From Pirellula sp. (GTDB lineage Bacteria > Planctomycetota > Planctomycetia > Pirellulales > Pirellulaceae): a stretch of 64,000 nucleotides of DNA. Below the pieces are notes generated by a model, which worked only from the letters and a program-made list of their open reading frames with translations, was not told the origin of the DNA and ran no database searches. Made by a program: the position numbers and the translations under genes. Below are positions 1 through 64,000 of the stretch, in pieces (positions within the stretch are counted from its first letter, which is position 1; every line of letters starts with the position of its first letter). Location: assembly GCA_021300155.1 (NCBI GenBank), contig JAJTID010000093.1, forward strand, positions 30,559-94,558. Direction: 5' to 3'.

Positions 1-115
1 CTTCCATCCATTTTGGGGGTAGGATTGGTACGTAAAGTGCATCCGTATTGAGGAGGCGCGACTGGGCTGCCAGTCATAGATTCGGGTTGACGTTTTCAAG
101 AAAGGTTAGTTTGTC

Positions 116-817
116 ATGTTGACTTACTTTTTGTTTTTGATTCCTCCGATGTTGCTTGCGATGCTTGCGCAATGGATGGTTCAATCCTCGTATCGATCCA
201 TGAGTCGCGTTCCCTCTCGTCTTTCCGGTGCCGAGACTGCGCGCCGAATATTGGATTCCAACGGACTTTACAACATCCCGATTGAACAAACTCCCGGGCA
301 TTTGTCCGATCACTATGATCCAAGCAGCAAAGTGGTTCGTCTGAGCCCAGAAGTTTATCAGGGGTACACAATGTCCTCGGTCGGTATTGCGGCCCACGAA
401 GTAGGGCATGCTATCCAGGACGCAAAGAGTTATGCACCGCTCGTGATTCGCAATATGGCTGTCCCGGTAGCCAACTTTGGTGGCTCGATTGCTAGCATGG
501 TGATGATGGCGGCTTTTGGAGCGATGTTGGTTGGGGCTTCCAAACTGGTTCCGCTTCTCATGCTCGTCGCAATCGTCGGCTTTTCGGCGGTGATGTTTTT
601 CCAAATCATCAATTTGCCAGTCGAATTCAACGCGAGTTCCCGTGCGAAGACGGAGTTGGTTGGTCTGGGGATTATTTCCCACCAAGAGCTGCCATACGTC
701 AGCAAAGTCTTGACGGCCGCAGCATTGACTTATGTTGCAGCGACGCTTCAGACCGTAGCCCAGGTAGCGTATTACGTGTTCCAATTTCTGTTGATGACAC
801 AAAGCAATCGCGATTAA
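116..817 (+). CDS. Neutral zinc metallopeptidase, YugP-like (Zn_peptidase_2 type) membrane protein
   Basis: 233-aa ORF; HEVGHA zinc-binding motif, N-terminal TM segment, hydrophobic C-terminal half. Confidence 0.88.
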   Translation: MLTYFLFLIPPMLLAMLAQWMVQSSYRSMSRVPSRLSGAETARRILDSNGLYNIPIEQTPGHLSDHYDPSSKVVRLSPEVYQGYTMSSVGIAAHEVGHAIQDAKSYAPLVIRNMAVPVANFGGSIASMVMMAAFGAMLVGASKLVPLLMLVAIVGFSAVMFFQIINLPVEFNASSRAKTELVGLGIISHQELPYVSKVLTAAALTYVAATLQTVAQVAYYVFQFLLMTQSNRD

Positions 818-902
818 TGCATCGATCTTGCATTACCCCCACACTCTTTTGCTAGAATTCGCACTCGGAAAAGGGCGACATTTGACTTTTTGAGTATGGA
901 CA

Positions 903-2501
903 ATGACTACATCGATTCGCATCTACAATACGCTGACGAAAACTAAAGAAACTCTCCAAACCGTCGAACCAGGTAAGGTCGGCATGTACCTGTGCGGTCC
1001 GACGGTTTATGCCGAGGCCCACATCGGCCACATGGTTGGACCTGTCATTTTCGACACGATCAAGAGGTATCTTCAGTACTCAGGTTACGAAGTGACTTGG
1101 GTGGTCAACATCACGGATGTCGATGATAAACTCATCAACAAGTCGCGAGAGAAGGGCATTTCGATGTTCCAACTCGCGACGCAAATGACCGCGGATTATC
1201 TGGCCAATCTTCAATCACTCGGCGTCGACCAGATCGACCATATGCCTCGCGCAACCGAGAACATGGACGAGATTATCAAGTTTATTGTTGAATTGATCGA
1301 TCGCGGTTTTGCGTATGCTAGCCAAGGCGACGTGTATTTTGATGTTCTCAAAGACGAGGAGTACGGTCGCCTCAGCAATCGAACGGCGGACGCACAGCAG
1401 GGCGAAGGCGGAGAGACCGCTTCGCGCAAACGCTCGACCGGTGACTTTGCATTGTGGAAATCGGCCAAACCAGATGAACCTAGCTGGCCGAGCCCATGGG
1501 GGAACGGTAGACCGGGTTGGCACATCGAGTGCTCGGCAATGAGTCGTCGTATTCTTGGAAAGACATTTGATATCCATGGTGGCGGACTCGATTTGGTTTT
1601 CCCGCACCATGAAAACGAACTAGCTCAAAGTCGATGCTGCCACGGGCAGCCGATGGTTCGCTATTGGTTGCACAACGGACTCATGCGAGCGGACGCGGAG
1701 AAGGGGAAGGTTGGCGGCAAAAGCGATCGAGACGATGGCGCGGCAATAGAGGGTGTTGTTTCGGAACCAGTATCGGTAGAAGAAGCCACCGCAGGAAAGA
1801 TCTCCCGATCGAAGGGTGGTGGCGGTCTTGCGAAGCTGATCGAACGACAGACGGGAGAGCGAATTAGGTTCTTCCTTCTTCGATCGCACTACCGGTCGAC
1901 TACAGTCTTTGGGGATGGCCCATTGGAAGAAGCCGGCGCTTCGCTCGAGACGTTCTATCGATTGATTCAGCGATTTGAAAAGATATCAGGGATTGATTTC
2001 TATGACAAAGATCAATTGCCCATCGGCAAGCATCGCTCCGACTTCGTTGCTCCTAAACTGCGACATGCGGCAATAGACGAGCTCGTGAAGTTACGCGAAG
2101 GCTTCCTGTCGAAAATGGATGATGACTTCAATACGGGTGGCGCCACGGGCGATTTGTTCGAAATGGTTCGAGCATTGAATCGGTTCATCGATAGCGAGGG
2201 ACTTGAGGAACCAGCCAAGAGAACGCCGGATGCCATGGCAATGCTATCAACCGGAATGGCGATCTTCAAAGAGATGAGTTCGATCCTCGGTATCTTTGTT
2301 CGACCTCCGAAGCAATCTGGCGGCAACGAAGATGCGACTCAGCTTTTGGATGGATTGATGCAGTTGGTCATTCAATTGAGATCCGATGCCAGGGCCAAGC
2401 GAGATTTTGCAACTTCCGATTCAGTTCGCAACGGATTGACGCAAATCGGAATCACGTTGCAAGATGGTAAGAACGGCACCACTTGGGAAGTCAACAAGTA
2501 A
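903..2501 (+). CDS. cysS: Cysteinyl-tRNA synthetase
   Basis: [16 protein letters not shown] (HIGH motif), WHIECSAMS and [11 protein letters not shown] zinc-site motifs; KMSKS-like KISRS. Confidence 0.96.
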
Positions 2502-2524
2502 ACGGTCTGTCCGAGTACTTCTAT

Positions 2525-2577
2525 CTCAGTCTCGGCTTCATAGTATTTGTGGGCCGAGAACTTGAGAGCCGACTGAG
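2525..2577. terminator. Hairpin between convergent genes, possible bidirectional terminator
   Basis: CTCAGTCTCGGCT ... AGCCGACTGAG imperfect stem, plus a competing inner stem TCTCGGCT/GGCCGAGA; lies between cysS (+) and the permease gene (-). No strong T-tract. Confidence 0.45.
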
Positions 2578-2586
2578 TGGCGCGGG

Positions 2587-4017
2587 TTAGCCGCGTAAAG
2601 ACTCGAGAGGTTTGAATCGCATGGCAGAAAGAGCGGGAATAAGTCCACCGATCAATCCCATCATCATGCTTAAACTCAGACCGATGCCGATAACTCCCCA
2701 GTCGACGAGTACACGAAATACGACAGCTTTCCCTCCAGGACCGTTGCCTCCACTAACGATGCTCGTGACGCGAAAACCATTGAACATATAGCCGATCAAG
2801 CAACCGACCAAGCCGCCGAGCAGCGCGATCAGGAGAGATTCTGCAAGGAAACTGACGAGGATACGCCATCGACTGAAGCCAAGTAATCTCAACATCCCAA
2901 TGTCGCGAACTCGCTGGCTGATCGCCGCAAACATGGTATTCATCACCCCCATCACGCCACCGAATCCCATGACTGCCGCGACAACGATTGTCCCAATCAG
3001 CAATTGCAGATTCGTTTGTCCGAGCGCCTTGAAGTAGTTTGTTTCTGTTTGCGCGTTGACCTGCGATTTCTCATACGCATTGGTTGGATCTTTACCGCTG
3101 AAGAAGTCTTCCAGTTTTTGGGCTGACTCTTTGCTCGTTGCTTTCAGGACCAAGGTCGTGTAATTGGTTTTCCCCAGAAGAGGGCCAATCACACTTTGCT
3201 TGGCCCACACCTCGGAGTCGAAAGTAGTCCCTTCTGTTTTCATAATCCCAGTCACCAAGAGTTCCCGCGTATCCAATTGAATGGTGTCACCTACCACGAG
3301 GCTATCTGGGTCTTTCGCTGCCTTTCGAGTTTCTTCCGAGCGGTCGGCTCCTAAACCTCGGGCGATTCCTTCCCCAAGCACCACTTCTACGATCGCCTGT
3401 TTGCTTGGATCCTCGGGTGGTCTAACTCCTGCTTGGGAGAACCAGCTACCACCCGGCAGCAATTCAAAGCCGTGCACTATTGCGGAAGCATCAGGATCAT
3501 AGAGCCCGCGCATCTGAAGAAGCCTACGGCTCGGGCTGTTGGGTTTGGGTTCGGCGATTGGCAAGCTCAGCACGAGATAAACTTCACGACTGCATAGCGG
3601 TTCGTCGTTGAATCTCGCCACACCTTCTTGTTGTGCAATGTCAGCCATATTCTCAAAGGGAAGATTGCTGACACCTTCGTCGGTTGCGCCTTGGGATAGG
3701 ACGATGACGTTTTCAGGATTGCCGCTGGATTGGGTCAGTATTCTCAATCCATTGATGAAGCCCATCAAGAAGGTCAGGACTCCGATCACCATGGTAAACG
3801 CGACCGCAGTCAGCAGAGTCGTTCGATAGCGGACAGTGAGATTACGAATGTTGTAACCGATAGGAATGCGCGCGAAGTAAACAACTAGCAAGACAAATGC
3901 AAAGAAAGCGAAACAACATGGGAGGAGCATCCACGCATTCTCGAAGCTCATGAAGTTCCAGAGATCGATCAAGACTTTCTGGAGCATCGATTTTTCAGCT
4001 GTATCTTTTGGAGGCAT
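2587..4017 (-). CDS. ABC transporter permease, FtsX/MacB type
   Basis: N-terminal TM, large extracytoplasmic domain, three C-terminal TMs with MRDIGMLRLLGFSRWRI-type FtsX signature. Confidence 0.88.
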   Translation of the reverse strand: MPPKDTAEKSMLQKVLIDLWNFMSFENAWMLLPCCFAFFAFVLLVVYFARIPIGYNIRNLTVRYRTTLLTAVAFTMVIGVLTFLMGFINGLRILTQSSGNPENVIVLSQGATDEGVSNLPFENMADIAQQEGVARFNDEPLCSREVYLVLSLPIAEPKPNSPSRRLLQMRGLYDPDASAIVHGFELLPGGSWFSQAGVRPPEDPSKQAIVEVVLGEGIARGLGADRSEETRKAAKDPDSLVVGDTIQLDTRELLVTGIMKTEGTTFDSEVWAKQSVIGPLLGKTNYTTLVLKATSKESAQKLEDFFSGKDPTNAYEKSQVNAQTETNYFKALGQTNLQLLIGTIVVAAVMGFGGVMGVMNTMFAAISQRVRDIGMLRLLGFSRWRILVSFLAESLLIALLGGLVGCLIGYMFNGFRVTSIVSGGNGPGGKAVVFRVLVDWGVIGIGLSLSMMMGLIGGLIPALSAMRFKPLESLRG

Positions 4018-4054
4018 CGAGGTTTATTACTTTTGGATTTCGTGCAGATGGACG

Positions 4055-5302
4055 TTAAGCGACCTTAGAAAAGACATCTACCACCTTGATCGAACGTGTC
4101 GACAACGCGGGCAAGATGCTTCCAGCAAAGGAGGTAGCAAAACCAATAGCAGCCCCCCACCAAAGTGCACCGTCTAGTACGGGGAAGCTAGAAAAGAATG
4201 CAATGGGAAAAGGAATTCCACCCATCACGCGATTGACAAGAAAATAGGTGCCGATGGAGCTTATCGAGCCTGCAACCACGCCCAGCAGAATGGCCTCGCC
4301 CAGTACCAAAAACATAATTTGGTTTGGTTGAAATCCAAGCACCTTGAGGACAGCCATTTCTTTTCTTCGTTCGCGAACACTGATACTAATTGCATTCGAG
4401 ATGACCACAGCTAACGTTGCAATAATCGAAGGGGCTAGCGCCCAACGAAGGATAGTGAGCAAATCTTTGTAAGCCGCTAAGAAATTCGCTACGCCGGAAG
4501 AAGCCGTCTCGATCTTTACTGGAGGCGTAGTGAACATGGGAGAATTGTCGATTTGATTGCTAACCTGCGCGAAAGAATCCCTATCTGGAACCTTCACCCA
4601 GACTAGGTTCATCGTCTTGTTCGCAAGCGGATGCGGCTTTCCTTGACTCGCTTTGTACGCGTCTAGAGATGCATTGAGGTAGTCACGATTGATGCATGAG
4701 TTGTTGTCGTAACGACCTAACGGAAACGTTCCGACAATCTCGCATTCAAGTTCCAAGTCTCGGTAGTTGACACCGAAGATCTTGATTCGGTCGCCGACTC
4801 TTTTCTCGAGGGCCGCAAGTCTCTTTTGCCCTATGATTATCCCTTGACGATTCTGCTCCATTGCCTCGACAGCTTTCTCCAGTTCTGCTTTTGGGCTAGG
4901 AGCAAGAGAGTCAAGTTCGTCCATCATGGTGAGTAATTTCTTCGGCTCCATGCAGAATGCAAAAACAAAGGTCTTCAAACTGAAGCCCTTTCCTTTTTCG
5001 GTCGTTCCGATAAAGAACTGCCATGTCATCGAGTCCATTGGCTTGATATCGGTATCTTCGCGTGCTGCCCCGTTCTCTAGAGTGTCTGCATAAGAGAATG
5101 GCATTTGACTCGGGATACTCCATTTCTCGGTAACGATACCTTTGAAGTTACTCGTCTTCTCTGAGGTCACCGTATCGAGAAATCCAAGGATCGACCAAAT
5201 GAGGGTGATGACGAAAACCAAAACCATCACGCCGGCACTGGTCAATGCAGAGCGAAGTATGTTTCGTCGGAGGTTCTTTAAAATCAACATCAAGAATTTC
5301 AT
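4055..5302 (-). CDS. ABC transporter permease, FtsX type
   Basis: N-terminal TM, C-terminal SISVRERRKEMAVLKVLGFQPNQI FtsX signature; adjacent to ATPase gene. Confidence 0.88.
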   Translation of the reverse strand: MKFLMLILKNLRRNILRSALTSAGVMVLVFVITLIWSILGFLDTVTSEKTSNFKGIVTEKWSIPSQMPFSYADTLENGAAREDTDIKPMDSMTWQFFIGTTEKGKGFSLKTFVFAFCMEPKKLLTMMDELDSLAPSPKAELEKAVEAMEQNRQGIIIGQKRLAALEKRVGDRIKIFGVNYRDLELECEIVGTFPLGRYDNNSCINRDYLNASLDAYKASQGKPHPLANKTMNLVWVKVPDRDSFAQVSNQIDNSPMFTTPPVKIETASSGVANFLAAYKDLLTILRWALAPSIIATLAVVISNAISISVRERRKEMAVLKVLGFQPNQIMFLVLGEAILLGVVAGSISSIGTYFLVNRVMGGIPFPIAFFSSFPVLDGALWWGAAIGFATSFAGSILPALSTRSIKVVDVFSKVA

Positions 5303-5312
5303 GGTTGATCTC

Positions 5313-6023
5313 CTAACCCGCTTCGTAGAGTTCTTCGTCTGGTTGATCTACCAAGCGACCTTTGTCTAAATGCTGGATTCGATCGGCACGCCGAGCGGCA
5401 CGTAGATCATGCGTTACCATCAAGATCGTTTTGTTGAGTGCGCGTTGAAGAACATTTAGCAAATCCAGAATTTCATGGGCGGACTTGGCATCCAAATCCC
5501 CTGTCGGTTCGTCGGCTACGATCAATGTAGGATCGGTAACGATCGCACGCGCGATGCCGACACGCTGCTGTTGACCACCGGAAAGCTGGCTAGGCAAGTG
5601 GGAGTTTCGATCCTTGAGCCCGACGAGTTCGAGGGCTGTCATCACTTGTTCTCGTCGTTTCCTTGCGGTCAAGGGTAACAACAAAAGAGGAAGCTCCACG
5701 TTTTCATAAGCCGAGAGAACTGGCAACAAGTGATAGAATTGGAAAACGAATCCGACGTGAGCGTTTCGCCAACGTGCCAGTTGAGCTTCATTCATTTTCG
5801 AGACACAGCGATCTCCAACCCAGATTTCCCCCTCGCTAGGTGTATCGAGCCCAGCGATCAGATTGAGTAAAGTTGTTTTGCCTGAACCACTTGGCCCCAT
5901 CAATGCCAGAAACTGTCCTTCGGGAACATCGAGGTCCAAACGATTCAAAACGTTAACACGTTCCGTACCTCGCTTAAAGTAACGCGATACGTTCAAGACT
6001 CGAACGATGGGTTGATCGGTCAC
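5313..6023 (-). CDS. ABC transporter ATP-binding protein (LolD/MacB class)
   Basis: Walker A GPSGSGKTT, signature LSGGQQQRVGIARA, Walker B LIVADEPTGDLD. Confidence 0.95.
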   Translation of the reverse strand: MTDQPIVRVLNVSRYFKRGTERVNVLNRLDLDVPEGQFLALMGPSGSGKTTLLNLIAGLDTPSEGEIWVGDRCVSKMNEAQLARWRNAHVGFVFQFYHLLPVLSAYENVELPLLLLPLTARKRREQVMTALELVGLKDRNSHLPSQLSGGQQQRVGIARAIVTDPTLIVADEPTGDLDAKSAHEILDLLNVLQRALNKTILMVTHDLRAARRADRIQHLDKGRLVDQPDEELYEAG

Positions 6024-6089
6024 GCAATGGCACCTTGGTAGTAAAGGAATCTTCTTATCGACACCCGTGAATGTACCGTACGGAATCGA

Positions 6090-7376
6090 CTACGGTTGCG
6101 GGGCGCTGAAGAAAACAACGATTGCGCTCATTTCTGGTTTCAGATAAACACCTTGTTCATCCTCTGGAACTCGGACTGCAACACGTACGGGAACTGCTCC
6201 TTTGGCTCGATCCGCGATGGGCATTAATCGCGAAACTTTTCCTTTATATACCCTTTTCGGAAATGCTTCTGAACGAATTTCGCATTCTTGATCTACGAAT
6301 ACTCGAGATACATCTCTTTCTTGGATGTTTAGATCAATCTCCAAATCCGATAAATCAGCAATGTCGCATACGCTGGTCGAGCCGCTGAAAGCAACGGGAT
6401 TTACAAGATTTCCCTCTTCAGCATTCTTTTTGAGGATCGTGCCAGAGATCGGTGCACGTAGCGTGCAGTTCTCCAAACGCCAAACTGACTTTGCCAGGTT
6501 CGCTTCCGCTTGCACGACGGCAGCGCGTGCTACTTCAATTCGTTCTTTTCGAGGACCTTCCTTCATCATGTCCAACACTTGACGAAGTTTTTCTATCCGC
6601 TTACGAGTGCTCAAATAACTACTTTGCGTTTGTTCGAACTCCGCGATCGAAACGGAATTTGTCTTGAGTATTTCTTTGGTCCTCTTGAATTGAGATTCCA
6701 ATTGCAACAAGATCTCTTCCTGCTCTTGCAAGTCGGCCGTTGCTGCGGCAATCTCTTGAGGCCTTGCCCCTGTCTCTAATTCACTTAGCTCCGCTTTGTT
6801 GCGTCTCAATACGCCTTGCATCTGTTCCACATCCGCTTGGTACTCCGTTCGTTCCACCTCGGCAAGAATATCTCCCTTGGTAACGCGTCGTCCCTCCTCA
6901 ATATTCAGGCTGATGATTCGGCCGCTGACTTGAGGGCTCACCAGTACTTGATGTTTTGCAATGACATAGCCTCTCGATTCGAGCGAGATCGGATTCGGCG
7001 AACTCGATTTGGTTGAATTGGTCGCTGACTTCGATACTGTCTGAGTTGTTTTCGCGTAAGCCCGTTCGGAAGCGTCCGCAACAGCACCGGTTGGAGAGTT
7101 GGGTTTGCTCCTAGGTTTGCTGATCGCATCCGCGTTCGGTTTGGAAAAACCGAGCGAAGACATGATTTTGTCATCGCGGTAAAGCAACCAGAGTAACGCA
7201 ACACCCAAGATCAACGAAAGAATCCAAGGCAAGCGGCTTCCTGATCTTTGGTTGTCGAGGCGATCTTCCTTTGCAATTTTCAGCGAACGAACTCTCTCGG
7301 CTAACTCGCGCGAGGCAATCTCACTCTTTAGATCTTTTTCCTTGCTGGAGAGTTGTGGGATGTTTTGTGTACTCAA
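6090..7376 (-). CDS. HlyD/MacA-type periplasmic adaptor (membrane fusion protein)
   Basis: Single N-terminal TM, biotinyl-lipoyl-like VSPQVSGRIISLNIEEGRRVTKGDILAEV, coiled-coil hairpin, operon with ABC genes. Confidence 0.9.
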   Translation of the reverse strand: MSTQNIPQLSSKEKDLKSEIASRELAERVRSLKIAKEDRLDNQRSGSRLPWILSLILGVALLWLLYRDDKIMSSLGFSKPNADAISKPRSKPNSPTGAVADASERAYAKTTQTVSKSATNSTKSSSPNPISLESRGYVIAKHQVLVSPQVSGRIISLNIEEGRRVTKGDILAEVERTEYQADVEQMQGVLRRNKAELSELETGARPQEIAAATADLQEQEEILLQLESQFKRTKEILKTNSVSIAEFEQTQSSYLSTRKRIEKLRQVLDMMKEGPRKERIEVARAAVVQAEANLAKSVWRLENCTLRAPISGTILKKNAEEGNLVNPVAFSGSTSVCDIADLSDLEIDLNIQERDVSRVFVDQECEIRSEAFPKRVYKGKVSRLMPIADRAKGAVPVRVAVRVPEDEQGVYLKPEMSAIVVFFSAPQP

Positions 7377-7527
7377 CGTCTCGTCCGAATTCTCTGGTTA
7401 CGACAGCAAAACCTACAGGATCATTATTGTAGTGTAGGGCCGTGGCTGAAAGATATACGCTAGCCCACATAAATCGGATTCGTATTCGCGGATCGAACCT
7501 TGCCGGCGAAAGCATCGCCTAATTTGC

Positions 7528-8769
7528 CTATCGCAAAACAGATGCAGGAATTCCGGTTTGCGATGGGTCGCGATAGTTGTTCACGGGAGTCATGTTCCAA
7601 GAGCTCGAGGGTGTTGTGTAGTTATTGGAGGGAGTTGTGGGGCGGAAGGTAATGCCGCTTCCAGAATTGCCAGAGAACAGAGGCGGATTGGTCAACCAGT
7701 TGTTGCTTCCACTCCACGCACTCGCGCTCGCCATGGGGTTCGAGGCGACATAGGTGTTCGTGCCGATGCTTTTGGGTGAGCCGTTAAATAGCCCCCCTTG
7801 GAATATGGCGCCCGTTTGGGAAAAAAACCGAGGCATTTGAAAGGCCGGTCGAGCAGCGACAGTATTCGTGTAGGGATTCGGATAGTTGTAGCTAGCAACC
7901 CCTGCGTTCGGATAAGGATTGTTCGCAAACGGAATTGCTGGCGGTGCGTAGCTTGGAACACGATTCTGCGCGACCCAACCATTGGTGTTGTTGCCGTTGG
8001 TCGATTGCGTGTAGTTGGTGGGAATATTAAACCCGTTGGGATTATAAGCTGGCACCGAAGCTAAGTTCGGGGCTGGCGTTCCACTCGTAGCATTGTTGTT
8101 CGCGTAGTATGCAGGTGGAGCGGGCTGAACGAAGGGTTGATTGGGGTATAAGCTTATTGAACGGCTGGGGAAGTTCGGATTGGATGCGAACATCGTTCCA
8201 TTTGGGTTGATCGGTCGATCCGCGTATTTGGGTCGTGATTGTTGTTCTGTTTTGAGAACCGGAATGACCTTGCGAAACTCTTTTTCGACGTACTTTTGGT
8301 ATGTGATCGGCTGATTCACTTGCACGTTATTGGCTTGGTATTGAACCACAGGAACGTATTGCCATCGAGGTTGCGACTGGGCAAATGGATTGAGGTTCCA
8401 AGAGTTTTGAAGTTGCAGTTGGTAAGTGACGATAGGAGTGTAGTTGGTCTGTGTCGTGAGTTTGTTTTCTGTTACCCACTCCGGCACCCATTGTTTCTCG
8501 ATTACTTCTTGTTGTTGATAGGTAGCGACGGGAACTGTTTCGTAGATGATGTATCGGCCGTACTGTTGCCCCGTGGCGGGATCGTAGAATGTCGCGACCG
8601 GCTGTTGGTTAGCAATGCCAGCCATGGGGTTGGTACCAACACCGGGAGTGTTCGAGTTGCCAGCGAAAGTTGTGGGATCTTGTGCGAAGACGATTTCAGC
8701 AACGACGGTCGTGAAGAATGCCGATAGAATAGAGAGAATTGAGTACGTTACTTTTTCAAAACCTGCCAT
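7528..8769 (-). CDS. Secreted low-complexity protein (Asn/Pro/Tyr/Gln rich), unknown function
   Basis: ORF 7528-8940; start at MAGFEKVTYSILSILSAFFTTVVAEIVFA (8769) gives a plausible signal peptide; repetitive N/P/Y/Q composition after it. Confidence 0.7.
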   Translation of the reverse strand: MAGFEKVTYSILSILSAFFTTVVAEIVFAQDPTTFAGNSNTPGVGTNPMAGIANQQPVATFYDPATGQQYGRYIIYETVPVATYQQQEVIEKQWVPEWVTENKLTTQTNYTPIVTYQLQLQNSWNLNPFAQSQPRWQYVPVVQYQANNVQVNQPITYQKYVEKEFRKVIPVLKTEQQSRPKYADRPINPNGTMFASNPNFPSRSISLYPNQPFVQPAPPAYYANNNATSGTPAPNLASVPAYNPNGFNIPTNYTQSTNGNNTNGWVAQNRVPSYAPPAIPFANNPYPNAGVASYNYPNPYTNTVAARPAFQMPRFFSQTGAIFQGGLFNGSPKSIGTNTYVASNPMASASAWSGSNNWLTNPPLFSGNSGSGITFRPTTPSNNYTTPSSSWNMTPVNNYRDPSQTGIPASVLR

Positions 8770-9031
8770 GATTCCAAGCTGGCTCCTTGCCATACTCCGA
8801 TGTCCGATCACAGAAGAACCACTCTCCTTGGCTTCGGACGAGCTACTTGCGAAACTGCAAAACGCCATCCAAAACGGAGGTTTGCGTTCCAAGTTGGGTG
8901 TTACAATTTCTGAGGTAGCAACGCAAGGTCTAGTGAACAAAAGTGCAACTTGGTTCTATCCTATCGATGACGAAACGATCGATTTGTTGGCGGACGATGC
9001 AATCCCCCTTGTTAGCCTCCAAGTGAAATAG
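8768..9031 (+). CDS. Trm112-like / UPF0434-type small protein
   Basis: MIPSWLLAILRCPITEEPLSLASDELL N-terminus resembles the Trm112 family; internal ATG of ORF 8615-9031. Confidence 0.6.
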   Translation: MIPSWLLAILRCPITEEPLSLASDELLAKLQNAIQNGGLRSKLGVTISEVATQGLVNKSATWFYPIDDETIDLLADDAIPLVSLQVK

Positions 9032-9080
9032 GCTGCTGTTTGTGGGATAGGCCTCCAACGCTTCCAGCCTGTCAGAGCAT

Positions 9081-9992
9081 TCAATACCTACCCCTCGTTC
9101 CAGTTGTTGCTGGATTGAGGGGTTGATAACTATCAAGATATCCATTTTGATTGGTTGTTATGCCAAGCGAATTAGCAGTGCTACCCACTGGTACAAATCC
9201 ATTGATGTTCGTACCCATTGGATTGAAGTTGGTTGTGCTAGGCGGATAGCTTGTGTTTTGGTACGGAGACGTGTTCCCCACGCCGTACTGGCTATAGGAA
9301 CTATTTTGGCCATACGTTGGGTATTGTCCGTAAGCAACGTTCGATGGCAAATTCGCAGTGGTTGGAAACCCGTTCGAGTACCCTCGATTCTGTTGTGAGT
9401 AAGCAGAGGAAGAGGTACTTGGCCAATTGTATAAAGTCGATTGCGAGTTGTATGAAGAAGTCATGGTTGCGGGTGGGAGCGTGGTTGTCGGCGCGGCCGT
9501 GTTGGTTGGATATCCATTGTTCCAATATCCACTCGGACTGGGTTGCGAGTTTTGGATGCCGGTGTTCACAGGGTAGCCATATTGCGAACCACTCGTATTC
9601 TGTGCCCCGTAGTTGTATGACGGCTGCGCTGGGTATTGCTGATTTGCGAAATACTGCTGGCTGGCCAATTGTTGTGGATTGGCGTAATACGATGCGTTCG
9701 CTGGATTGCGAGTTTGAGACTGGGTGTAGGCATAGGGATCGATGGAAGCAGCAGTGCGCTGGCCAGCCATCGAATCATACGAAGTGGTCGGGAATGCACC
9801 TGAGTTGACATTGGGGCGCAACAATTGGCTAGCGTACTGTGGTGGAAACTGCTGCTGGATAACGGCGGTTCCCTTGCTCTCGAAAACGCTCGTAAGGATA
9901 CTTGGATTCCAGCCGATAATTCCAAGAAGAATGAAGCCGAGTTCTAGCCAGTAGAACTTAGAATTTTTCTTTCGGCTGCTTGTAAAAACCAT
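9081..9992 (-). CDS. Gln/Tyr/Ser/Asn-rich low-complexity membrane-anchored or secreted protein
   Basis: N-terminal hydrophobic segment FYWLELGFILLGIIGW then ~250 aa of QYSNYGP-rich sequence. Confidence 0.6.
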   Translation of the reverse strand: MVFTSSRKKNSKFYWLELGFILLGIIGWNPSILTSVFESKGTAVIQQQFPPQYASQLLRPNVNSGAFPTTSYDSMAGQRTAASIDPYAYTQSQTRNPANASYYANPQQLASQQYFANQQYPAQPSYNYGAQNTSGSQYGYPVNTGIQNSQPSPSGYWNNGYPTNTAAPTTTLPPATMTSSYNSQSTLYNWPSTSSSAYSQQNRGYSNGFPTTANLPSNVAYGQYPTYGQNSSYSQYGVGNTSPYQNTSYPPSTTNFNPMGTNINGFVPVGSTANSLGITTNQNGYLDSYQPLNPATTGTRGRY

Positions 9993-10277
9993 CGCCCAAC
10001 ATCCTTGATCATTCGATCATGTCCATTTATCCGCTAACGTGAAATGGTCACATTTTCAATCGATAGCCGCGCGATACTACAGAAAAGGTCAAGACCAATC
10101 CTAGGCCAATCTGCAAGAAAGATGTCTCTGGCGATAGAATTGTGAACATTCTCGGCTTTCTCCGGTGCCCATTTGGTCTAGTCAATAAGCCGTAAGTTGT
10201 TGAAAATTCTAAGGTTAAACTTTTTCTGAGGAACGTGTTCCTCGTCTTTTTGTACGAGCCAATTCGAGAAGCCTAAA

Positions 10278-12854
10278 GTGGACAATAAACGATTTTTTGC
10301 CTATCTCCTTCTAGGGCTATCGATTTTTTTGCTGTTCAACAGTATGCAACGTCAGCAGCAGGAGGCGAAACGCCGGTCGGACGAGCAATCGGAAGTTGCG
10401 AGAAAAGCCAAAGAGAAACGCGAAGAGCAGCTCAAGGAGATTCGAGCCAAAGCCGAGCAAGCGGCCGAGTTTGTTCCTCGGGTCGAACCGCCGCGCTCGT
10501 TCCATTTTTTGGGAAGCATGAACCCAGAGGATGGTTACTCCCTGCTGGTTTGCCTTGACAATCGCGGGGCCGGCATTAATCGAATTGAGATTATCGAGCG
10601 CGACAAATCAGGAAGACTCAAGTATCGCTGGTTGCAAGAAAAAGAACGTCGAGGCTACGCGGGCTATCTCGCTCTCGACACCCAACTGGATTCATTCACG
10701 ATTCGATCCGTCCCAGTTGGAAGTCCTGCCGCTGCGGCCAAGTGTTCGCAAGACAAAACACTCGTCGGGCTACAACCGGGTGACCGAATCGTCGGCTGGG
10801 ATAATCTTGAAGGGGAACCCTCGAAGTACCGTTGGGAACAGTGGATTGATACTTGGAGAGTCGGCAAAACCGTTCAACTGACCGTCGATCGTAATGGCCA
10901 AAAGCTCGGATTCGACATTATGCTAGGCGAAAAGCCTTTAGATGTGGTTCGCGCAGAAGATGATTTTCGATTTGAACAAGTTCAAGGGAACGATCCCGTC
11001 TCATCATGTCTAACAACCATTGCTAGCATCAACGGAAAAGAGATCGAAGATGGTGAGGCCGCGATATTGGGCCTTGAATCGACGCTGACCGGCAATTGGG
11101 ATGTCAAGACGATTGACGTTGATTATGGCATGGGTATCGAGTTCTCGATGCCGCTGCAATCAAATTTGAAGTTGATCGGAGTGGATGCGGATATCGAGTT
11201 AGTAAAGCAGTATCGGCTTCATCGAGTCAATGCTGAAGCAAAGCCAGAAAGCAAAGACAAATGGCAATACCATATCGACTTAACAACCACCATCCGCAAC
11301 AGGGATGGACGGGACCATAAGATTGCCGTCCGACAAGAAGGTTTGAATGGGATTTCGCTGGAAGGCTGGTGGTACCCTACGAAAATCTCTCCGTACTTTT
11401 TTAGTGCGGCGGGAGCTCGAGACATTATTGTCGGAGATGGAGCGGTTTCTCATGCCCTGACAACGACTCGTACTGTCGTTTCCCATGGAATCACGGAAAC
11501 AGCCAACCCTGAATTGGAACTCTTTGGTCCTGCAAACACGGATGCGAAACGAACACTGAACTACATCGGACTTGATACCCAAGCGTTCACGGCCGCACTG
11601 TTGCCCTCTGCCGATGTTTCAGACTCGATGAAGTTACTCCATCGTGGCAAAGCTCGAGTGTTAAACTCCGTCTATCGCGATGCATCCAAATTACCAAGCT
11701 ACAAACAACAAGCGGCTAACATTGGATTTTGGATTGATTCGGACGAATGGACTTTGGGTGCAAACTCAGAAAAAAAATTCGGCTACACAGTGTTCGCGGG
11801 ACCGAAAGATCCGCAATTGTTGGCCGCCTATAAGCTTGATGAAGCACTCGAATACGGCTGGCATATCTTCGGTTTCTTTGCAAAACGATTGGGATGGATC
11901 CTTCATGGATTCCATTCTCTCGTCGGCAATTTTGGTATCGCCATCATGTTGCTGACCGTGCTAGTGCGGTCATGTATGTTCCCCGTCAGTCGCAAAATGG
12001 CGTTGAACGCTCAGAAGATGCAATCGGTTCAACCCCACACCGCGAAGCTGCGAGAAGCCTTTAAAGAAGATCCTCGCAAGATGATGGCAGCTCAGCAGTT
12101 GCTCATGAAGAAAGCGGGCGTCAATCAATTTGCAGGCTGTTTGCCCGCGTTGATTCAACTGCCGATTGTGATCGGTTTGTACCGTTGTGTTTCCGTCGAT
12201 GTCGGTCTTCGCCAACAAGCATTGATACCTGGCTGGGACTGGTGTTCCAATCTAGCGGGGCCGGACATGCTGGTCGAATGGCATAGTTGGATGCCTGACT
12301 TTATTGCAGGCCGAGGAACCGGTTACTTTGGACCCTACTTCAATATTTTGCCAATTATCACGATTACATTATTCATCATCCAACAAAAAGTATTGATGCC
12401 GAAAGCGACGGATGAGCAAACGGCCATCGCACAAAAGATGATGATGTTCATGACAGTGGCGATGGGGGTATTGTTTTTCCGTGTTCCTGCAGGTCTCTGT
12501 ATCTACTTCATCACATCGTCCACATGGTCGTTGGTGGAACGGTTCTTGATCAAGCGGTATACGCCCAAGGGGACATCAATTGATCTTCCGGAAAACACGG
12601 CCCACGAGATCATTCAGACTGTCAATAAGCTTGGGACCGGAGCAGTCGCGCAACAGCGAAGTGCGACCACCAATAGTGATAAGCCGAAAGAAAAAATGAC
12701 CAAGCCGCCAGAGACGCTGGCTGAACTGTTTCCAAAGTGGTTTGGAAAAAAAGAGTCGACGAATGGTTCTACGAGCTCTACTCCTGGCAAATCGAAGAGC
12801 AACTCTGGGCAGAAACCGCCTGAGCGTAAAGGAAGACGCCCAAAGCCGAAGTAA
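10278..12854 (+). CDS. yidC: Membrane protein insertase YidC/Oxa1
   Basis: N-terminal [20 protein letters not shown], large periplasmic domain, C-terminal 60KD-IMP domain ([35 protein letters not shown]); basic tail. Confidence 0.95.
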   Translation: [858 protein letters not shown]

Positions 12855-13309
12855 TCAGGCATCGGTGCTTTCACCGTGCGTTTAGCCGAGTAGTGGGTAT
12901 TTTTCCTAACTCACTCGTAGAGGCGCGTTCTCTTCGGCTAGCACGTAAAGACTTGATGTCTTCATCCTAACCTAAAGCCTATGGGCTCGTTGCTTGAGTC
13001 GTTTCACCGTCAGACGCAGTCGAGCGAGTGGCTTTTTGAGGCACTCCACGAACCAAGCGAAGACAGCCGAATTCAAGTCTCTCGCATCCAATCGGAATTG
13101 TGCCTAAGCCGTTCGTGGATGTATTCAAAGCTTAACGCCGAGTCGGGGAGTCGCGAAGGAGCTCAACTCAGCGACTATGCGTGTAGTCTCTTTGCGTTAC
13201 GAAGTCATAGGTTGTCTGTCTACAGCGTGATCGCAAGATATGCATTTCAAACCAGAACCGTCGCATGACGCTGCGTAATGCAAGCTCGAATTTACTAGGC
13301 TGGGATTTT

Positions 13310-13800
13310 ATGAAAACCAAAGAAAAAGAAGTTGTGTGTGGGGGTGTCGATGTCTCCAACGATACTTTGGCTGTTTACTTTCCCGATACCGGTTTGGAGG
13401 CTAAGACCGATCCTATCGATACCCAATTGATTTCCAAGTTTGCATGTCGTCAAGGTACAAGCTATTCCGATGGCCTCCGATCACGAGCAAAAACAATCGG
13501 CTCTAGTAACCAGACGTTCCCAGTTGCTAGAGCTAATCAATCCGGAGAACAATCGTCTAAAGCAGTCTTGGGATAATGACGTCAAAAAGAGCATTCACGA
13601 AGTACATGAATACTTGAAAAAACAAACTGTCGACGTGGGATGGTGGCCAATGCAAGGAAGCTATCATTACCACCGCTCCGCACCGACAAGCGGCCGATAA
13701 TAGCGACTCTGCCCCCGGAAGCCGTTAGTGAACTTGACATCATAATGCTACGACGCAGCTTGCGTGCGTCGGGCACGAGTGTCTCAGTTGCAAAAGCGTC
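13310..13800 (+). pseudogene. IS110-family transposase remnant (frameshifted, internally deleted)
   Basis: GVDVSNDTLAVYFPDTG and AKTDPIDTQLISKFA in one frame, then ALVTRRSQLLELINPENNRLKQSWDNDVKKSIHEVHEYL in another: order matches the IS110 DEDD domain and following helical region. No full ORF. Confidence 0.72.
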
Positions 13801-13843
13801 TTCGTAACCGCACTTATTAGGATTATCCGCACGGACTATACCT

Positions 13844-14515
13844 TTAGCTCGACACCAGATGATCTGGCAAATGATGGAAATGATTCCAGAAATCTAGTTG
13901 CCACTTGCCATTGGATTTGACGAGGCAGGAAATCGATGTGTTGATGGGTTCGACAACATGCGAGTCCAGATCCTCAATCCCTAGAAACGATTCGAGCAAT
14001 CGGACTTTAAAGTCTGCATGAATCATCATGGCAACACGATGTGTGGCGTGCCGAGGCTCGCTATCGAACCACTTGCGTACTTCGTGGGCTCGAAGCCTCG
14101 CTTGGGAAGCGGTTTCATACTCAGTGAGAGGATTCCAGCCATGCTCTGTAATGCGGGAATCCAGTTCCCAGCCAGAGTAATGCGTTTCCAACTCCCGTCG
14201 AGTCATCCCCGGTTCAGCAAATCGTTTTCCCGTTTCGAATCCACGATGGCAACCACCTTGTTCGAATAGATCCTGTCGAATGATCGGCGTTAAACCCAAT
14301 GAGGAGGCGCTCGGTTTCAACGTCTGCAACGACCTTAAGAATGGGCTGCAGTACAAAAGCGTCGGTTCGAATCGATGAATGAAGCTGGCAAGCAGTTTGG
14401 CTTGCTCTACCCCCAATTCTGTGATGCCTGGATCAGGAACTCGTTCGGAGTCAGGTTTCGCATTGTTGGCTGACTGAGCATGCCGGATGAGAAACAGTTT
14501 CCAATCTGCCGACAT
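13844..14515 (-). CDS. Histidine phosphatase family protein (phosphoglycerate mutase-like)
   Basis: LFLIRHAQSANN catalytic RHG-like motif, second MIHADFKVRLLESFLG. Confidence 0.82.
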   Translation of the reverse strand: MSADWKLFLIRHAQSANNAKPDSERVPDPGITELGVEQAKLLASFIHRFEPTLLYCSPFLRSLQTLKPSASSLGLTPIIRQDLFEQGGCHRGFETGKRFAEPGMTRRELETHYSGWELDSRITEHGWNPLTEYETASQARLRAHEVRKWFDSEPRHATHRVAMMIHADFKVRLLESFLGIEDLDSHVVEPINTSISCLVKSNGKWQLDFWNHFHHLPDHLVSS

Positions 14516-14518
14516 GGG

Positions 14519-15751
14519 TTATCCCGCTTTACGGATTTGGTTGGGCAATTGCAAAAACTCTTCGTCGATCGGCAAGGTACCTTCGTTGCCTGAAGACTGC
14601 TTTTTCAGGAGTTCTTTGGCCGTAACGTAACTGGCTCCCGTGCGCGCATATTGGCTTGCCAACTCCAGTAGTTTACGCCGCTGCGCTAATCGAAAGGAAT
14701 CATCACCGATCAAACGACTCATTTCTCTGGTCAACTTTGCAATAGACGCATTGGCTGTTCGCGAATTTGCTTTGCCGTAAGAGATCGCTTCTGGAAGCAC
14801 TATCTCTTCCGCGATAAGGTTCGGTAGCGAAATGCTCTTCACTCGCACTAACAACTTGGCGAGAAAATAGGTCATTTGATTGACATGATACATTACCGCT
14901 GCGGGTTTTCCTCTCGCCATCATTTCGAGCGATACAGATCCACTCTTCATCAGAGCACAATCACCGATCTCGATGATCTCGCTCGTCTTTCCCGCGAAGA
15001 TATGGATGGGCAGTTTCGAATCGCTAGCGGTCAACAAACTTCTGCACCACAGTGCATGCGAATCTTTTAGCGCTGCCACCAAGAACTGTACATTCGGATG
15101 CATGTGCGCTAAACGTCGAATGACCTCGAGTTGGAGCGGCCAATTATGTTTGACCTCGTGGTCCCGGGAACCCGGCAACACGGCAACTTGAATCCGATTG
15201 TTTTGTCTCCAATGCTGGATGAACCGCGTATCCATCGGTTGACCCGCGATGCTATCAAAGAACGGGTGCCCAACATACGTCGCAGGAACATGATTCTGTT
15301 CAAACCATGTTGTCTCAAAGGGCAGATTACAGAATACATGATCTACATTGCGTCTCATCTTCGCGACGCGCCAACCTCCCCATGCCCATAACTGTGGTGG
15401 CAAGTAGTAATAGACCGGCAACCCGTATTTTTTGGCCCGTTTCGCAATGTGCCAATTGAAGCCGGGGAAATCGACCAAGATGACTGCGTCGACATCGCCA
15501 CGTGCAAAGGACTGCTCAGCCATCTTGGCAATTCTGAAAAATTCTCGCAGCTTTGGAAACACTTCTGCGAATCCCATAACGGCCATGCTGGTAAGGTCAA
15601 AATCCAGATCCAAACCCGCTTGGATCATTTTGGATCCACCGAATCCTCGAAAGGAAGACGATGGCGAAAGATTTCGCAACGAACGAATCAAATTCGATGC
15701 ATGAAGATCGCCGCTTGGCTCACCGACGGAGAAAAAGAACCGTTGTCCCAT
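14519..15751 (-). CDS. lpxB: Lipid-A-disaccharide synthase
   Basis: FFFSVGEPSGDLHASNLIRSL, FVDFPGFNWHIAKRAKKYGLPVYYYLPPQLWAWGGWRV, LPGSRDHEV. Start at MGQRFFFSVG; ORF extends to 15850. Confidence 0.95.
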   Translation of the reverse strand: MGQRFFFSVGEPSGDLHASNLIRSLRNLSPSSSFRGFGGSKMIQAGLDLDFDLTSMAVMGFAEVFPKLREFFRIAKMAEQSFARGDVDAVILVDFPGFNWHIAKRAKKYGLPVYYYLPPQLWAWGGWRVAKMRRNVDHVFCNLPFETTWFEQNHVPATYVGHPFFDSIAGQPMDTRFIQHWRQNNRIQVAVLPGSRDHEVKHNWPLQLEVIRRLAHMHPNVQFLVAALKDSHALWCRSLLTASDSKLPIHIFAGKTSEIIEIGDCALMKSGSVSLEMMARGKPAAVMYHVNQMTYFLAKLLVRVKSISLPNLIAEEIVLPEAISYGKANSRTANASIAKLTREMSRLIGDDSFRLAQRRKLLELASQYARTGASYVTAKELLKKQSSGNEGTLPIDEEFLQLPNQIRKAG

Positions 15752-15939
15752 GAACACTTCGTCGTGGTTAGGTGCCACAAACGCTTCCAGAGTGCTGAAT
15801 TGACTACAGTCTACTGTTTGATGGCAGTCACTGTTCTCGTTCTGATTCATCGGTCATTAGGTCGTTAGAGTTTGGAAAGAACCTAACGGTATACGGGAAA
15901 CTGCGCAATTGAGGCAAGAGTAAGAAACTCATTTACCGA

Positions 15940-16773
15940 TTAGTGGAGATTTTCCGTAATGAACGATCGTAATTTGCTAGCAAAGACCTCAGGCTGTTCC
16001 ATCGGAGTAAGATGAGCGGAATTTGCAATCTCCGCGTACCGACTGCCCGGGATCGCTAGCTGCATTCGCTCCAAGACACTCGGCGGGGTGATGAAATCGT
16101 CGGTCCCAGCAACACATAAGGTGGGGAACCGCCAATCCTCCATTGTTTCGAAAAAGCTAGGGCGTTTGCACATGGTCAGTTGCGCCCAAGCGACGGTGGA
16201 AGGATGGGTCGAAAGCAGCATCTGACGAACGCATGTCACCACGTTTGGGTTATTCTCATGGGTAAACTTGCAAACCAGTTTCTGCAACATCTCGCCGGCC
16301 GCTCGCTCCGTTCCTAGAGTTAGCGCATTGGAGGCCATTTTCAATCGACTCTGAACACCCGCTTCGTCGTCAGCATTCGCTCGAGTGTTCGACAGAACCA
16401 GCTGTGAAACTAGGTCAGGGAAGTCGTTCGCAAACTGCATCGCTACATAGCCCCCCATCGACAGGCCGCACACAACGACGGGTTGACGGACCGCTTTTGC
16501 GGCCAGCAGGTCGCGGCAATCTCTCGCCAAGTCTCCCAGTGAAAAGGACTTGCGCTCTTCCGGAGCGTTGCCGAAACCTCGCAGGTTGGGTGCCAGGCAC
16601 AGGAAATCGTCGGCGAGCAGCTCGATGGTGGTTTCCCACATACTGGCGTTGAGCGGGAAGCCGTGCAGGAATAAAATTGGATTCCCGGTACCTGCGATTT
16701 TCAGGGGGATTTGACGTTTTCCTAGATCGACCGTCACTTGGTCTTGGAACGGAAATCCGTGATTAGAAGACAT
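15940..16773 (-). CDS. Alpha/beta hydrolase fold protein
   Basis: ILFLHGFPLNASMW oxyanion region, CGLSMGGYVAM nucleophile elbow, C-terminal H in NSAHLTPMEQPE. Confidence 0.92.
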   Translation of the reverse strand: MSSNHGFPFQDQVTVDLGKRQIPLKIAGTGNPILFLHGFPLNASMWETTIELLADDFLCLAPNLRGFGNAPEERKSFSLGDLARDCRDLLAAKAVRQPVVVCGLSMGGYVAMQFANDFPDLVSQLVLSNTRANADDEAGVQSRLKMASNALTLGTERAAGEMLQKLVCKFTHENNPNVVTCVRQMLLSTHPSTVAWAQLTMCKRPSFFETMEDWRFPTLCVAGTDDFITPPSVLERMQLAIPGSRYAEIANSAHLTPMEQPEVFASKLRSFITENLH

Positions 16774-16902
16774 GGATTAGAATTTTGTCCGATTGGGTGC
16801 GGCGGGGGGATCCAAAAAATGTTGCGGGGGCTAGTTTTCCTTTCCTAGGAAAGGTTTGGCGGATTATACTCGCGATAGTCTATTCGTATTGGGAAACGTT
16901 TA

Positions 16903-17934
16903 TTGCTGTTCCCAAGTTACCTTTTCGGTCTCGTTCAAGGTCGATTCAGCGTGAATTCATTAATCTTTCGTTGCTTTTTGCTGATCGCGATCACCACCAA
17001 CTCGTTGGCGTTCGGCCAGGTTTCGCCAAGCGATGGTACGGCTTCTTCTCGTTTGCCAGCACGCAAATTGGCGGAAGGCGTATTGACCGTTGTTCCGCCG
17101 GATCAAAATTTTGCGGATACTTCGATCGGGCCGTTGGATCTGGACTTGGTCGAAAAGCATCCAGAATTAGCGTGGACTGTCCCCGATTTTCCCGACAATA
17201 AGCCCTTTTTTGGTTCCCCGGCGGAAACTCTCTTGGAGCTGTCTAAAACAATCACCTTCCGGCGAGACGTTTGGTCACTGCAGATAGCGTTCAAGCCCGT
17301 TCGACTGATCGAGGTCGATGTTCCAAATGCCGCAGGTCAATTGGAGCGTAAGGTCGTTTGGTACATGGTTTATCGAGTTCATTACCCAGGGCTGGATGTT
17401 TTGCCGGTGGCCGATCCTGAGAGCAATATTGCGAGCGATCCTCAAAGCGGAACCCGTGAATCTGTGCGTTTCCTGCCACGATTTTCCATCGTCAGCAAAG
17501 AGCGAAATTTGATGATTGATGCCAGGATCATGCCAACTGCGAAAGCAGCAATCGAAGCCAAGGAACGCGTTGGACAGCCCCTCTTGGACTCCATCGAAAT
17601 CGCCAAGATCGACATCCCCTATTCGGCAGATGGAAGCAAAGGGATATGGGGGCTGGCAACTTGGACGGATGTTGATCCGAGATTGGACTTTTTCGCGGTC
17701 GATATTCGCGGCTTAACCAATGCATATCGAATCAAGATCGATACGGCTTCGGCAAAGCAATACGAAAGAAAGACACTCCGCGTTTTCCATTGGAGAGCCG
17801 GGGATGCAATCGACGAAGCGAAGGATAGAATTCGGTTAGGAATCCCAGCCTCGGAGTCCCCGGAGCGTGTTCAGCATTATTTGGACAAATTCAGTCTTCA
17901 AGAACGCCTTGATTATCAGTGGATCTACCGCTAG
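16903..17934 (+). CDS. Secreted hypothetical protein
   Basis: 343-aa ORF with signal-peptide-like N-terminus; no family recognised. Confidence 0.7.
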   Translation: MLFPSYLFGLVQGRFSVNSLIFRCFLLIAITTNSLAFGQVSPSDGTASSRLPARKLAEGVLTVVPPDQNFADTSIGPLDLDLVEKHPELAWTVPDFPDNKPFFGSPAETLLELSKTITFRRDVWSLQIAFKPVRLIEVDVPNAAGQLERKVVWYMVYRVHYPGLDVLPVADPESNIASDPQSGTRESVRFLPRFSIVSKERNLMIDARIMPTAKAAIEAKERVGQPLLDSIEIAKIDIPYSADGSKGIWGLATWTDVDPRLDFFAVDIRGLTNAYRIKIDTASAKQYERKTLRVFHWRAGDAIDEAKDRIRLGIPASESPERVQHYLDKFSLQERLDYQWIYR

Positions 17935-18007
17935 ACTTTTCTGTCTTGCGACTCCAAATTGGTCGGGGAAACATCAAAACAATTGAGATTGGGATTAGGT
18001 AAGATAG

Positions 18008-18262
18008 ATGGCACACAAGAAAGGTCAGGGCTCGACGCGTAACGGGCGCGATTCGAATGCTCAGCGTCGTGGAGTCAAGAAGTTCGGCGGCGAGAAGGTA
18101 TTCCCAGGTAATATCTTGATCCGACAAGTGGGAACGAAGTGGCATCCTGGCAGAAATGTCGGTATTGGAAATGACTACACTATTTTCGCTCTTGTTGAAG
18201 GGAACGTTTACTTCGATCAAGAAGGACGCCGGATCAACGTCAAGCCAGCGATCGCTTCATAA
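18008..18262 (+). CDS. rpmA: 50S ribosomal protein L27
   Basis: [62 protein letters not shown]. Confidence 0.98.
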
Positions 18263-18305
18263 GTGAGTCGACCTAGGCGGTCCTCCGTCCTAGTAAATCT
18301 GAATC

Positions 18306-18339
18306 AAAGGGGAGTGAATTCGTTCGCTCCCTTTTCGTT
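18306..18339 (+). terminator. Rho-independent terminator-like hairpin after rpmA
   Basis: AAAGGGGAGTGAA-TTCG-TTCGCTCCCTTTT followed by CGTTTTT. Confidence 0.75.
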
Positions 18340-18408
18340 TTTCCCAGCCTTGAAACGGTCTTTTGCATTGTTTTTCGGTTGGTTATCACCAGCAACTAGA
18401 GTTCTAAA

Positions 18409-19416
18409 ATGTTTGTTGATCGTGTCGAAATCGAAGTCATCGCTGGTCGTGGAGGCAACGGCTGCATGGCTTTTCGTCGCGAAAAGCACGTCCCACGCGG
18501 CGGTCCATACGGAGGTGACGGTGGAGCTGGTGGAAGCGTCATCGTTCGAGCTCAGAATGGTGTGAATTCGCTTGTGGAATTTGCTCATCAAAAGCATTGG
18601 CGTGCCGAGCATGGGGCACCAGGCCTCGGATCGAATTGTCACGGCAGGAACGGCCATGATCTAGTTCTATGTGTGCCGCCGGGTACTGTGATCATGGATC
18701 GACAGACCGGAATCGTGATTCGCGACCTCGTCAACGATGGTGACGAGATCATCGCAGCTCGCGGCGGTCGAGGGGGGTGGGGCAATACACACTTCAAATG
18801 CTCTACCAATCAGGCTCCGCGCGAAACCACCCCAGGCGGAATGGGTGAGCAACGGCGCGTGATCTTGGAGCTCAAATCGATTGCGGATGTTGGGCTTATC
18901 GGCATGCCCAACGCCGGAAAGAGCACCATGCTTAGCCGCTTGTCGCGCGCACGACCTGAGATTGCGGACTATCCCTTCACTACCAAATTTCCCAATCTAG
19001 GATTGGTGTCCGTCGATATCGATCGAACCTTTGTGTTGGCGGATATTCCTGGATTGATCGAGGGAGCAGCCCAGGGACATGGTCTCGGGCATGATTTCTT
19101 GAGACATATTATGCGTGCAGGTATTTTGGTCCACTTGGTTGAACCGATGCCCATGGATCAATCGGGTCCGATTGGCAATTACAAAGCGATCCGTAAAGAA
19201 CTCGAAGAGTACAGCGATGAGTTGGCGAAGCGGCCTGAGATACTTGTCGTGACAAAATCAGAACTACCGAATGCCAAAGAAGTTCGCGATGCACTCGCGG
19301 AGTTGGTCGGCACAGAGGATGTGATGATTGTGAGTGCAGTAACCGGGCAGGGGCTAAACCAGTTAGTAACACGAATCGCTGAGTTACTGGCACTGCAAAA
19401 AAAGCAAGCTGTATGA
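18409..19416 (+). CDS. obg: Obg family GTPase
   Basis: N-terminal Gly-rich Obg fold (RGGNGCMAFRREKHVPRGGPYGGDGGAGGSV), G1 GMPNAGKST, G3 DIPGLIEGA. Confidence 0.97.
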   Translation: MFVDRVEIEVIAGRGGNGCMAFRREKHVPRGGPYGGDGGAGGSVIVRAQNGVNSLVEFAHQKHWRAEHGAPGLGSNCHGRNGHDLVLCVPPGTVIMDRQTGIVIRDLVNDGDEIIAARGGRGGWGNTHFKCSTNQAPRETTPGGMGEQRRVILELKSIADVGLIGMPNAGKSTMLSRLSRARPEIADYPFTTKFPNLGLVSVDIDRTFVLADIPGLIEGAAQGHGLGHDFLRHIMRAGILVHLVEPMPMDQSGPIGNYKAIRKELEEYSDELAKRPEILVVTKSELPNAKEVRDALAELVGTEDVMIVSAVTGQGLNQLVTRIAELLALQKKQAV

Positions 19417-20273
19417 TCTTGGTGGACATTGGCAACAGCGGAGTTCGAACCGTCCGGTTTGACGACGACTCACTGTCGATGGACCATGTTTACCGTTTAT
19501 CTTGGAATGCGAACCTCAACTCGCGTGGAAAATCCGAACCGAAACAGGAATCGCATTCGAACCAACGATGGTGCACTTCCTTAGATTCTTCTGCTTTCGA
19601 CTGGCTCGTTAGCCACTATGTATCGGTGCCGACCGCCACGTGGTGGATCTCTTCGGTTCAGCAAGCGGCCTTTCTTCAACTCGAGAAAGCGATCGAGAAA
19701 CAGTCACCTCGAAGTTCGATACGCAAGGTGACTTTCGATAACATTCCGATGAAGAAAGCTGTCGATTTTCCAGAGCGAACAGGAATGGATCGAATGCTCT
19801 CAGCATGGGAAGCTTGGATGTCCATTCAACAACCCAACACACTAACGATTCCTGTGATTGTTGCTCAAGCAGGGACAGCGTTAACAGTGGATTGCGTCTC
19901 GAGAGACGGAACGTACCAAGGGGGGGCGATTATGCCCGGTCTAGGACTCTCCTTGCAATTGCTGGCGGCAGGGACGGACCAATTGCCATGGCTCGGCAAT
20001 CATCAAGTAACGGCCGACCCGCCGTTGCCTGGCAAAGATACTTCGCAAGCGATCGCGGCAGGAGTGCATGCTGCGCTCGCCGGTGGTGCTCGATTTCTGG
20101 TCGATCGTTATCGTTCGAAGGCAGAGTGGAAGAATGCCACTGTGGTTGTAACTGGCGGCGATGCGTCTATTCTATCTCGTTACGTCCCACCACCTGCACG
20201 TTGTGTGGATCACCTTGTGCTGCGTGCTTTGTATCGGCTTGCAAAATTAAATCAGGGAACAAATGGGTACTAA
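19413..20273 (+). CDS. coaX: Type III pantothenate kinase
   Basis: N-terminal [12 protein letters not shown] phosphate motif, [43 protein letters not shown]. Overlaps obg stop by 4 bp (ATGA). Confidence 0.92.
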
Positions 20274-20275
20274 TC

Positions 20276-21577
20276 ATGACCGACCAACGGCATTTGCTGC
20301 ATCCGCGTGACGAGATACTCCAAGCGATGGAGAGAATCTATCGTTACCGAATGACGACTACCTCGGGCGGAAACGTGTCGGTACGGCAATCCGATGGGAG
20401 CATTTGGATTACACCCGCCCGCGTGGACAAAGGGAGTTTGACTCGCTCTGATGTCATTCATGTTTTGCCCGATGGTTCGACCGATGGTCCACATCGACCA
20501 TCCTCAGAGTTCCCCTTCCATCAAGCGATCTACAAGGCTCGGCCCGATCTCCGGGCTGTTGTTCATGCACATCCGGTAGCCCTCGTCGCATTTAGTATCT
20601 GCGGAACGATTCCGAGCACACGTATCTTTCATCAGGCATTTTTCATGTCGGGCAAAGTCGGATTTGCACCCTATGCGTTGCCTGGAAGCAGTGCATTAGG
20701 AGACTCGATCGCAAAGCAATTCGCTGCGGGTTGCGAAAGCGTCATTATGGAAAACCATGGAGTCGTCGTCGCTGGCAAGTCTCTGTCTCATGCCTTTGAG
20801 CGTTTCGAAGCGTTCGAGTTTGCTGCCAAGACGCTTTTAAAGGCAAATCGCATTGGTACCCCGAGATATCTTTCCGATGATGAGCTCGCGTTGGCCAACA
20901 AACGGAAGATCTCCATGAATTCCTTTGTGCCTGGCGAGCCGTCGGACCGAGAACGCGAATGCCGCAAGCAGTTAATCGATTTTTTGCGGCGAGGTTGCAG
21001 ACAGAGATTGCTCATTAGTACCGAAGGAAGTTTTTCCGCTAGAATCGACCCGGAGCATTTCTTGATAACGCCTTCGCAGTCAGATCGAGAACGTCTACGT
21101 ATCGACGACCTCGTGCTAGTGAAGGGGAATGCTCATGAAGCGGGGAAGGTCCCAAGCCGCGCGACTCGCCTGCATCAGGCAATTTACGAGAAACATGCTT
21201 CGGTGCAGTCTGTTGTTTTTGCGCATCCGGTAAATGCGACGGCCTTTAGTGTTACCGAAGGAAACTTTGATGCCAGAACGATACCGGAAAGCTATATCTT
21301 CCTCCGCGATGTAGCTAGGATTGCTTACGGGGTTCAGTACGAGAAAGGTGACACGTCGATTGCAGACATTGTTTCTCTGAAATCGCCCGCTGCATTGGTT
21401 GAAAATGACGGCGTCGTCGTGCTAGGAACAAGCATTCTGGATGCTTTTGATCGACTCGAAGTCTTGGAGTCAACGGCAGAGGCCATCATCAATGCGGGAA
21501 GCATCGGAAAAGTAACACCGATGCCCAACGACGTGATTGATGAGCTACGTATTGCATTCAAAATGGACAGCGTCTAA
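20276..21577 (+). CDS. Tandem two-domain class II aldolase/adducin-like protein
   Basis: Two consecutive aldolase II domains; first has [13 protein letters not shown] and [10 protein letters not shown]. Start [17 protein letters not shown] extends upstream to 19805 without a coding rationale. Confidence 0.9.
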
Positions 21578-21643
21578 TAACGTCAGCACCATTTCGAAAA
21601 TCGGTCGTTTCACTCGCGATGGCATGAAGATCGCGAGCTCCTA

Positions 21644-24265
21644 CTAAGTAGACTCGATAGCGCGTAGAAGATTTTGTCGAAGTGTATAGAGCCGGGTTGG
21701 TTCGGTAATCTTTCCGCCACCCACTTCCGTCACGTAGAACACATCTACGACTTGATCCAGGTGTGTGCTTACTTTGGCCACTTGCAAATCGAGCTTGAGG
21801 TCAAAGAGTGTTCGGGAGATATCGTAGAGTAGCCCAGTTCGGTCGTACGCAAAGACGTTAATAATGGTGTGCAAGTCGGAGGTGGCGTTATCAAAACGTA
21901 TCTGCGTCGGTTGGAGCCTGGCTGCGGCTGCATCATTATTGGATTGCATTTTCCATACGCGACGGAAGACAGGTGGGCTAATATTCTGTGGATCTACTGC
22001 GAGAATGAGTTGTTTGCAGACTTCCGTAATGCGATGCGACGGCGGCGTACCTTCGTAGTCAGGGTCCTCGACGAGGAATCGGTCCCATGCGATCATACCG
22101 GGCTGTGTGTGGATCTCTGCCGATAGAATACTGAGTCCCTGGCTTGCCATGGCGCCTGCAATACGATGGAATAAACCGATCGCTTCTTCTTGGCGAACTG
22201 CAATGACGTACTCGGTTGCGTCGCGATCTGTCTGAAACGCTCCCCACGCTTGAGCTGGATGATCGAAGGTTAGTTGACGTAATCGCCGCAGCTCTTCCAT
22301 CACCTGCTTTGGTTTCAAGTTCAGAAGATAACCAGCGGGAACCTTGTCGATTTGCTCCTTCCACCAACTATCATCTCGCTCGCGAACCGAGAGAAGTGCT
22401 TCGGTTGCTTTGCGCTGAGTACTTACGATGTCCAGGAATCTTTGTCCGGGACTCTCGCTCCGGAATTGCGATTCGGTGGCATCATACAATTGCAAAATAA
22501 GGTTGAGTTTCCAATCGTTCAACGCGCCAGGACCGACTGCATCGAGATCTGCGCATGACAGGACCATCAAGTGCTGAAGACGTTCGATGGAACCAACTTG
22601 CTTTGCGAACTGAACAGCGGGGGCTTTTTGCGATAGATCAAACCGAAACGCCGTGTGGGTCATAAGCAAATGCTGATGCACAAGAAAGATCAACAGATCT
22701 CGATCTGCGTCGGACAACCGGAGTATCGTGGCTGTTTCCTCTGCAATGATTTTTCCTACCTCGCTATGATCTTCGACAAAGCCTTTTCCCAGATCATGAA
22801 GCAACAGCGCCAGATGTAGGATTCTCTTGTTCTTTAAACTGCGATAGACCCGCCCAAGAACGTTGTCGTCCTTGGCAAAGTCACAGGCGGACTCCACAGA
22901 ACGAATACAGTGTGCATCGACCGTGTATTTGTGATATTCATTGAATTGTAGGAGACATCGTGCATGTCGCATCGCAGGAATGATCTGCTCCAAAACACGC
23001 AGTTCGTGCAGCCGGCGAAGTACATCTCCCAATCGCCTCGGTTCGCAGATCAGGTCTAGAAATCGATTGATCGCTTCCTGAGATGCTTGGACATCCTTTC
23101 GTCGAAGCATTGTCTGACGAATGGTGCGCCATGTTCGGTGCTCAATTCTTCGATTGTAACGATTGGATAATTGCATCAACTCCAACACCCGAGCTGGATC
23201 CGATTTGATTCGATTCAAACCAGATTTGGTCGCCCATATTTCATTCATTCCCAGGCGGATGCCGCCGCCAATCGGCAAGCCCAAGAACTTTGCAATGATC
23301 GAAATAAGACTGAGCCATGATTGGGAATAGCCCACGAAGTTTGCTGAAGAGTAGCGAACTTCGCTGGTGATTTCGAAGAATTGCTGCATGAATTCTTCGA
23401 CAGGCAACACACCTTCCGAGCCCTTGAGCTGGTAGAGCGAGGCAAGCTCCATCTGTTTGGTTCGATCCAGTGAATCCTGCGAACGCCCTGCTCGAAAGTG
23501 GAGTTCATTTCGAAGACGCAGTAGATACTGATATCCATCGCGAATGGTGTGGTAGTCTTCCTCCTCGAGTATTCCCATCGCAGTCAGTTGCTCAGGATCC
23601 TTTTCTCCGTAACAAACGAACCCGATCCATCGAACCATCTGTACATCGCGTAAACATCCACGGGAACGCTTTACATTCGGATGGAGCAGATAGATTGTTT
23701 CGCCGTATTTCTTGCGTTCAGCCAGTCGCTCATTCTCGATCATGCGAGCAAGCCGAATGGAGCGTCGCTTGCAACCAATTGAAATCGAGTGAAAAAACTG
23801 ATTGAATAACGATTGGCTTCCGTCGAGCAATCTCATTTCAAAGAACGAGGTAAGTGTTGTTGCATCAGACCATCCAGCCGAACGAGCCTGCGCGGCAGTT
23901 CTAACGGAGATGGAAAGCTGCAACCCAGCATCGACAATCATTTGGCCTATCGCGCGAGCGAGAGGGGTTATTGATGCTTCAGTACCCCGATAGAGAAGCA
24001 TGAGATCGATGTCGGAATACGGAGCCAGATCACGTCGACCGTAGCCGCCGAGCGCGATAAATGCGTAAGACGACGGGTCTGGGACGGATCCAAGATCCTC
24101 GAGCGCAGCCGCGATCAAACGCTTTACCGCATCATCAACATCGTCCGTCCAAGCGGAACAAACTTGGAAGCCGGCAGCGCCAGATGCGTGCAGAACTTTA
24201 GCCTTGCCGCGCGCCTCGATGAGAAACGCGCGTTCTAAAACAACTTGTTGATGGAGAGAGGACAA
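21644..24265 (-). CDS. glnD: [Protein-PII] uridylyltransferase / uridylyl-removing enzyme
   Basis: NT domain FIALGGYGRRDLAPYSDIDLMLLY, HD domain LALLLHDLGKGFVEDHS, C-terminal ACT repeats; adjacent glnB. Confidence 0.94.
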   Translation of the reverse strand: MSSLHQQVVLERAFLIEARGKAKVLHASGAAGFQVCSAWTDDVDDAVKRLIAAALEDLGSVPDPSSYAFIALGGYGRRDLAPYSDIDLMLLYRGTEASITPLARAIGQMIVDAGLQLSISVRTAAQARSAGWSDATTLTSFFEMRLLDGSQSLFNQFFHSISIGCKRRSIRLARMIENERLAERKKYGETIYLLHPNVKRSRGCLRDVQMVRWIGFVCYGEKDPEQLTAMGILEEEDYHTIRDGYQYLLRLRNELHFRAGRSQDSLDRTKQMELASLYQLKGSEGVLPVEEFMQQFFEITSEVRYSSANFVGYSQSWLSLISIIAKFLGLPIGGGIRLGMNEIWATKSGLNRIKSDPARVLELMQLSNRYNRRIEHRTWRTIRQTMLRRKDVQASQEAINRFLDLICEPRRLGDVLRRLHELRVLEQIIPAMRHARCLLQFNEYHKYTVDAHCIRSVESACDFAKDDNVLGRVYRSLKNKRILHLALLLHDLGKGFVEDHSEVGKIIAEETATILRLSDADRDLLIFLVHQHLLMTHTAFRFDLSQKAPAVQFAKQVGSIERLQHLMVLSCADLDAVGPGALNDWKLNLILQLYDATESQFRSESPGQRFLDIVSTQRKATEALLSVRERDDSWWKEQIDKVPAGYLLNLKPKQVMEELRRLRQLTFDHPAQAWGAFQTDRDATEYVIAVRQEEAIGLFHRIAGAMASQGLSILSAEIHTQPGMIAWDRFLVEDPDYEGTPPSHRITEVCKQLILAVDPQNISPPVFRRVWKMQSNNDAAAARLQPTQIRFDNATSDLHTIINVFAYDRTGLLYDISRTLFDLKLDLQVAKVSTHLDQVVDVFYVTEVGGGKITEPTRLYTLRQNLLRAIEST

Positions 24266-24317
24266 TGGACAGCACCGTGCTGAAGGCGTGTCGAATGAGG
24301 ATAATCAACGTGTTGGC

Positions 24318-24674
<357 letters not shown>

Positions 24675-24800
24675 CTAGCTGTCAACGAATCGCAGGACCG
24701 CCTGTGCGATACCCCGCACATCCCGCATCTCCAGTGTACCAAGATAGAATCCTTCGCAACAAGACTCCTTTGATTTCAGCCAAGAATTTACCCAGGTTCC

Positions 24801-26492
24801 TCACTTTCCCGTTCGATCATCCGGTGGAGCTACCGCGCGATCCACGACTTTCCGCAATCTACTAGTAATGTCTCGTTCCGAAAAAACGGCAAAGGAATAT
24901 TCTCGAGACGAACATATGGCCTTCTGGTGTCGCTGTTGTATCAGCTTACTTGATGCTGCTTCGATAGATTCAGACTCATCATGGATATTGGCGAGAATCT
25001 TGGTGCGTAGCGAAGCCATCCGACCGTGCCACTCTGACTTCGCATGGCCGCTCGGGATATTCGTAATCAACGATTTGTGTTCCGTCAATAAAATCTGTGC
25101 CGTCGGAGATCGCGGGTCCAAGAATCGTTCGGGCGCCGAGCGAAGCCATCGAAGCTGATCGTTCAATTTTCTTTCGTCGAGTTCGAATGCTCCTGCAGGC
25201 TCTTCTATTGGCAAATGAAGTGTCGCCGATGCAACGATCATCTTTGGTGGCGTTAACCCCCATAAACGGCAAGCGATCTCGTCGGTCACAGAATCATACA
25301 ATCCGCCTCCCACACCGTGCACGAACAAATCGCTGAGAACAAAACGTAGAAACAAAGTCGTCATCAAGGCGCGTGGTCGAATGCAAATCCCCTCTTGGCA
25401 CCATTCGTTCCACAATAGCTGACACCTCCCTGTGTTGATATCCCGTGCGAGATCGTCGGGAATACGCAGTAGTATCGATGCATCATGCGATGGTGAGTTT
25501 GCAAGATAGCTGCCTCGAGCGGATTGCGAAAACCACAGCTTGTTCCGATAGTTATCTTGCTGAATCTCTGATTCTGCAGGACGGGAGCGATACATCCAAA
25601 ATGGCATCTCTACCCAACCGGCATGCGATTGAAGTTCAGGCACCGGCTGGGCTGCATTTCGAATTTTGCGTCGCTGGCGAAACTCATCTCGGCTACGGTT
25701 GTAAGCATCAATCAATTTGGTCGATTCACTAAGGCATCGAAAAACAAACTCTCCGAAAGCAGAGCGTTCACAGAGTTGACTCATGCGGACTTCGCTATTC
25801 TGGATGCCGCACGACAATTCCACGCTTCGTCTCAAAAGGGAGAATGCATCTCCGACAGATCTGTTAGTCGAAATGCAATGCTCCAATAAGGAAAACTTGG
25901 TGGACAGAATGGGCTCCCAGCCTTGTGAGATACAGTCTCTCTCTACTGATAGCACTATCTCTCGCCAATCGGGAAGCATTGATGGTTCGAGATAGGTTGA
26001 CTGCCAAGGAAGCGGAGGATGCGCCAGGCTTCGAAACGGAAGTACATTGTTTCTTACGACGAGCTTTCCCGCCTTTTTGTAAATCGTTTTGATGGTGTCC
26101 GCTTTTGCTAAGTCATGATCAATGATGACGTGCAATGGCTGGCACGGAGATCCGTTTTCGCAAAGCTTTTGAGAAATGCCTGCGAGAAGATAGTTCTTAA
26201 ACCACACGCCTGGATGAAACAACTCTGGCTGATGTCCACCCACCAACCAATGCTTCGGTGCGGTCGTTTTTCGTAATGTACCTGTATTTAAAGGTCCACA
26301 CTCATCATCAAATTTTTGTGCCGCTTCGAGAGCCTCGGTCCTCGCTAGCACTCTCAAGTCTTGAAGCCATCGCGGCGAGTCGACCTGAAGTCCTAGGTTA
26401 TAAGAGAGCAGCCCATCGACCGATTCAGACAATGGATACAACAGGTGTGAATTGTTGTCTCTCGGGACAATGAACGATTTATTGGTAGACAC
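24801..26492 (-). CDS. BshC-like (bacillithiol synthase superfamily-like) protein, function uncertain
   Basis: WLVGGHQPELFHPGVWFKNYLLAGIS and PLHVIIDHDLAKADTIKTIY resemble BshC TGQQPG... and DHD motifs; C-terminal GVGGGLYDSVTDEI. Confidence 0.55.
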   Translation of the reverse strand: MSTNKSFIVPRDNNSHLLYPLSESVDGLLSYNLGLQVDSPRWLQDLRVLARTEALEAAQKFDDECGPLNTGTLRKTTAPKHWLVGGHQPELFHPGVWFKNYLLAGISQKLCENGSPCQPLHVIIDHDLAKADTIKTIYKKAGKLVVRNNVLPFRSLAHPPLPWQSTYLEPSMLPDWREIVLSVERDCISQGWEPILSTKFSLLEHCISTNRSVGDAFSLLRRSVELSCGIQNSEVRMSQLCERSAFGEFVFRCLSESTKLIDAYNRSRDEFRQRRKIRNAAQPVPELQSHAGWVEMPFWMYRSRPAESEIQQDNYRNKLWFSQSARGSYLANSPSHDASILLRIPDDLARDINTGRCQLLWNEWCQEGICIRPRALMTTLFLRFVLSDLFVHGVGGGLYDSVTDEIACRLWGLTPPKMIVASATLHLPIEEPAGAFELDERKLNDQLRWLRSAPERFLDPRSPTAQILLTEHKSLITNIPSGHAKSEWHGRMASLRTKILANIHDESESIEAASSKLIQQRHQKAICSSREYSFAVFSERDITSRLRKVVDRAVAPPDDRTGK

Positions 26493-26522
26493 GAGTAGAT
26501 GGTATCAGCGACAGCATCGATG

Positions 26523-27272
26523 TTAACATTCGCCAGAACAGATGGCAGGAGCATGTGGCAAACTATAGCCTCGATCCTTCATGGCCTGAATACTGTCGTC
26601 GATGACTCGGTTGTAGTAGGCCAAACGAACAGAGCCATCGTCCAACGCCCCTCCGAAGGAACGCGATTCATCCAAATAGATCAACGGAACCGGTATCTCC
26701 AAAACAGAAAGACCGATCATCGCCGCCTGAGTCCAAAGTTCAAGCGGCATCGCATAGCCGTCAACCGTAATGTCTAAGTGCCGAAGGGCTTCAGTTCGAT
26801 AGGCCTTGAATCCACAGAATGTGTCAGTCAAGTTCCAATAGAAAAGGTCATTGATCCTCTTCGTCACTTGTTTGTTGATGAACAATCTCTGCGCCGGTGG
26901 AACGCTGTCGCCGTCGTACTGCTTCAAATACCGTGATCCCGAAACGATGTCGACATTATGGCAAGCCGAATAAAAACGAGGTAACCGCTTTGGCTGATGC
27001 TGTCCATCGCAGTCCAATGTCACAATTATTTCGTACCCCTCGTCGATCGCATATTGAAATGCCGTTCGAAGCGCTGCGCCGTAACCTTGGTTCTGCTCGT
27101 GATGCAGAACGGAGATGTCTGTCCGAGCGTCCAGTATCTCGCGAGTCCCATCACTCGAGCCATCATTCACCACTAAGACATGCGACGCGTGCTTCGATAC
27201 TTCATCGAGAACCTGGCCGACGTATCCCACCTCGTTATAAACGGGTAATGCGGCTAACCACTTTTTTGTCAT
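26523..27272 (-). CDS. Glycosyltransferase family 2 (dolichyl-phosphate mannosyltransferase-like)
   Basis: ALPVYNEVGYVGQVLDEV, VVNDGSSDGT, VTLDCDGQHQP. Confidence 0.93.
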   Translation of the reverse strand: MTKKWLAALPVYNEVGYVGQVLDEVSKHASHVLVVNDGSSDGTREILDARTDISVLHHEQNQGYGAALRTAFQYAIDEGYEIIVTLDCDGQHQPKRLPRFYSACHNVDIVSGSRYLKQYDGDSVPPAQRLFINKQVTKRINDLFYWNLTDTFCGFKAYRTEALRHLDITVDGYAMPLELWTQAAMIGLSVLEIPVPLIYLDESRSFGGALDDGSVRLAYYNRVIDDSIQAMKDRGYSLPHAPAICSGEC

Positions 27273-27598
27273 GATCGATCTTCATGTGCGGAAGTTATAG
27301 TGCGAAAAAACAAGCACTTTTGAGATGAAAATTTATGCAAACTTCCACCCACGCATTGTAGATCGCACCCCCGAGAGGTCAACGTTTCCGTATCCTGATT
27401 GTGGGGGAGCTTTTTCCAGGTCATAATCGTCAGAACCGCTACACGCCGTACATTGGCTGCAATTCGGCTCGTATAAGCTCGCTAGGCCACAGATCTTGCC
27501 AGATTTCTATGGCGAACTCTTTTGGTGGGGTAAAGTTTCCTCGGCAGTAAAAATCTGCCACTCATTCTCTTTACTCCTATCTTTTTGGCGGGACGGAC

Positions 27599-27949
27599 AT
27601 GGCAAAATCAGAAATCGCAGGATCAGAAATCGTCACTTTAAATCGACGCACACGTGATCGCCGAGTCGCTGACCCAGCAGATTCGAAGCTAAAGTCCATT
27701 ATCGCGAATGAACGACGCAAGAACAAAGTACAGCGCCGACGCCAAATCGACCCAACGACTTGCGAGCGTGACTATTCGGGCGACGAAGTTGAATTCATGC
27801 GAGCTCTAGAGCAATACAAACGTACGAGCGGTCGCATGTTCCCAACGTGCAGTGAAATCCTCGAAGTTGTCCGTGCTCTCGGCTATGTCCGCGTGACTCC
27901 CACGATGAATAGCGAAAACCAAGAGACTACTGAAACAACGCTTTCGTGA
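27599..27949 (+). CDS. Small basic hypothetical protein
   Basis: 116-aa ORF, Arg/Lys-rich N-terminus, ordered C-terminus [35 protein letters not shown]. Confidence 0.65.
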
Positions 27950-28970
27950 ATTCCTCTGGATTGAAGATTGCTAGATCTTCTAACCGTTCGCCCAACCCAA
28001 CAAACTTTACGGGTAGTCCAAATTGCTCCGCGATCGGAACAATCACGCCTCCTTTTGCGCTACCATCGAGCTTGGCAAGCACAATACCGGTACAGCCAGC
28101 CGCTTGCGAGAACCCCTTTGCCTGACTGATAGCGTTCTGACCTGCAGTCGCATCGAGCACAAGAAGCACTTCGTGTGGTGCTCCCTCGATCTGTTTTGCG
28201 ATCACGCGTTTGATCTTTTCGAGCTCTTGCATCAAGTTGTTTTGCGTCTGCAATCGACCGGCCGTGTCAATGATACAAACATCGTAGTTTTCGGCGATCG
28301 CTTTTTGCAATGTTCGATACGCTACGCTTCCTGGATCGGAACCATGTTCTCCGAGCACGATGTCGCAACCGATTCGATCTGACCAAATCTTGAGTTGCTC
28401 TACCGCTGCGGCTCGAAAAGTATCGCCAGCACCCAACAATACTTTATTGCGATGACGCGTTAGTCGGTACGCTAACTTTGCAATCGAAGTCGTCTTGCCT
28501 GACCCATTGACTCCAACAACCAAAATACAGGTCGGTCCACTGTCCGCAAACTTGAGAGGGGCTTTCTTATTCCTGAGCGCCGTACCAATCTCGTTCCGAA
28601 CAATCTCTAAAACATTCTCCATCTCGATTTTTCGAGCGCGGTATTGGTCGTAGATGGAGTCTTTGATCTTCGTCGCCATGGCATTGCCCATGTCCGTGCG
28701 AACCAAAATCGCATACAACTCGCTCAAAAACTCATCATCTACCAATCGGCCTTCTGCAGTCCAAAGATCGCGAATGTCCGTTTTGAGTAGCTCGTTCGTC
28801 TTGGTCAGTACGCGACGCCACCAACTCGTTTTGTTAGTTGGATCCGGTGACTCCGAATTATCCGCAGATTCAGCAGACGGGTCGTCGAGAAGTTCGCTCG
28901 ACTCGATCGATGATTCTTCGGAAGGATTAGGAGTGTTCGTCTCTTCGCGTTTTCGCTTCCAAAAAACCAT
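27927..28970 (-). CDS. ftsY: Signal recognition particle receptor FtsY
   Basis: [64 protein letters not shown]; acidic N-terminus. Confidence 0.97.
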
Positions 28971-29088
28971 TCGTGATCGTCGTTGCCTTTAGAATCTAGG
29001 ATTTGCGATGATCCCTTCTTTTGATCAGCGCTTCTCAATTTCCGGTCTGATTGTTACGGAGATGCGGTGGGATTGATACGGCAAATTG

Positions 29089-30561
29089 CTAATCGAGACT
29101 TACCGTGACTGTTTTGCACTCGGTGTAAGCTTTCAGGCCCTCTTCCCCCAACTCCCGACCTTGGCCACTCATTTTGAAACCGCCGAAAGGAGCTGCGGCA
29201 TCGAATACGTCGTAGCAGTTCACCCAAACCGTTCCCGCGCGTACCCGTTTTGCAAACTCATGAGCATTCGAGACGTTTCGCGTCCAAATGGCGGCAGCTA
29301 AACCATAGAACGTGTTGTTGGCACGCCGAATGAGATCCTCCCAGTCCTCGAACGTGAGGATGGACATCACCGGCCCAAATATCTCATCCTGCGCGATCGC
29401 CATGGAGTCTGAAACGCCATCGAACACTGTCGGCTGAACAAAGTAACCGCGATCTCCAGCCCGGCCGCCACCTGCAATACAATTCGCTCCCTCGGCATTT
29501 CCTTTGTCGATGTAGCTCATGATTTTGTCGAACTGCGCCTTGTCGACCTGCGGCCCTTGTTCGGTGTCGATCGAAAATGGATTTCCCACTTTCCGGTTCT
29601 TTGCCAACTCCTTCACTTTGCTCACGAACTCGGCATGGACGCTCTTGTGAACGAATACTCGCGAGCCTGCACAGCAACATTGACCTTGGTTCAAGAACAG
29701 ACCTACATACGAACCCTTGGCTGCGCGGTCGAGATCCGCATCTGCAAGCACCACGTTCGGGCTCTTGCCCCCTAACTCGAACGTGAGTCGCTTCAACGTG
29801 TCCGCTGCTTCGCGCATGATGATTTGAGCCGTTCGATGCTCTCCCGTAAACGCGATTTTGTCGACACCAGGATGCTTTACCACCGACGCGCCAGCGGTCG
29901 GGCCATAGCCAGGAACGATATTGATGACTCCGTCCGGAATTCCTGCCTCCTTCGCCAACTGCGCCATGCGCAAACATGTTAGGGGAGTCTGTTCGGCTGG
30001 CTTCATTACAATCGTACAACCAGCCGCCAACGCTGGTCCCCACTTCCATGCGGTCATCAACATCGGAAAATTCCATGGAATAATCTGACCTGCAACACCG
30101 ACCGGTTCACGCCGAGTGTAGGTGAAGTAATTGCCACGAATGGGAATCGTCGAACCATGAATCTTATCTGCGTAACCGGCATAGTATCGAATGCAATCGA
30201 TCACCAAAGGTAAGTCCGCATGACGAGACTCACGAATCGGTTTGCCGTTGTCTAATGTCTCCAAAGCGGCCAACTCATCGACTTCTGCTTCGATGAGATC
30301 GGCGAGCCTGTACATGCAGCGCCCTCGATCGCGTGCATCCATCCGGTTCCATGGTCCACTCTCCAATGCACGACGAGCTGCCTTTACCGCCGCATCGACA
30401 TCGGCTGCGTCTCCTTCCGCTACTTCGCAAATGACCTCCTCGGTTGCTGGATTGACGGTCTCAAATGTTTTACCCGAGACAGCTGGCCTCCACTGTCCAT
30501 CAATGAAACATTCGGTATGCAGGATTTTGGGAGGGTGGGGGGTCTCTGCGACGGTAGCCAT
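29089..30561 (-). CDS. NAD(P)-dependent aldehyde dehydrogenase
   Basis: [45 protein letters not shown] catalytic Cys, C-terminal [17 protein letters not shown]. Confidence 0.96.
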
Positions 30562-30655
30562 ATTGAAACTCCAAGAGAGGGAATCGTTGCTCGAAGATTA
30601 GCCTTCGAATAGCTATGAGCTTAACGGTTTCAAAACCGCATTTCTAGACCGCAGA

Positions 30656-31192
30656 CTAGCGCTTATTGATCGGACGCCATTGCGGCGAGCGGCTCGGGTC
30701 TCCTACGAGTTCCTGGTCGTCGCGTGACGATGCAAATACACCTGTCGTTCCAGGTGTTCGGTCCGGCAAGCCGCCTCGTTCGAAATCTTCAAATCGTGAA
30801 GAACCCGTTGAACGACTCGAATTGTTGCGAGATAGTTTGCTGTCGGATTCTGGCGAATCGCCAATCATCAATCGCGAACCACCGCTAGACGAGCTGCTCT
30901 TCGATCGATTGCCGACGAGGTTTTGCCTCGCAAGTATTTTCTCGCTCTCCGCAAGCCTTTCTTCGAGCAGCTGATTTTTCGAAGCAAGTTCATCGGCACG
31001 TTTTTTTTGAGCTCGAAACTCTCCCAAAAGCCTATCACTGTCTATCTGAAATTGTCGAGCTTGCTGGCTGCCGGGCCAACGTTGGCATCCAGCGCCGAAA
31101 ACACATACCAAAAGCAACAACATTCCGCGGACAAATCGATGTGCAGCCTGAGACTGCATTTGCAACGATGTCTGATGGAACTGAAGTGACAT
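30656..31192 (-). CDS. Putative lipoprotein with coiled-coil
   Basis: Lipobox-like LLVCVFGAGC after a basic N-terminus, then FRAQKKRADELASKNQLLEERLAESEKIL heptad-like region and Ser-rich tail. Confidence 0.65.
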   Translation of the reverse strand: MSLQFHQTSLQMQSQAAHRFVRGMLLLLVCVFGAGCQRWPGSQQARQFQIDSDRLLGEFRAQKKRADELASKNQLLEERLAESEKILARQNLVGNRSKSSSSSGGSRLMIGDSPESDSKLSRNNSSRSTGSSRFEDFERGGLPDRTPGTTGVFASSRDDQELVGDPSRSPQWRPINKR

Positions 31193-31327
31193 AGGATCGA
31201 CTGAAATTCAAAGGCTGACGCGAGCGTCGACGGACAAGTCATTGCTCATAACGTAGGAAGAAAACCGGAGCCAATGAATCATAGGCTAATTCGTCGGAAT
31301 GCATGTATTGCAGTTTACTTTCATGCT

Positions 31328-31382
31328 AACCCGATGCGTGAGCGAGGGATAAAATCTGCGTCCCTCGATTACGATTCGGGTT
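31328..31382. repeat. Degenerate second copy of the palindromic repeat
   Basis: AACCCGATGCGTGAGCGAGGGA ... TCCCTCGATTACGATTCGGGTT, arms match 18/22 as inverted repeats. Confidence 0.7.
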
Positions 31383-31503
31383 GGGATGAACTACTCGCCC
31401 AGAGGCAAATCTATAAATGCAAAAAGACCCTGCGACCGGTTTCAACTAACGTGCAGTCGGGAATATCATTTTTCGGGCAACGACGAAAGATCAGTCTATT
31501 TTT

Positions 31504-31974
31504 CTATTTCGTCAAAATATCTTTTCGCCGAGAAAATCGTTCCTTAATGCGGTCGATCATGGCGGTAGCTTCAGAAAAATCAGGTTTCGCTGCATCCAAT
31601 TGAGAAATCAAAGAGTCCAGCTTGTCGATGAAGCCGACCAAATCCCTGTCCAGGTCCACTACTTCCTTCAGTTTCTTTTCATCAATGCGATTGCTCTCGA
31701 ACCACGACGAATATCCTTCGGTGGCAGCACGCAGTTTCGATTGCATCAGCTCAATCTGCGTGCGAAGCGCTTCCGATCCTTTGATCGCATCGAAATTTGC
31801 CTTTTCGACAAACGGGACAGCAAACGACTGCAACAACTTCTTGGACTCCTGAAGCCGCTCTACCAAATAACGACGCAATGCTAAGTCATCATCACGACGC
31901 TGTTGCTCGGAAAAGTAAGCGCCAAACCCAGGGATTAGATTGCCGAGGCTAGTTGGGTCCAGAGACATAATCAA
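31504..31974 (-). CDS. Alpha-helical/coiled-coil hypothetical protein
   Basis: 156-aa ORF overlapping the ACP gene stop by 4 bp (ATGA), implying translational coupling. Confidence 0.7.
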   Translation of the reverse strand: MIMSLDPTSLGNLIPGFGAYFSEQQRRDDDLALRRYLVERLQESKKLLQSFAVPFVEKANFDAIKGSEALRTQIELMQSKLRAATEGYSSWFESNRIDEKKLKEVVDLDRDLVGFIDKLDSLISQLDAAKPDFSEATAMIDRIKERFSRRKDILTK

Positions 31975-32240
31975 GCAGCGACGATGTCGCGCATCTTAGG
32001 CTCAAGGTACTGAACGGTGCTAGACATACTCGCAAGATTCCCATACTCGTCATCGGGAATTTGAACTCTATGGCGTTTTCGCAACTCCATTACGATGTCC
32101 AAGAAATCCATGCTGTCCAGTTCCATTTGCTCACGGAAAGATCTGGCATCATCGAGGTCCGTAAGGTCCTCATCCGGAGCTATCTCACTCAAAATATCCA
32201 GGATTTCGTCACGGATTTCCGCTGGTGTCATCGAAATCAA
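31971..32240 (-). CDS. Acyl carrier protein
   Basis: MELDSMDFLDIVMELRKRHRVQIPDDEYGNLASMSSTVQYL; phosphopantetheine attachment Ser in DSMD. Confidence 0.9.
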   Translation of the reverse strand: MISMTPAEIRDEILDILSEIAPDEDLTDLDDARSFREQMELDSMDFLDIVMELRKRHRVQIPDDEYGNLASMSSTVQYLEPKMRDIVAA

Positions 32241-32337
32241 TTCTCCTCGTGGGGATTGAAAGTCAAATTATCAAACTTACTAGTCAACGCCACAAATAAG
32301 GCTATAGACCTAATCATTCTCTCGCTTCGAAAAATCG

Positions 32338-33600
32338 CTAGGAAAAACGCCGGACGATAAGAACGGAGTTAATCCCGAGCATTCCAAACGAATTGTTCAA
32401 AATGTAATCGACGCGATTTAACTCTCTGGGCTGATTGATCACCAGCCCTGGGATCTCGCACGACTCATCAAGATTGTCCACATTTATGGTTGCGTGGCAA
32501 ACCCCGTCTTGAAATGCTGGTAGATTCCCCGCGAGCTCCAACGCTCCGGCAGCCCCCATCGTATGGCCGATAAAGCTCTTGGTGTTGTTGAATGAGACCG
32601 TCTCGCAGCCGTCAAAAACACTCCGTAAAGCTTGAATCTCTTGTGAATCCCCGCTATTGGTACCCGTTGCATGGGTGCTGACAATATTGATCCGATCGGC
32701 AGTCAATCCGCCACGGTCCAGCGCCATTTTGACGCACTGCGCCTGACGCTCGGGATTCGGAAGAACGAAATCGGTCGCGTCGGTATTGATCGCATACGAC
32801 ACGATTTCCGCCACAATGGATGCTCCGCGGGCTTTCGCGTCTGAAAGACGCTCCAAAAGATAAATACAAGCTCCCTCGGAAACGACAATTCCGTTTCGAT
32901 CGATGTCAAATGGCCGAGAGGCTTTGGTTGGATCCGCGTGACTCGCCAACGCTCCTTGCGATTTGAAGGATGCAAAGATGCCAAACGTATGAATGCTTTC
33001 TGATACCCCACCGGCTAATGCAAGATCACACTCCCCCAGCCGCAACATCTGCACCCCTTGGATAATGCCCGCGTTCCCAGCAGCACATGCAGCACCAATC
33101 GTGTAATGAGGGCCCGTGATCCCCATATTCAACGCGATTTCGCCAGCAGGATTGTTCGCAACCGTTCGTGGATTGTGATGGTGAGACCAATAGGTTGTGT
33201 CGTAGTCGTAAGCCTTAATCGAATAGATTTCGTTTTCCGTCTCCACATTGCCATGCTCGGTCACGCCGATATAGATTCCTACTCGAGAGCGGTCGACATT
33301 CGCCCAATCCAATCCACTCCGTCGGATCGCTTCTGCCGCTGCAAAGATCCCGACCGAACCAGCCCGCGTCCCGCGACGGATGTCCTTTTTCGACTGATAT
33401 TTCGTCCCTTCGAATTCACATACACCGGCGAACGTGTCCCCTACATACCGAATGTTGTAGTTTCGGACTCCACTTTGCCCGTTCAAAAGTGCTGCACGAA
33501 ACGATTCTAGATCGTTTCCGTTCGGAGAGGTTAGCCCCACTGCGGTCATTACGACGCGTTGCTCATCTGGCAATTGGCTAGTGCGATCTTGCGAGATCAT
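32338..33600 (-). CDS. Beta-ketoacyl-ACP synthase (KAS II/FabF-like)
   Basis: Cys active site GAACAAGNAGI, STHATGTNSGD and KSFIGHTMGAAGALE His motifs. Confidence 0.93.
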   Translation of the reverse strand: MISQDRTSQLPDEQRVVMTAVGLTSPNGNDLESFRAALLNGQSGVRNYNIRYVGDTFAGVCEFEGTKYQSKKDIRRGTRAGSVGIFAAAEAIRRSGLDWANVDRSRVGIYIGVTEHGNVETENEIYSIKAYDYDTTYWSHHHNPRTVANNPAGEIALNMGITGPHYTIGAACAAGNAGIIQGVQMLRLGECDLALAGGVSESIHTFGIFASFKSQGALASHADPTKASRPFDIDRNGIVVSEGACIYLLERLSDAKARGASIVAEIVSYAINTDATDFVLPNPERQAQCVKMALDRGGLTADRINIVSTHATGTNSGDSQEIQALRSVFDGCETVSFNNTKSFIGHTMGAAGALELAGNLPAFQDGVCHATINVDNLDESCEIPGLVINQPRELNRVDYILNNSFGMLGINSVLIVRRFS

Positions 33601-33738
33601 TCATTCTTCTTTGCTTGTTGAATCGAAAAACCAGGGAGAAAGAAACTACCCGCAAGCACTCATCTTTTCAAGTAGCAACTTTCCTAGATTGCGTTTTGCA
33701 ACTCCCAACCTGAGCGCGGGTCGCATCGAGGAAAACCG

Positions 33739-34518
33739 CTACTGTCGCTTGAGAATGTAAACAACGTCTTCTGTGGTCCCGTCCACTTCTACTGGAGCGT
33801 CAATGTCATAACTGAAGTCATAACATTCTTCTACTTTCCACTCTGGGACTTTCTTGATCATGCTGGCAAATTGACGGTAGGTGTAACTCCTCAGCTCTAA
33901 ACAATCATCGATGCGCATCGGACCGGTCGGACGATAGATATCGAACCGCAAATTGTAACGCTCCATTCTGCCAGCACGGTCTTTGTCCCGCGGCCACATC
34001 GACGTATTGATGACGAGATTACCCCTTCTCGCACTCCACTTTTCTTCATCCGTTTGCGGGCCTTCCAGCGGAGTCAAGTGGAACCCTAGAGCGTAAATGC
34101 CTCCGGGCCGTATCGCGGCCGCCATGGCTCGAAAATGCGCTACCGACTGCTTTTCTGTTGCCAAATGGCGGAACGAGTTGATCGTATTGAAAGCTGCGTC
34201 GTACGGCTTCTTCACCTGAAAATCGCACATGTCGGCTACGAATGCACTCTTCGGTAAACCATGTCGTGCCAATCGCTTGTTGCAAAACTCGATGGCCTTT
34301 TCGTTCAGGTCCAAGCCGGCCGCTTGATACCCCCCTTTGGCCATTCGATACAACAATCTCCCAGTTCCACACGCTGGCTCCAGAACTCGCTTTGTTTTCT
34401 TGTCGACATGTTTGTCAAAAGCTGCTTTAAGAAACTTGAACTCTGCGACCCAATCACTCGCGAAGATCAAATCGTAATACACGGGATGGTTGTAAATACT
34501 GTCGACTACGGTGTCCAA
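33739..34518 (-). CDS. Class I SAM-dependent methyltransferase
   Basis: VLEPACGTGRLLYRMAKGGYQAAGLDLNEKAIEFC motif I; FNTINSFRHL. Confidence 0.9.
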   Translation of the reverse strand: MDTVVDSIYNHPVYYDLIFASDWVAEFKFLKAAFDKHVDKKTKRVLEPACGTGRLLYRMAKGGYQAAGLDLNEKAIEFCNKRLARHGLPKSAFVADMCDFQVKKPYDAAFNTINSFRHLATEKQSVAHFRAMAAAIRPGGIYALGFHLTPLEGPQTDEEKWSARRGNLVINTSMWPRDKDRAGRMERYNLRFDIYRPTGPMRIDDCLELRSYTYRQFASMIKKVPEWKVEECYDFSYDIDAPVEVDGTTEDVVYILKRQ

Positions 34519-34597
34519 GTCCTTGCTCCAGAAAAATGAGATTACCGAATCCTACCACTAAGCCGTTGCTAGCAAAAGTAGAAGGGCACGCAAGGAA

Positions 34598-35533
34598 CTA
34601 TTTCGTCAGGTCAATTTTACCCTTGGACCATTGATTGCGATCCGATGCCGCATCGAGCAATTTAGACATTTTGGATTGAGACACGGGATCGATCGCCCCC
34701 TCCATCTGCGGTAACTCGGGAGGCTCCCCCCAAACAATGACTGGTCCCGGAGATGCGGTTTCAATTGCAAGCCAATACCGTGACTTCCCAACTTCCTTGG
34801 CTTGAACCACGACCACACGTTCTGCTTTAACCTGAGATCGGTAAGGGGCTAGCAGGTTACACAACCTTGCAGCTTCTATGATTCGCGGATCGGTAAACTT
34901 GTTGCCATGTTTCCAGTCAGGATCAAATTTGAGTTCATCCGCATAAATCCAAAGATAATTCAGCACATCGGACTGTGAAAAATTGGATTCAGGAAGCAAT
35001 ACACCATCCTTGTCGATCGGGACAAAGAGGTCATCCCCGCTGGTGTTGAGGTCGATTTTTCGAAGCTTTAGAGTCTGCCTAATTTCGTCGTTTAACTCAC
35101 AATGCACCATGGCAACAGGTGTTCGATACTCGACGGAAACAAAGATCTGGCCTCCAGAAACAGGCTGAACGCGATGTGTTTTTCGAACTGCGGGATGTTG
35201 ATCAATGGTTCGGGCCAAAACGGCTGGAGTTTGACTATCCAACAAAGACAGATTCTCTAGCCCGCTCGCATGGAAAACTTGCTCGACGATCGAATCTTTC
35301 AGCCAAACCGGCGGCTGCGTGAGAATCAAATTCTCTTTGCGAAGTCCATAAAATGCCGCGTCATAACTCTTGGCTCCATAAAATCGCCACCCAAAATAAC
35401 CAATCAATAGTAACAACGACGGACCAATCATGCTCAACACCACCGAGCGCGGTATTATCCGAATCCAATTTCCAAGATGGTTCCAGAAAAGTGGTTGAGA
35501 TTGGTTCCCAGTATTAACTTCGGCAGAAGCCAT
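34598..35533 (-). CDS. FtsQ/DivIB-like single-pass membrane protein (putative)
   Basis: Short cytoplasmic N-terminus, one TM (LSMIGPSLLLLIGYFGW), then extracytoplasmic region VRKTHRVQPVSGGQIFVSVEYRTPVAMV resembling POTRA/FtsQ; directly downstream of murB. Confidence 0.55.
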   Translation of the reverse strand: MASAEVNTGNQSQPLFWNHLGNWIRIIPRSVVLSMIGPSLLLLIGYFGWRFYGAKSYDAAFYGLRKENLILTQPPVWLKDSIVEQVFHASGLENLSLLDSQTPAVLARTIDQHPAVRKTHRVQPVSGGQIFVSVEYRTPVAMVHCELNDEIRQTLKLRKIDLNTSGDDLFVPIDKDGVLLPESNFSQSDVLNYLWIYADELKFDPDWKHGNKFTDPRIIEAARLCNLLAPYRSQVKAERVVVVQAKEVGKSRYWLAIETASPGPVIVWGEPPELPQMEGAIDPVSQSKMSKLLDAASDRNQWSKGKIDLTK

Positions 35534-35575
35534 CGAAAAACAAGCCTCCGTGTTTGTGCAACTTGAAATGTGGAT

Positions 35576-36457
35576 TTACCAGATTTGCAGGTGCTGCTGC
35601 AATTGCACTCCACTCCGATCTTGCACGCCAGCCTTAACTCGATCTAACAATACTTGCACTTGAACGCTGGTCGCTCCAGTGCTAGCAATCAAGAAGTTAG
35701 GGAACATCGAGCTCATTCGAACCGCTCCTTCCGAAGAACCGCTCAACCCTGCCTGTTGGATGAGCTCTGCCGCTTCGAAGCCTACTGGATCCACGAAAGC
35801 AATAGCCGCTCGTTCGGGAAAGCTAGGCTGTAGCCTCCGCTTCAAAATCCAGAAAGTCTGCTGCCGTTTTGTTAGTGCTTTTGAATCTCCCGGGACCAAA
35901 TCGAACGTCACGTCGACAATGGCAACCCCGTCTACCCCACTCGCACGATGCGTAAAGGCCAATTCGGATGGATCAACCCGACGCACTACCCCATCTTTAG
36001 TCAGAATCGTAGCGGACGACACATATTGCGCCACCTCGCCATCATGCGAGCCAGCATTGCCTCTCAGCGCGCCACCGACAGTTCCTGGAATCGCTATCAA
36101 ATGCTCTAGCCCACCTAGACCTTCCCCGACCGCGAAAGTGACCACATGCGAAAGCTTGGCTCCAGCCCCGCAAGTTATGGAATTTCCATTTCTTCGAACA
36201 CTCTGAAACGTTGGCGCACTCAACAAAAAGGTAGCACCGGAGAAGCCTGACTCGCGAACAAGCAAATTCGATCCACCACCGAGCACTCGAACCGAAATGC
36301 CTGCTTCGTGACACACACCCACAACCTTCCCCAACTCTTCGACCGTATTCGGCTCCACCAAATACTTGGTCGGGCCTCCGATCTGGAGCCAGGTGTAAGG
36401 AGCGAGCGGCTCGTTCTCACGAACAATGCCTGAAAAACTGCTCAGTGGGTGCGACAT
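35576..36457 (-). CDS. murB: UDP-N-acetylenolpyruvoylglucosamine reductase-like protein
   Basis: FAD-binding VRVLGGGSNLLVRESGFSGATF, LEHLIAIPGTVGGALRGNAGSHDGEVAQYV, AAELIQQAGLSG. Confidence 0.88.
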   Translation of the reverse strand: MSHPLSSFSGIVRENEPLAPYTWLQIGGPTKYLVEPNTVEELGKVVGVCHEAGISVRVLGGGSNLLVRESGFSGATFLLSAPTFQSVRRNGNSITCGAGAKLSHVVTFAVGEGLGGLEHLIAIPGTVGGALRGNAGSHDGEVAQYVSSATILTKDGVVRRVDPSELAFTHRASGVDGVAIVDVTFDLVPGDSKALTKRQQTFWILKRRLQPSFPERAAIAFVDPVGFEAAELIQQAGLSGSSEGAVRMSSMFPNFLIASTGATSVQVQVLLDRVKAGVQDRSGVQLQQHLQIW

Positions 36458-36553
36458 AAATTCTAGCGTCGAGGATGAAATACCATGGCTTTGGCCAGTT
36501 CAGGGGAATTCCGAACCAGAACTCCCCGGTTTTACCATGGCGAAGACTTTTGG

Positions 36554-36988
36554 CTACCGCCGCTTCGGAAGAACTTCCCAAGCTTTTCCTATCAATTCCT
36601 TGACCCGACGCTCGCTTTGTAGGCCTGTCAAAGAGAATTTCTTCCAACCTCGCTCGCTTTCGCAAAAGACCACGATTTGAGGTAGCGTATTTCCTTGCAT
36701 CACCTGAGATGCGAGTTCTGGTTGAGCTTCCTTGTCGACTTGCGTGAAAACGACTTCTTTAAATTGGCCGGTGCTCTTCATCGGTGCGATCGTGTCGGAC
36801 TTCATCGTCTTGCACGCCGCGCACCATTCTGCACCTACCAAAACAACGAGTGGTTTCTTTTCTTCTTGTGCCTTTCGATACGCAGCATCGTACGAAAGCA
36901 CCTCTTCCTTGGGAACGTTTGGAACAGCGGGGGCTACAGTGCCTCCATCCAAAACAGCCAAAATCATCAATGCCGCAACATGCAACAT
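36554..36988 (-). CDS. Thioredoxin-fold protein with signal peptide
   Basis: VVLVGAEWCAACKTMKSD (CxxC) and LPQIVVF cis-Pro; start at MLHVAALMILAVL preferred over 37069. Confidence 0.85.
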   Translation of the reverse strand: MLHVAALMILAVLDGGTVAPAVPNVPKEEVLSYDAAYRKAQEEKKPLVVLVGAEWCAACKTMKSDTIAPMKSTGQFKEVVFTQVDKEAQPELASQVMQGNTLPQIVVFCESERGWKKFSLTGLQSERRVKELIGKAWEVLPKRR

Positions 36989-37492
36989 CGTGGACCCCTT
37001 TCCATGGTTAGGACAAGTAATTTCAATCTTACACCCGAGCTGCGAGGTCCATCTCGCCATTCGCTTCATCTATTGGCGAATGTGCTGCAAGTGCTACATG
37101 TCGGTTACCGCCTAGACCCGCGAGGTCTGTGTTGTAGGTTCAAAGGTGTGCATCGTGTTAAACTTTGCAGCCTAGGCGATCTGTGCCGACTTCCGATAAG
37201 GTCGGTCAGTATAGATCTACAACCTCACCGTGCAACCTCTTGCTCTGCTCGACGAATGCTAGCATCGGCACCCAGACCACCCCGGAACGCGTCATTTCGT
37301 CGCAACCCCCCTAAAATCCAGGGAATATAAAATGGTTAGGCTCAAAACCGCTAAAACTCGGCACGCATGAAACTTAGGACTATCTCCCAAACCCCACCTT
37401 TGGTTGTTTCTGTTCTTTCGCAAGAGGGGGGGAATCGCTGCGGCTAACCGCAAATATCTTTCTTCGAAAAATCTAAAAATCAGCAACATTAA

Positions 37493-37508
37493 CCCCTCTC
37501 TGGAGGGG
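37493..37508. terminator. Short GC hairpin in intergenic region
   Basis: CCCCTC-TCTG-GAGGGG perfect 6-bp stem; no clear T-tract. Confidence 0.25.
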
Positions 37509-37609
37509 ATTCAGCCTTTAATTCTGCCTCGTCTGCGTCTCGAGCGGGCGCTTTGTTGTCTCTTCAGATCGACGAGTAACCACCAAAATGAGGATTCGCG
37601 GTTCGATTT

Positions 37610-38527
37610 TCATCGCAATTCACCACTAGACCACTTCGCGAAAAGCCCGCGGAGCAACGGTAAAGCCGCTAGCATCCCTAAGGAAAAGGAGCAAGCAATG
37701 AGGCAAACACCTACCGTGTTCCATTCGAAACGATCCAGTCCCCAAATTGTTTGCCAACCCGAATAAACCAAGAAAAGAACTTGGGATCCAAGAGCGAACC
37801 GAACAATTCGATCGCGATTCGTCGCTCCAACATAACGGGCGATCCATGCAATCAACGGAAGTAACTGGATTGCATGCAGAGCGGCTCCGTGCGGGAACTT
37901 CAACACTCCGGCCTTGCCCCAACTCTCGGCGGAACGACCTGCCGCGACATTGATTTCACCCAAAACAGAAGTTGCTATCCCCAGTCCGCACGACAATAGT
38001 AGTAAACACATGCCCCCTCGTATTGCCACGACCATCCCTGGTTCTATATCCCGGAGCCAAACGGTTCGAACCGTCAAATACATGAGTTGAACGGTTGCGA
38101 AAAGAATTAATCCGAGCATTCCCAATTCGATCAATATATCGAAAACGGTAGAGTGATTAAAATGTGACGCTTGGCCGCGCCAATACTGCAGGGTGATCAA
38201 CCCGACTTCCAACAACAATGCGAACGCAAAAGTGTTAGAGATCCATCGATCGAACTTTTGCCGCCTAAGCTGAGTCATCAGCCATGTGATCGAGAGTACA
38301 GTCATTCCTCCAGAGATACCGAACAAAATCGGCTTTCGAAGCGACAGTGGCCCCTCCCAACTCGCTCCTTGAATCGCATAAATCGCAGCGTGAAACATGC
38401 CGCTCGCAAAGAGCAATGCGGTGATGCCTAACGCAAATCGATAGGAACCAAGATTTTCGGGGCTCGATCGGTGATCGCTAGGTGGGGTGTTGAACGACGA
38501 AGGTCTATAGTTCATAAAGTTTTTCAC
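37610..38527 (-). CDS. Multi-pass membrane protein, unknown
   Basis: 305-aa ORF with about eight hydrophobic segments; conserved-looking RKPILFG, HFNHSTVFD, KFPHGAALHAIQLLP. Confidence 0.75.
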   Translation of the reverse strand: MKNFMNYRPSSFNTPPSDHRSSPENLGSYRFALGITALLFASGMFHAAIYAIQGASWEGPLSLRKPILFGISGGMTVLSITWLMTQLRRQKFDRWISNTFAFALLLEVGLITLQYWRGQASHFNHSTVFDILIELGMLGLILFATVQLMYLTVRTVWLRDIEPGMVVAIRGGMCLLLLSCGLGIATSVLGEINVAAGRSAESWGKAGVLKFPHGAALHAIQLLPLIAWIARYVGATNRDRIVRFALGSQVLFLVYSGWQTIWGLDRFEWNTVGVCLIACSFSLGMLAALPLLRGLFAKWSSGELR

Positions 38528-38659
38528 GCCGGTCTGCTAGAGGCTAAGATACCACTGTAGCTAAACAACCTCGTGATATAGCCATAGATTAGAGCTTGTC
38601 GCTGCGACGAAGCGTTGTAGTTTTACAAGCATGTTCTACATCTCTAGGGCAGGATCGAG

Positions 38660-38947
38660 TCAATTGTCCTTCAACGATTCTCGATACTTCTCGCGGCCTG
38701 AAGCATAGACTTCTTTGTTCGGAGAACGATCGGCGAGCCACGATTCTACTTCTGCTGCGGAAGGTGGAATTTCTTGGACTTGCTCGGTCAATCGAGTCAA
38801 TTGCTTTCGACACCAACCACAGCCTGTTCCTGCGCCGCCACATTCGGAGAGTTGACTTGGCCTCGTAACACTGTGTACCCGAATGAAGTTGATCACTTTG
38901 CGCCAAGTAACATGAAAGCAAAGACACAACTCGTCATCTGGTTTCAT
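38660..38947 (-). CDS. BFD-like [2Fe-2S]-binding protein
   Basis: CLCFHVTWRKVINFIRVHSVTRPSQLSECGGAGTGCGWCRKQL: CxC plus CxxC four-cysteine pattern. Confidence 0.8.
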   Translation of the reverse strand: MKPDDELCLCFHVTWRKVINFIRVHSVTRPSQLSECGGAGTGCGWCRKQLTRLTEQVQEIPPSAAEVESWLADRSPNKEVYASGREKYRESLKDN

Positions 38948-39001
38948 GATCTACTTCATTCTCGGCAACGTTGTACAAATCACTGCCGTATTTGGTCCGA
39001 C

Positions 39002-40327
39002 CTACTCGTGACGCAAGGCTTCTATCGGGTTCATCTTCGCGGCTCGCGTGGCTGGGTAGATACCGAATACCAATCCCACGATCAACGAGATTAGAAACGC
39101 ACCTGGAATGCTTTCAGGCACGATTGACGGTTGCACTGTACGTACTACTTCTGGTAAGTCTGCCATCTGTTCTGAAAACCAAATGTTCGCTAATGCTCGA
39201 GCCCCGTTGACTGCGGGTCCGCACAGCAATCCAAACAAAATGCCAGTAATCCCACCAGCTAAACTCAATACGCTGGTCTCGACCAAGAACTGCCTAATAA
39301 TATCTCGCCTTTTTGCACCGAGTGCGCGACGAATACCAATCTCTCGAGTTCGCTCCGTGACTGTTGCCAACATGATGTTCATAATTCCGATCCCGCCGAC
39401 CAACAGCGAGATAGCCGCAATCATTCCCATGAACAACATGAACATCGCTCGCGTCGTCCTGGCTTGCTCCAGCAACTCCAAGGGCACAACGACAGAGATA
39501 TCTTCCATCTTTTCGTGGCTCGACAATGCGGATTCCACTAAGTCTGCGGTTCGCTTCACATCAGAAACTTCAGCCACTCGCAAGGTGATTTGGTTCAACT
39601 CAATGATCTCACCTTCACGCGAGCCTGAGCGACTTACCATCACCATATCACCGATGCGTTGATGCAATGTTCGAATAGGAATGTATACATCGTTTGAGAA
39701 ATCTTGTGCAGCCATCGAGCCACCGACCGCAGCGGTAGCCCCCTTTGGTTTCAATACTCCAACTACAAAGTAGAAGTCTTGGTTTTCGGGTAGATAAATC
39801 CGCTTGCCGATTGGATCCTCATGCCAGAACAATCGCTCCGCCATCTTGGCCGAAAGCACGCAATTGGTTGCCATCGAAAAGTTTTCTGCATCGGAGATAA
39901 AGTGCCCATCGGCCATCTCCATTCGGTTCACTTCAAAATACTCTGGAGTACAACCAACCAATCGACCATCCAGCTTGCGATCCCGATACTGAAATTGGCG
40001 GCGCAGCTCACGAATCGGCAACGCACTCTTCACCGTAGGAATGCTTGTCGAAAGCAAATCGAATTCTTCGCGAGTCAAACCGTAAGGCGTCAGCCCTTGT
40101 GCCGACATTTTTTCACTCGGCGGCTTGATCGTGCGAATCATGATCGTATCGGCACCAAGGCTCTCGATCTGACGCTGCGCTTCGTCTCCAATCCCTTTGC
40201 TGATCGCCAACAGCCAAATAACGCTGGCCACGCCAATGAAGATACCGAGGACCGTCAATAGCGATCGAAGAGGGTGAAGCCATAGACTCTTCACACCTAA
40301 CTGTATTGTCCCAAGCCAAATGTTCAT
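39002..40327 (-). CDS. ABC transporter permease, MacB type
   Basis: SLLTVLGIFIGVASVIWLLAISKG N-terminus and TERTREIGIRRALGAKRRDIIRQFL; overlaps ATPase gene by 4 bp. Confidence 0.94.
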   Translation of the reverse strand: MNIWLGTIQLGVKSLWLHPLRSLLTVLGIFIGVASVIWLLAISKGIGDEAQRQIESLGADTIMIRTIKPPSEKMSAQGLTPYGLTREEFDLLSTSIPTVKSALPIRELRRQFQYRDRKLDGRLVGCTPEYFEVNRMEMADGHFISDAENFSMATNCVLSAKMAERLFWHEDPIGKRIYLPENQDFYFVVGVLKPKGATAAVGGSMAAQDFSNDVYIPIRTLHQRIGDMVMVSRSGSREGEIIELNQITLRVAEVSDVKRTADLVESALSSHEKMEDISVVVPLELLEQARTTRAMFMLFMGMIAAISLLVGGIGIMNIMLATVTERTREIGIRRALGAKRRDIIRQFLVETSVLSLAGGITGILFGLLCGPAVNGARALANIWFSEQMADLPEVVRTVQPSIVPESIPGAFLISLIVGLVFGIYPATRAAKMNPIEALRHE

Positions 40328-41094
40328 ACTTCCACCGGCATGTTGTCTATTGCGTATTTTGCTGCTGCCTCTCGCACTTCTTGCGAGTTCTGCCTATCCC
40401 ATTGAAGTCTGCCGTCCTTGAGACGGACAACCCGTTTTGCTCGTTTCGAGACTTCATCTTCGTGGGTTACCAAAATGATGGTTCGCCCCTCGTTGTTCAG
40501 CTTTTCGAATAGCTGCAAGATTTCTTCAGTAGTCCGCGAGTCAAGGTTTCCCGTCGGTTCGTCCGCGAGGATGAAAAAAGGATCATTCACCAACGAACGT
40601 GCGATGGCCACGCGTTGTTGCTGACCACCGCTGAGCTGCGTGGGTCTGTGGTCCAATCGTTCTGCAAGACCAACCATGCGGGCCAACTCAATCGATCGAA
40701 GTTGTTGCGCTTTGGATAACGACTTGCCTTGATAAAACAAGGGTACTTGTATGTTTTCGACTACCGTTAATTGTTGGATCAGATTGTAAGATTGGAACAC
40801 AAATCCAATTCGCTGCGACCGGATGTCCGCCAATTGGTCATCGTTCATGGTAGCTACGTCATCGCTGCCTAACCAAAGACTACCTGACGTCGGCTTATCC
40901 AAACAGCCTAGCATGTTTAGAAGCGTACTCTTACCGGAACCGGATGGCCCCATGATGGCAACATAATCACCTTCAGGAACGTCGAACGATACACCGCGCA
41001 AAGCGCGAACAGTTTCGCTCTTTAACACGTATTCTTTTTTCATGTCGACGACGCGACAAGCGAATCCATCCGTTTCGAATTTAGGATTGGACAT
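40324..41094 (-). CDS. ABC transporter ATP-binding protein, MacB class
   Basis: GPSGSGKSTLLNMLGCLDKPTSG, LSGGQQQRVAIARSL, ILADEPTGNLDS. Confidence 0.96.
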   Translation of the reverse strand: MSNPKFETDGFACRVVDMKKEYVLKSETVRALRGVSFDVPEGDYVAIMGPSGSGKSTLLNMLGCLDKPTSGSLWLGSDDVATMNDDQLADIRSQRIGFVFQSYNLIQQLTVVENIQVPLFYQGKSLSKAQQLRSIELARMVGLAERLDHRPTQLSGGQQQRVAIARSLVNDPFFILADEPTGNLDSRTTEEILQLFEKLNNEGRTIILVTHEDEVSKRAKRVVRLKDGRLQWDRQNSQEVREAAAKYAIDNMPVEV

Positions 41095-41099
41095 TCCGA

Positions 41100-42917
41100 C
41101 TATTGACCTCCACGCGGTCCAGGAGGTCCGCCCGCACCAGGACCGCCACCTGGTCCTCCAGCCCCGCTACCTCGGTTTGCCATTCGCTTTTTCATATTGG
41201 CTGTGAGCTCAGCCCTATCGAGCGAGCCATCTTTGTTCGAATCGGATTCGTCGAAAAACTTTTTCATGTTTTCGTCAGCAGAGGCCTCATCCTTGCTGAT
41301 CTTTCCATCCGAGTTGGTGTCCACTCGGCCCATGATCATTCCGACAATTGCTTCCGGATTCATGCCACCACCTCCTCCGGATGCTCCTCCTTCAGGGCGA
41401 CCGGAATCCTTTCCAACAGGTCGAGGTTCCGAGGCGATCTTTGCCAATTTATCGCGATCATCAACCTCCTCGATTTCAGGAATTTCCATCTTATTGAGAT
41501 GTTTGCGTGGATTCAGCACCACCATATCGCCAACATCGACACCCGATTCGGCTGTCACGAATTTCTCGTTCGTCCCACCGATTTTGATTTCTTTCGTTTC
41601 AAAGTCATCCCCCTTCTTCACCAATACGAAATGATGCCTCTTGGTTTCATAAACTGCGAGCACGGGGACCTGAATCGCATCTGGCAATTGCTCAACGAAT
41701 ATCCGTACTTCGGCAGTCATGCCCGTACGAATCGTCTCTGGCGGATCAATAATCTGAACGAACGCCGCGTATTCCTTGACGTTAGAACCGAACCAATTTC
41801 CTGGCTCTGCATACTTATTCACCTTCACCACTCGGCCGAGCAGTTCGTTTTCAACAGCGCCAACTCGAATCTTGACAGGCATGCCTTCGCGAATGAGCGT
41901 TACGCGAGACTCGTTGATCTTGGCTTTGACCTGCATCCGACTTGGATCGGGCAACAGAAAAATCGTTTGTTGCTCTCGAACAACTGCCCCGGGCTCAACA
42001 ACGAAATCCGCACCCCCGCGACTCCCGAACTTATTTGCATAAACGACTTGGCCGTCTGCTGGAGCGAGTACCGTACAAGCCTTGATCTGAGATTGAATCT
42101 CTTCCAGCTTGTCTTTTTCCTCTGCTAGCGTGTTTAGATCTGAGTCGAGTTTTGCCTTTGCCGTGGCAATGTCGCTATCCAACTGAACTAACATCTTTGC
42201 CTTGGTCAGTTGGTCAAGAACTTTTAGCCGCCCCTCCGCGGAATCTAAGGTACTACGAGCGTTTTCAACCGAGAACTGTTCAGCTTCGATCTGCAGAGGC
42301 TTGTAAGTGCCTTTGGCTGCCAATCGCTCAGCACTTTGCAATGCTAACTCTGCCTTGCGCACGTTTTGTTGAGCAACCGAGATTTCGCTAATAATCGCTT
42401 TGCGCTCGGTCAAGTACGTGCCCTCAAGATACTCCTGCCTCGCGATCTCAGCCTTGCTAACCGTCGCCTGACTTGAAATGACGGTCGATTCTGCTGCACT
42501 TACGACGATGCGCTGTGTTTTTGCATCTTGCTCTAGGGCCGAAGAATCAAGCTGACAAAGTTTGTCTCCTTTTTTAACAATCGTTCCTTCCGCAACCACG
42601 TTCAAAATAGGTGTGCCGCTGCTACCTCGTCCCTTTACCTCGCATTTGACTTCGTTGTTGCTGCTACTTTCAATCTCCCCTTGTTCAAGAACCACATGAT
42701 CAAAAGGAGCCTGTGCAACCTCCTCCAACATCGGTTTTCCGTCGCTAGTCGCATAAATGCCTGTCGATTTCGACTGGTACCAATAATACCCAACTCCCCC
42801 AACGGCAGCTGCAGCGATCAGTACTGCGACTAGACTTTTCGCGGATCCACGACGATGATTGCCAGCTCGTTTTAATCGATTGCCTGACTGCGAAACACTT
42901 CGATATCGTTTTTTCAT
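41100..42917 (-). CDS. HlyD/MacA-type adaptor with C-terminal EF-hand pair
   Basis: Single TM, long coiled-coil, adaptor barrel; C-terminus has two canonical EF-hand loops DTNSDGKISKDE and DSNKDGSLDRAE and a Gly/Pro-rich tail. Confidence 0.92.
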   Translation of the reverse strand: MKKRYRSVSQSGNRLKRAGNHRRGSAKSLVAVLIAAAAVGGVGYYWYQSKSTGIYATSDGKPMLEEVAQAPFDHVVLEQGEIESSSNNEVKCEVKGRGSSGTPILNVVAEGTIVKKGDKLCQLDSSALEQDAKTQRIVVSAAESTVISSQATVSKAEIARQEYLEGTYLTERKAIISEISVAQQNVRKAELALQSAERLAAKGTYKPLQIEAEQFSVENARSTLDSAEGRLKVLDQLTKAKMLVQLDSDIATAKAKLDSDLNTLAEEKDKLEEIQSQIKACTVLAPADGQVVYANKFGSRGGADFVVEPGAVVREQQTIFLLPDPSRMQVKAKINESRVTLIREGMPVKIRVGAVENELLGRVVKVNKYAEPGNWFGSNVKEYAAFVQIIDPPETIRTGMTAEVRIFVEQLPDAIQVPVLAVYETKRHHFVLVKKGDDFETKEIKIGGTNEKFVTAESGVDVGDMVVLNPRKHLNKMEIPEIEEVDDRDKLAKIASEPRPVGKDSGRPEGGASGGGGGMNPEAIVGMIMGRVDTNSDGKISKDEASADENMKKFFDESDSNKDGSLDRAELTANMKKRMANRGSGAGGPGGGPGAGGPPGPRGGQ

Positions 42918-43120
42918 GATCGTCTGCTCTTACCCATGTATGGGCATTGCTTGGAGGGGGGCGACTAAAGTAAAAGGTGGGAATGCCGGCGCGTGCTATC
43001 CATAATAGCTACCCGAAAAGGGTATCCAATTGCGATACACGATAAACCCATCACCGAATGCTCGGTTCCGACAAAAAACATTCGCTATTAAAAATAAGCA
43101 ATCTTAATAGAAACGCCAGA

Positions 43121-44914
43121 TCAAGACTTGAGATTTACTAGGAATTCCGCATGCTCGAGCATTGGGTCGTCGTATTGCAACCGAATAACCCCCTGATTCT
43201 TGAGTTCTTCGACCAGTTTATGTTCCTCGGCTAGCGTTATTCTGGCAATCCTACGGACGCGAGCCCCTCTCTGCTGCCAACTGAACACCAGCATGCAATA
43301 CACCAAAAGAGGAAAAAAGGACAACATGAGGCTCGTGCCGATGACCGAACCGCTAAACGCAAAGCCGTCGGCGGATTCTACTTGGCTCGCTAACGCCTGC
43401 CAACTCGCTTGGAAATACAGCCGATAGATCGCAACAATCGGACCGGCCAACATCCCCCAAAACAACAATGTCCCGAACAGCCCCAAACATTGAAGCCATA
43501 TTCGAAGTCCCAGCTCTCGGTCAACACAATTCTCAAAGGTAGCGCGCGCACGCGATTGAAGCTCTTCAACCCCCGTGAGACGTATTTGCATTTGTTGTTC
43601 GCGATCGTTGCTGACAAAATTCTCACCCCGAAGACGCGCGATGCTTCGATAAAACGAGGCTTGCACCGGGGCGAGCCGATCTTCGATCTGCCGATGAAGC
43701 CTGTCGCGTATCCCCTCATTCAAATCCCATTGCATGGATCGTGTCTGCTGCAGATTTTTTGCCCAAGCTACGAACGTACCAAAGATGGATGGCACACTTC
43801 CGGTAAAGGACATGATCAATCGATCCCACGCGCCACTCGTAAACCCCAACACGGAAAGGACTGTTCGATAAGGAAACCATATCATCGCGGTGTTGTTCAG
43901 CAATTGTGCTCGAAGCCTTGCACGCACTGCCGCTTGCAAGACCTCGGTGGATCCCAATACGGCATCGATGGTCTGTGTCGGGAGAGAATCTGCTTCTTGA
44001 TGCATCTGACGAACAGCCTTGGCAAGGTTTGGTAATTGCGATTCTAACAACTGCTCAATGCGCGTTCGCAATCGAAGACTGGCTGCCGTCAATCGGTTTG
44101 TTCGGGTTGCTGCAATACTATCGAGTGATTCGTTTCGAAGCCTCGCTTGAATTGCAGCACGGAATCGAAGGGAGCTTTGCTCTTCGTCACCAGTCGCTTC
44201 AAAGTCCTCGATCAAAATAGCGGGAAGAAAACGTGTGCCCGGCGCGACGCTACGCAATGCGGCGTCCAACGTTGCTAAATCCGACGTGAGCGACGAACTG
44301 TTCAATACGATCTCGGACGAACCGCTCATGCTGCCACACTCTTTGCGAGGGACACAGGTAATTACCGGAATACAGATGGAACCTTCGGTATGCAATGCAA
44401 TATTCCCGACCACAGCGCTGCGCAATTGATCGCGACGAATCACGAGCAATTTGATCGGTGATAGTGTCAACGCTTCCTTCGCGATCTTCGCAGCTTGGGA
44501 ATCGTCGTCAGTGGTCCCTGGTGTATCGAGCAATATATACGGATGACTCAAATTCAACATACCTTCCGCTCGGCAAGGTATGTAGATCTCTCGAGCAGAA
44601 TCTATCCCCTCGGGAGATCGCGAACCCAACCAATAGAGTTGGGTCGTTGCTTCCTGCGACAAAACTCCGCTCGGCAAGAGCGCTGCAATAGTCTTGTCTA
44701 ACACGAACTGTCGCGCAATCCACGTTTTGCCTTGCCCCTTCGCTCCAACGATTGCAATGCTAGGCAATGCAACTCCACGCGCGTCCATAATCGATGCCGA
44801 CTGCGCTCGATATTGCTCTACCCATTCGTGAATTTGCAAGGAGGCTGGCTGGGAACCGAGCAGCGACTTGGTTGCCGCTTCAATACGATTTGATAACACT
44901 TCGTAAGATTGCAT
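43121..44914 (-). CDS. Membrane-associated P-loop GTPase-like protein (pair member B)
   Basis: G1/Walker A AIVGAKGQGKTWIA, G3-like ILLDTPGTTDD, two C-terminal TM segments. Confidence 0.78.
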   Translation of the reverse strand: MQSYEVLSNRIEAATKSLLGSQPASLQIHEWVEQYRAQSASIMDARGVALPSIAIVGAKGQGKTWIARQFVLDKTIAALLPSGVLSQEATTQLYWLGSRSPEGIDSAREIYIPCRAEGMLNLSHPYILLDTPGTTDDDSQAAKIAKEALTLSPIKLLVIRRDQLRSAVVGNIALHTEGSICIPVITCVPRKECGSMSGSSEIVLNSSSLTSDLATLDAALRSVAPGTRFLPAILIEDFEATGDEEQSSLRFRAAIQARLRNESLDSIAATRTNRLTAASLRLRTRIEQLLESQLPNLAKAVRQMHQEADSLPTQTIDAVLGSTEVLQAAVRARLRAQLLNNTAMIWFPYRTVLSVLGFTSGAWDRLIMSFTGSVPSIFGTFVAWAKNLQQTRSMQWDLNEGIRDRLHRQIEDRLAPVQASFYRSIARLRGENFVSNDREQQMQIRLTGVEELQSRARATFENCVDRELGLRIWLQCLGLFGTLLFWGMLAGPIVAIYRLYFQASWQALASQVESADGFAFSGSVIGTSLMLSFFPLLVYCMLVFSWQQRGARVRRIARITLAEEHKLVEELKNQGVIRLQYDDPMLEHAEFLVNLKS

Positions 44915-44920
44915 GAATGC

Positions 44921-47176
44921 TTATATGTTCAAGGATTGAAGAAATGTCTCTAAACGCAACAACTGTGGCTTTCGAACTTGCATTCGGCGCGGAACCATCG
45001 TTGGCGATGATGCATCGTCCGTTGCTCTTGCTGGTGCCTTTATCGAAAGGCTGCTGATCGCAATACTTCGTTGCTCGCTTCCCAAGGATACGATGGCAGG
45101 AAGATCTTTCGAGGGTCGCTCTAAATCCAGAGAATCGCACAATGTTGCAACCAAATCACCGAGTTGTTGCCATGCTGCCTCCGATTCTGCAATCTTCGGC
45201 ATGCGATCGGGACTCAACAATGCAATCCCCAGTCCTGCCACACCAGCCCCGAGCAACTCTTTGAGTGATGCAAAAACCAACACGCTGGAACCACCAAAAT
45301 CGAGCGGCAACAACATCACCGCAACGAGCGGTGCAAACAATACAGCAGCAGGAGCCAAACCCGTCACGAGTCGCTTGGACCATGGCATTTGCTCCCACAT
45401 CTTCGATGTGACCGCGTCCAATTCCGAGACGTCCAATTCGATGATACTCTCGTCTTGAAATCGATCGATTGACCGTTGCACAATGTTGACTAGCTTCGTA
45501 CGAACGCCTTCATTGGAGTTCGCATACGGATTGTCCAACCCCCAATGCCCAGCCCTGTCAAATCGTTGAATAGAATCGACTAGCGAATCCGCTGTCACGA
45601 CTTTGGCTGCATCTCCCGAACTCCAGCGCGACCGTATGAATTGCACTAAGCCCTCGGTCTTACCCGAAAGCCAAGCGGGCAGCTTGAACCAGTGGCCAAT
45701 CTGGCTGACTCGCGCTTTTCCATACTCCGCCATCCGCGTTGTCCAGCGACCTGGCATTGCCCACCACGGTGCGGTTCGCTCCAACGATTGAGAAACTTGC
45801 TCAATGATCTTTCGCGAAGCCTGCATCCGCACTTTCGTCGGTGCGTTCGGTTCTAACGAAAACTGCAAACACGCATTCACCAACGAGTCACGCATTCCCT
45901 TTCGTTGATGGAGATTCGTCTCACATTGCCTCTTCAACATGTTCAATGCCGAGAACAATTCGCTCTGCAATCTCGAGACATGCGATCGGATCGAGTCCGC
46001 TAAAAGACTTTCGAAGTCTAACTGCATACCGATGTTTAGCAACCAATCGTCCTTGGGTATGATCGCTGGCGGCTGAACTGGAGGGGAACGATCAATACGA
46101 AAGAACAATGGCAATGGATCCTTACCGCAAATGTTCCATGTCGGGTCGGGTACTGGCAATCGATCTCGCATGTGCGGCCCATCGAATCCATATGCCATGT
46201 AACAACGGTCCAGCGATTCTCTCCCATAAAGAGTGACCAATTCCTGTTGGATCGTCTCGCATTCATATCGTCGCGGTACTCGATTCACAGCAGCGATCTG
46301 TTTCGTATGCGGCATTCGTTCGCGAAGCAATCTCATGAGCTGACTTACTTTTTGGTCATGCATCGCATTCGCTGGGAGCACAATCACAAACGATGAGCAA
46401 ATCGGAGCAGCACGTACCAAAAAATCTAATCGAGCTTGCGCTATCGAATCGGCTGCAGATGCTAATCGATCACCTTGCAACCCCTGGTTTCCATTCGATA
46501 AAAATCCAGTTTGCACATCAGGACAATCCATCAATGCAATTCCCCATCGATCCAAACCGCTATCAAATGCTACCAACGGGATCTCGATCGTAGATGTAGA
46601 TATCGTGCTCTGCCCTGAACGCTGATCTCGAGAGGAATCGATGCGAGGAACGGTATCGTTGTATTGGTTGGCTGCTTCGACAGGATCGTCCGACAACCAC
46701 TCAGGTGGATGGCCGAATATCGACGCTAACCGCAAAGCAATGTTGTCCCAAAGCACAGAATTGCTTTTCCACGCATCTGGCAACCAAAGTACAAATCGAT
46801 GTGTGCCTTGATCGTTCGACGCACCCACCAAGACTCGACGACGACCTTCATCCGACAAGTAGGTGGAAACGAGCGAACTCTTCCCTGCATTCAGCAACCC
46901 AAGAATAGCAACAATTGGTGCCGACGGAGCCGAACAACAGAGTCGGCAATCTTCCAACAGCGAATGGATCGAACTCCAAGCCCTAGACCCTAACTCGCCG
47001 AGCGAATGCAACGCTTCCCGTCCTGAAACCATCGTTTCCCGACGAGAAACCTTGGTGTTTTCCGAACCAAATTGGTACGCCACCAGCGAATATTCGGTCG
47101 ATTCCTTCTCCAAACAATCTTGCAATTGCGCCAATTGCTCTAATAGTCGCGTTTCCTTATTGAGGGTTGGCTCCAC
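44921..47176 (-). CDS. Membrane-associated P-loop GTPase-like protein (pair member A)
   Basis: G1 AILGLLNAGKSSLVSTYL, G3-like LMDCPDVQTG, two C-terminal TM segments; 6 bp upstream of next gene. Confidence 0.8.
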   Translation of the reverse strand: MEPTLNKETRLLEQLAQLQDCLEKESTEYSLVAYQFGSENTKVSRRETMVSGREALHSLGELGSRAWSSIHSLLEDCRLCCSAPSAPIVAILGLLNAGKSSLVSTYLSDEGRRRVLVGASNDQGTHRFVLWLPDAWKSNSVLWDNIALRLASIFGHPPEWLSDDPVEAANQYNDTVPRIDSSRDQRSGQSTISTSTIEIPLVAFDSGLDRWGIALMDCPDVQTGFLSNGNQGLQGDRLASAADSIAQARLDFLVRAAPICSSFVIVLPANAMHDQKVSQLMRLLRERMPHTKQIAAVNRVPRRYECETIQQELVTLYGRESLDRCYMAYGFDGPHMRDRLPVPDPTWNICGKDPLPLFFRIDRSPPVQPPAIIPKDDWLLNIGMQLDFESLLADSIRSHVSRLQSELFSALNMLKRQCETNLHQRKGMRDSLVNACLQFSLEPNAPTKVRMQASRKIIEQVSQSLERTAPWWAMPGRWTTRMAEYGKARVSQIGHWFKLPAWLSGKTEGLVQFIRSRWSSGDAAKVVTADSLVDSIQRFDRAGHWGLDNPYANSNEGVRTKLVNIVQRSIDRFQDESIIELDVSELDAVTSKMWEQMPWSKRLVTGLAPAAVLFAPLVAVMLLPLDFGGSSVLVFASLKELLGAGVAGLGIALLSPDRMPKIAESEAAWQQLGDLVATLCDSLDLERPSKDLPAIVSLGSEQRSIAISSLSIKAPARATDDASSPTMVPRRMQVRKPQLLRLETFLQSLNI

Positions 47177-47251
47177 GCCCTTCGATCCTTATCCTGTGAA
47201 TTTGTTAGCTTCCCGAACGGAATACTCTTTCGTCCGATTCTAACCTTTCGA

Positions 47252-47779
47252 GTGAAAACGCATATGCAACAACACCGCACGATTTCAGCCAAACAGCTCA
47301 CATTCTTGATGCTTGGGTTAATATTAGGTCCTGTTGCCTGCGGTCTGCTCTTGTTTTGGAATACTGCCCCACTTCCCGAGCCCCAGCTTCCTGCTTTAGT
47401 TCGCTTCGATACGACCTGGATTGAGAAAAAAGATGAAGAACGCCGCCTTGTTCCGTGCATCATGATCAAGAATGATTCGAATCGCGATTGGGGCAAACTT
47501 TCAATCGGACTCAATGAACAATTCTACAGCACAGGAAACATGCGTCTCGGCGCAAACGAAGAAGTCGCGATTCCTCTCGAAACCTTCATCGCTCGCAATG
47601 GTAGTGTTCGGTTTCCAGTCGGCACCCGACCGATTTCCTTGGTGACAATTTTCGCTCAAATGGCATCGGGGGCTCGCGGTGTTGTGGAAATCCAAATCGA
47701 AGATGACACCAGCAAAACGTGGCGCACGCCTAAATCCACACCTGCTTCGGAGGCTAACGATTTAATAGATTTGCCGTAG
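47252..47779 (+). CDS. Single-pass membrane/secreted hypothetical protein
   Basis: 175-aa ORF, hydrophobic LTFLMLGLILGPVACGLLLFW, then beta-rich region; divergent from the GTPase pair. Confidence 0.65.
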   Translation: MKTHMQQHRTISAKQLTFLMLGLILGPVACGLLLFWNTAPLPEPQLPALVRFDTTWIEKKDEERRLVPCIMIKNDSNRDWGKLSIGLNEQFYSTGNMRLGANEEVAIPLETFIARNGSVRFPVGTRPISLVTIFAQMASGARGVVEIQIEDDTSKTWRTPKSTPASEANDLIDLP

Positions 47780-47795
47780 GCAAAGTCCCCATCAC

Positions 47796-47872
47796 AACCC
47801 GAAGCGTGAGAGCGTGAGAGCGTGAGCGAGGGATGTACAATCCCACAACATCCCTCGCGCACGCTTCGGGTT
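47796..47872. repeat. Palindromic dispersed repeat with an internal AGCGTGAG x3 expansion
   Basis: Left arm AACCCGAAGCGTGAG(AGCGTGAG)(AGCGTGAG)CGAGGGATGT, right arm ACATCCCTCGCGCACGCTTCGGGTT (inverted). Confidence 0.85.
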
Positions 47873-47980
47873 AGGATTAAAGCAACAAGCCGCTACGCGC
47901 CGGGTTGATTTTGACCTAGTAGCCTCCAAAAAGCAGGAGTGTCAATGGCGAGCCAATTAGCCTATCGCGCACGACACTCC

Positions 47981-48034
47981 CGACTCACCAGCGATTATCG
48001 ACTCACTGGCGATCACCGACTCACCGGCGGTGCC
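47981..48034. repeat. 18-bp direct tandem repeat, three units, across a gene end
   Basis: CGACTCACCAGCGATTAT / CGACTCACTGGCGATCAC / CGACTCACCGGCGGTGCC. Confidence 0.8.
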
Positions 48035-48906
48035 AGAACGGCCGATGACTTTCCTGTTGGCAATTCGCGAGGTGCAAGCTCCCGACCAATCACTTCAAAT
48101 CGATTGCGTCCCTCAAAGTGCTCGAATCGGGGCAATAACTCCGACAAACTCTCGTCGATCGATCCGAAAACGCGAGTGACTCGGCCTTCAAAATAATGCG
48201 ATGCTACCGCAGCTGGTATTGCGACGATAAGACCTGCAAGTGTAGTGACCAAGGCTTCATAAATGCCGACCGCCAAAAAATCTGCTCGATTCTGGCCTGC
48301 CTGGAGTTGGGTGGTATCGTGAAATGCTCGTATCAACCCCCATACCGTCCCTAGAAGTCCCATCAATGGTGCAATACCTGCAGCCAAATTGAGCCATCGA
48401 ACGTTGCTGTACGCTCGATCCGCTTCGCGTTGCAACGAATCAGCAATGCTGGCCTTCACTTCCGGAATCGGACGACCAATCGTGAGTAACATTGACCTCA
48501 CAACATTCGCGGCCGCCGAGGGATGCTCAAGGCAACTTTGATAGACAATTCGCGGATCAGCATCGAGCTGCTTTGAAAACTGCTGAATCGATTTGCGAAA
48601 CCGACCAGGGAACAACTTCCCTGCCCGCAGCCCAATGCCTCGATCGATGATAAAGGTCAAAACCAATAGGCTAACGATTCCGATCGGAATCATGAAGATG
48701 CCGCCTCGCTCCAACAAAGATAATACATCCATCCCATCCTTGGAGCTAACATTGTTCACCCCGGACGAAGCACGATTGGCCGACGCCTCAACTTCTAAGG
48801 CGGCAATCTCTTTCTCGGAAACCTGCGAATAGACCATCGGGGGAAATGCCAGCCCGATGCCTATCCAAACCAAGCACAAAAAAGGAAATGCGTTCGACTG
48901 TCTCAT
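48013..48906 (-). CDS. MotA/TolQ/ExbB proton channel family protein
   Basis: LAAGIAPLMGLLGTVWGLIRAFHDT and GIYEALVTTLAGLIVAIPAAVASHYF signature; N-terminal signal peptide. Confidence 0.92.
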   Translation of the reverse strand: MRQSNAFPFLCLVWIGIGLAFPPMVYSQVSEKEIAALEVEASANRASSGVNNVSSKDGMDVLSLLERGGIFMIPIGIVSLLVLTFIIDRGIGLRAGKLFPGRFRKSIQQFSKQLDADPRIVYQSCLEHPSAAANVVRSMLLTIGRPIPEVKASIADSLQREADRAYSNVRWLNLAAGIAPLMGLLGTVWGLIRAFHDTTQLQAGQNRADFLAVGIYEALVTTLAGLIVAIPAAVASHYFEGRVTRVFGSIDESLSELLPRFEHFEGRNRFEVIGRELAPRELPTGKSSAVLAPPVSR

Positions 48907-48960
48907 AAGTTATCCTTCGAGCGGCACTTTTTCTTCTCACACTCACATGCGGAAGAAGAT

Positions 48961-51051
48961 CTAGGGATTGGATTTCAGATCCGACAGTATACTCGGGGAG
49001 TCCACAAAACTCACGACGTAAAGTACTAGCTCACGACAGCTCGGCGAAACATCCATCTTGTGAAGCCGCCCCCTCTGCGCGATTTTTTCTAACTCCAGTC
49101 GAGTTCGTTGTTCGTCTTCCAAACTTAGCAACCTCTCCTCTCTGTCCGTTGCCGAAACCAAAGCCACATGCGTCATCCCTCGCTCCATCAATCGGTTTAA
49201 CTCCTCCGGCAACTCTTCGGGTGATCGGCTCAACCACACGCTACATTCCATCGGCAAATCTAAATCGTCCCAATCACCTATCAATAGCAATCGCGGTGAT
49301 TCTCCCAGCTTCCCGTCCGACAATTGGCTTCTCAATTCCATTGTGTATCTCTCCGAAACATCGGATTGGTCGCTCAAAGACTCTCGGTATTGCCACTGAC
49401 CGAGAACTATCTCTGAATACGACGCGAGGACTCGGTTGTCGATTGTCGGTAAGGCAACCCCATCCACTACTGCAAACAACATGATGCATATCCACATAGG
49501 CAGCCCTAACCAACCTGGTTGATCTCGCACAAGGATCGAAATGCCCCGCGCCGCCGCAAACGACAATAAACACAAACATGGAACCCAGCAGCGATCCATC
49601 TTCGTGCAAACCAAACCCAGGATCACAAAGACAGACATTGCAATCGCTGCCATCCAGCGTTCCATCCCGCCATCAGGCCTGACAACATAACGACTGCAAA
49701 GACCGACAACGACAAGCGGAACAAACGCAACTGCATAAAGCATGGAGAACCCAATAAAGCGTGCCGTCGCTTCAGGTCGCAAATACTCCGAATCGGATTG
49801 CATCATGAAACAATTCGCAACCCAAACCAGCATGGGCAACGACAAGACAGTTAAACATCCTATCGGCACAACCCCGGTGCGATAAGAATATCGAACGACC
49901 ATCGGTATCGACGCCATGATAACACCATAAACGCTCTCGACTCGGCCGAGCCTCTCTAGTTCGATAAAGCATGGTGTACATCCCAACAAAAGCAGAATGA
50001 GAAGCGCTGGTAATTTACCGTACGTCTCATTCACATATGCAGCAATCAACACGAACCCCAACCAGGCGACAACGGTCACCATTACTTTGCTCGTCACCAC
50101 TGCTATTAGGTAACTTGGTAATTCATCGGAAGTCCCGCGAGTGTTTGATCCGGTCGCTCCATGACTCGATTCCCACAACCATAATGCTGATACATAGTCG
50201 ATCGTCGGCATCGATTTGGTCGACAACCACTTCGTTCGGAGCTTTGCATCTTCGTTTTGAAAGTTGCCCTTATCTGCATCGCCTTCGCGTGATTTGGAAA
50301 CAAGCTGCCACCATACGTCTCGACGCACATCTTGATCGACCGTCGGTAGACAAGCTCCCAAAATCTGAATGCAAAACACGGCGAGGATACTGATCGAACA
50401 GAGCCCGAACAGTCTTCGCTTCCACGAGACTTCGAATGTCGAGTCGGAATAGGCCTCGACGTCGGTGATGTTGTGTTGTTTCCATTTCAGTTTGTGTTCA
50501 TCGTGACTCTTTAGAAGACTCCATAGATAAAGAATCCCTCGCGCACGCTTCGGGTCGGGATGTCGACAATCGCAACGAAACCTCTTCAGTAGCCACAATA
50601 TCCCGTAGCTTATGATCAATGCCAGCCCTGGCCAAAACCAATGATCGATCCGAAACCAACGGTGCAGGATGGACATCGAAATGTTAACGATCAAATAGCC
50701 GATGATGATGGAGATAGCGAAATGAGCTGCGCGAGGCATGTGCGCTTCGAGTTTATCCCATGCGACCAACGATCGCCCGAGGGACCAGCATACTGCGATG
50801 GTCGCGACGGCCCGTAACAAGATCGGAACTCGATCGAAGAAATGCGGCGCATCACCAGCTCCTAGCCATTGCCCCCACACCGCTTCCGGATGCCCTAAAA
50901 CCGCCAGGACATAATCGAGCCGTGACAGGAAAACAGTCTCGCCGGTGGGGTCCGGAAAGGGAATGCAAGGGTACAACACCGTCGCGGCAAAAAAAAGATA
51001 GACGATCCCTCCCAAGCTTAGAACCAGTCCGGTTCGTGGAATATTTTTCAT
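48961..51051 (-). CDS. Large multi-pass membrane protein, unknown (glycosyltransferase-like topology)
   Basis: 696-aa ORF with many TM segments and a C-terminal soluble domain; no diagnostic motif recognised. Confidence 0.7.
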   Translation of the reverse strand: MKNIPRTGLVLSLGGIVYLFFAATVLYPCIPFPDPTGETVFLSRLDYVLAVLGHPEAVWGQWLGAGDAPHFFDRVPILLRAVATIAVCWSLGRSLVAWDKLEAHMPRAAHFAISIIIGYLIVNISMSILHRWFRIDHWFWPGLALIISYGILWLLKRFRCDCRHPDPKRARGILYLWSLLKSHDEHKLKWKQHNITDVEAYSDSTFEVSWKRRLFGLCSISILAVFCIQILGACLPTVDQDVRRDVWWQLVSKSREGDADKGNFQNEDAKLRTKWLSTKSMPTIDYVSALWLWESSHGATGSNTRGTSDELPSYLIAVVTSKVMVTVVAWLGFVLIAAYVNETYGKLPALLILLLLGCTPCFIELERLGRVESVYGVIMASIPMVVRYSYRTGVVPIGCLTVLSLPMLVWVANCFMMQSDSEYLRPEATARFIGFSMLYAVAFVPLVVVGLCSRYVVRPDGGMERWMAAIAMSVFVILGLVCTKMDRCWVPCLCLLSFAAARGISILVRDQPGWLGLPMWICIMLFAVVDGVALPTIDNRVLASYSEIVLGQWQYRESLSDQSDVSERYTMELRSQLSDGKLGESPRLLLIGDWDDLDLPMECSVWLSRSPEELPEELNRLMERGMTHVALVSATDREERLLSLEDEQRTRLELEKIAQRGRLHKMDVSPSCRELVLYVVSFVDSPSILSDLKSNP
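50534..50560. repeat. Single arm of the dispersed repeat inside a CDS
   Basis: ATCCCTCGCGCACGCTTCGGGTCGGGA, near-identical to the right arm at 47848-47872. Confidence 0.7.
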
Positions 51052-51163
51052 GGATGGATCAAAATCGGCTTGAGATGTCGAATCCTCAAAGGCACAGTGG
51101 TACTTTTCTATGAAAAATCGTTAAGATTTGCCTATCACTTCGAACGTGTGGTATTTTCTGATC

Positions 51164-52165
51164 ATGAGCAAACAACCTTTAGCCGGTATTTTTACCCCAA
51201 ACATCACTCCACTGGATAGTCACGGTCGACTGGATGAAGACAATCTTCGCCAGTACGTCGACTGGCTGATCCAGAAAGGTGTTCACGGACTCTATCCCAA
51301 TGGCAGCACAGGGGAGTTCGTTCGCTTCACGCCGGAGGAACGAAAGCGTGTGATCGAGGTGGTCGCAGATCAAACGCGAGGTCGCGTGCCGATCTTGGCA
51401 GGGGCCGCCGAAGCGAATGTCGAGGAGACCATTCGTGCTTGTGATACCTACGGCCAGTTGGGTTGTCGTGCGGTCGCCATCGTCGCACCGTTCTATTATC
51501 GACTGGCACCAGACGGTGTGTATGCATACTTCAAAGAGATCGCCGATCGTGTCAGTGTCGATGTGACTCTCTACAACATTCCGCTCTTCGCTTCACCCAT
51601 TGATGTAGCCACGGTCAAGCGGCTTGCAATGGAATGTCCTCGTGTGGTTGGAATCAAGGATAGTTCGGGTGACATTCCGCACATGATGAGGATGATTGCC
51701 GAAGTGCGACCGATTCGTCAAGATTTCTTCTTCATGACAGGCTGGGATGCTTCCTTGGTGCCGATGTTGATGGTAGGTGCCGACGGAGGTACGAATGCCA
51801 CAAGCGGTGTGGTGCCTGAACTCACAAAGGCAATCTACGATGCTTGTCGTGCGCAGGATTGGCAACGCGCGATGCAATTACAGTATCAATTGTTGCCATT
51901 GTTTGATGCGATGCTGGGCACGTCGGAGTTTCCAGAAGGATTTCGGCGAGGAGCCAAGATTCGAGGTTGGAACTTGGGTGAATCTCGAACGCCTCTTACA
52001 CCACAACAATCAACAGCCGCAGACAAAGCACAAGCGAAGATCAGAGAACTGCTATCAGGTTTCGAGTTCATGAAGAGTCCGGCGCGCGCACCGATCGCGA
52101 CCGATGATACTGTGATTAGTCAGATCGTAATGGAAGTCTTGCAACAGCTTCGCAATCAACCATAG
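51164..52165 (+). CDS. Dihydrodipicolinate synthase/N-acetylneuraminate lyase family protein
   Basis: [61 protein letters not shown] (Schiff-base Lys). Confidence 0.93.
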
Positions 52166-52198
52166 TTATTGTGGCAACCATCGTTATTGAGGGCAGGA

Positions 52199-52570
52199 AT
52201 GAAAAGCCCAGACAATTCACCGGTAAGCGTCGGAACCATGCGTGCTCGATCCATGGCTGTTGTGGTCATGGTCATGATCGCATGTATGGTCGTAATCGAT
52301 CGCTACAAAAGCCGACGGTTTGCGAACAGTCTGTGGGAGGCTGAGGACTACGTCATCGATCTCAATTTAGCAACAGAGGCTGAACTAAATTTGTTGCCTG
52401 GTGTGGGGCCAAAGCTAGCGACGGACATCTTGCGATATCGGGAGACCGAAGGTCGATTTACAACGCCGGAGCAGCTTCAGAAGATTCGTGGCATCAAAGG
52501 CGCACGGTTCGAGGCCATAAAGAAGCACTTGATGGTTCGTCCGGCCGAATCAAAGCCAGAGAATGAATAA
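52199..52570 (+). CDS. ComEA-like helix-hairpin-helix protein
   Basis: N-terminal TM, then DLNLATEAELNLLPGVGPKLATDILRYRETEGRFTTPEQLQKIRGI. Confidence 0.88.
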   Translation: MKSPDNSPVSVGTMRARSMAVVVMVMIACMVVIDRYKSRRFANSLWEAEDYVIDLNLATEAELNLLPGVGPKLATDILRYRETEGRFTTPEQLQKIRGIKGARFEAIKKHLMVRPAESKPENE

Positions 52571-52736
52571 CCAGGAACTTTGGATTATGACCATGTAAGT
52601 GAAGGACCACGGATTTAATCATGGCGCAGTTCGGATGGGACTTGGCTAGACCGTGAGAGTCGACTACACTTCCGCCTGTTCATAGAAGGAAGGAAGATCT
52701 TTCCAGAGATGTGTGGATCGCATTCGTGAACAGAAT

Positions 52737-52811
52737 CGGGCCGTAGCGCAGCCTGGCTAGCGCGCTACCTTGGGGTGGTAGAGGTCGTGGGTTCGAATCC
52801 CGCCGGCCCGA
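52737..52811 (+). tRNA. tRNA-Pro (anticodon GGG)
   Basis: Cloverleaf by eye: acceptor CGGGCCG/CGGCCCG, D-stem GCGC/GCGC, anticodon stem CTACC-TTGGGGT-GGTAG, T-arm GTGGG-TTCGAAT-CCCGC. Confidence 0.95.
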
Positions 52812-52986
52812 TTAGCGAAAACCCTGTAATTCTCAATGGATTACGGGGTTTTTTCGTTTCTTCGCCGCTCGCAGTGGAGCCATCAAAATGGTCAGGAATG
52901 GACTCAATTTGACTATTATGGCCTGAATCTGGTGCAATCATTGGTGCAAGCGTTCGATTTGAGTCCACTTCGGGAGTTTGCGACAA
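52812..52986 (-). pseudogene. Probable C-terminal remnant of a tyrosine integrase
   Basis: Minus-strand reading TLAPMIAPDSGHNSQIESIPDHFDGSTASGEETKKPRNPLRITGFS runs into the tRNA 3' end; style of planctomycete integrase C-terminal tails; no catalytic domain present. Confidence 0.45.
52818..52854 (+). terminator. Rho-independent terminator after tRNA-Pro
   Basis: AAAACCCTGTAAT-loop-ATTACGGGGTTTTTT. Confidence 0.75.
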
Positions 52987-53438
52987 CTACGTTCCGCGTT
53001 CTCTCAGACAAATTCCGCAGCCTCGGGACTTACTCGATTGGTAGGAGTGATCCACAATCCGTTATTCGCTTATCGAGACCAATCGCCTTGATAATGTCCA
53101 CCGGTGCAGCCATTAATTCTTTATTGATGCCCAACCGACCAGCGATCCATTTTGCCGCCTCAACGTTCGTTATCTTCATGAACCAAGCGACGGTTGCGAA
53201 ACCATCACCCGGCTTGATTGTTGGTGTCTTATTGAAGTAACGCGAACAAGAACTGAGGTGACGGCTACGCCCTTACTATCCACATCCTAAACGATTAGAA
53301 AGGAATTTGTGTCTCGAAGAAATGCTGCTACTATATCATGCGCTAGCTTTTGATGGCTCGTCACGATATCCGTCTTGATTAGCCGGTCACCCCCAGATAC
53401 CACCGAGGAAACGATTCGCCGCTTACAGGACCAATCCA

Positions 53439-55298
53439 TTGAACTTTTTCAAATCGCTTCTAAGAAGTAACGACGGTCGTTTTCACGATACCGAAAAAGA
53501 ACGGGCCAGCAGGTTTAGACGAACAACTCGATCGGGCATTTTTTGTTTCTTTCTTTCAACTATTGCTGCTCGACTCGTGATCGCAGAGCAACCGAATGCA
53601 ACGAACAGCCTGGCTGATTTGGTTATCACGAATGCCAAAATCTATTCACCTGGAAATAACCATGACTCCTTAGCCATAAAATCGAATCGCATTCTAGCGG
53701 TTGGTACCGAGGCTGACATCAAAACGCTCGTCGGCCCGAAAACGATACAACTCAATGCAAAGGGTTGCTCGGTAACACCTGGTTTCCATGACTCACATGT
53801 CCATTTCTTGTCCGGAAGTATTGGACTAACCCAAGTCGATTTGGCCGATGCTGATTCTGTGGAAGACTTGGAGAAACGAATCCTTGCGTTTATTCAACGT
53901 TCCCCGAACGAGGCATGTATCATTGGGCGGGGCTGGGTGTACGGAACTTTTCAAGGGGGGCTTCCCAGCAAGGCGATACTAGACCGAATCGTACCCGACA
54001 GGCCCGCCGTGATGAAGTGCTACGATGGCCATACATTGTGGGTCAATTCTCGGGCGTTGCAGGCCGCGAACATTACGCGGGATACGCCCGATCCAGAAGG
54101 TGGAATCATCGTTCGCGATCCTGTCACGATGGAGCCTACGGGCGTACTGAAAGAAGCAGCTCAAATATTGATGGATAATGTCATTCCCAAACCATCGCGA
54201 GAAGACAAACTGGCTGCGTTACGACAAGGAATGGCGGCGGCGCATCGTTACGGTATCACCAGTGTTTTCGATGCGGGTGTCGATCGCGAAGAACTGGAAC
54301 TATATGAATCGTTGCGTGCAAATGGTGAACTAAATTTGCGATTTACATTCGCACTGACTACTCGACGTAACATGTCCGAATCGGATGCAAATCAATTGAC
54401 TGCGCTTCGACGCGAATATCCTAGACTCGATATTCCGGCAGTCAAACTATTTGTAGACGGCGTGATCGAATCGCATACCGCCGCCATGCTTGCCGACTAT
54501 GCGAACAAGCCTAGCAGGGGACTACCGGAGACGAGTCCAGAGGACTTGAACCGAATCATTGAATTGCTGGATCGACGAGGCTGGCAGATCGTGGTTCACG
54601 CAATCGGAGATGGTGGTATTCGCATGACATTAGATGCTATTGAGCGAGCACAACAGTTGAATCCGGTACCCAGTACACCACGACGTCATCGGCTGGAACA
54701 TATCGAGTCGATTAGCCAAGCGGATATAGGTCGGTTCGGTTCCTTGGGGGTAATGGCTTCGATGCAACCGTACCATGCGAATCCGAACAGCAATATATTT
54801 AACGTTTGGGCAGCAAACTTAGGCTCTGAACGCGCGTCGCGTGCATGGGTTTGGAAGACTATCCAAGATGCCGGTGGGACGATCGTGTTCGGAAGCGATT
54901 GGCCTGTGGTCGGTTTGGATCCGAGATTAGGTATGCATACCGCGCTGACTCGTCAGACACTCCAGGGAAAGCCCGAAGAGGGATTTCTTTCCTCGCAACG
55001 ACTGCCGCTAACCTCTGTAGTCGATGCCTATACGAGAGGTTCGGCTTTTGCAGAAAACGCGGAGGGGCAAAAAGGCACCTTGATAGCAGGCCTACTAGCC
55101 GACGTCGTTATTTGGGACCGAGACTTGAACTCTCTTCCGGTGGATCAAGTGCATTTAGCGAAAGTCACTACCACGATTCTGGATGGCCAAGTTGTGTTTG
55201 AGCAGAAAGAGTTGGTTTGTTGGGCGACAACATCGCTTGAGGGTACGCATCCAGACCTTGCTCTAATCGTCCAACACACCTCATTTGTACCGAATTGA
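53439..55298 (+). CDS. Secreted amidohydrolase family protein (YtcJ-like)
   Basis: ADLVITNAKIYSPGN, GFHDSHVHFLSG, VVHAIGDGGIRMTLDAIE, RLEHIE, FGSDWPVVGLDPRLGMHTALTRQ. Confidence 0.93.
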   Translation: MNFFKSLLRSNDGRFHDTEKERASRFRRTTRSGIFCFFLSTIAARLVIAEQPNATNSLADLVITNAKIYSPGNNHDSLAIKSNRILAVGTEADIKTLVGPKTIQLNAKGCSVTPGFHDSHVHFLSGSIGLTQVDLADADSVEDLEKRILAFIQRSPNEACIIGRGWVYGTFQGGLPSKAILDRIVPDRPAVMKCYDGHTLWVNSRALQAANITRDTPDPEGGIIVRDPVTMEPTGVLKEAAQILMDNVIPKPSREDKLAALRQGMAAAHRYGITSVFDAGVDREELELYESLRANGELNLRFTFALTTRRNMSESDANQLTALRREYPRLDIPAVKLFVDGVIESHTAAMLADYANKPSRGLPETSPEDLNRIIELLDRRGWQIVVHAIGDGGIRMTLDAIERAQQLNPVPSTPRRHRLEHIESISQADIGRFGSLGVMASMQPYHANPNSNIFNVWAANLGSERASRAWVWKTIQDAGGTIVFGSDWPVVGLDPRLGMHTALTRQTLQGKPEEGFLSSQRLPLTSVVDAYTRGSAFAENAEGQKGTLIAGLLADVVIWDRDLNSLPVDQVHLAKVTTTILDGQVVFEQKELVCWATTSLEGTHPDLALIVQHTSFVPN

Positions 55299-55843
55299 GA
55301 TCGTAGTTGTGTGCTTGGGTGTCAGTCAAATCTCGGTCAGAATCTCGCTTCCCGCAGTTAGCCGGCGGTATGCGTTTTCATTTCGACAATACAGTAAGCC
55401 TTCAACTTGGCAATCAAGTAGGTGCCTGGGTTATTGATCGACTGCTTCGCCCGACGACGCCGATTTCCGCTTCGTACAAAGCCCCTTTCTGACTAGCTAG
55501 GTGAAGATGGAAGAGCAGAATGAAGCCTCGAGTCTCGCAGTAAATTACGTCACGCACTGTTGATCGGCTAGCCGCAGGTAGCCTTCGCACTTTATCGATT
55601 CATTGTTGTTAGCACATTGCTCGTCAACGTAGGATGCTGGTATCTGACCATCGCCCGACGCTGGCAATCAGCGTGGTTGCGTCTGCGGATGTCGGTTCGA
55701 TGTCTGGTTGCGGCTATAGCTCTACGCTGACGCGCAGCGTCGTAGCGTGACCGAACATCCTGTCAAAAACGAACGCCCCGTCTCCCGTACATGCGAACCA
55801 CGGGCTTCATTCAGCATAATTCTGACCTGTGTTGGATAGAACT

Positions 55844-57871
55844 CTAGTCCATTAGGCTGTGAATCAGTGATATCTGTTGGATCGTGCCAGCAGGAACATC
55901 TTCGACTCGAAGTGTAACTTGAATAGATGTTAGATTGATCGGAAACGGAGGTGGAACGTCCGAATCGTACAATGGGTCGGGCGGAGAAAAAGGTGTATTG
56001 GGTGTGGGCGCTATTCCATAGCGACGCAGTCCTTCGGGATAGATTTTTGTCGTTGGGAAAGTCGCTGGACTTCCGATAAATGAACACAGCTCTCCGTCAA
56101 TATCGTAGATGTCCGTAAATGTATCGAACGCCGGCTGGCAAATCAAAACACCAGGAGCTACACAAAAATTCCCCGATCGAAGCAGAAAGCTTGAAACTGC
56201 AAGAACTTCAGCCGTCCCGTTGTTTTGGATAGCGACTCCACTCAAGTCACTGACCAAGAACGGACGAGTGTTGTTGTTCGATGCAATATCAGCCAACGTC
56301 GGTCGTTGGTCCGCATTCGCACTCGCGAATTCCGAAGGCGCCTCGTACTTATGAAACGCCCATCCAGCATCCACATACCCACCCCGCGCAGCTTCTGTAG
56401 GGGCTGTGCCTGTTTCGAGCAGTCTCCAAAAGCCAGGATCCGAGGGGCCTACGACAACATCAATTGACGCATCGTAAAGGATTGGGGCCGTTTGGTCATA
56501 TCCCTTTAAATCAAAAGCCGTAATGTTGGTTCCGACAATTTCTTCCAGGGTAAAATCCAGATATGGCTGCGACGTAGCTTGCGGATTGGGTTTTATCGAT
56601 CCATCGCGATTCTTGAGATAGCGCACTCTGAAGAAGTTCCATGGTATAAAACCTGCATCAGGTAACGTAACGGATTGGGACGGAGACGGAACACTGTAGT
56701 TGCTTCCAGAAAGCGTGTAGACATCGCCAAAGTTCTTCGAAACCAAAGGAAGATTGTTGGAGAGGACCAGGGAAGCCAATGTCGTACCTTCACCCGTTGG
56801 CAACGAATGAAAAGCGTGAGCGAAACGATGCTGTGGATCTTGAAGGCTAGTTAGACTATTCGTTCGATAGGCCAACATTGTCCCGCCAGAGGGTGTGGTA
56901 ATCAGTTCGGTGGTAATGCTCAAATCACATCGACGATAAGCATTTTCGCAGATGTTGCGATATCCTCCGATCGAAGGAGGTACAGGTTGCATATAAAACA
57001 ATCGGTTCGCAGGATTTGACATGAGCCCGAAAAAGCTCCCTTGCTCAGAAGCCATGGGTAATCCAGGCAACGTCGCATTCACCAATGGAGCTGAAGCAAT
57101 ATTGGGTGCAATATTTAGATCAGGGCGAATCAACAAAACACGACGGCACAATGCCATCTTGTCTGGAATGCCGTCACCATCCGGTATCGAGTCGTTAGTT
57201 CTGTCTACTATGGCGACGACGTCCAGATTGCTCAATCCGTTTGCAAAACTTGCAGGAGCCATAACACCTGTATCGACACCACTGACCTGGACACTTTCGA
57301 GCGGTACCATAAACCATACGATCTCGGCTAGATCTGACGAGATCACAACATCCGTGCTCCACTCTTCATTCCAATTGGAAGGCGCGACTGCGGTAGAATT
57401 CGTATTGAGTTCATGAATCCGCAATAGTGCACGAGGAACTTTGCCCTTGAAGGACTCTCCCCGTCTCGCCTTTGCAGTGAACATCAGGATATCGTCAAGA
57501 TCGCCCCATCGAGTTGCGGTCAATAATGCTGGATCAGGCACATTTTGCCCAGAAGGTCTATTGTACTCGGCTGCAGTGTAATCGCTCATCAAGCCGTCGT
57601 AGTACTTGAAGTAACCGTTTGGCGCACTGGATAGTTGTGGAGTTGTTCCGTCGGTCGTTCTTTGTTGCAAATCCTGATTCAACAGTAACGAAATTCCTCG
57701 CAATTGATCGCTCAAATGGATTTTGGATCGTCCCTCGCTTACGCCGTCACTCAACGCCTTAAAGCCTTGAGCCAACGCAAGCATCATCAATAGGGTGAGC
57801 GTTGTCGCGATCAGCACTTCGATCAGTGTCAGACCATTCGATGTTCGAACTCTAGAATTTATTGTTTTCAT
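55844..57871 (-). CDS. Large prepilin-type (pseudopilin-like) protein
   Basis: Type IV prepilin N-terminus NGLTLIEVLIATTLTLLMMLALAQGF on a 675-aa ORF. Confidence 0.85.
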   Translation of the reverse strand: MKTINSRVRTSNGLTLIEVLIATTLTLLMMLALAQGFKALSDGVSEGRSKIHLSDQLRGISLLLNQDLQQRTTDGTTPQLSSAPNGYFKYYDGLMSDYTAAEYNRPSGQNVPDPALLTATRWGDLDDILMFTAKARRGESFKGKVPRALLRIHELNTNSTAVAPSNWNEEWSTDVVISSDLAEIVWFMVPLESVQVSGVDTGVMAPASFANGLSNLDVVAIVDRTNDSIPDGDGIPDKMALCRRVLLIRPDLNIAPNIASAPLVNATLPGLPMASEQGSFFGLMSNPANRLFYMQPVPPSIGGYRNICENAYRRCDLSITTELITTPSGGTMLAYRTNSLTSLQDPQHRFAHAFHSLPTGEGTTLASLVLSNNLPLVSKNFGDVYTLSGSNYSVPSPSQSVTLPDAGFIPWNFFRVRYLKNRDGSIKPNPQATSQPYLDFTLEEIVGTNITAFDLKGYDQTAPILYDASIDVVVGPSDPGFWRLLETGTAPTEAARGGYVDAGWAFHKYEAPSEFASANADQRPTLADIASNNNTRPFLVSDLSGVAIQNNGTAEVLAVSSFLLRSGNFCVAPGVLICQPAFDTFTDIYDIDGELCSFIGSPATFPTTKIYPEGLRRYGIAPTPNTPFSPPDPLYDSDVPPPFPINLTSIQVTLRVEDVPAGTIQQISLIHSLMD

Positions 57872-57888
57872 GGATTACCTCTTCTGCT

Positions 57889-60800
57889 CTAAAGTCTCTT
57901 CTGAAGCAGAACAGTCCTTTCCGAGTTTAGATTTTCTCCTGGTCTATACCCAACAGGAACCGAACGATCGATGATAAAGAACTGACGTTCTCGAATCGGC
58001 TGACCATTTTGGTTCTTGTACTCATTTCCAAACTCAGTCAACGGATCGTACTCAAACAGCGACACGGTCACCCAAACTGCGAATACATTGGACTGATTCG
58101 TGACGAGATTTGGCAGTCGCATCGCACGTTGCATTCGATCGAACTGCTGCATTCGAGACACATCATCAGTGCCCGCCGTATTGAAGAGCATCGGAGAGGT
58201 TGGCAGCGTTGCGGGTGATGCGTTCGCTTCATTCGCCGCATTCCAATCTGCGGATCGCAACAGCGATGTTTCAACACCATAGCCTCGTCGCATTTGCTCA
58301 GTCGCAGCGGGTGTTCTCAGGGATGGAGCTATGTTGCTGGTCATCGCAGGTCGATATGCTCCAACGAATTGCGTCGGAAACTCTGGATGCATGTTCGCGA
58401 CGATAAACCCAAAGAATGAGTTTACAGGCAGATTCGTCACATCGTAACCATGCCGCGCGATCTTGAACGGCACCGTCACGCTCACGCCTCGTGAGAAAGA
58501 ATAGTCTACTGCTTCTAAGGCACGACTTCTGCCGAATCGGTCAAACGAAATCGTATTGAGGTTCACCTTACCCGCGGCCACAAAATTCGGTTGCTTATTG
58601 AACGGCGCGAGCAACGTTGCACCTCGAACTGTCTCGGGCTCAGACAATACACCTGAGTAGTTCTTAGGGATATAGGAATTCAAATACCTGGCCGCAATGT
58701 TGTCGCTTGTCGAAAGTGCCAGGACGGCATCGGGCGGCATGAATCGATTTGCATCCGCGAATGGAGGCTGTGTTTCGACCATGTCCAAAAGCAAATGCCA
58801 ATCCGCCATGTGTTGTGACGAAGCGGTGATAGGTTCATAAACGCTCCAATACGAACGTTCGTGCTCCGTTGGGGTCACATTATTCGTGGCCCATGCATTC
58901 ATCGCTTGGAAACTCGGCATATACGTGAACGGTAACTTCTCTGTTCCCGAATAGGCTGAATGGTAGAGACCGAATTGCCCAGGGCTCGTACCTGGAACCA
59001 ATGCTACTTCGTAAGGACTTGCGAACGGTCGGTTGTACCAAAGCAAGTTCTGGATTCGATTGGTAGTTCCGCGGAATGGCTCAACAGCATTCGACAACGG
59101 AACCCCAAAACCATCAAAGTTTGTGTCCAAGAACGGATTGGGAGTTGCTGAGGCCAAGTCAACGAGGCTTCCGCCCGTATGGAAACCAACATTGGCATAC
59201 CCCAATGTTGTTCCACTCGCTTGTTGTTTAGACCAGTCAACCGCTTGGTCAAAACCTATCACCCGACCAAAGTATGCATCGTATTTGATGTTGCCTGATC
59301 CGGGAGGTGGTGGTGAAGGTTGCACAGTGGTTGAAAACCGAAGATCTGGCGTTTCAGGGGAATGATAACTAATTCCGCGATTAGGCGCCATCGCTGCGTC
59401 TGTAACGTTTGTCTTCGCTAAACTGCCGTTCTTGTATCGGCTTTGGAACGCAAGATTTGGATTCGGGATATTGTCGTTGAACCTAGGGTCCATGATGTTG
59501 CCCGCCGGTCCGTTCGTAATAACTTCAGCGCCAAGCGGTGCCTCACCATTAAACACTGTCAAATCGATCGGCATCCAGTCAACGGTGATATATGGATTGG
59601 ATACAGGATCATACCCGAAGTCAGGATCAGCCAGTCTTTGCAAATACGCAGTGCGAACATGCTCGTACGTGCCGGTCTTGTAACGATTCAGAGGCCCTAT
59701 AAGTGGATTGGTATGATCGAATGGCTGATTTGGGAACGTACCTGTTGGCGGTGTTGCTCCTAAATTGACCCAGCTATCGGGAGGCGTCGATGGAGAGCCC
59801 CAACCTGGAGTTCCGTCAGCACGATTCATGACGGTATCGGTTGAATTCAATCGAGTCACCGGTCGGTGATCTTTGTACCAAACAGCACTAGGATTCACTT
59901 CATCACTGATAGGTGTTGGCAAACTAACGTTAAGCCCGATCCCGCCAGGGAAGGATAAGTCCCAATTGGTCCCAGAGGTCCCCGTCGGAATGCCGGTCGC
60001 AACTGGCGCATCGACAGCACAAATCAAAAACTGTGCATTCTTCACGTAATCAACTTCAGGTGATCCTCTTTTGAGAAGTAAAGCATTTGCCAGTCGTTCG
60101 TTAGCGGAATCGCTATTCAATAAATGGGTTCTTACGGAGTTGTTCAAGAGTTCGATCCGTTGATAACCCGGAGACCAAATATTGCGATTGGCAGCCGTGA
60201 TCTTGATTCGTTCCAAATTGGAATTCGGCGGCAAGCCGACATCTTGCATGTAGGATAAGCCAGTGAACTGATTATGCATCAGCGAACCGATATTGGTCGT
60301 GCTCCTCGGGCCGACCACCAAGTAACCGCCACCCTTTAACAGTGCATTGCCAGTTCGAGCTGTGTAAACACTAGCGTGTTGTCCACCGCTCAATGACCGC
60401 AAGCTGGGCATAATGTCAGGAATTGGCTGTGATGTACCCGGCTCTACATCGGTAAACCATATGAATCGTTCAAAGCCTCCACTCTCAGGTGACGTTTGGG
60501 CTGGGTCTCGATAGTTGTAAACAAGCCCATTACCGATGTAACGCTCAATGTTGGTGACTTCCGGAGAGTTCAGATTAGTGATCCCCGTAATAGCGCTGTC
60601 TGATGTCGTGCCGACGTTTTCAATGGAATGCTGAAACGTTGTGAAGGGGAGATGAACATAATTCGGATTCACTACACCTGGTTTCTCGGGGCCTTTGCTT
60701 AGGATCGACCCTGGTCGGTTATCTATTGGAATCGATGCGACATCATAATCCTGCGAAATAGCGACTCGCCATACTGGCTGACGTCCCCAGGTTCCTGCTG

Positions 60801-63800
60801 TCGGTGCCAACCTAGCCAAATCCAACACGACATTCGCTCCATTCGTCGTATAAAGACTGCTGGGAGCACCCGGAACACTTGGATCACTGGCGATGGAAGT
60901 TGTTCGAGGGTTCGTAATCTCGACGAACAGAGAGGCTTCGGGGAATCGATATTGGTCGAAGTGTGGATCCGAGTTCGGATCATCCTTGACTGTCAACAGA
61001 CCTGAGCTGTCCATGTCGGTGTTTCGTACACGCTTGTCATGTATCGCAAAGGTCTCGCTTAACAATGCCTCGGGCATCTCCATTCCCCAGACAACTCCGA
61101 CATAAATCTTGTTTGGGATTTGACGACTATTGTCCGATGGGTCTTGGAGGGAATAGGAAATACGATCAGGCGCCCAAAAAGCAGGTCGAGCCGCAATCGA
61201 GGAGTTGCTAACTGCATTCGTTCTACCGATTCCGAAGGGCACGATGTCATACTCGAAACGAGTCATGGTCGCATCTGCGTCCCGGAAATCGACAACATTC
61301 ACCGCCCATTGTGCTAATGCACGCGCTCGTAGTTTCGCACGGTCCCAGAAATTCGTTACACCACTCATTCCGGGAAAGTCATGCTCCCGCGGAACAACTA
61401 GTTGCGCCAAGCAATAGAGATTTCTCGCAAGTATGAGACGAGATGCTAGTCTGCCTCGTGTTTCACTGGCGAGTGGAACATTTCCACTCCCTGTATCGTG
61501 AAACGCCTGTAGTTTGACTTCCCGATTGTAAGCACCGATAGTAGCCCCACTGCCAGGATACAACTCTTGTTGCAACGTCGCGGAGAGTTCACTTGGCTCG
61601 TCAACCTGCCCATCGTTGTCATTATCGAATCCGTCCCCGAACGGACGATTCAAATCCATTCGCAATCCCTTAGAAAAATCCATGGGAAAAAGCTCTGCAA
61701 TGGCTGCATAACTCAATTCAGGATCATCACTTGCTGATGCAGTAGGGAACGTCCGAGTTCTTTGCCGTTGCGAATGCAACCATTGAATGTATCGAAGATA
61801 CGATGGTGTCTGATGTTGCACAGTCACACCGAGTGCAGGATCAGCCGTTTTAGCTACCGCTGCAATATTGGCGTTGCGCAACTCACCGCTTCTCGTGGTG
61901 ATTTCACGGCTGATATAATCGTTGATGGAAAATCCAGTAGAACTAATCAACTCGCGAATTCGAGGAGGCAGTGACGCAGCGTCCGCATCAAATCGTCGCA
62001 ACACGGCTTCCAGCTCTGTCAGCCCCAAGGGATCATCCGAATTCGCTCGACCCGTAACATGGGACTCGTATCGATCGTCCATTACTTCACTGGGCACCAC
62101 ACCGACAGTGGGTACTGTAGAATCTGCATCGATACCAGCCGTGATTACCATGGCGGGGTTGCCGTTCAAGTCAAACGACATCGCCTGTCCGGCTCGTCTT
62201 CCGACAGGTAAAGCAGGCAATCGGCTGTGTTGCGCTCGGCTACTAGGATCGGGATGATATTCACGTTCCCCAATTTGACTGATGGGGTCATTCGTGTTGC
62301 GGGTCCCTGCAGTTCGATCGAGCATTGGTGACAGATAATTGATGGGACGGTGTCGCCATTCTGGAGAACGACGAGCCCCATAGAGTTCATCAAAAAATGA
62401 AAATCTCGTCGTACTGGATCGAAACGCCGGGAACTGCGGTACTGTTGGCACCGTGTGGTTTACACCACCGGACTGCCCGAAGAAGATCGGCAAGGAAATA
62501 TCCGCAGGTCCATATCCAAAACCATTCGGAATCAAGGTCGAACTACGCTTGTAATTCGCGTTGGTCGACATGTTCACTGTTGGTACGCTAGTAGCAATCG
62601 TTGGATTGTTTGGGTCAGGTTGTAACAACCCCTGAATACGATCTCCAGCAGCGTTCAGATTCACGCGACCATCTAGATCTTCGATCAATATTGCAGCCAG
62701 TGGTTTCAACCGACGGCCATCTGGTGAGTAAACAATCGGCAGCCCTGGATCAATCCAAACACTATCCGCAATTCCATCTCCATCGTTGTCGACATCCCAA
62801 GGCCCTTGAACATGCTTCAGCACGTAGGTTCGGAGCGCGAATATTTCCGCAGCGGTAGGTGGATTCGACCAAGTAAATCCAGACGAAGGGAGCCGAGGAA
62901 CGTTAGCATCGGATTGTCGGAATCCTTCATTGACCCCGAGATAGCTCATCACCCGTGCGGATGACATGTCGATCATTTGCAAAAGCTCACGCACGTCCGC
63001 AAATGTCATGCTCGCGGGGTCCCCGAACACGTGCGCCAAGTGCTGAACAACTTCGGGTCGGTGATAGGACGGTATGACGTAAAAAACCGGCGGAGTCGTT
63101 GGGTCGTTGTCATGATCTGTATACGAACCGTGCGACAAAAACATATCGCGGTAGTCCGGCACGTCGTACCCTTCGTTCGAGTGCCCAGACAAACGAAACT
63201 GTAGCGGATTCGTTCTTGGCAAGCCGATCGCGTCAACACCAACTTTTCCGCCATCATTCGGATTGGCAGCCATGATTGTCGGATTGGTCAAGTAATCGTA
63301 GTCCGGCAAAAGAGCTGGAGAAACCTTTGGCCGGTTCGTTGGAATTCGCATCAAACGTTTGCTATCGATATTCCCATAGCCCACAACGGGAACCGGCCCG
63401 CTACCACTCGGCATTGCGCTTACTTCTTCAACGCCAATCCCCACACTGTTGAAGACCGCGTCGTTGATTACAAAGCGATATCCTTCCCACGGACTCGATG
63501 TGGTTTGACGTGGATGATAGAAAAGAGATTCAATACCAAAGGTACTAATCCACTTCAGAAGACTAAGAGTCGTCGACTTCTTCTTTGCGCTTCCAGCTGG
63601 AAAGTATTGTCCTGTGAATTGCTCTCCCTTTACCTCCATCAGATCGATCAGGACCGAATACGAAATGTATTCCGCATGGGCATCTGCATAAACGGGTGTT
63701 GACCAAGGGGTTAGGTTAGAATTCGGGTCTGGAACGGGTGTACCTGCAATACTCGGTAATCCTCCGTTCGAATTCACTGGGTGAACATAACCGATATACT

Positions 63801-64000
63801 TCAAGATACGAAACGACTGCCCTGCCAAGGGACCTTCGAGAATCGTCAGAATTCGCGAGTTGTATTCGTCTTCAAATCCAGATAAAGGGCCACCTGCCTC
63901 TGTAACATAGTTCATCGATACCTTTGCTAGTGCAACCGACGGCATTACCTGTGTCGATGGAACAATTGGTGTGGTCGAAAACAACCGTGCTCCGATTTGA
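57889..64000 (-). CDS. Very large protein, GspK-like (general secretion minor pseudopilin K-like), 5' end beyond window
   Basis: Open frame continues past 63984 to window edge (no stop). Contains GRVNLNAAG, GKVNLNTI, VDNDGDGIADSVWIDPGLPI, FGDGFDNDNDGQVDEP; partner pseudopilin adjacent. Confidence 0.7.
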   Translation of the reverse strand, partial: QIGARLFSTTPIVPSTQVMPSVALAKVSMNYVTEAGGPLSGFEDEYNSRILTILEGPLAGQSFRILKYIGYVHPVNSNGGLPSIAGTPVPDPNSNLTPWSTPVYADAHAEYISYSVLIDLMEVKGEQFTGQYFPAGSAKKKSTTLSLLKWISTFGIESLFYHPRQTTSSPWEGYRFVINDAVFNSVGIGVEEVSAMPSGSGPVPVVGYGNIDSKRLMRIPTNRPKVSPALLPDYDYLTNPTIMAANPNDGGKVGVDAIGLPRTNPLQFRLSGHSNEGYDVPDYRDMFLSHGSYTDHDNDPTTPPVFYVIPSYHRPEVVQHLAHVFGDPASMTFADVRELLQMIDMSSARVMSYLGVNEGFRQSDANVPRLPSSGFTWSNPPTAAEIFALRTYVLKHVQGPWDVDNDGDGIADSVWIDPGLPIVYSPDGRRLKPLAAILIEDLDGRVNLNAAGDRIQGLLQPDPNNPTIATSVPTVNMSTNANYKRSSTLIPNGFGYGPADISLPIFFGQSGGVNHTVPTVPQFPAFRSSTTRFSFFDELYGARRSPEWRHRPINYLSPMLDRTAGTRNTNDPISQIGEREYHPDPSSRAQHSRLPALPVGRRAGQAMSFDLNGNPAMVITAGIDADSTVPTVGVVPSEVMDDRYESHVTGRANSDDPLGLTELEAVLRRFDADAASLPPRIRELISSTGFSINDYISREITTRSGELRNANIAAVAKTADPALGVTVQHQTPSYLRYIQWLHSQRQRTRTFPTASASDDPELSYAAIAELFPMDFSKGLRMDLNRPFGDGFDNDNDGQVDEPSELSATLQQELYPGSGATIGAYNREVKLQAFHDTGSGNVPLASETRGRLASRLILARNLYCLAQLVVPREHDFPGMSGVTNFWDRAKLRARALAQWAVNVVDFRDADATMTRFEYDIVPFGIGRTNAVSNSSIAARPAFWAPDRISYSLQDPSDNSRQIPNKIYVGVVWGMEMPEALLSETFAIHDKRVRNTDMDSSGLLTVKDDPNSDPHFDQYRFPEASLFVEITNPRTTSIASDPSVPGAPSSLYTTNGANVVLDLARLAPTAGTWGRQPVWRVAISQDYDVASIPIDNRPGSILSKGPEKPGVVNPNYVHLPFTTFQHSIENVGTTSDSAITGITNLNSPEVTNIERYIGNGLVYNYRDPAQTSPESGGFERFIWFTDVEPGTSQPIPDIMPSLRSLSGGQHASVYTARTGNALLKGGGYLVVGPRSTTNIGSLMHNQFTGLSYMQDVGLPPNSNLERIKITAANRNIWSPGYQRIELLNNSVRTHLLNSDSANERLANALLLKRGSPEVDYVKNAQFLICAVDAPVATGIPTGTSGTNWDLSFPGGIGLNVSLPTPISDEVNPSAVWYKDHRPVTRLNSTDTVMNRADGTPGWGSPSTPPDSWVNLGATPPTGTFPNQPFDHTNPLIGPLNRYKTGTYEHVRTAYLQRLADPDFGYDPVSNPYITVDWMPIDLTVFNGEAPLGAEVITNGPAGNIMDPRFNDNIPNPNLAFQSRYKNGSLAKTNVTDAAMAPNRGISYHSPETPDLRFSTTVQPSPPPPGSGNIKYDAYFGRVIGFDQAVDWSKQQASGTTLGYANVGFHTGGSLVDLASATPNPFLDTNFDGFGVPLSNAVEPFRGTTNRIQNLLWYNRPFASPYEVALVPGTSPGQFGLYHSAYSGTEKLPFTYMPSFQAMNAWATNNVTPTEHERSYWSVYEPITASSQHMADWHLLLDMVETQPPFADANRFMPPDAVLALSTSDNIAARYLNSYIPKNYSGVLSEPETVRGATLLAPFNKQPNFVAAGKVNLNTISFDRFGRSRALEAVDYSFSRGVSVTVPFKIARHGYDVTNLPVNSFFGFIVANMHPEFPTQFVGAYRPAMTSNIAPSLRTPAATEQMRRGYGVETSLLRSADWNAANEANASPATLPTSPMLFNTAGTDDVSRMQQFDRMQRAMRLPNLVTNQSNVFAVWVTVSLFEYDPLTEFGNEYKNQNGQPIRERQFFIIDRSVPVGYRPGENLNSERTVLLQKRL

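Follow-up and report, generated by a model that had tools for sequence, protein, structure and literature searches.

The window analysed here is a 64,000-nucleotide stretch of a Pirellula sp. contig (JAJTID010000093.1, positions 30,559 to 94,558). Two minus-strand genes separated by 6 bp encode the proteins termed here A and B, with ORFs, strand, coordinates and spacing as given in the initial annotation. The sequences of A and B are strongly unlike each other. The features of the locus, numbered by position in the window, are as follows.

43121..44914, minus strand: gene for protein A, ORF of 597 aa, with predicted N-terminal helices, G domain, helical stalk and C-terminal hydrophobic hairpin
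44723..44746, minus strand: A P-loop GAKGQGKT (G1), residues 57-64; G57, G60, G62 and K63 invariant in 26 orthologues
44507..44527, minus strand: A G3-like motif DTPGTTD, residues 130-136; D130, P132, G133 and D136 invariant
43427..43483, minus strand: A hydrophobic segment 1 (by hydropathy), residues 478-496; 26/26 orthologues
43289..43345, minus strand: A hydrophobic segment 2 (by hydropathy), residues 524-542; 26/26 orthologues
44921..47176, minus strand: gene for protein B, ORF of 751 aa, GTG start, with predicted G domain, helical stalk and C-terminal hydrophobic hairpin
46874..46900, minus strand: B P-loop GLLNAGKSS (G1), residues 93-101; G93, L95, N96, G98, K99 and S101 invariant
46793..46807, minus strand: B switch-I candidate GTHRF (G2), residues 124-128; GT(H)RF near-invariant out to Verrucomicrobiota
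46517..46528, minus strand: B G3-like DCPD (within DCPDVQT), residues 217-220; C218, P219 and D220 invariant, D217 >90%
46271..46285, minus strand: B degenerate G4 candidate NRVPR, residues 298-302; N298 invariant, no Asp at the NKxD position
45302..45358, minus strand: B hydrophobic segment 1, residues 607-625; strong, hydropathy 2.33
45212..45286, minus strand: B weaker hydrophobic segment 2, residues ~631-655; passes the hydropathy threshold in some orthologues, helix pattern in the model
47252..47779, plus strand: small protein of 175 aa whose N-terminus carries a hydrophobic segment, transcribed divergently from B; a genus-level companion of B

Both A and B are genuine genes. Measured against the nearest relative, dN/dS is 0.09 for A and 0.11 for B, and this purifying selection puts the reality of the genes far beyond chance; each is found in 25 of 26 genomes of the same genus. 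The GTG at 47176 is plausible, though short of proven, as the start of B, since upstream of it the frame stays open for only four codons.

The P-loop and G3-like motif originally recognised in each protein are kept in 24-25 orthologues of A and B, and as far out as Verrucomicrobiota. In A they are strictly conserved with the exception of the homologue in one genome, G753, which is missing the P-loop altogether; the B protein of G753 retains it. The reported want of a clean NKxD also holds across orthologues, G4 being degenerate in both proteins: A orthologues show [IV][TN]x[VI]P or [VI]NxxR..D at that place, and B has an invariant Asn in the context N-[RKLM]-[VI]-[PR], without the Asp. The two C-terminal hydrophobic segments are seen in every A orthologue, and in B the first is strong and the second weaker, so that a membrane-binding tip in the form of a transmembrane hairpin is predicted in both. 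The role of core nucleotide-using subunit probably falls to B, judging by its G1-G3 motifs, which are the most constant, and by the one lineage in which B has a P-loop and A does not.

A V-P-R-[RK] stretch common to the two proteins had been taken as a sign that they are diverged paralogues, an argument that we reject. A orthologues read VPL, VPQ or VR at this point, so that the likeness to the NRVPR[RK] of B is a local coincidence. Profile-profile comparison of A with B yields a weak colinear match in the G domain (probability 14%, E 0.0019).

At the sequence level neither protein falls into a well-characterised family. Both stay below every Pfam and NCBIfam cut-off, and the NCBIfam scan gave nothing relevant; direct phmmer searches of PDB sequences with A and B gave no match, and profile searches of the same sequences gave matches at the level of the P-loop only. 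DUF3482/DUF2868 and YcjX/YcjF are absent among the Pfam-A families listed at E<=1 for the window proteins and their orthologues (25 of 26 families in one of the orthologue scans). Dynamin_N (PF00350) is likewise not listed for A or B of the window, its gathering score not being reached. Among orthologues it is listed for 10 of 25 in the case of B (best 6e-5) and for 2 of 24 in that of A (best 0.009). Since Der and an Era-like GTPase of the window genome match it too, Dynamin_N is unspecific when taken alone and carries less weight as specific evidence. Among the PADLOC profiles, LeoA is matched by 15 of 22 B orthologues (best 8e-5) and LeoBC by 9 of 26 A orthologues (best 1.6e-6), in three verrucomicrobial A proteins colinearly over stalk and hairpin, not the G domain. 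These matches are partial and weak, falling short of most of the protein, and do not make the pair a LeoABC system.

One alternative is that A and B are GTPases of the Era/HSR1 type (TRAFAC), attached to the membrane, whose helical C-terminal domains are unrelated to those of dynamins; they would act as a paired signalling or assembly switch and not remodel membranes. MMR_HSR1 is the best curated-library match for several family members, albeit below cut-off, the P-loop region of B is closest in sequence to Der and HflX chains, and the Era/HSR1-type GTPase of the same genome that matches Dynamin_N is also a membrane protein. Era-type GTPases, however, retain the NKxD that is missing in both A and B, and the structural comparisons lead elsewhere. 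Models were built from shallow orthologue alignments (26 rows for A, 22 for B) and have pLDDT values of 78.7 for A and 73.4 for B; the predicted order of elements is two N-terminal helices, G domain, long helices, hairpin and return helix. In Foldseek searches the best match of A is BDLP (2j69, E=1.4e-8), with the Campylobacter DLP pair (E 1.4e-6 to 8.5e-6), IniA, mitofusin and LeoA also matched; for B, Fzo1 is top (2.6e-6) and BDLP third (1.0e-5), with DRP1 and IniA also matched. All PDB matches at E<=1e-3, 38 for A and 14 for B, belong to the dynamin superfamily, although, with low TM-scores (0.2-0.3 by query length) and shallow alignments behind the models, the assignment of a dynamin-type fold beyond the G domain is a moderate one. 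The superfamily leads over long structural alignments, and for A other TRAFAC GTPases are weaker by orders of magnitude, the first non-dynamin GTPase appearing at 1e-3 as against 1.4e-8 for BDLP. We therefore consider the Era/HSR1-type alternative unlikely and favour a dynamin-like assignment, with the degenerate G4 of A and B as the reason for preferring 'dynamin-like' to canonical dynamin. Dynamin family proteins bend, pinch and fuse membranes.

A dynamin-like fold would be compatible with another view of the nucleotide, one that opposes only a GTP-driven step: A and B might bind ATP, or use nucleotide only structurally, as EHD-like ATPases or pseudo-GTPases, with A non-catalytic. The lack of NKxD in both proteins is in keeping with this, as are the GxxGQGK[ST] P-loop of A, for which AAA_22 is the best-scoring family, the G753 pair with its single P-loop in B, and the presence of EHD ATPases among the fold matches. 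Set against it are the strict retention of P-loop and G3 motif in A outside G753 and the invariance of the Asn in the B G4; the idea strikes us as a minority one, to be held somewhat more readily than the Era/HSR1-type one.

The pairing is conserved in relatives. Among 199 Pirellulaceae genomes, 90 have both genes, 107 have neither and just two, both drafts, have a single gene (one with A, one with B): co-occurrence is near-exclusive. The genes are adjacent in the order B then A in 68 of the 90, plus G753 (ORFs 5 bp apart), making ~69/90, and linkage has, by a count of marked branches, been lost at least five times, both genes being retained on each occasion. The same B-A pair is present in metagenome-assembled genomes of a few Verrucomicrobiota. 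A and B distances are correlated (r=0.95) but, as both also follow species divergence, this figure is unspecific for interaction. Planctomycetes have invaginated membranes and divide by budding without FtsZ. A part for the pair in planctomycete endomembranes, as originally suggested, would be conjectural; a distribution that takes in about half of the Pirellulaceae sampled and a few Verrucomicrobiota counts against a general role in the planctomycete cell plan.

The neighbouring genes suggest additional partners. The divergent membrane-protein gene at 47252 is real, its family lying directly upstream of B at 17 loci across the genus Pirellula, including the B-only loci L165-L167; its product has no match in a Pfam search. 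Frequent outside this genus are a dCache receptor Ser/Thr kinase gene upstream of B (13 loci) and a TolQ/ExbB-like (MotA/TolQ/ExbB-family) gene downstream of A (17 loci), each including some loci at which A and B are apart: when the pair splits, the kinase remains with B and the ExbB-like protein with A. In the window genome no dCache kinase is linked to the pair, one partial match lying elsewhere in the genome, and the ExbB orthologue (C108, 59% identity) is on another contig, unlinked to the pair. The MotA/ExbB gene at 48013-48906, beside B, is a 30% paralogue and was rejected as the A-linked protein. Other neighbours, such as pantothenate kinase, Obg-type GTPase, ROK kinase, cation efflux and citrate synthase genes, are lineage-local and unshared.

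Together with the remote LeoA and LeoBC matches and a patchy occurrence (17 of 68 genera), the MotA/ExbB linkage at many loci raises the question of whether A and B form an anti-phage or stress island resembling LeoABC or Zorya, with the ExbB-like neighbour in the ZorA part. This appears very improbable. The pair is single copy in nearly every carrier and core in the genus Pirellula, A and B diverge in parallel, and no match was found in a phage collection queried with A of the window or in a plasmid collection queried with a verrucomicrobial A. Like Zorya ZorAB and the TolQ-ExbB energizers, A is accompanied by a MotA/TolQ/ExbB-family protein, but no ZorB-like or ExbD-like partner, nuclease or effector occurs among the neighbour families scanned, and a GTPase-like pair replaces the helicase or nuclease.

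The resemblance to bacterial dynamin-like pairs originally suggested is supported by structure searches, two-segment hairpins and near-exclusive co-occurrence, and A and B are best read as a new, divergent bacterial dynamin-like pair with predicted permanent membrane anchorage. Our literature search found no dynamin-like protein described for planctomycetes. Known bacterial examples mostly come as operon pairs, that of Campylobacter jejuni assembling as a 2:2 tetramer (PMC6104087). Cj-DLP1/Cj-DLP2 (5OWV/5OXF; PMC6104087) are likewise encoded by unequal, adjoining dynamin-like genes and rank with the best fold matches of A. They have no detectable sequence similarity to A and B, which differ from them in each having a predicted C-terminal membrane hairpin and a degenerate G4, and in being unlinked in several lineages with both genes kept. 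In the two-protein, dynamin-like LeoA/LeoBC set of enterotoxigenic E. coli (4AUR), to which B and A respectively show their weak profile matches, the partners are proposed to cooperate; unlike A, LeoBC is split in two, LeoC having an N-terminal anchor, and LeoA, unlike B, is reported to be soluble and periplasmic. The part of that report drawn on here (PMC4159319) describes no kinase or ExbB link of the kind seen in many Pirellulaceae. Mitofusin/Fzo1 (5YEW, 9KFD), top fold match for B and high for A, has the G domain, helical bundle and transmembrane hairpin near the C-terminus that are predicted in A and B, which differ in being bacterial, in having unrelated-looking sequences instead of being isoforms, and in their degenerate G4. 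Finally, BDLP1 of Nostoc punctiforme (2J69) attaches to membranes reversibly via a paddle (PMC6104087), in contrast to the permanent hairpin predicted here.

It seems likely, then, that A and B belong to the dynamin superfamily as divergent members and form one hetero-oligomeric, permanently membrane-anchored machine. Each subunit would carry its N-terminal G domain atop a long helical stalk and be anchored by the hydrophobic hairpin in the style of mitofusin/Fzo1. Nucleotide binding by the P-loop and switch motifs, with a degenerate G4 that makes GTP specificity and even hydrolysis presumptive, may drive pairing of the A and B G domains, and stretches of cytoplasmic membrane would thereby be brought together, curved or repaired. 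In many Pirellulaceae the pair would be extended by the periplasm-sensing kinase with B and the TolQ/ExbB-like subunit with A, linkages suggesting that an extracellular signal may control its activity and that this activity may be coupled to the energetics of the envelope. That the kinase acts on B and the proton-channel subunit cooperates with A, giving a signal-gated remodelling machine, is a tentative and rather doubtful extension. If true, it would bring bacterial kinase signalling together with dynamin mechanics and energization by the proton-motive force in a single module, whose trans-acting halves, kinase-B and A-ExbB, survive cluster breakage. Bacterial dynamin-like proteins are poorly understood. 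A pair that is strictly co-inherited and permanently anchored, with links to both a receptor kinase and a TolQ/ExbB-like protein, would provide a testable handle on membrane shaping or repair in planctomycetes, and would offer a bacterial parallel to mitofusin-type heteromers.

An ORF check confirmed the two minus-strand genes that the initial annotation had read as a pair of membrane GTPases, separated by 6 bp:

43121-44914, minus strand: gene A, ORF of 597 aa, ATG start
44921-47176, minus strand: gene B, ORF of 751 aa, GTG start

Comparison with the nearest relative (94% identity for A, 92% for B) gives dN/dS values of 0.09 (A) and 0.11 (B), showing that both encode functional proteins. The P-loop, G3-like motif and C-terminal hydrophobic hairpin originally ascribed to each are retained in orthologues down to around 28% identity for A and 22% for B, although the second hydrophobic segment is weak in the window's B. 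Neither protein has a canonical G4 motif, the aspartate being lost in both, so that specificity for GTP is not implied; they may use ATP, as EHD proteins do. The V-P-R-[RK] stretch, previously taken as a sign of paralogy, varies in A orthologues (VPL, VPQ or VR) and therefore provides no evidence of it. Profile-profile comparison of A with B does yield a colinear G-domain alignment (165 columns, probability 14%, E 0.0019), compatible with distant common ancestry but short of proof. Outside the G domain, the most constant part of A is residues 346-376 (about 43787-43879; WFPYRT...GAWDRL...GSxPS), maintained from Planctomycetota to Verrucomicrobiota; it is modelled with partly low confidence and is perhaps a membrane or partner contact.

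No Pfam or NCBIfam model reaches its cut-off with A or B. Sub-threshold matches to MMR_HSR1 recur in orthologues of both, and to AAA_22 in those of A. Dynamin_N is matched below threshold in 10 of 25 B orthologues (best 6e-5) and two of 24 A orthologues but, since in the window genome it also matches Der and an Era-like GTPase, such a match alone is nonspecific. The PADLOC profiles for LeoA and LeoBC, both dynamin-like, weakly match 15 of 22 B and nine of 26 A orthologues (best 8e-5 and 1.6e-6, respectively); for three A proteins from Verrucomicrobiota, LeoBC aligns colinearly with the stalk and hairpin (residues about 340-495) and not with the G domain. A membrane GTPase of the window genome (L207, G000:C156, 544-2208; about 554-580 aa) exceeds the cut-off of Dynamin_N (E 7e-16) yet retains LTHID at G4; it is Era-like or dynamin-like, and distinct from A and B.

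AlphaFold2 models built from orthologue alignments (mean pLDDT 78.7 for A, 73.4 for B) were compared with the PDB using Foldseek. At E<=1e-3 all matches are dynamin-superfamily proteins: BDLP (1.4e-8), the Campylobacter DLP pair, IniA, Fzo1, mitofusin, LeoA, SynDLP and EHD for A, and Fzo1 (2.6e-6), BDLP (1.0e-5), DRP1, IniA and EHD for B. Other GTPases (Der/RbgA complex, EF-2, EngB) appear for A only from about 1e-3. The predicted order of elements – N-terminal helices, G domain, long helices, hydrophobic hairpin, return helix – is like that of mitofusin and Fzo1. TM-scores are 0.2-0.3, so assignment of the A and B trunks to the dynamin type is only moderate; low values may arise with hinged proteins modelled from shallow alignments.

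A and B are an obligate pair in Pirellulaceae. Their proposed paired occurrence is borne out in 199 genomes of the family, 90 having both and 107 neither; the only single-member genomes are drafts, G899 with A (completeness 86%) and G910 with B (85%). One more B match, a weak one in G855 (E 9.6e-4, P-loop only), was treated as chance. Of 26 relatives in genus Pirellula (GTDB), 25 carry A and 25 carry B, the exceptions being draft genomes. Counted by genus, 17 of 68 have the pair and none a single member. The Fisher p-value for co-occurrence (4e-55) is only descriptive, because the genomes share kinship. Profile matches are adjacent, B first, in 68 of the 90 genomes, or 69 with G753, whose ORFs are 5 bp apart. 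Elsewhere the two are separated by 10-13 kb (G032, G801, G829), 86 kb (G805) or 5.5 Mb (G814), or lie on different contigs. Mapped onto the tree of A, the split state requires six changes, at least five of them forced by well-supported branches, and both genes were retained at every unlinking. The family is rare phylum-wide (3/392 Planctomycetota genomes), and the single instance among 289 Verrucomicrobiota genomes is the seed itself; even so, Rubritalea and Verrucomicrobiales MAGs contain B-A pairs.

Outside genus Pirellula, 13 loci have a same-strand Ser/Thr kinase gene immediately upstream of B, and a MotA/TolQ/ExbB protein (Pfam about 1e-27) is encoded directly downstream of A at 17 loci, frequently with a 4-base overlap. 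The N-terminal sensor region is homologous in 12 of the 13 kinases; of two tested, one passes the dCache_1 cut-off (L170 yes, L188 no). Where the pair is split, B keeps the kinase as its neighbour (L169, L173, L185, L188) and A the ExbB-like gene (L168, L172, L187). Within the genus, the divergent gene noticed at 47252 proves to be the constant neighbour (175 aa, 47252-47779), adjoining B even without A (L165-L167). The window genome has its ExbB orthologue on another contig (G000:C108:70687, 59%) and a single, partial kinase-sensor match away from A/B, so the extended kinase-B/A-ExbB module is one observed in relatives, not in this window. That orthologue (L205, 6649-7521) overlaps on its 5' side a 368-aa gene without a family assignment; no ExbD-like gene was noticed beside it. 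The MotA/TolQ/ExbB-family gene upstream of B (48013-48906, minus strand) is a paralogue (30%), rejected as the A-linked orthologue. The gene at 41100-42917 (minus strand) encodes an HlyD-type membrane-fusion protein that carries EF-hand motifs at its C-terminus; after it come an export-type ATPase and a permease, forming a MacAB-like cluster.

Bacterial DLPs are mostly operon pairs, and that of Campylobacter is a 2:2 tetramer able to tether liposomes (PMC6104087). For LeoA, joint action with LeoBC has been proposed (PMC4159319). A and B share with these systems their two-gene logic and probable fold. They differ in that each partner has a predicted permanent hairpin anchor and a degenerate G4, pairwise similarity is undetectable, the genes have repeatedly become unlinked with both kept and, in relatives, there are kinase and ExbB associations. 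Lacking both a canonical G4 and a Pfam match above cut-off, they are placed as a variant among paired bacterial DLPs; no description of planctomycete dynamin-like proteins was found in the literature searched.

In G753 the A homologue lacks any P-loop and B retains GELNAGKSS. The pair there is duplicated in tandem (L189, G753:C2:5000-24000; ORFs 5310-9154 and 12165-16009), with a 6855-bp offset and a longest exact run of 4343 bases, and could be a recent duplication or an assembly error. The arrangement fits a catalytic B and a structural A. Motifs, selection, co-inheritance, linkage and fold likeness are what the analysis shows for A and B; as a mechanism, we infer that they would form a hetero-oligomer that tethers, bends or mends membrane, is anchored there through the hairpins and uses nucleotide mainly through B.
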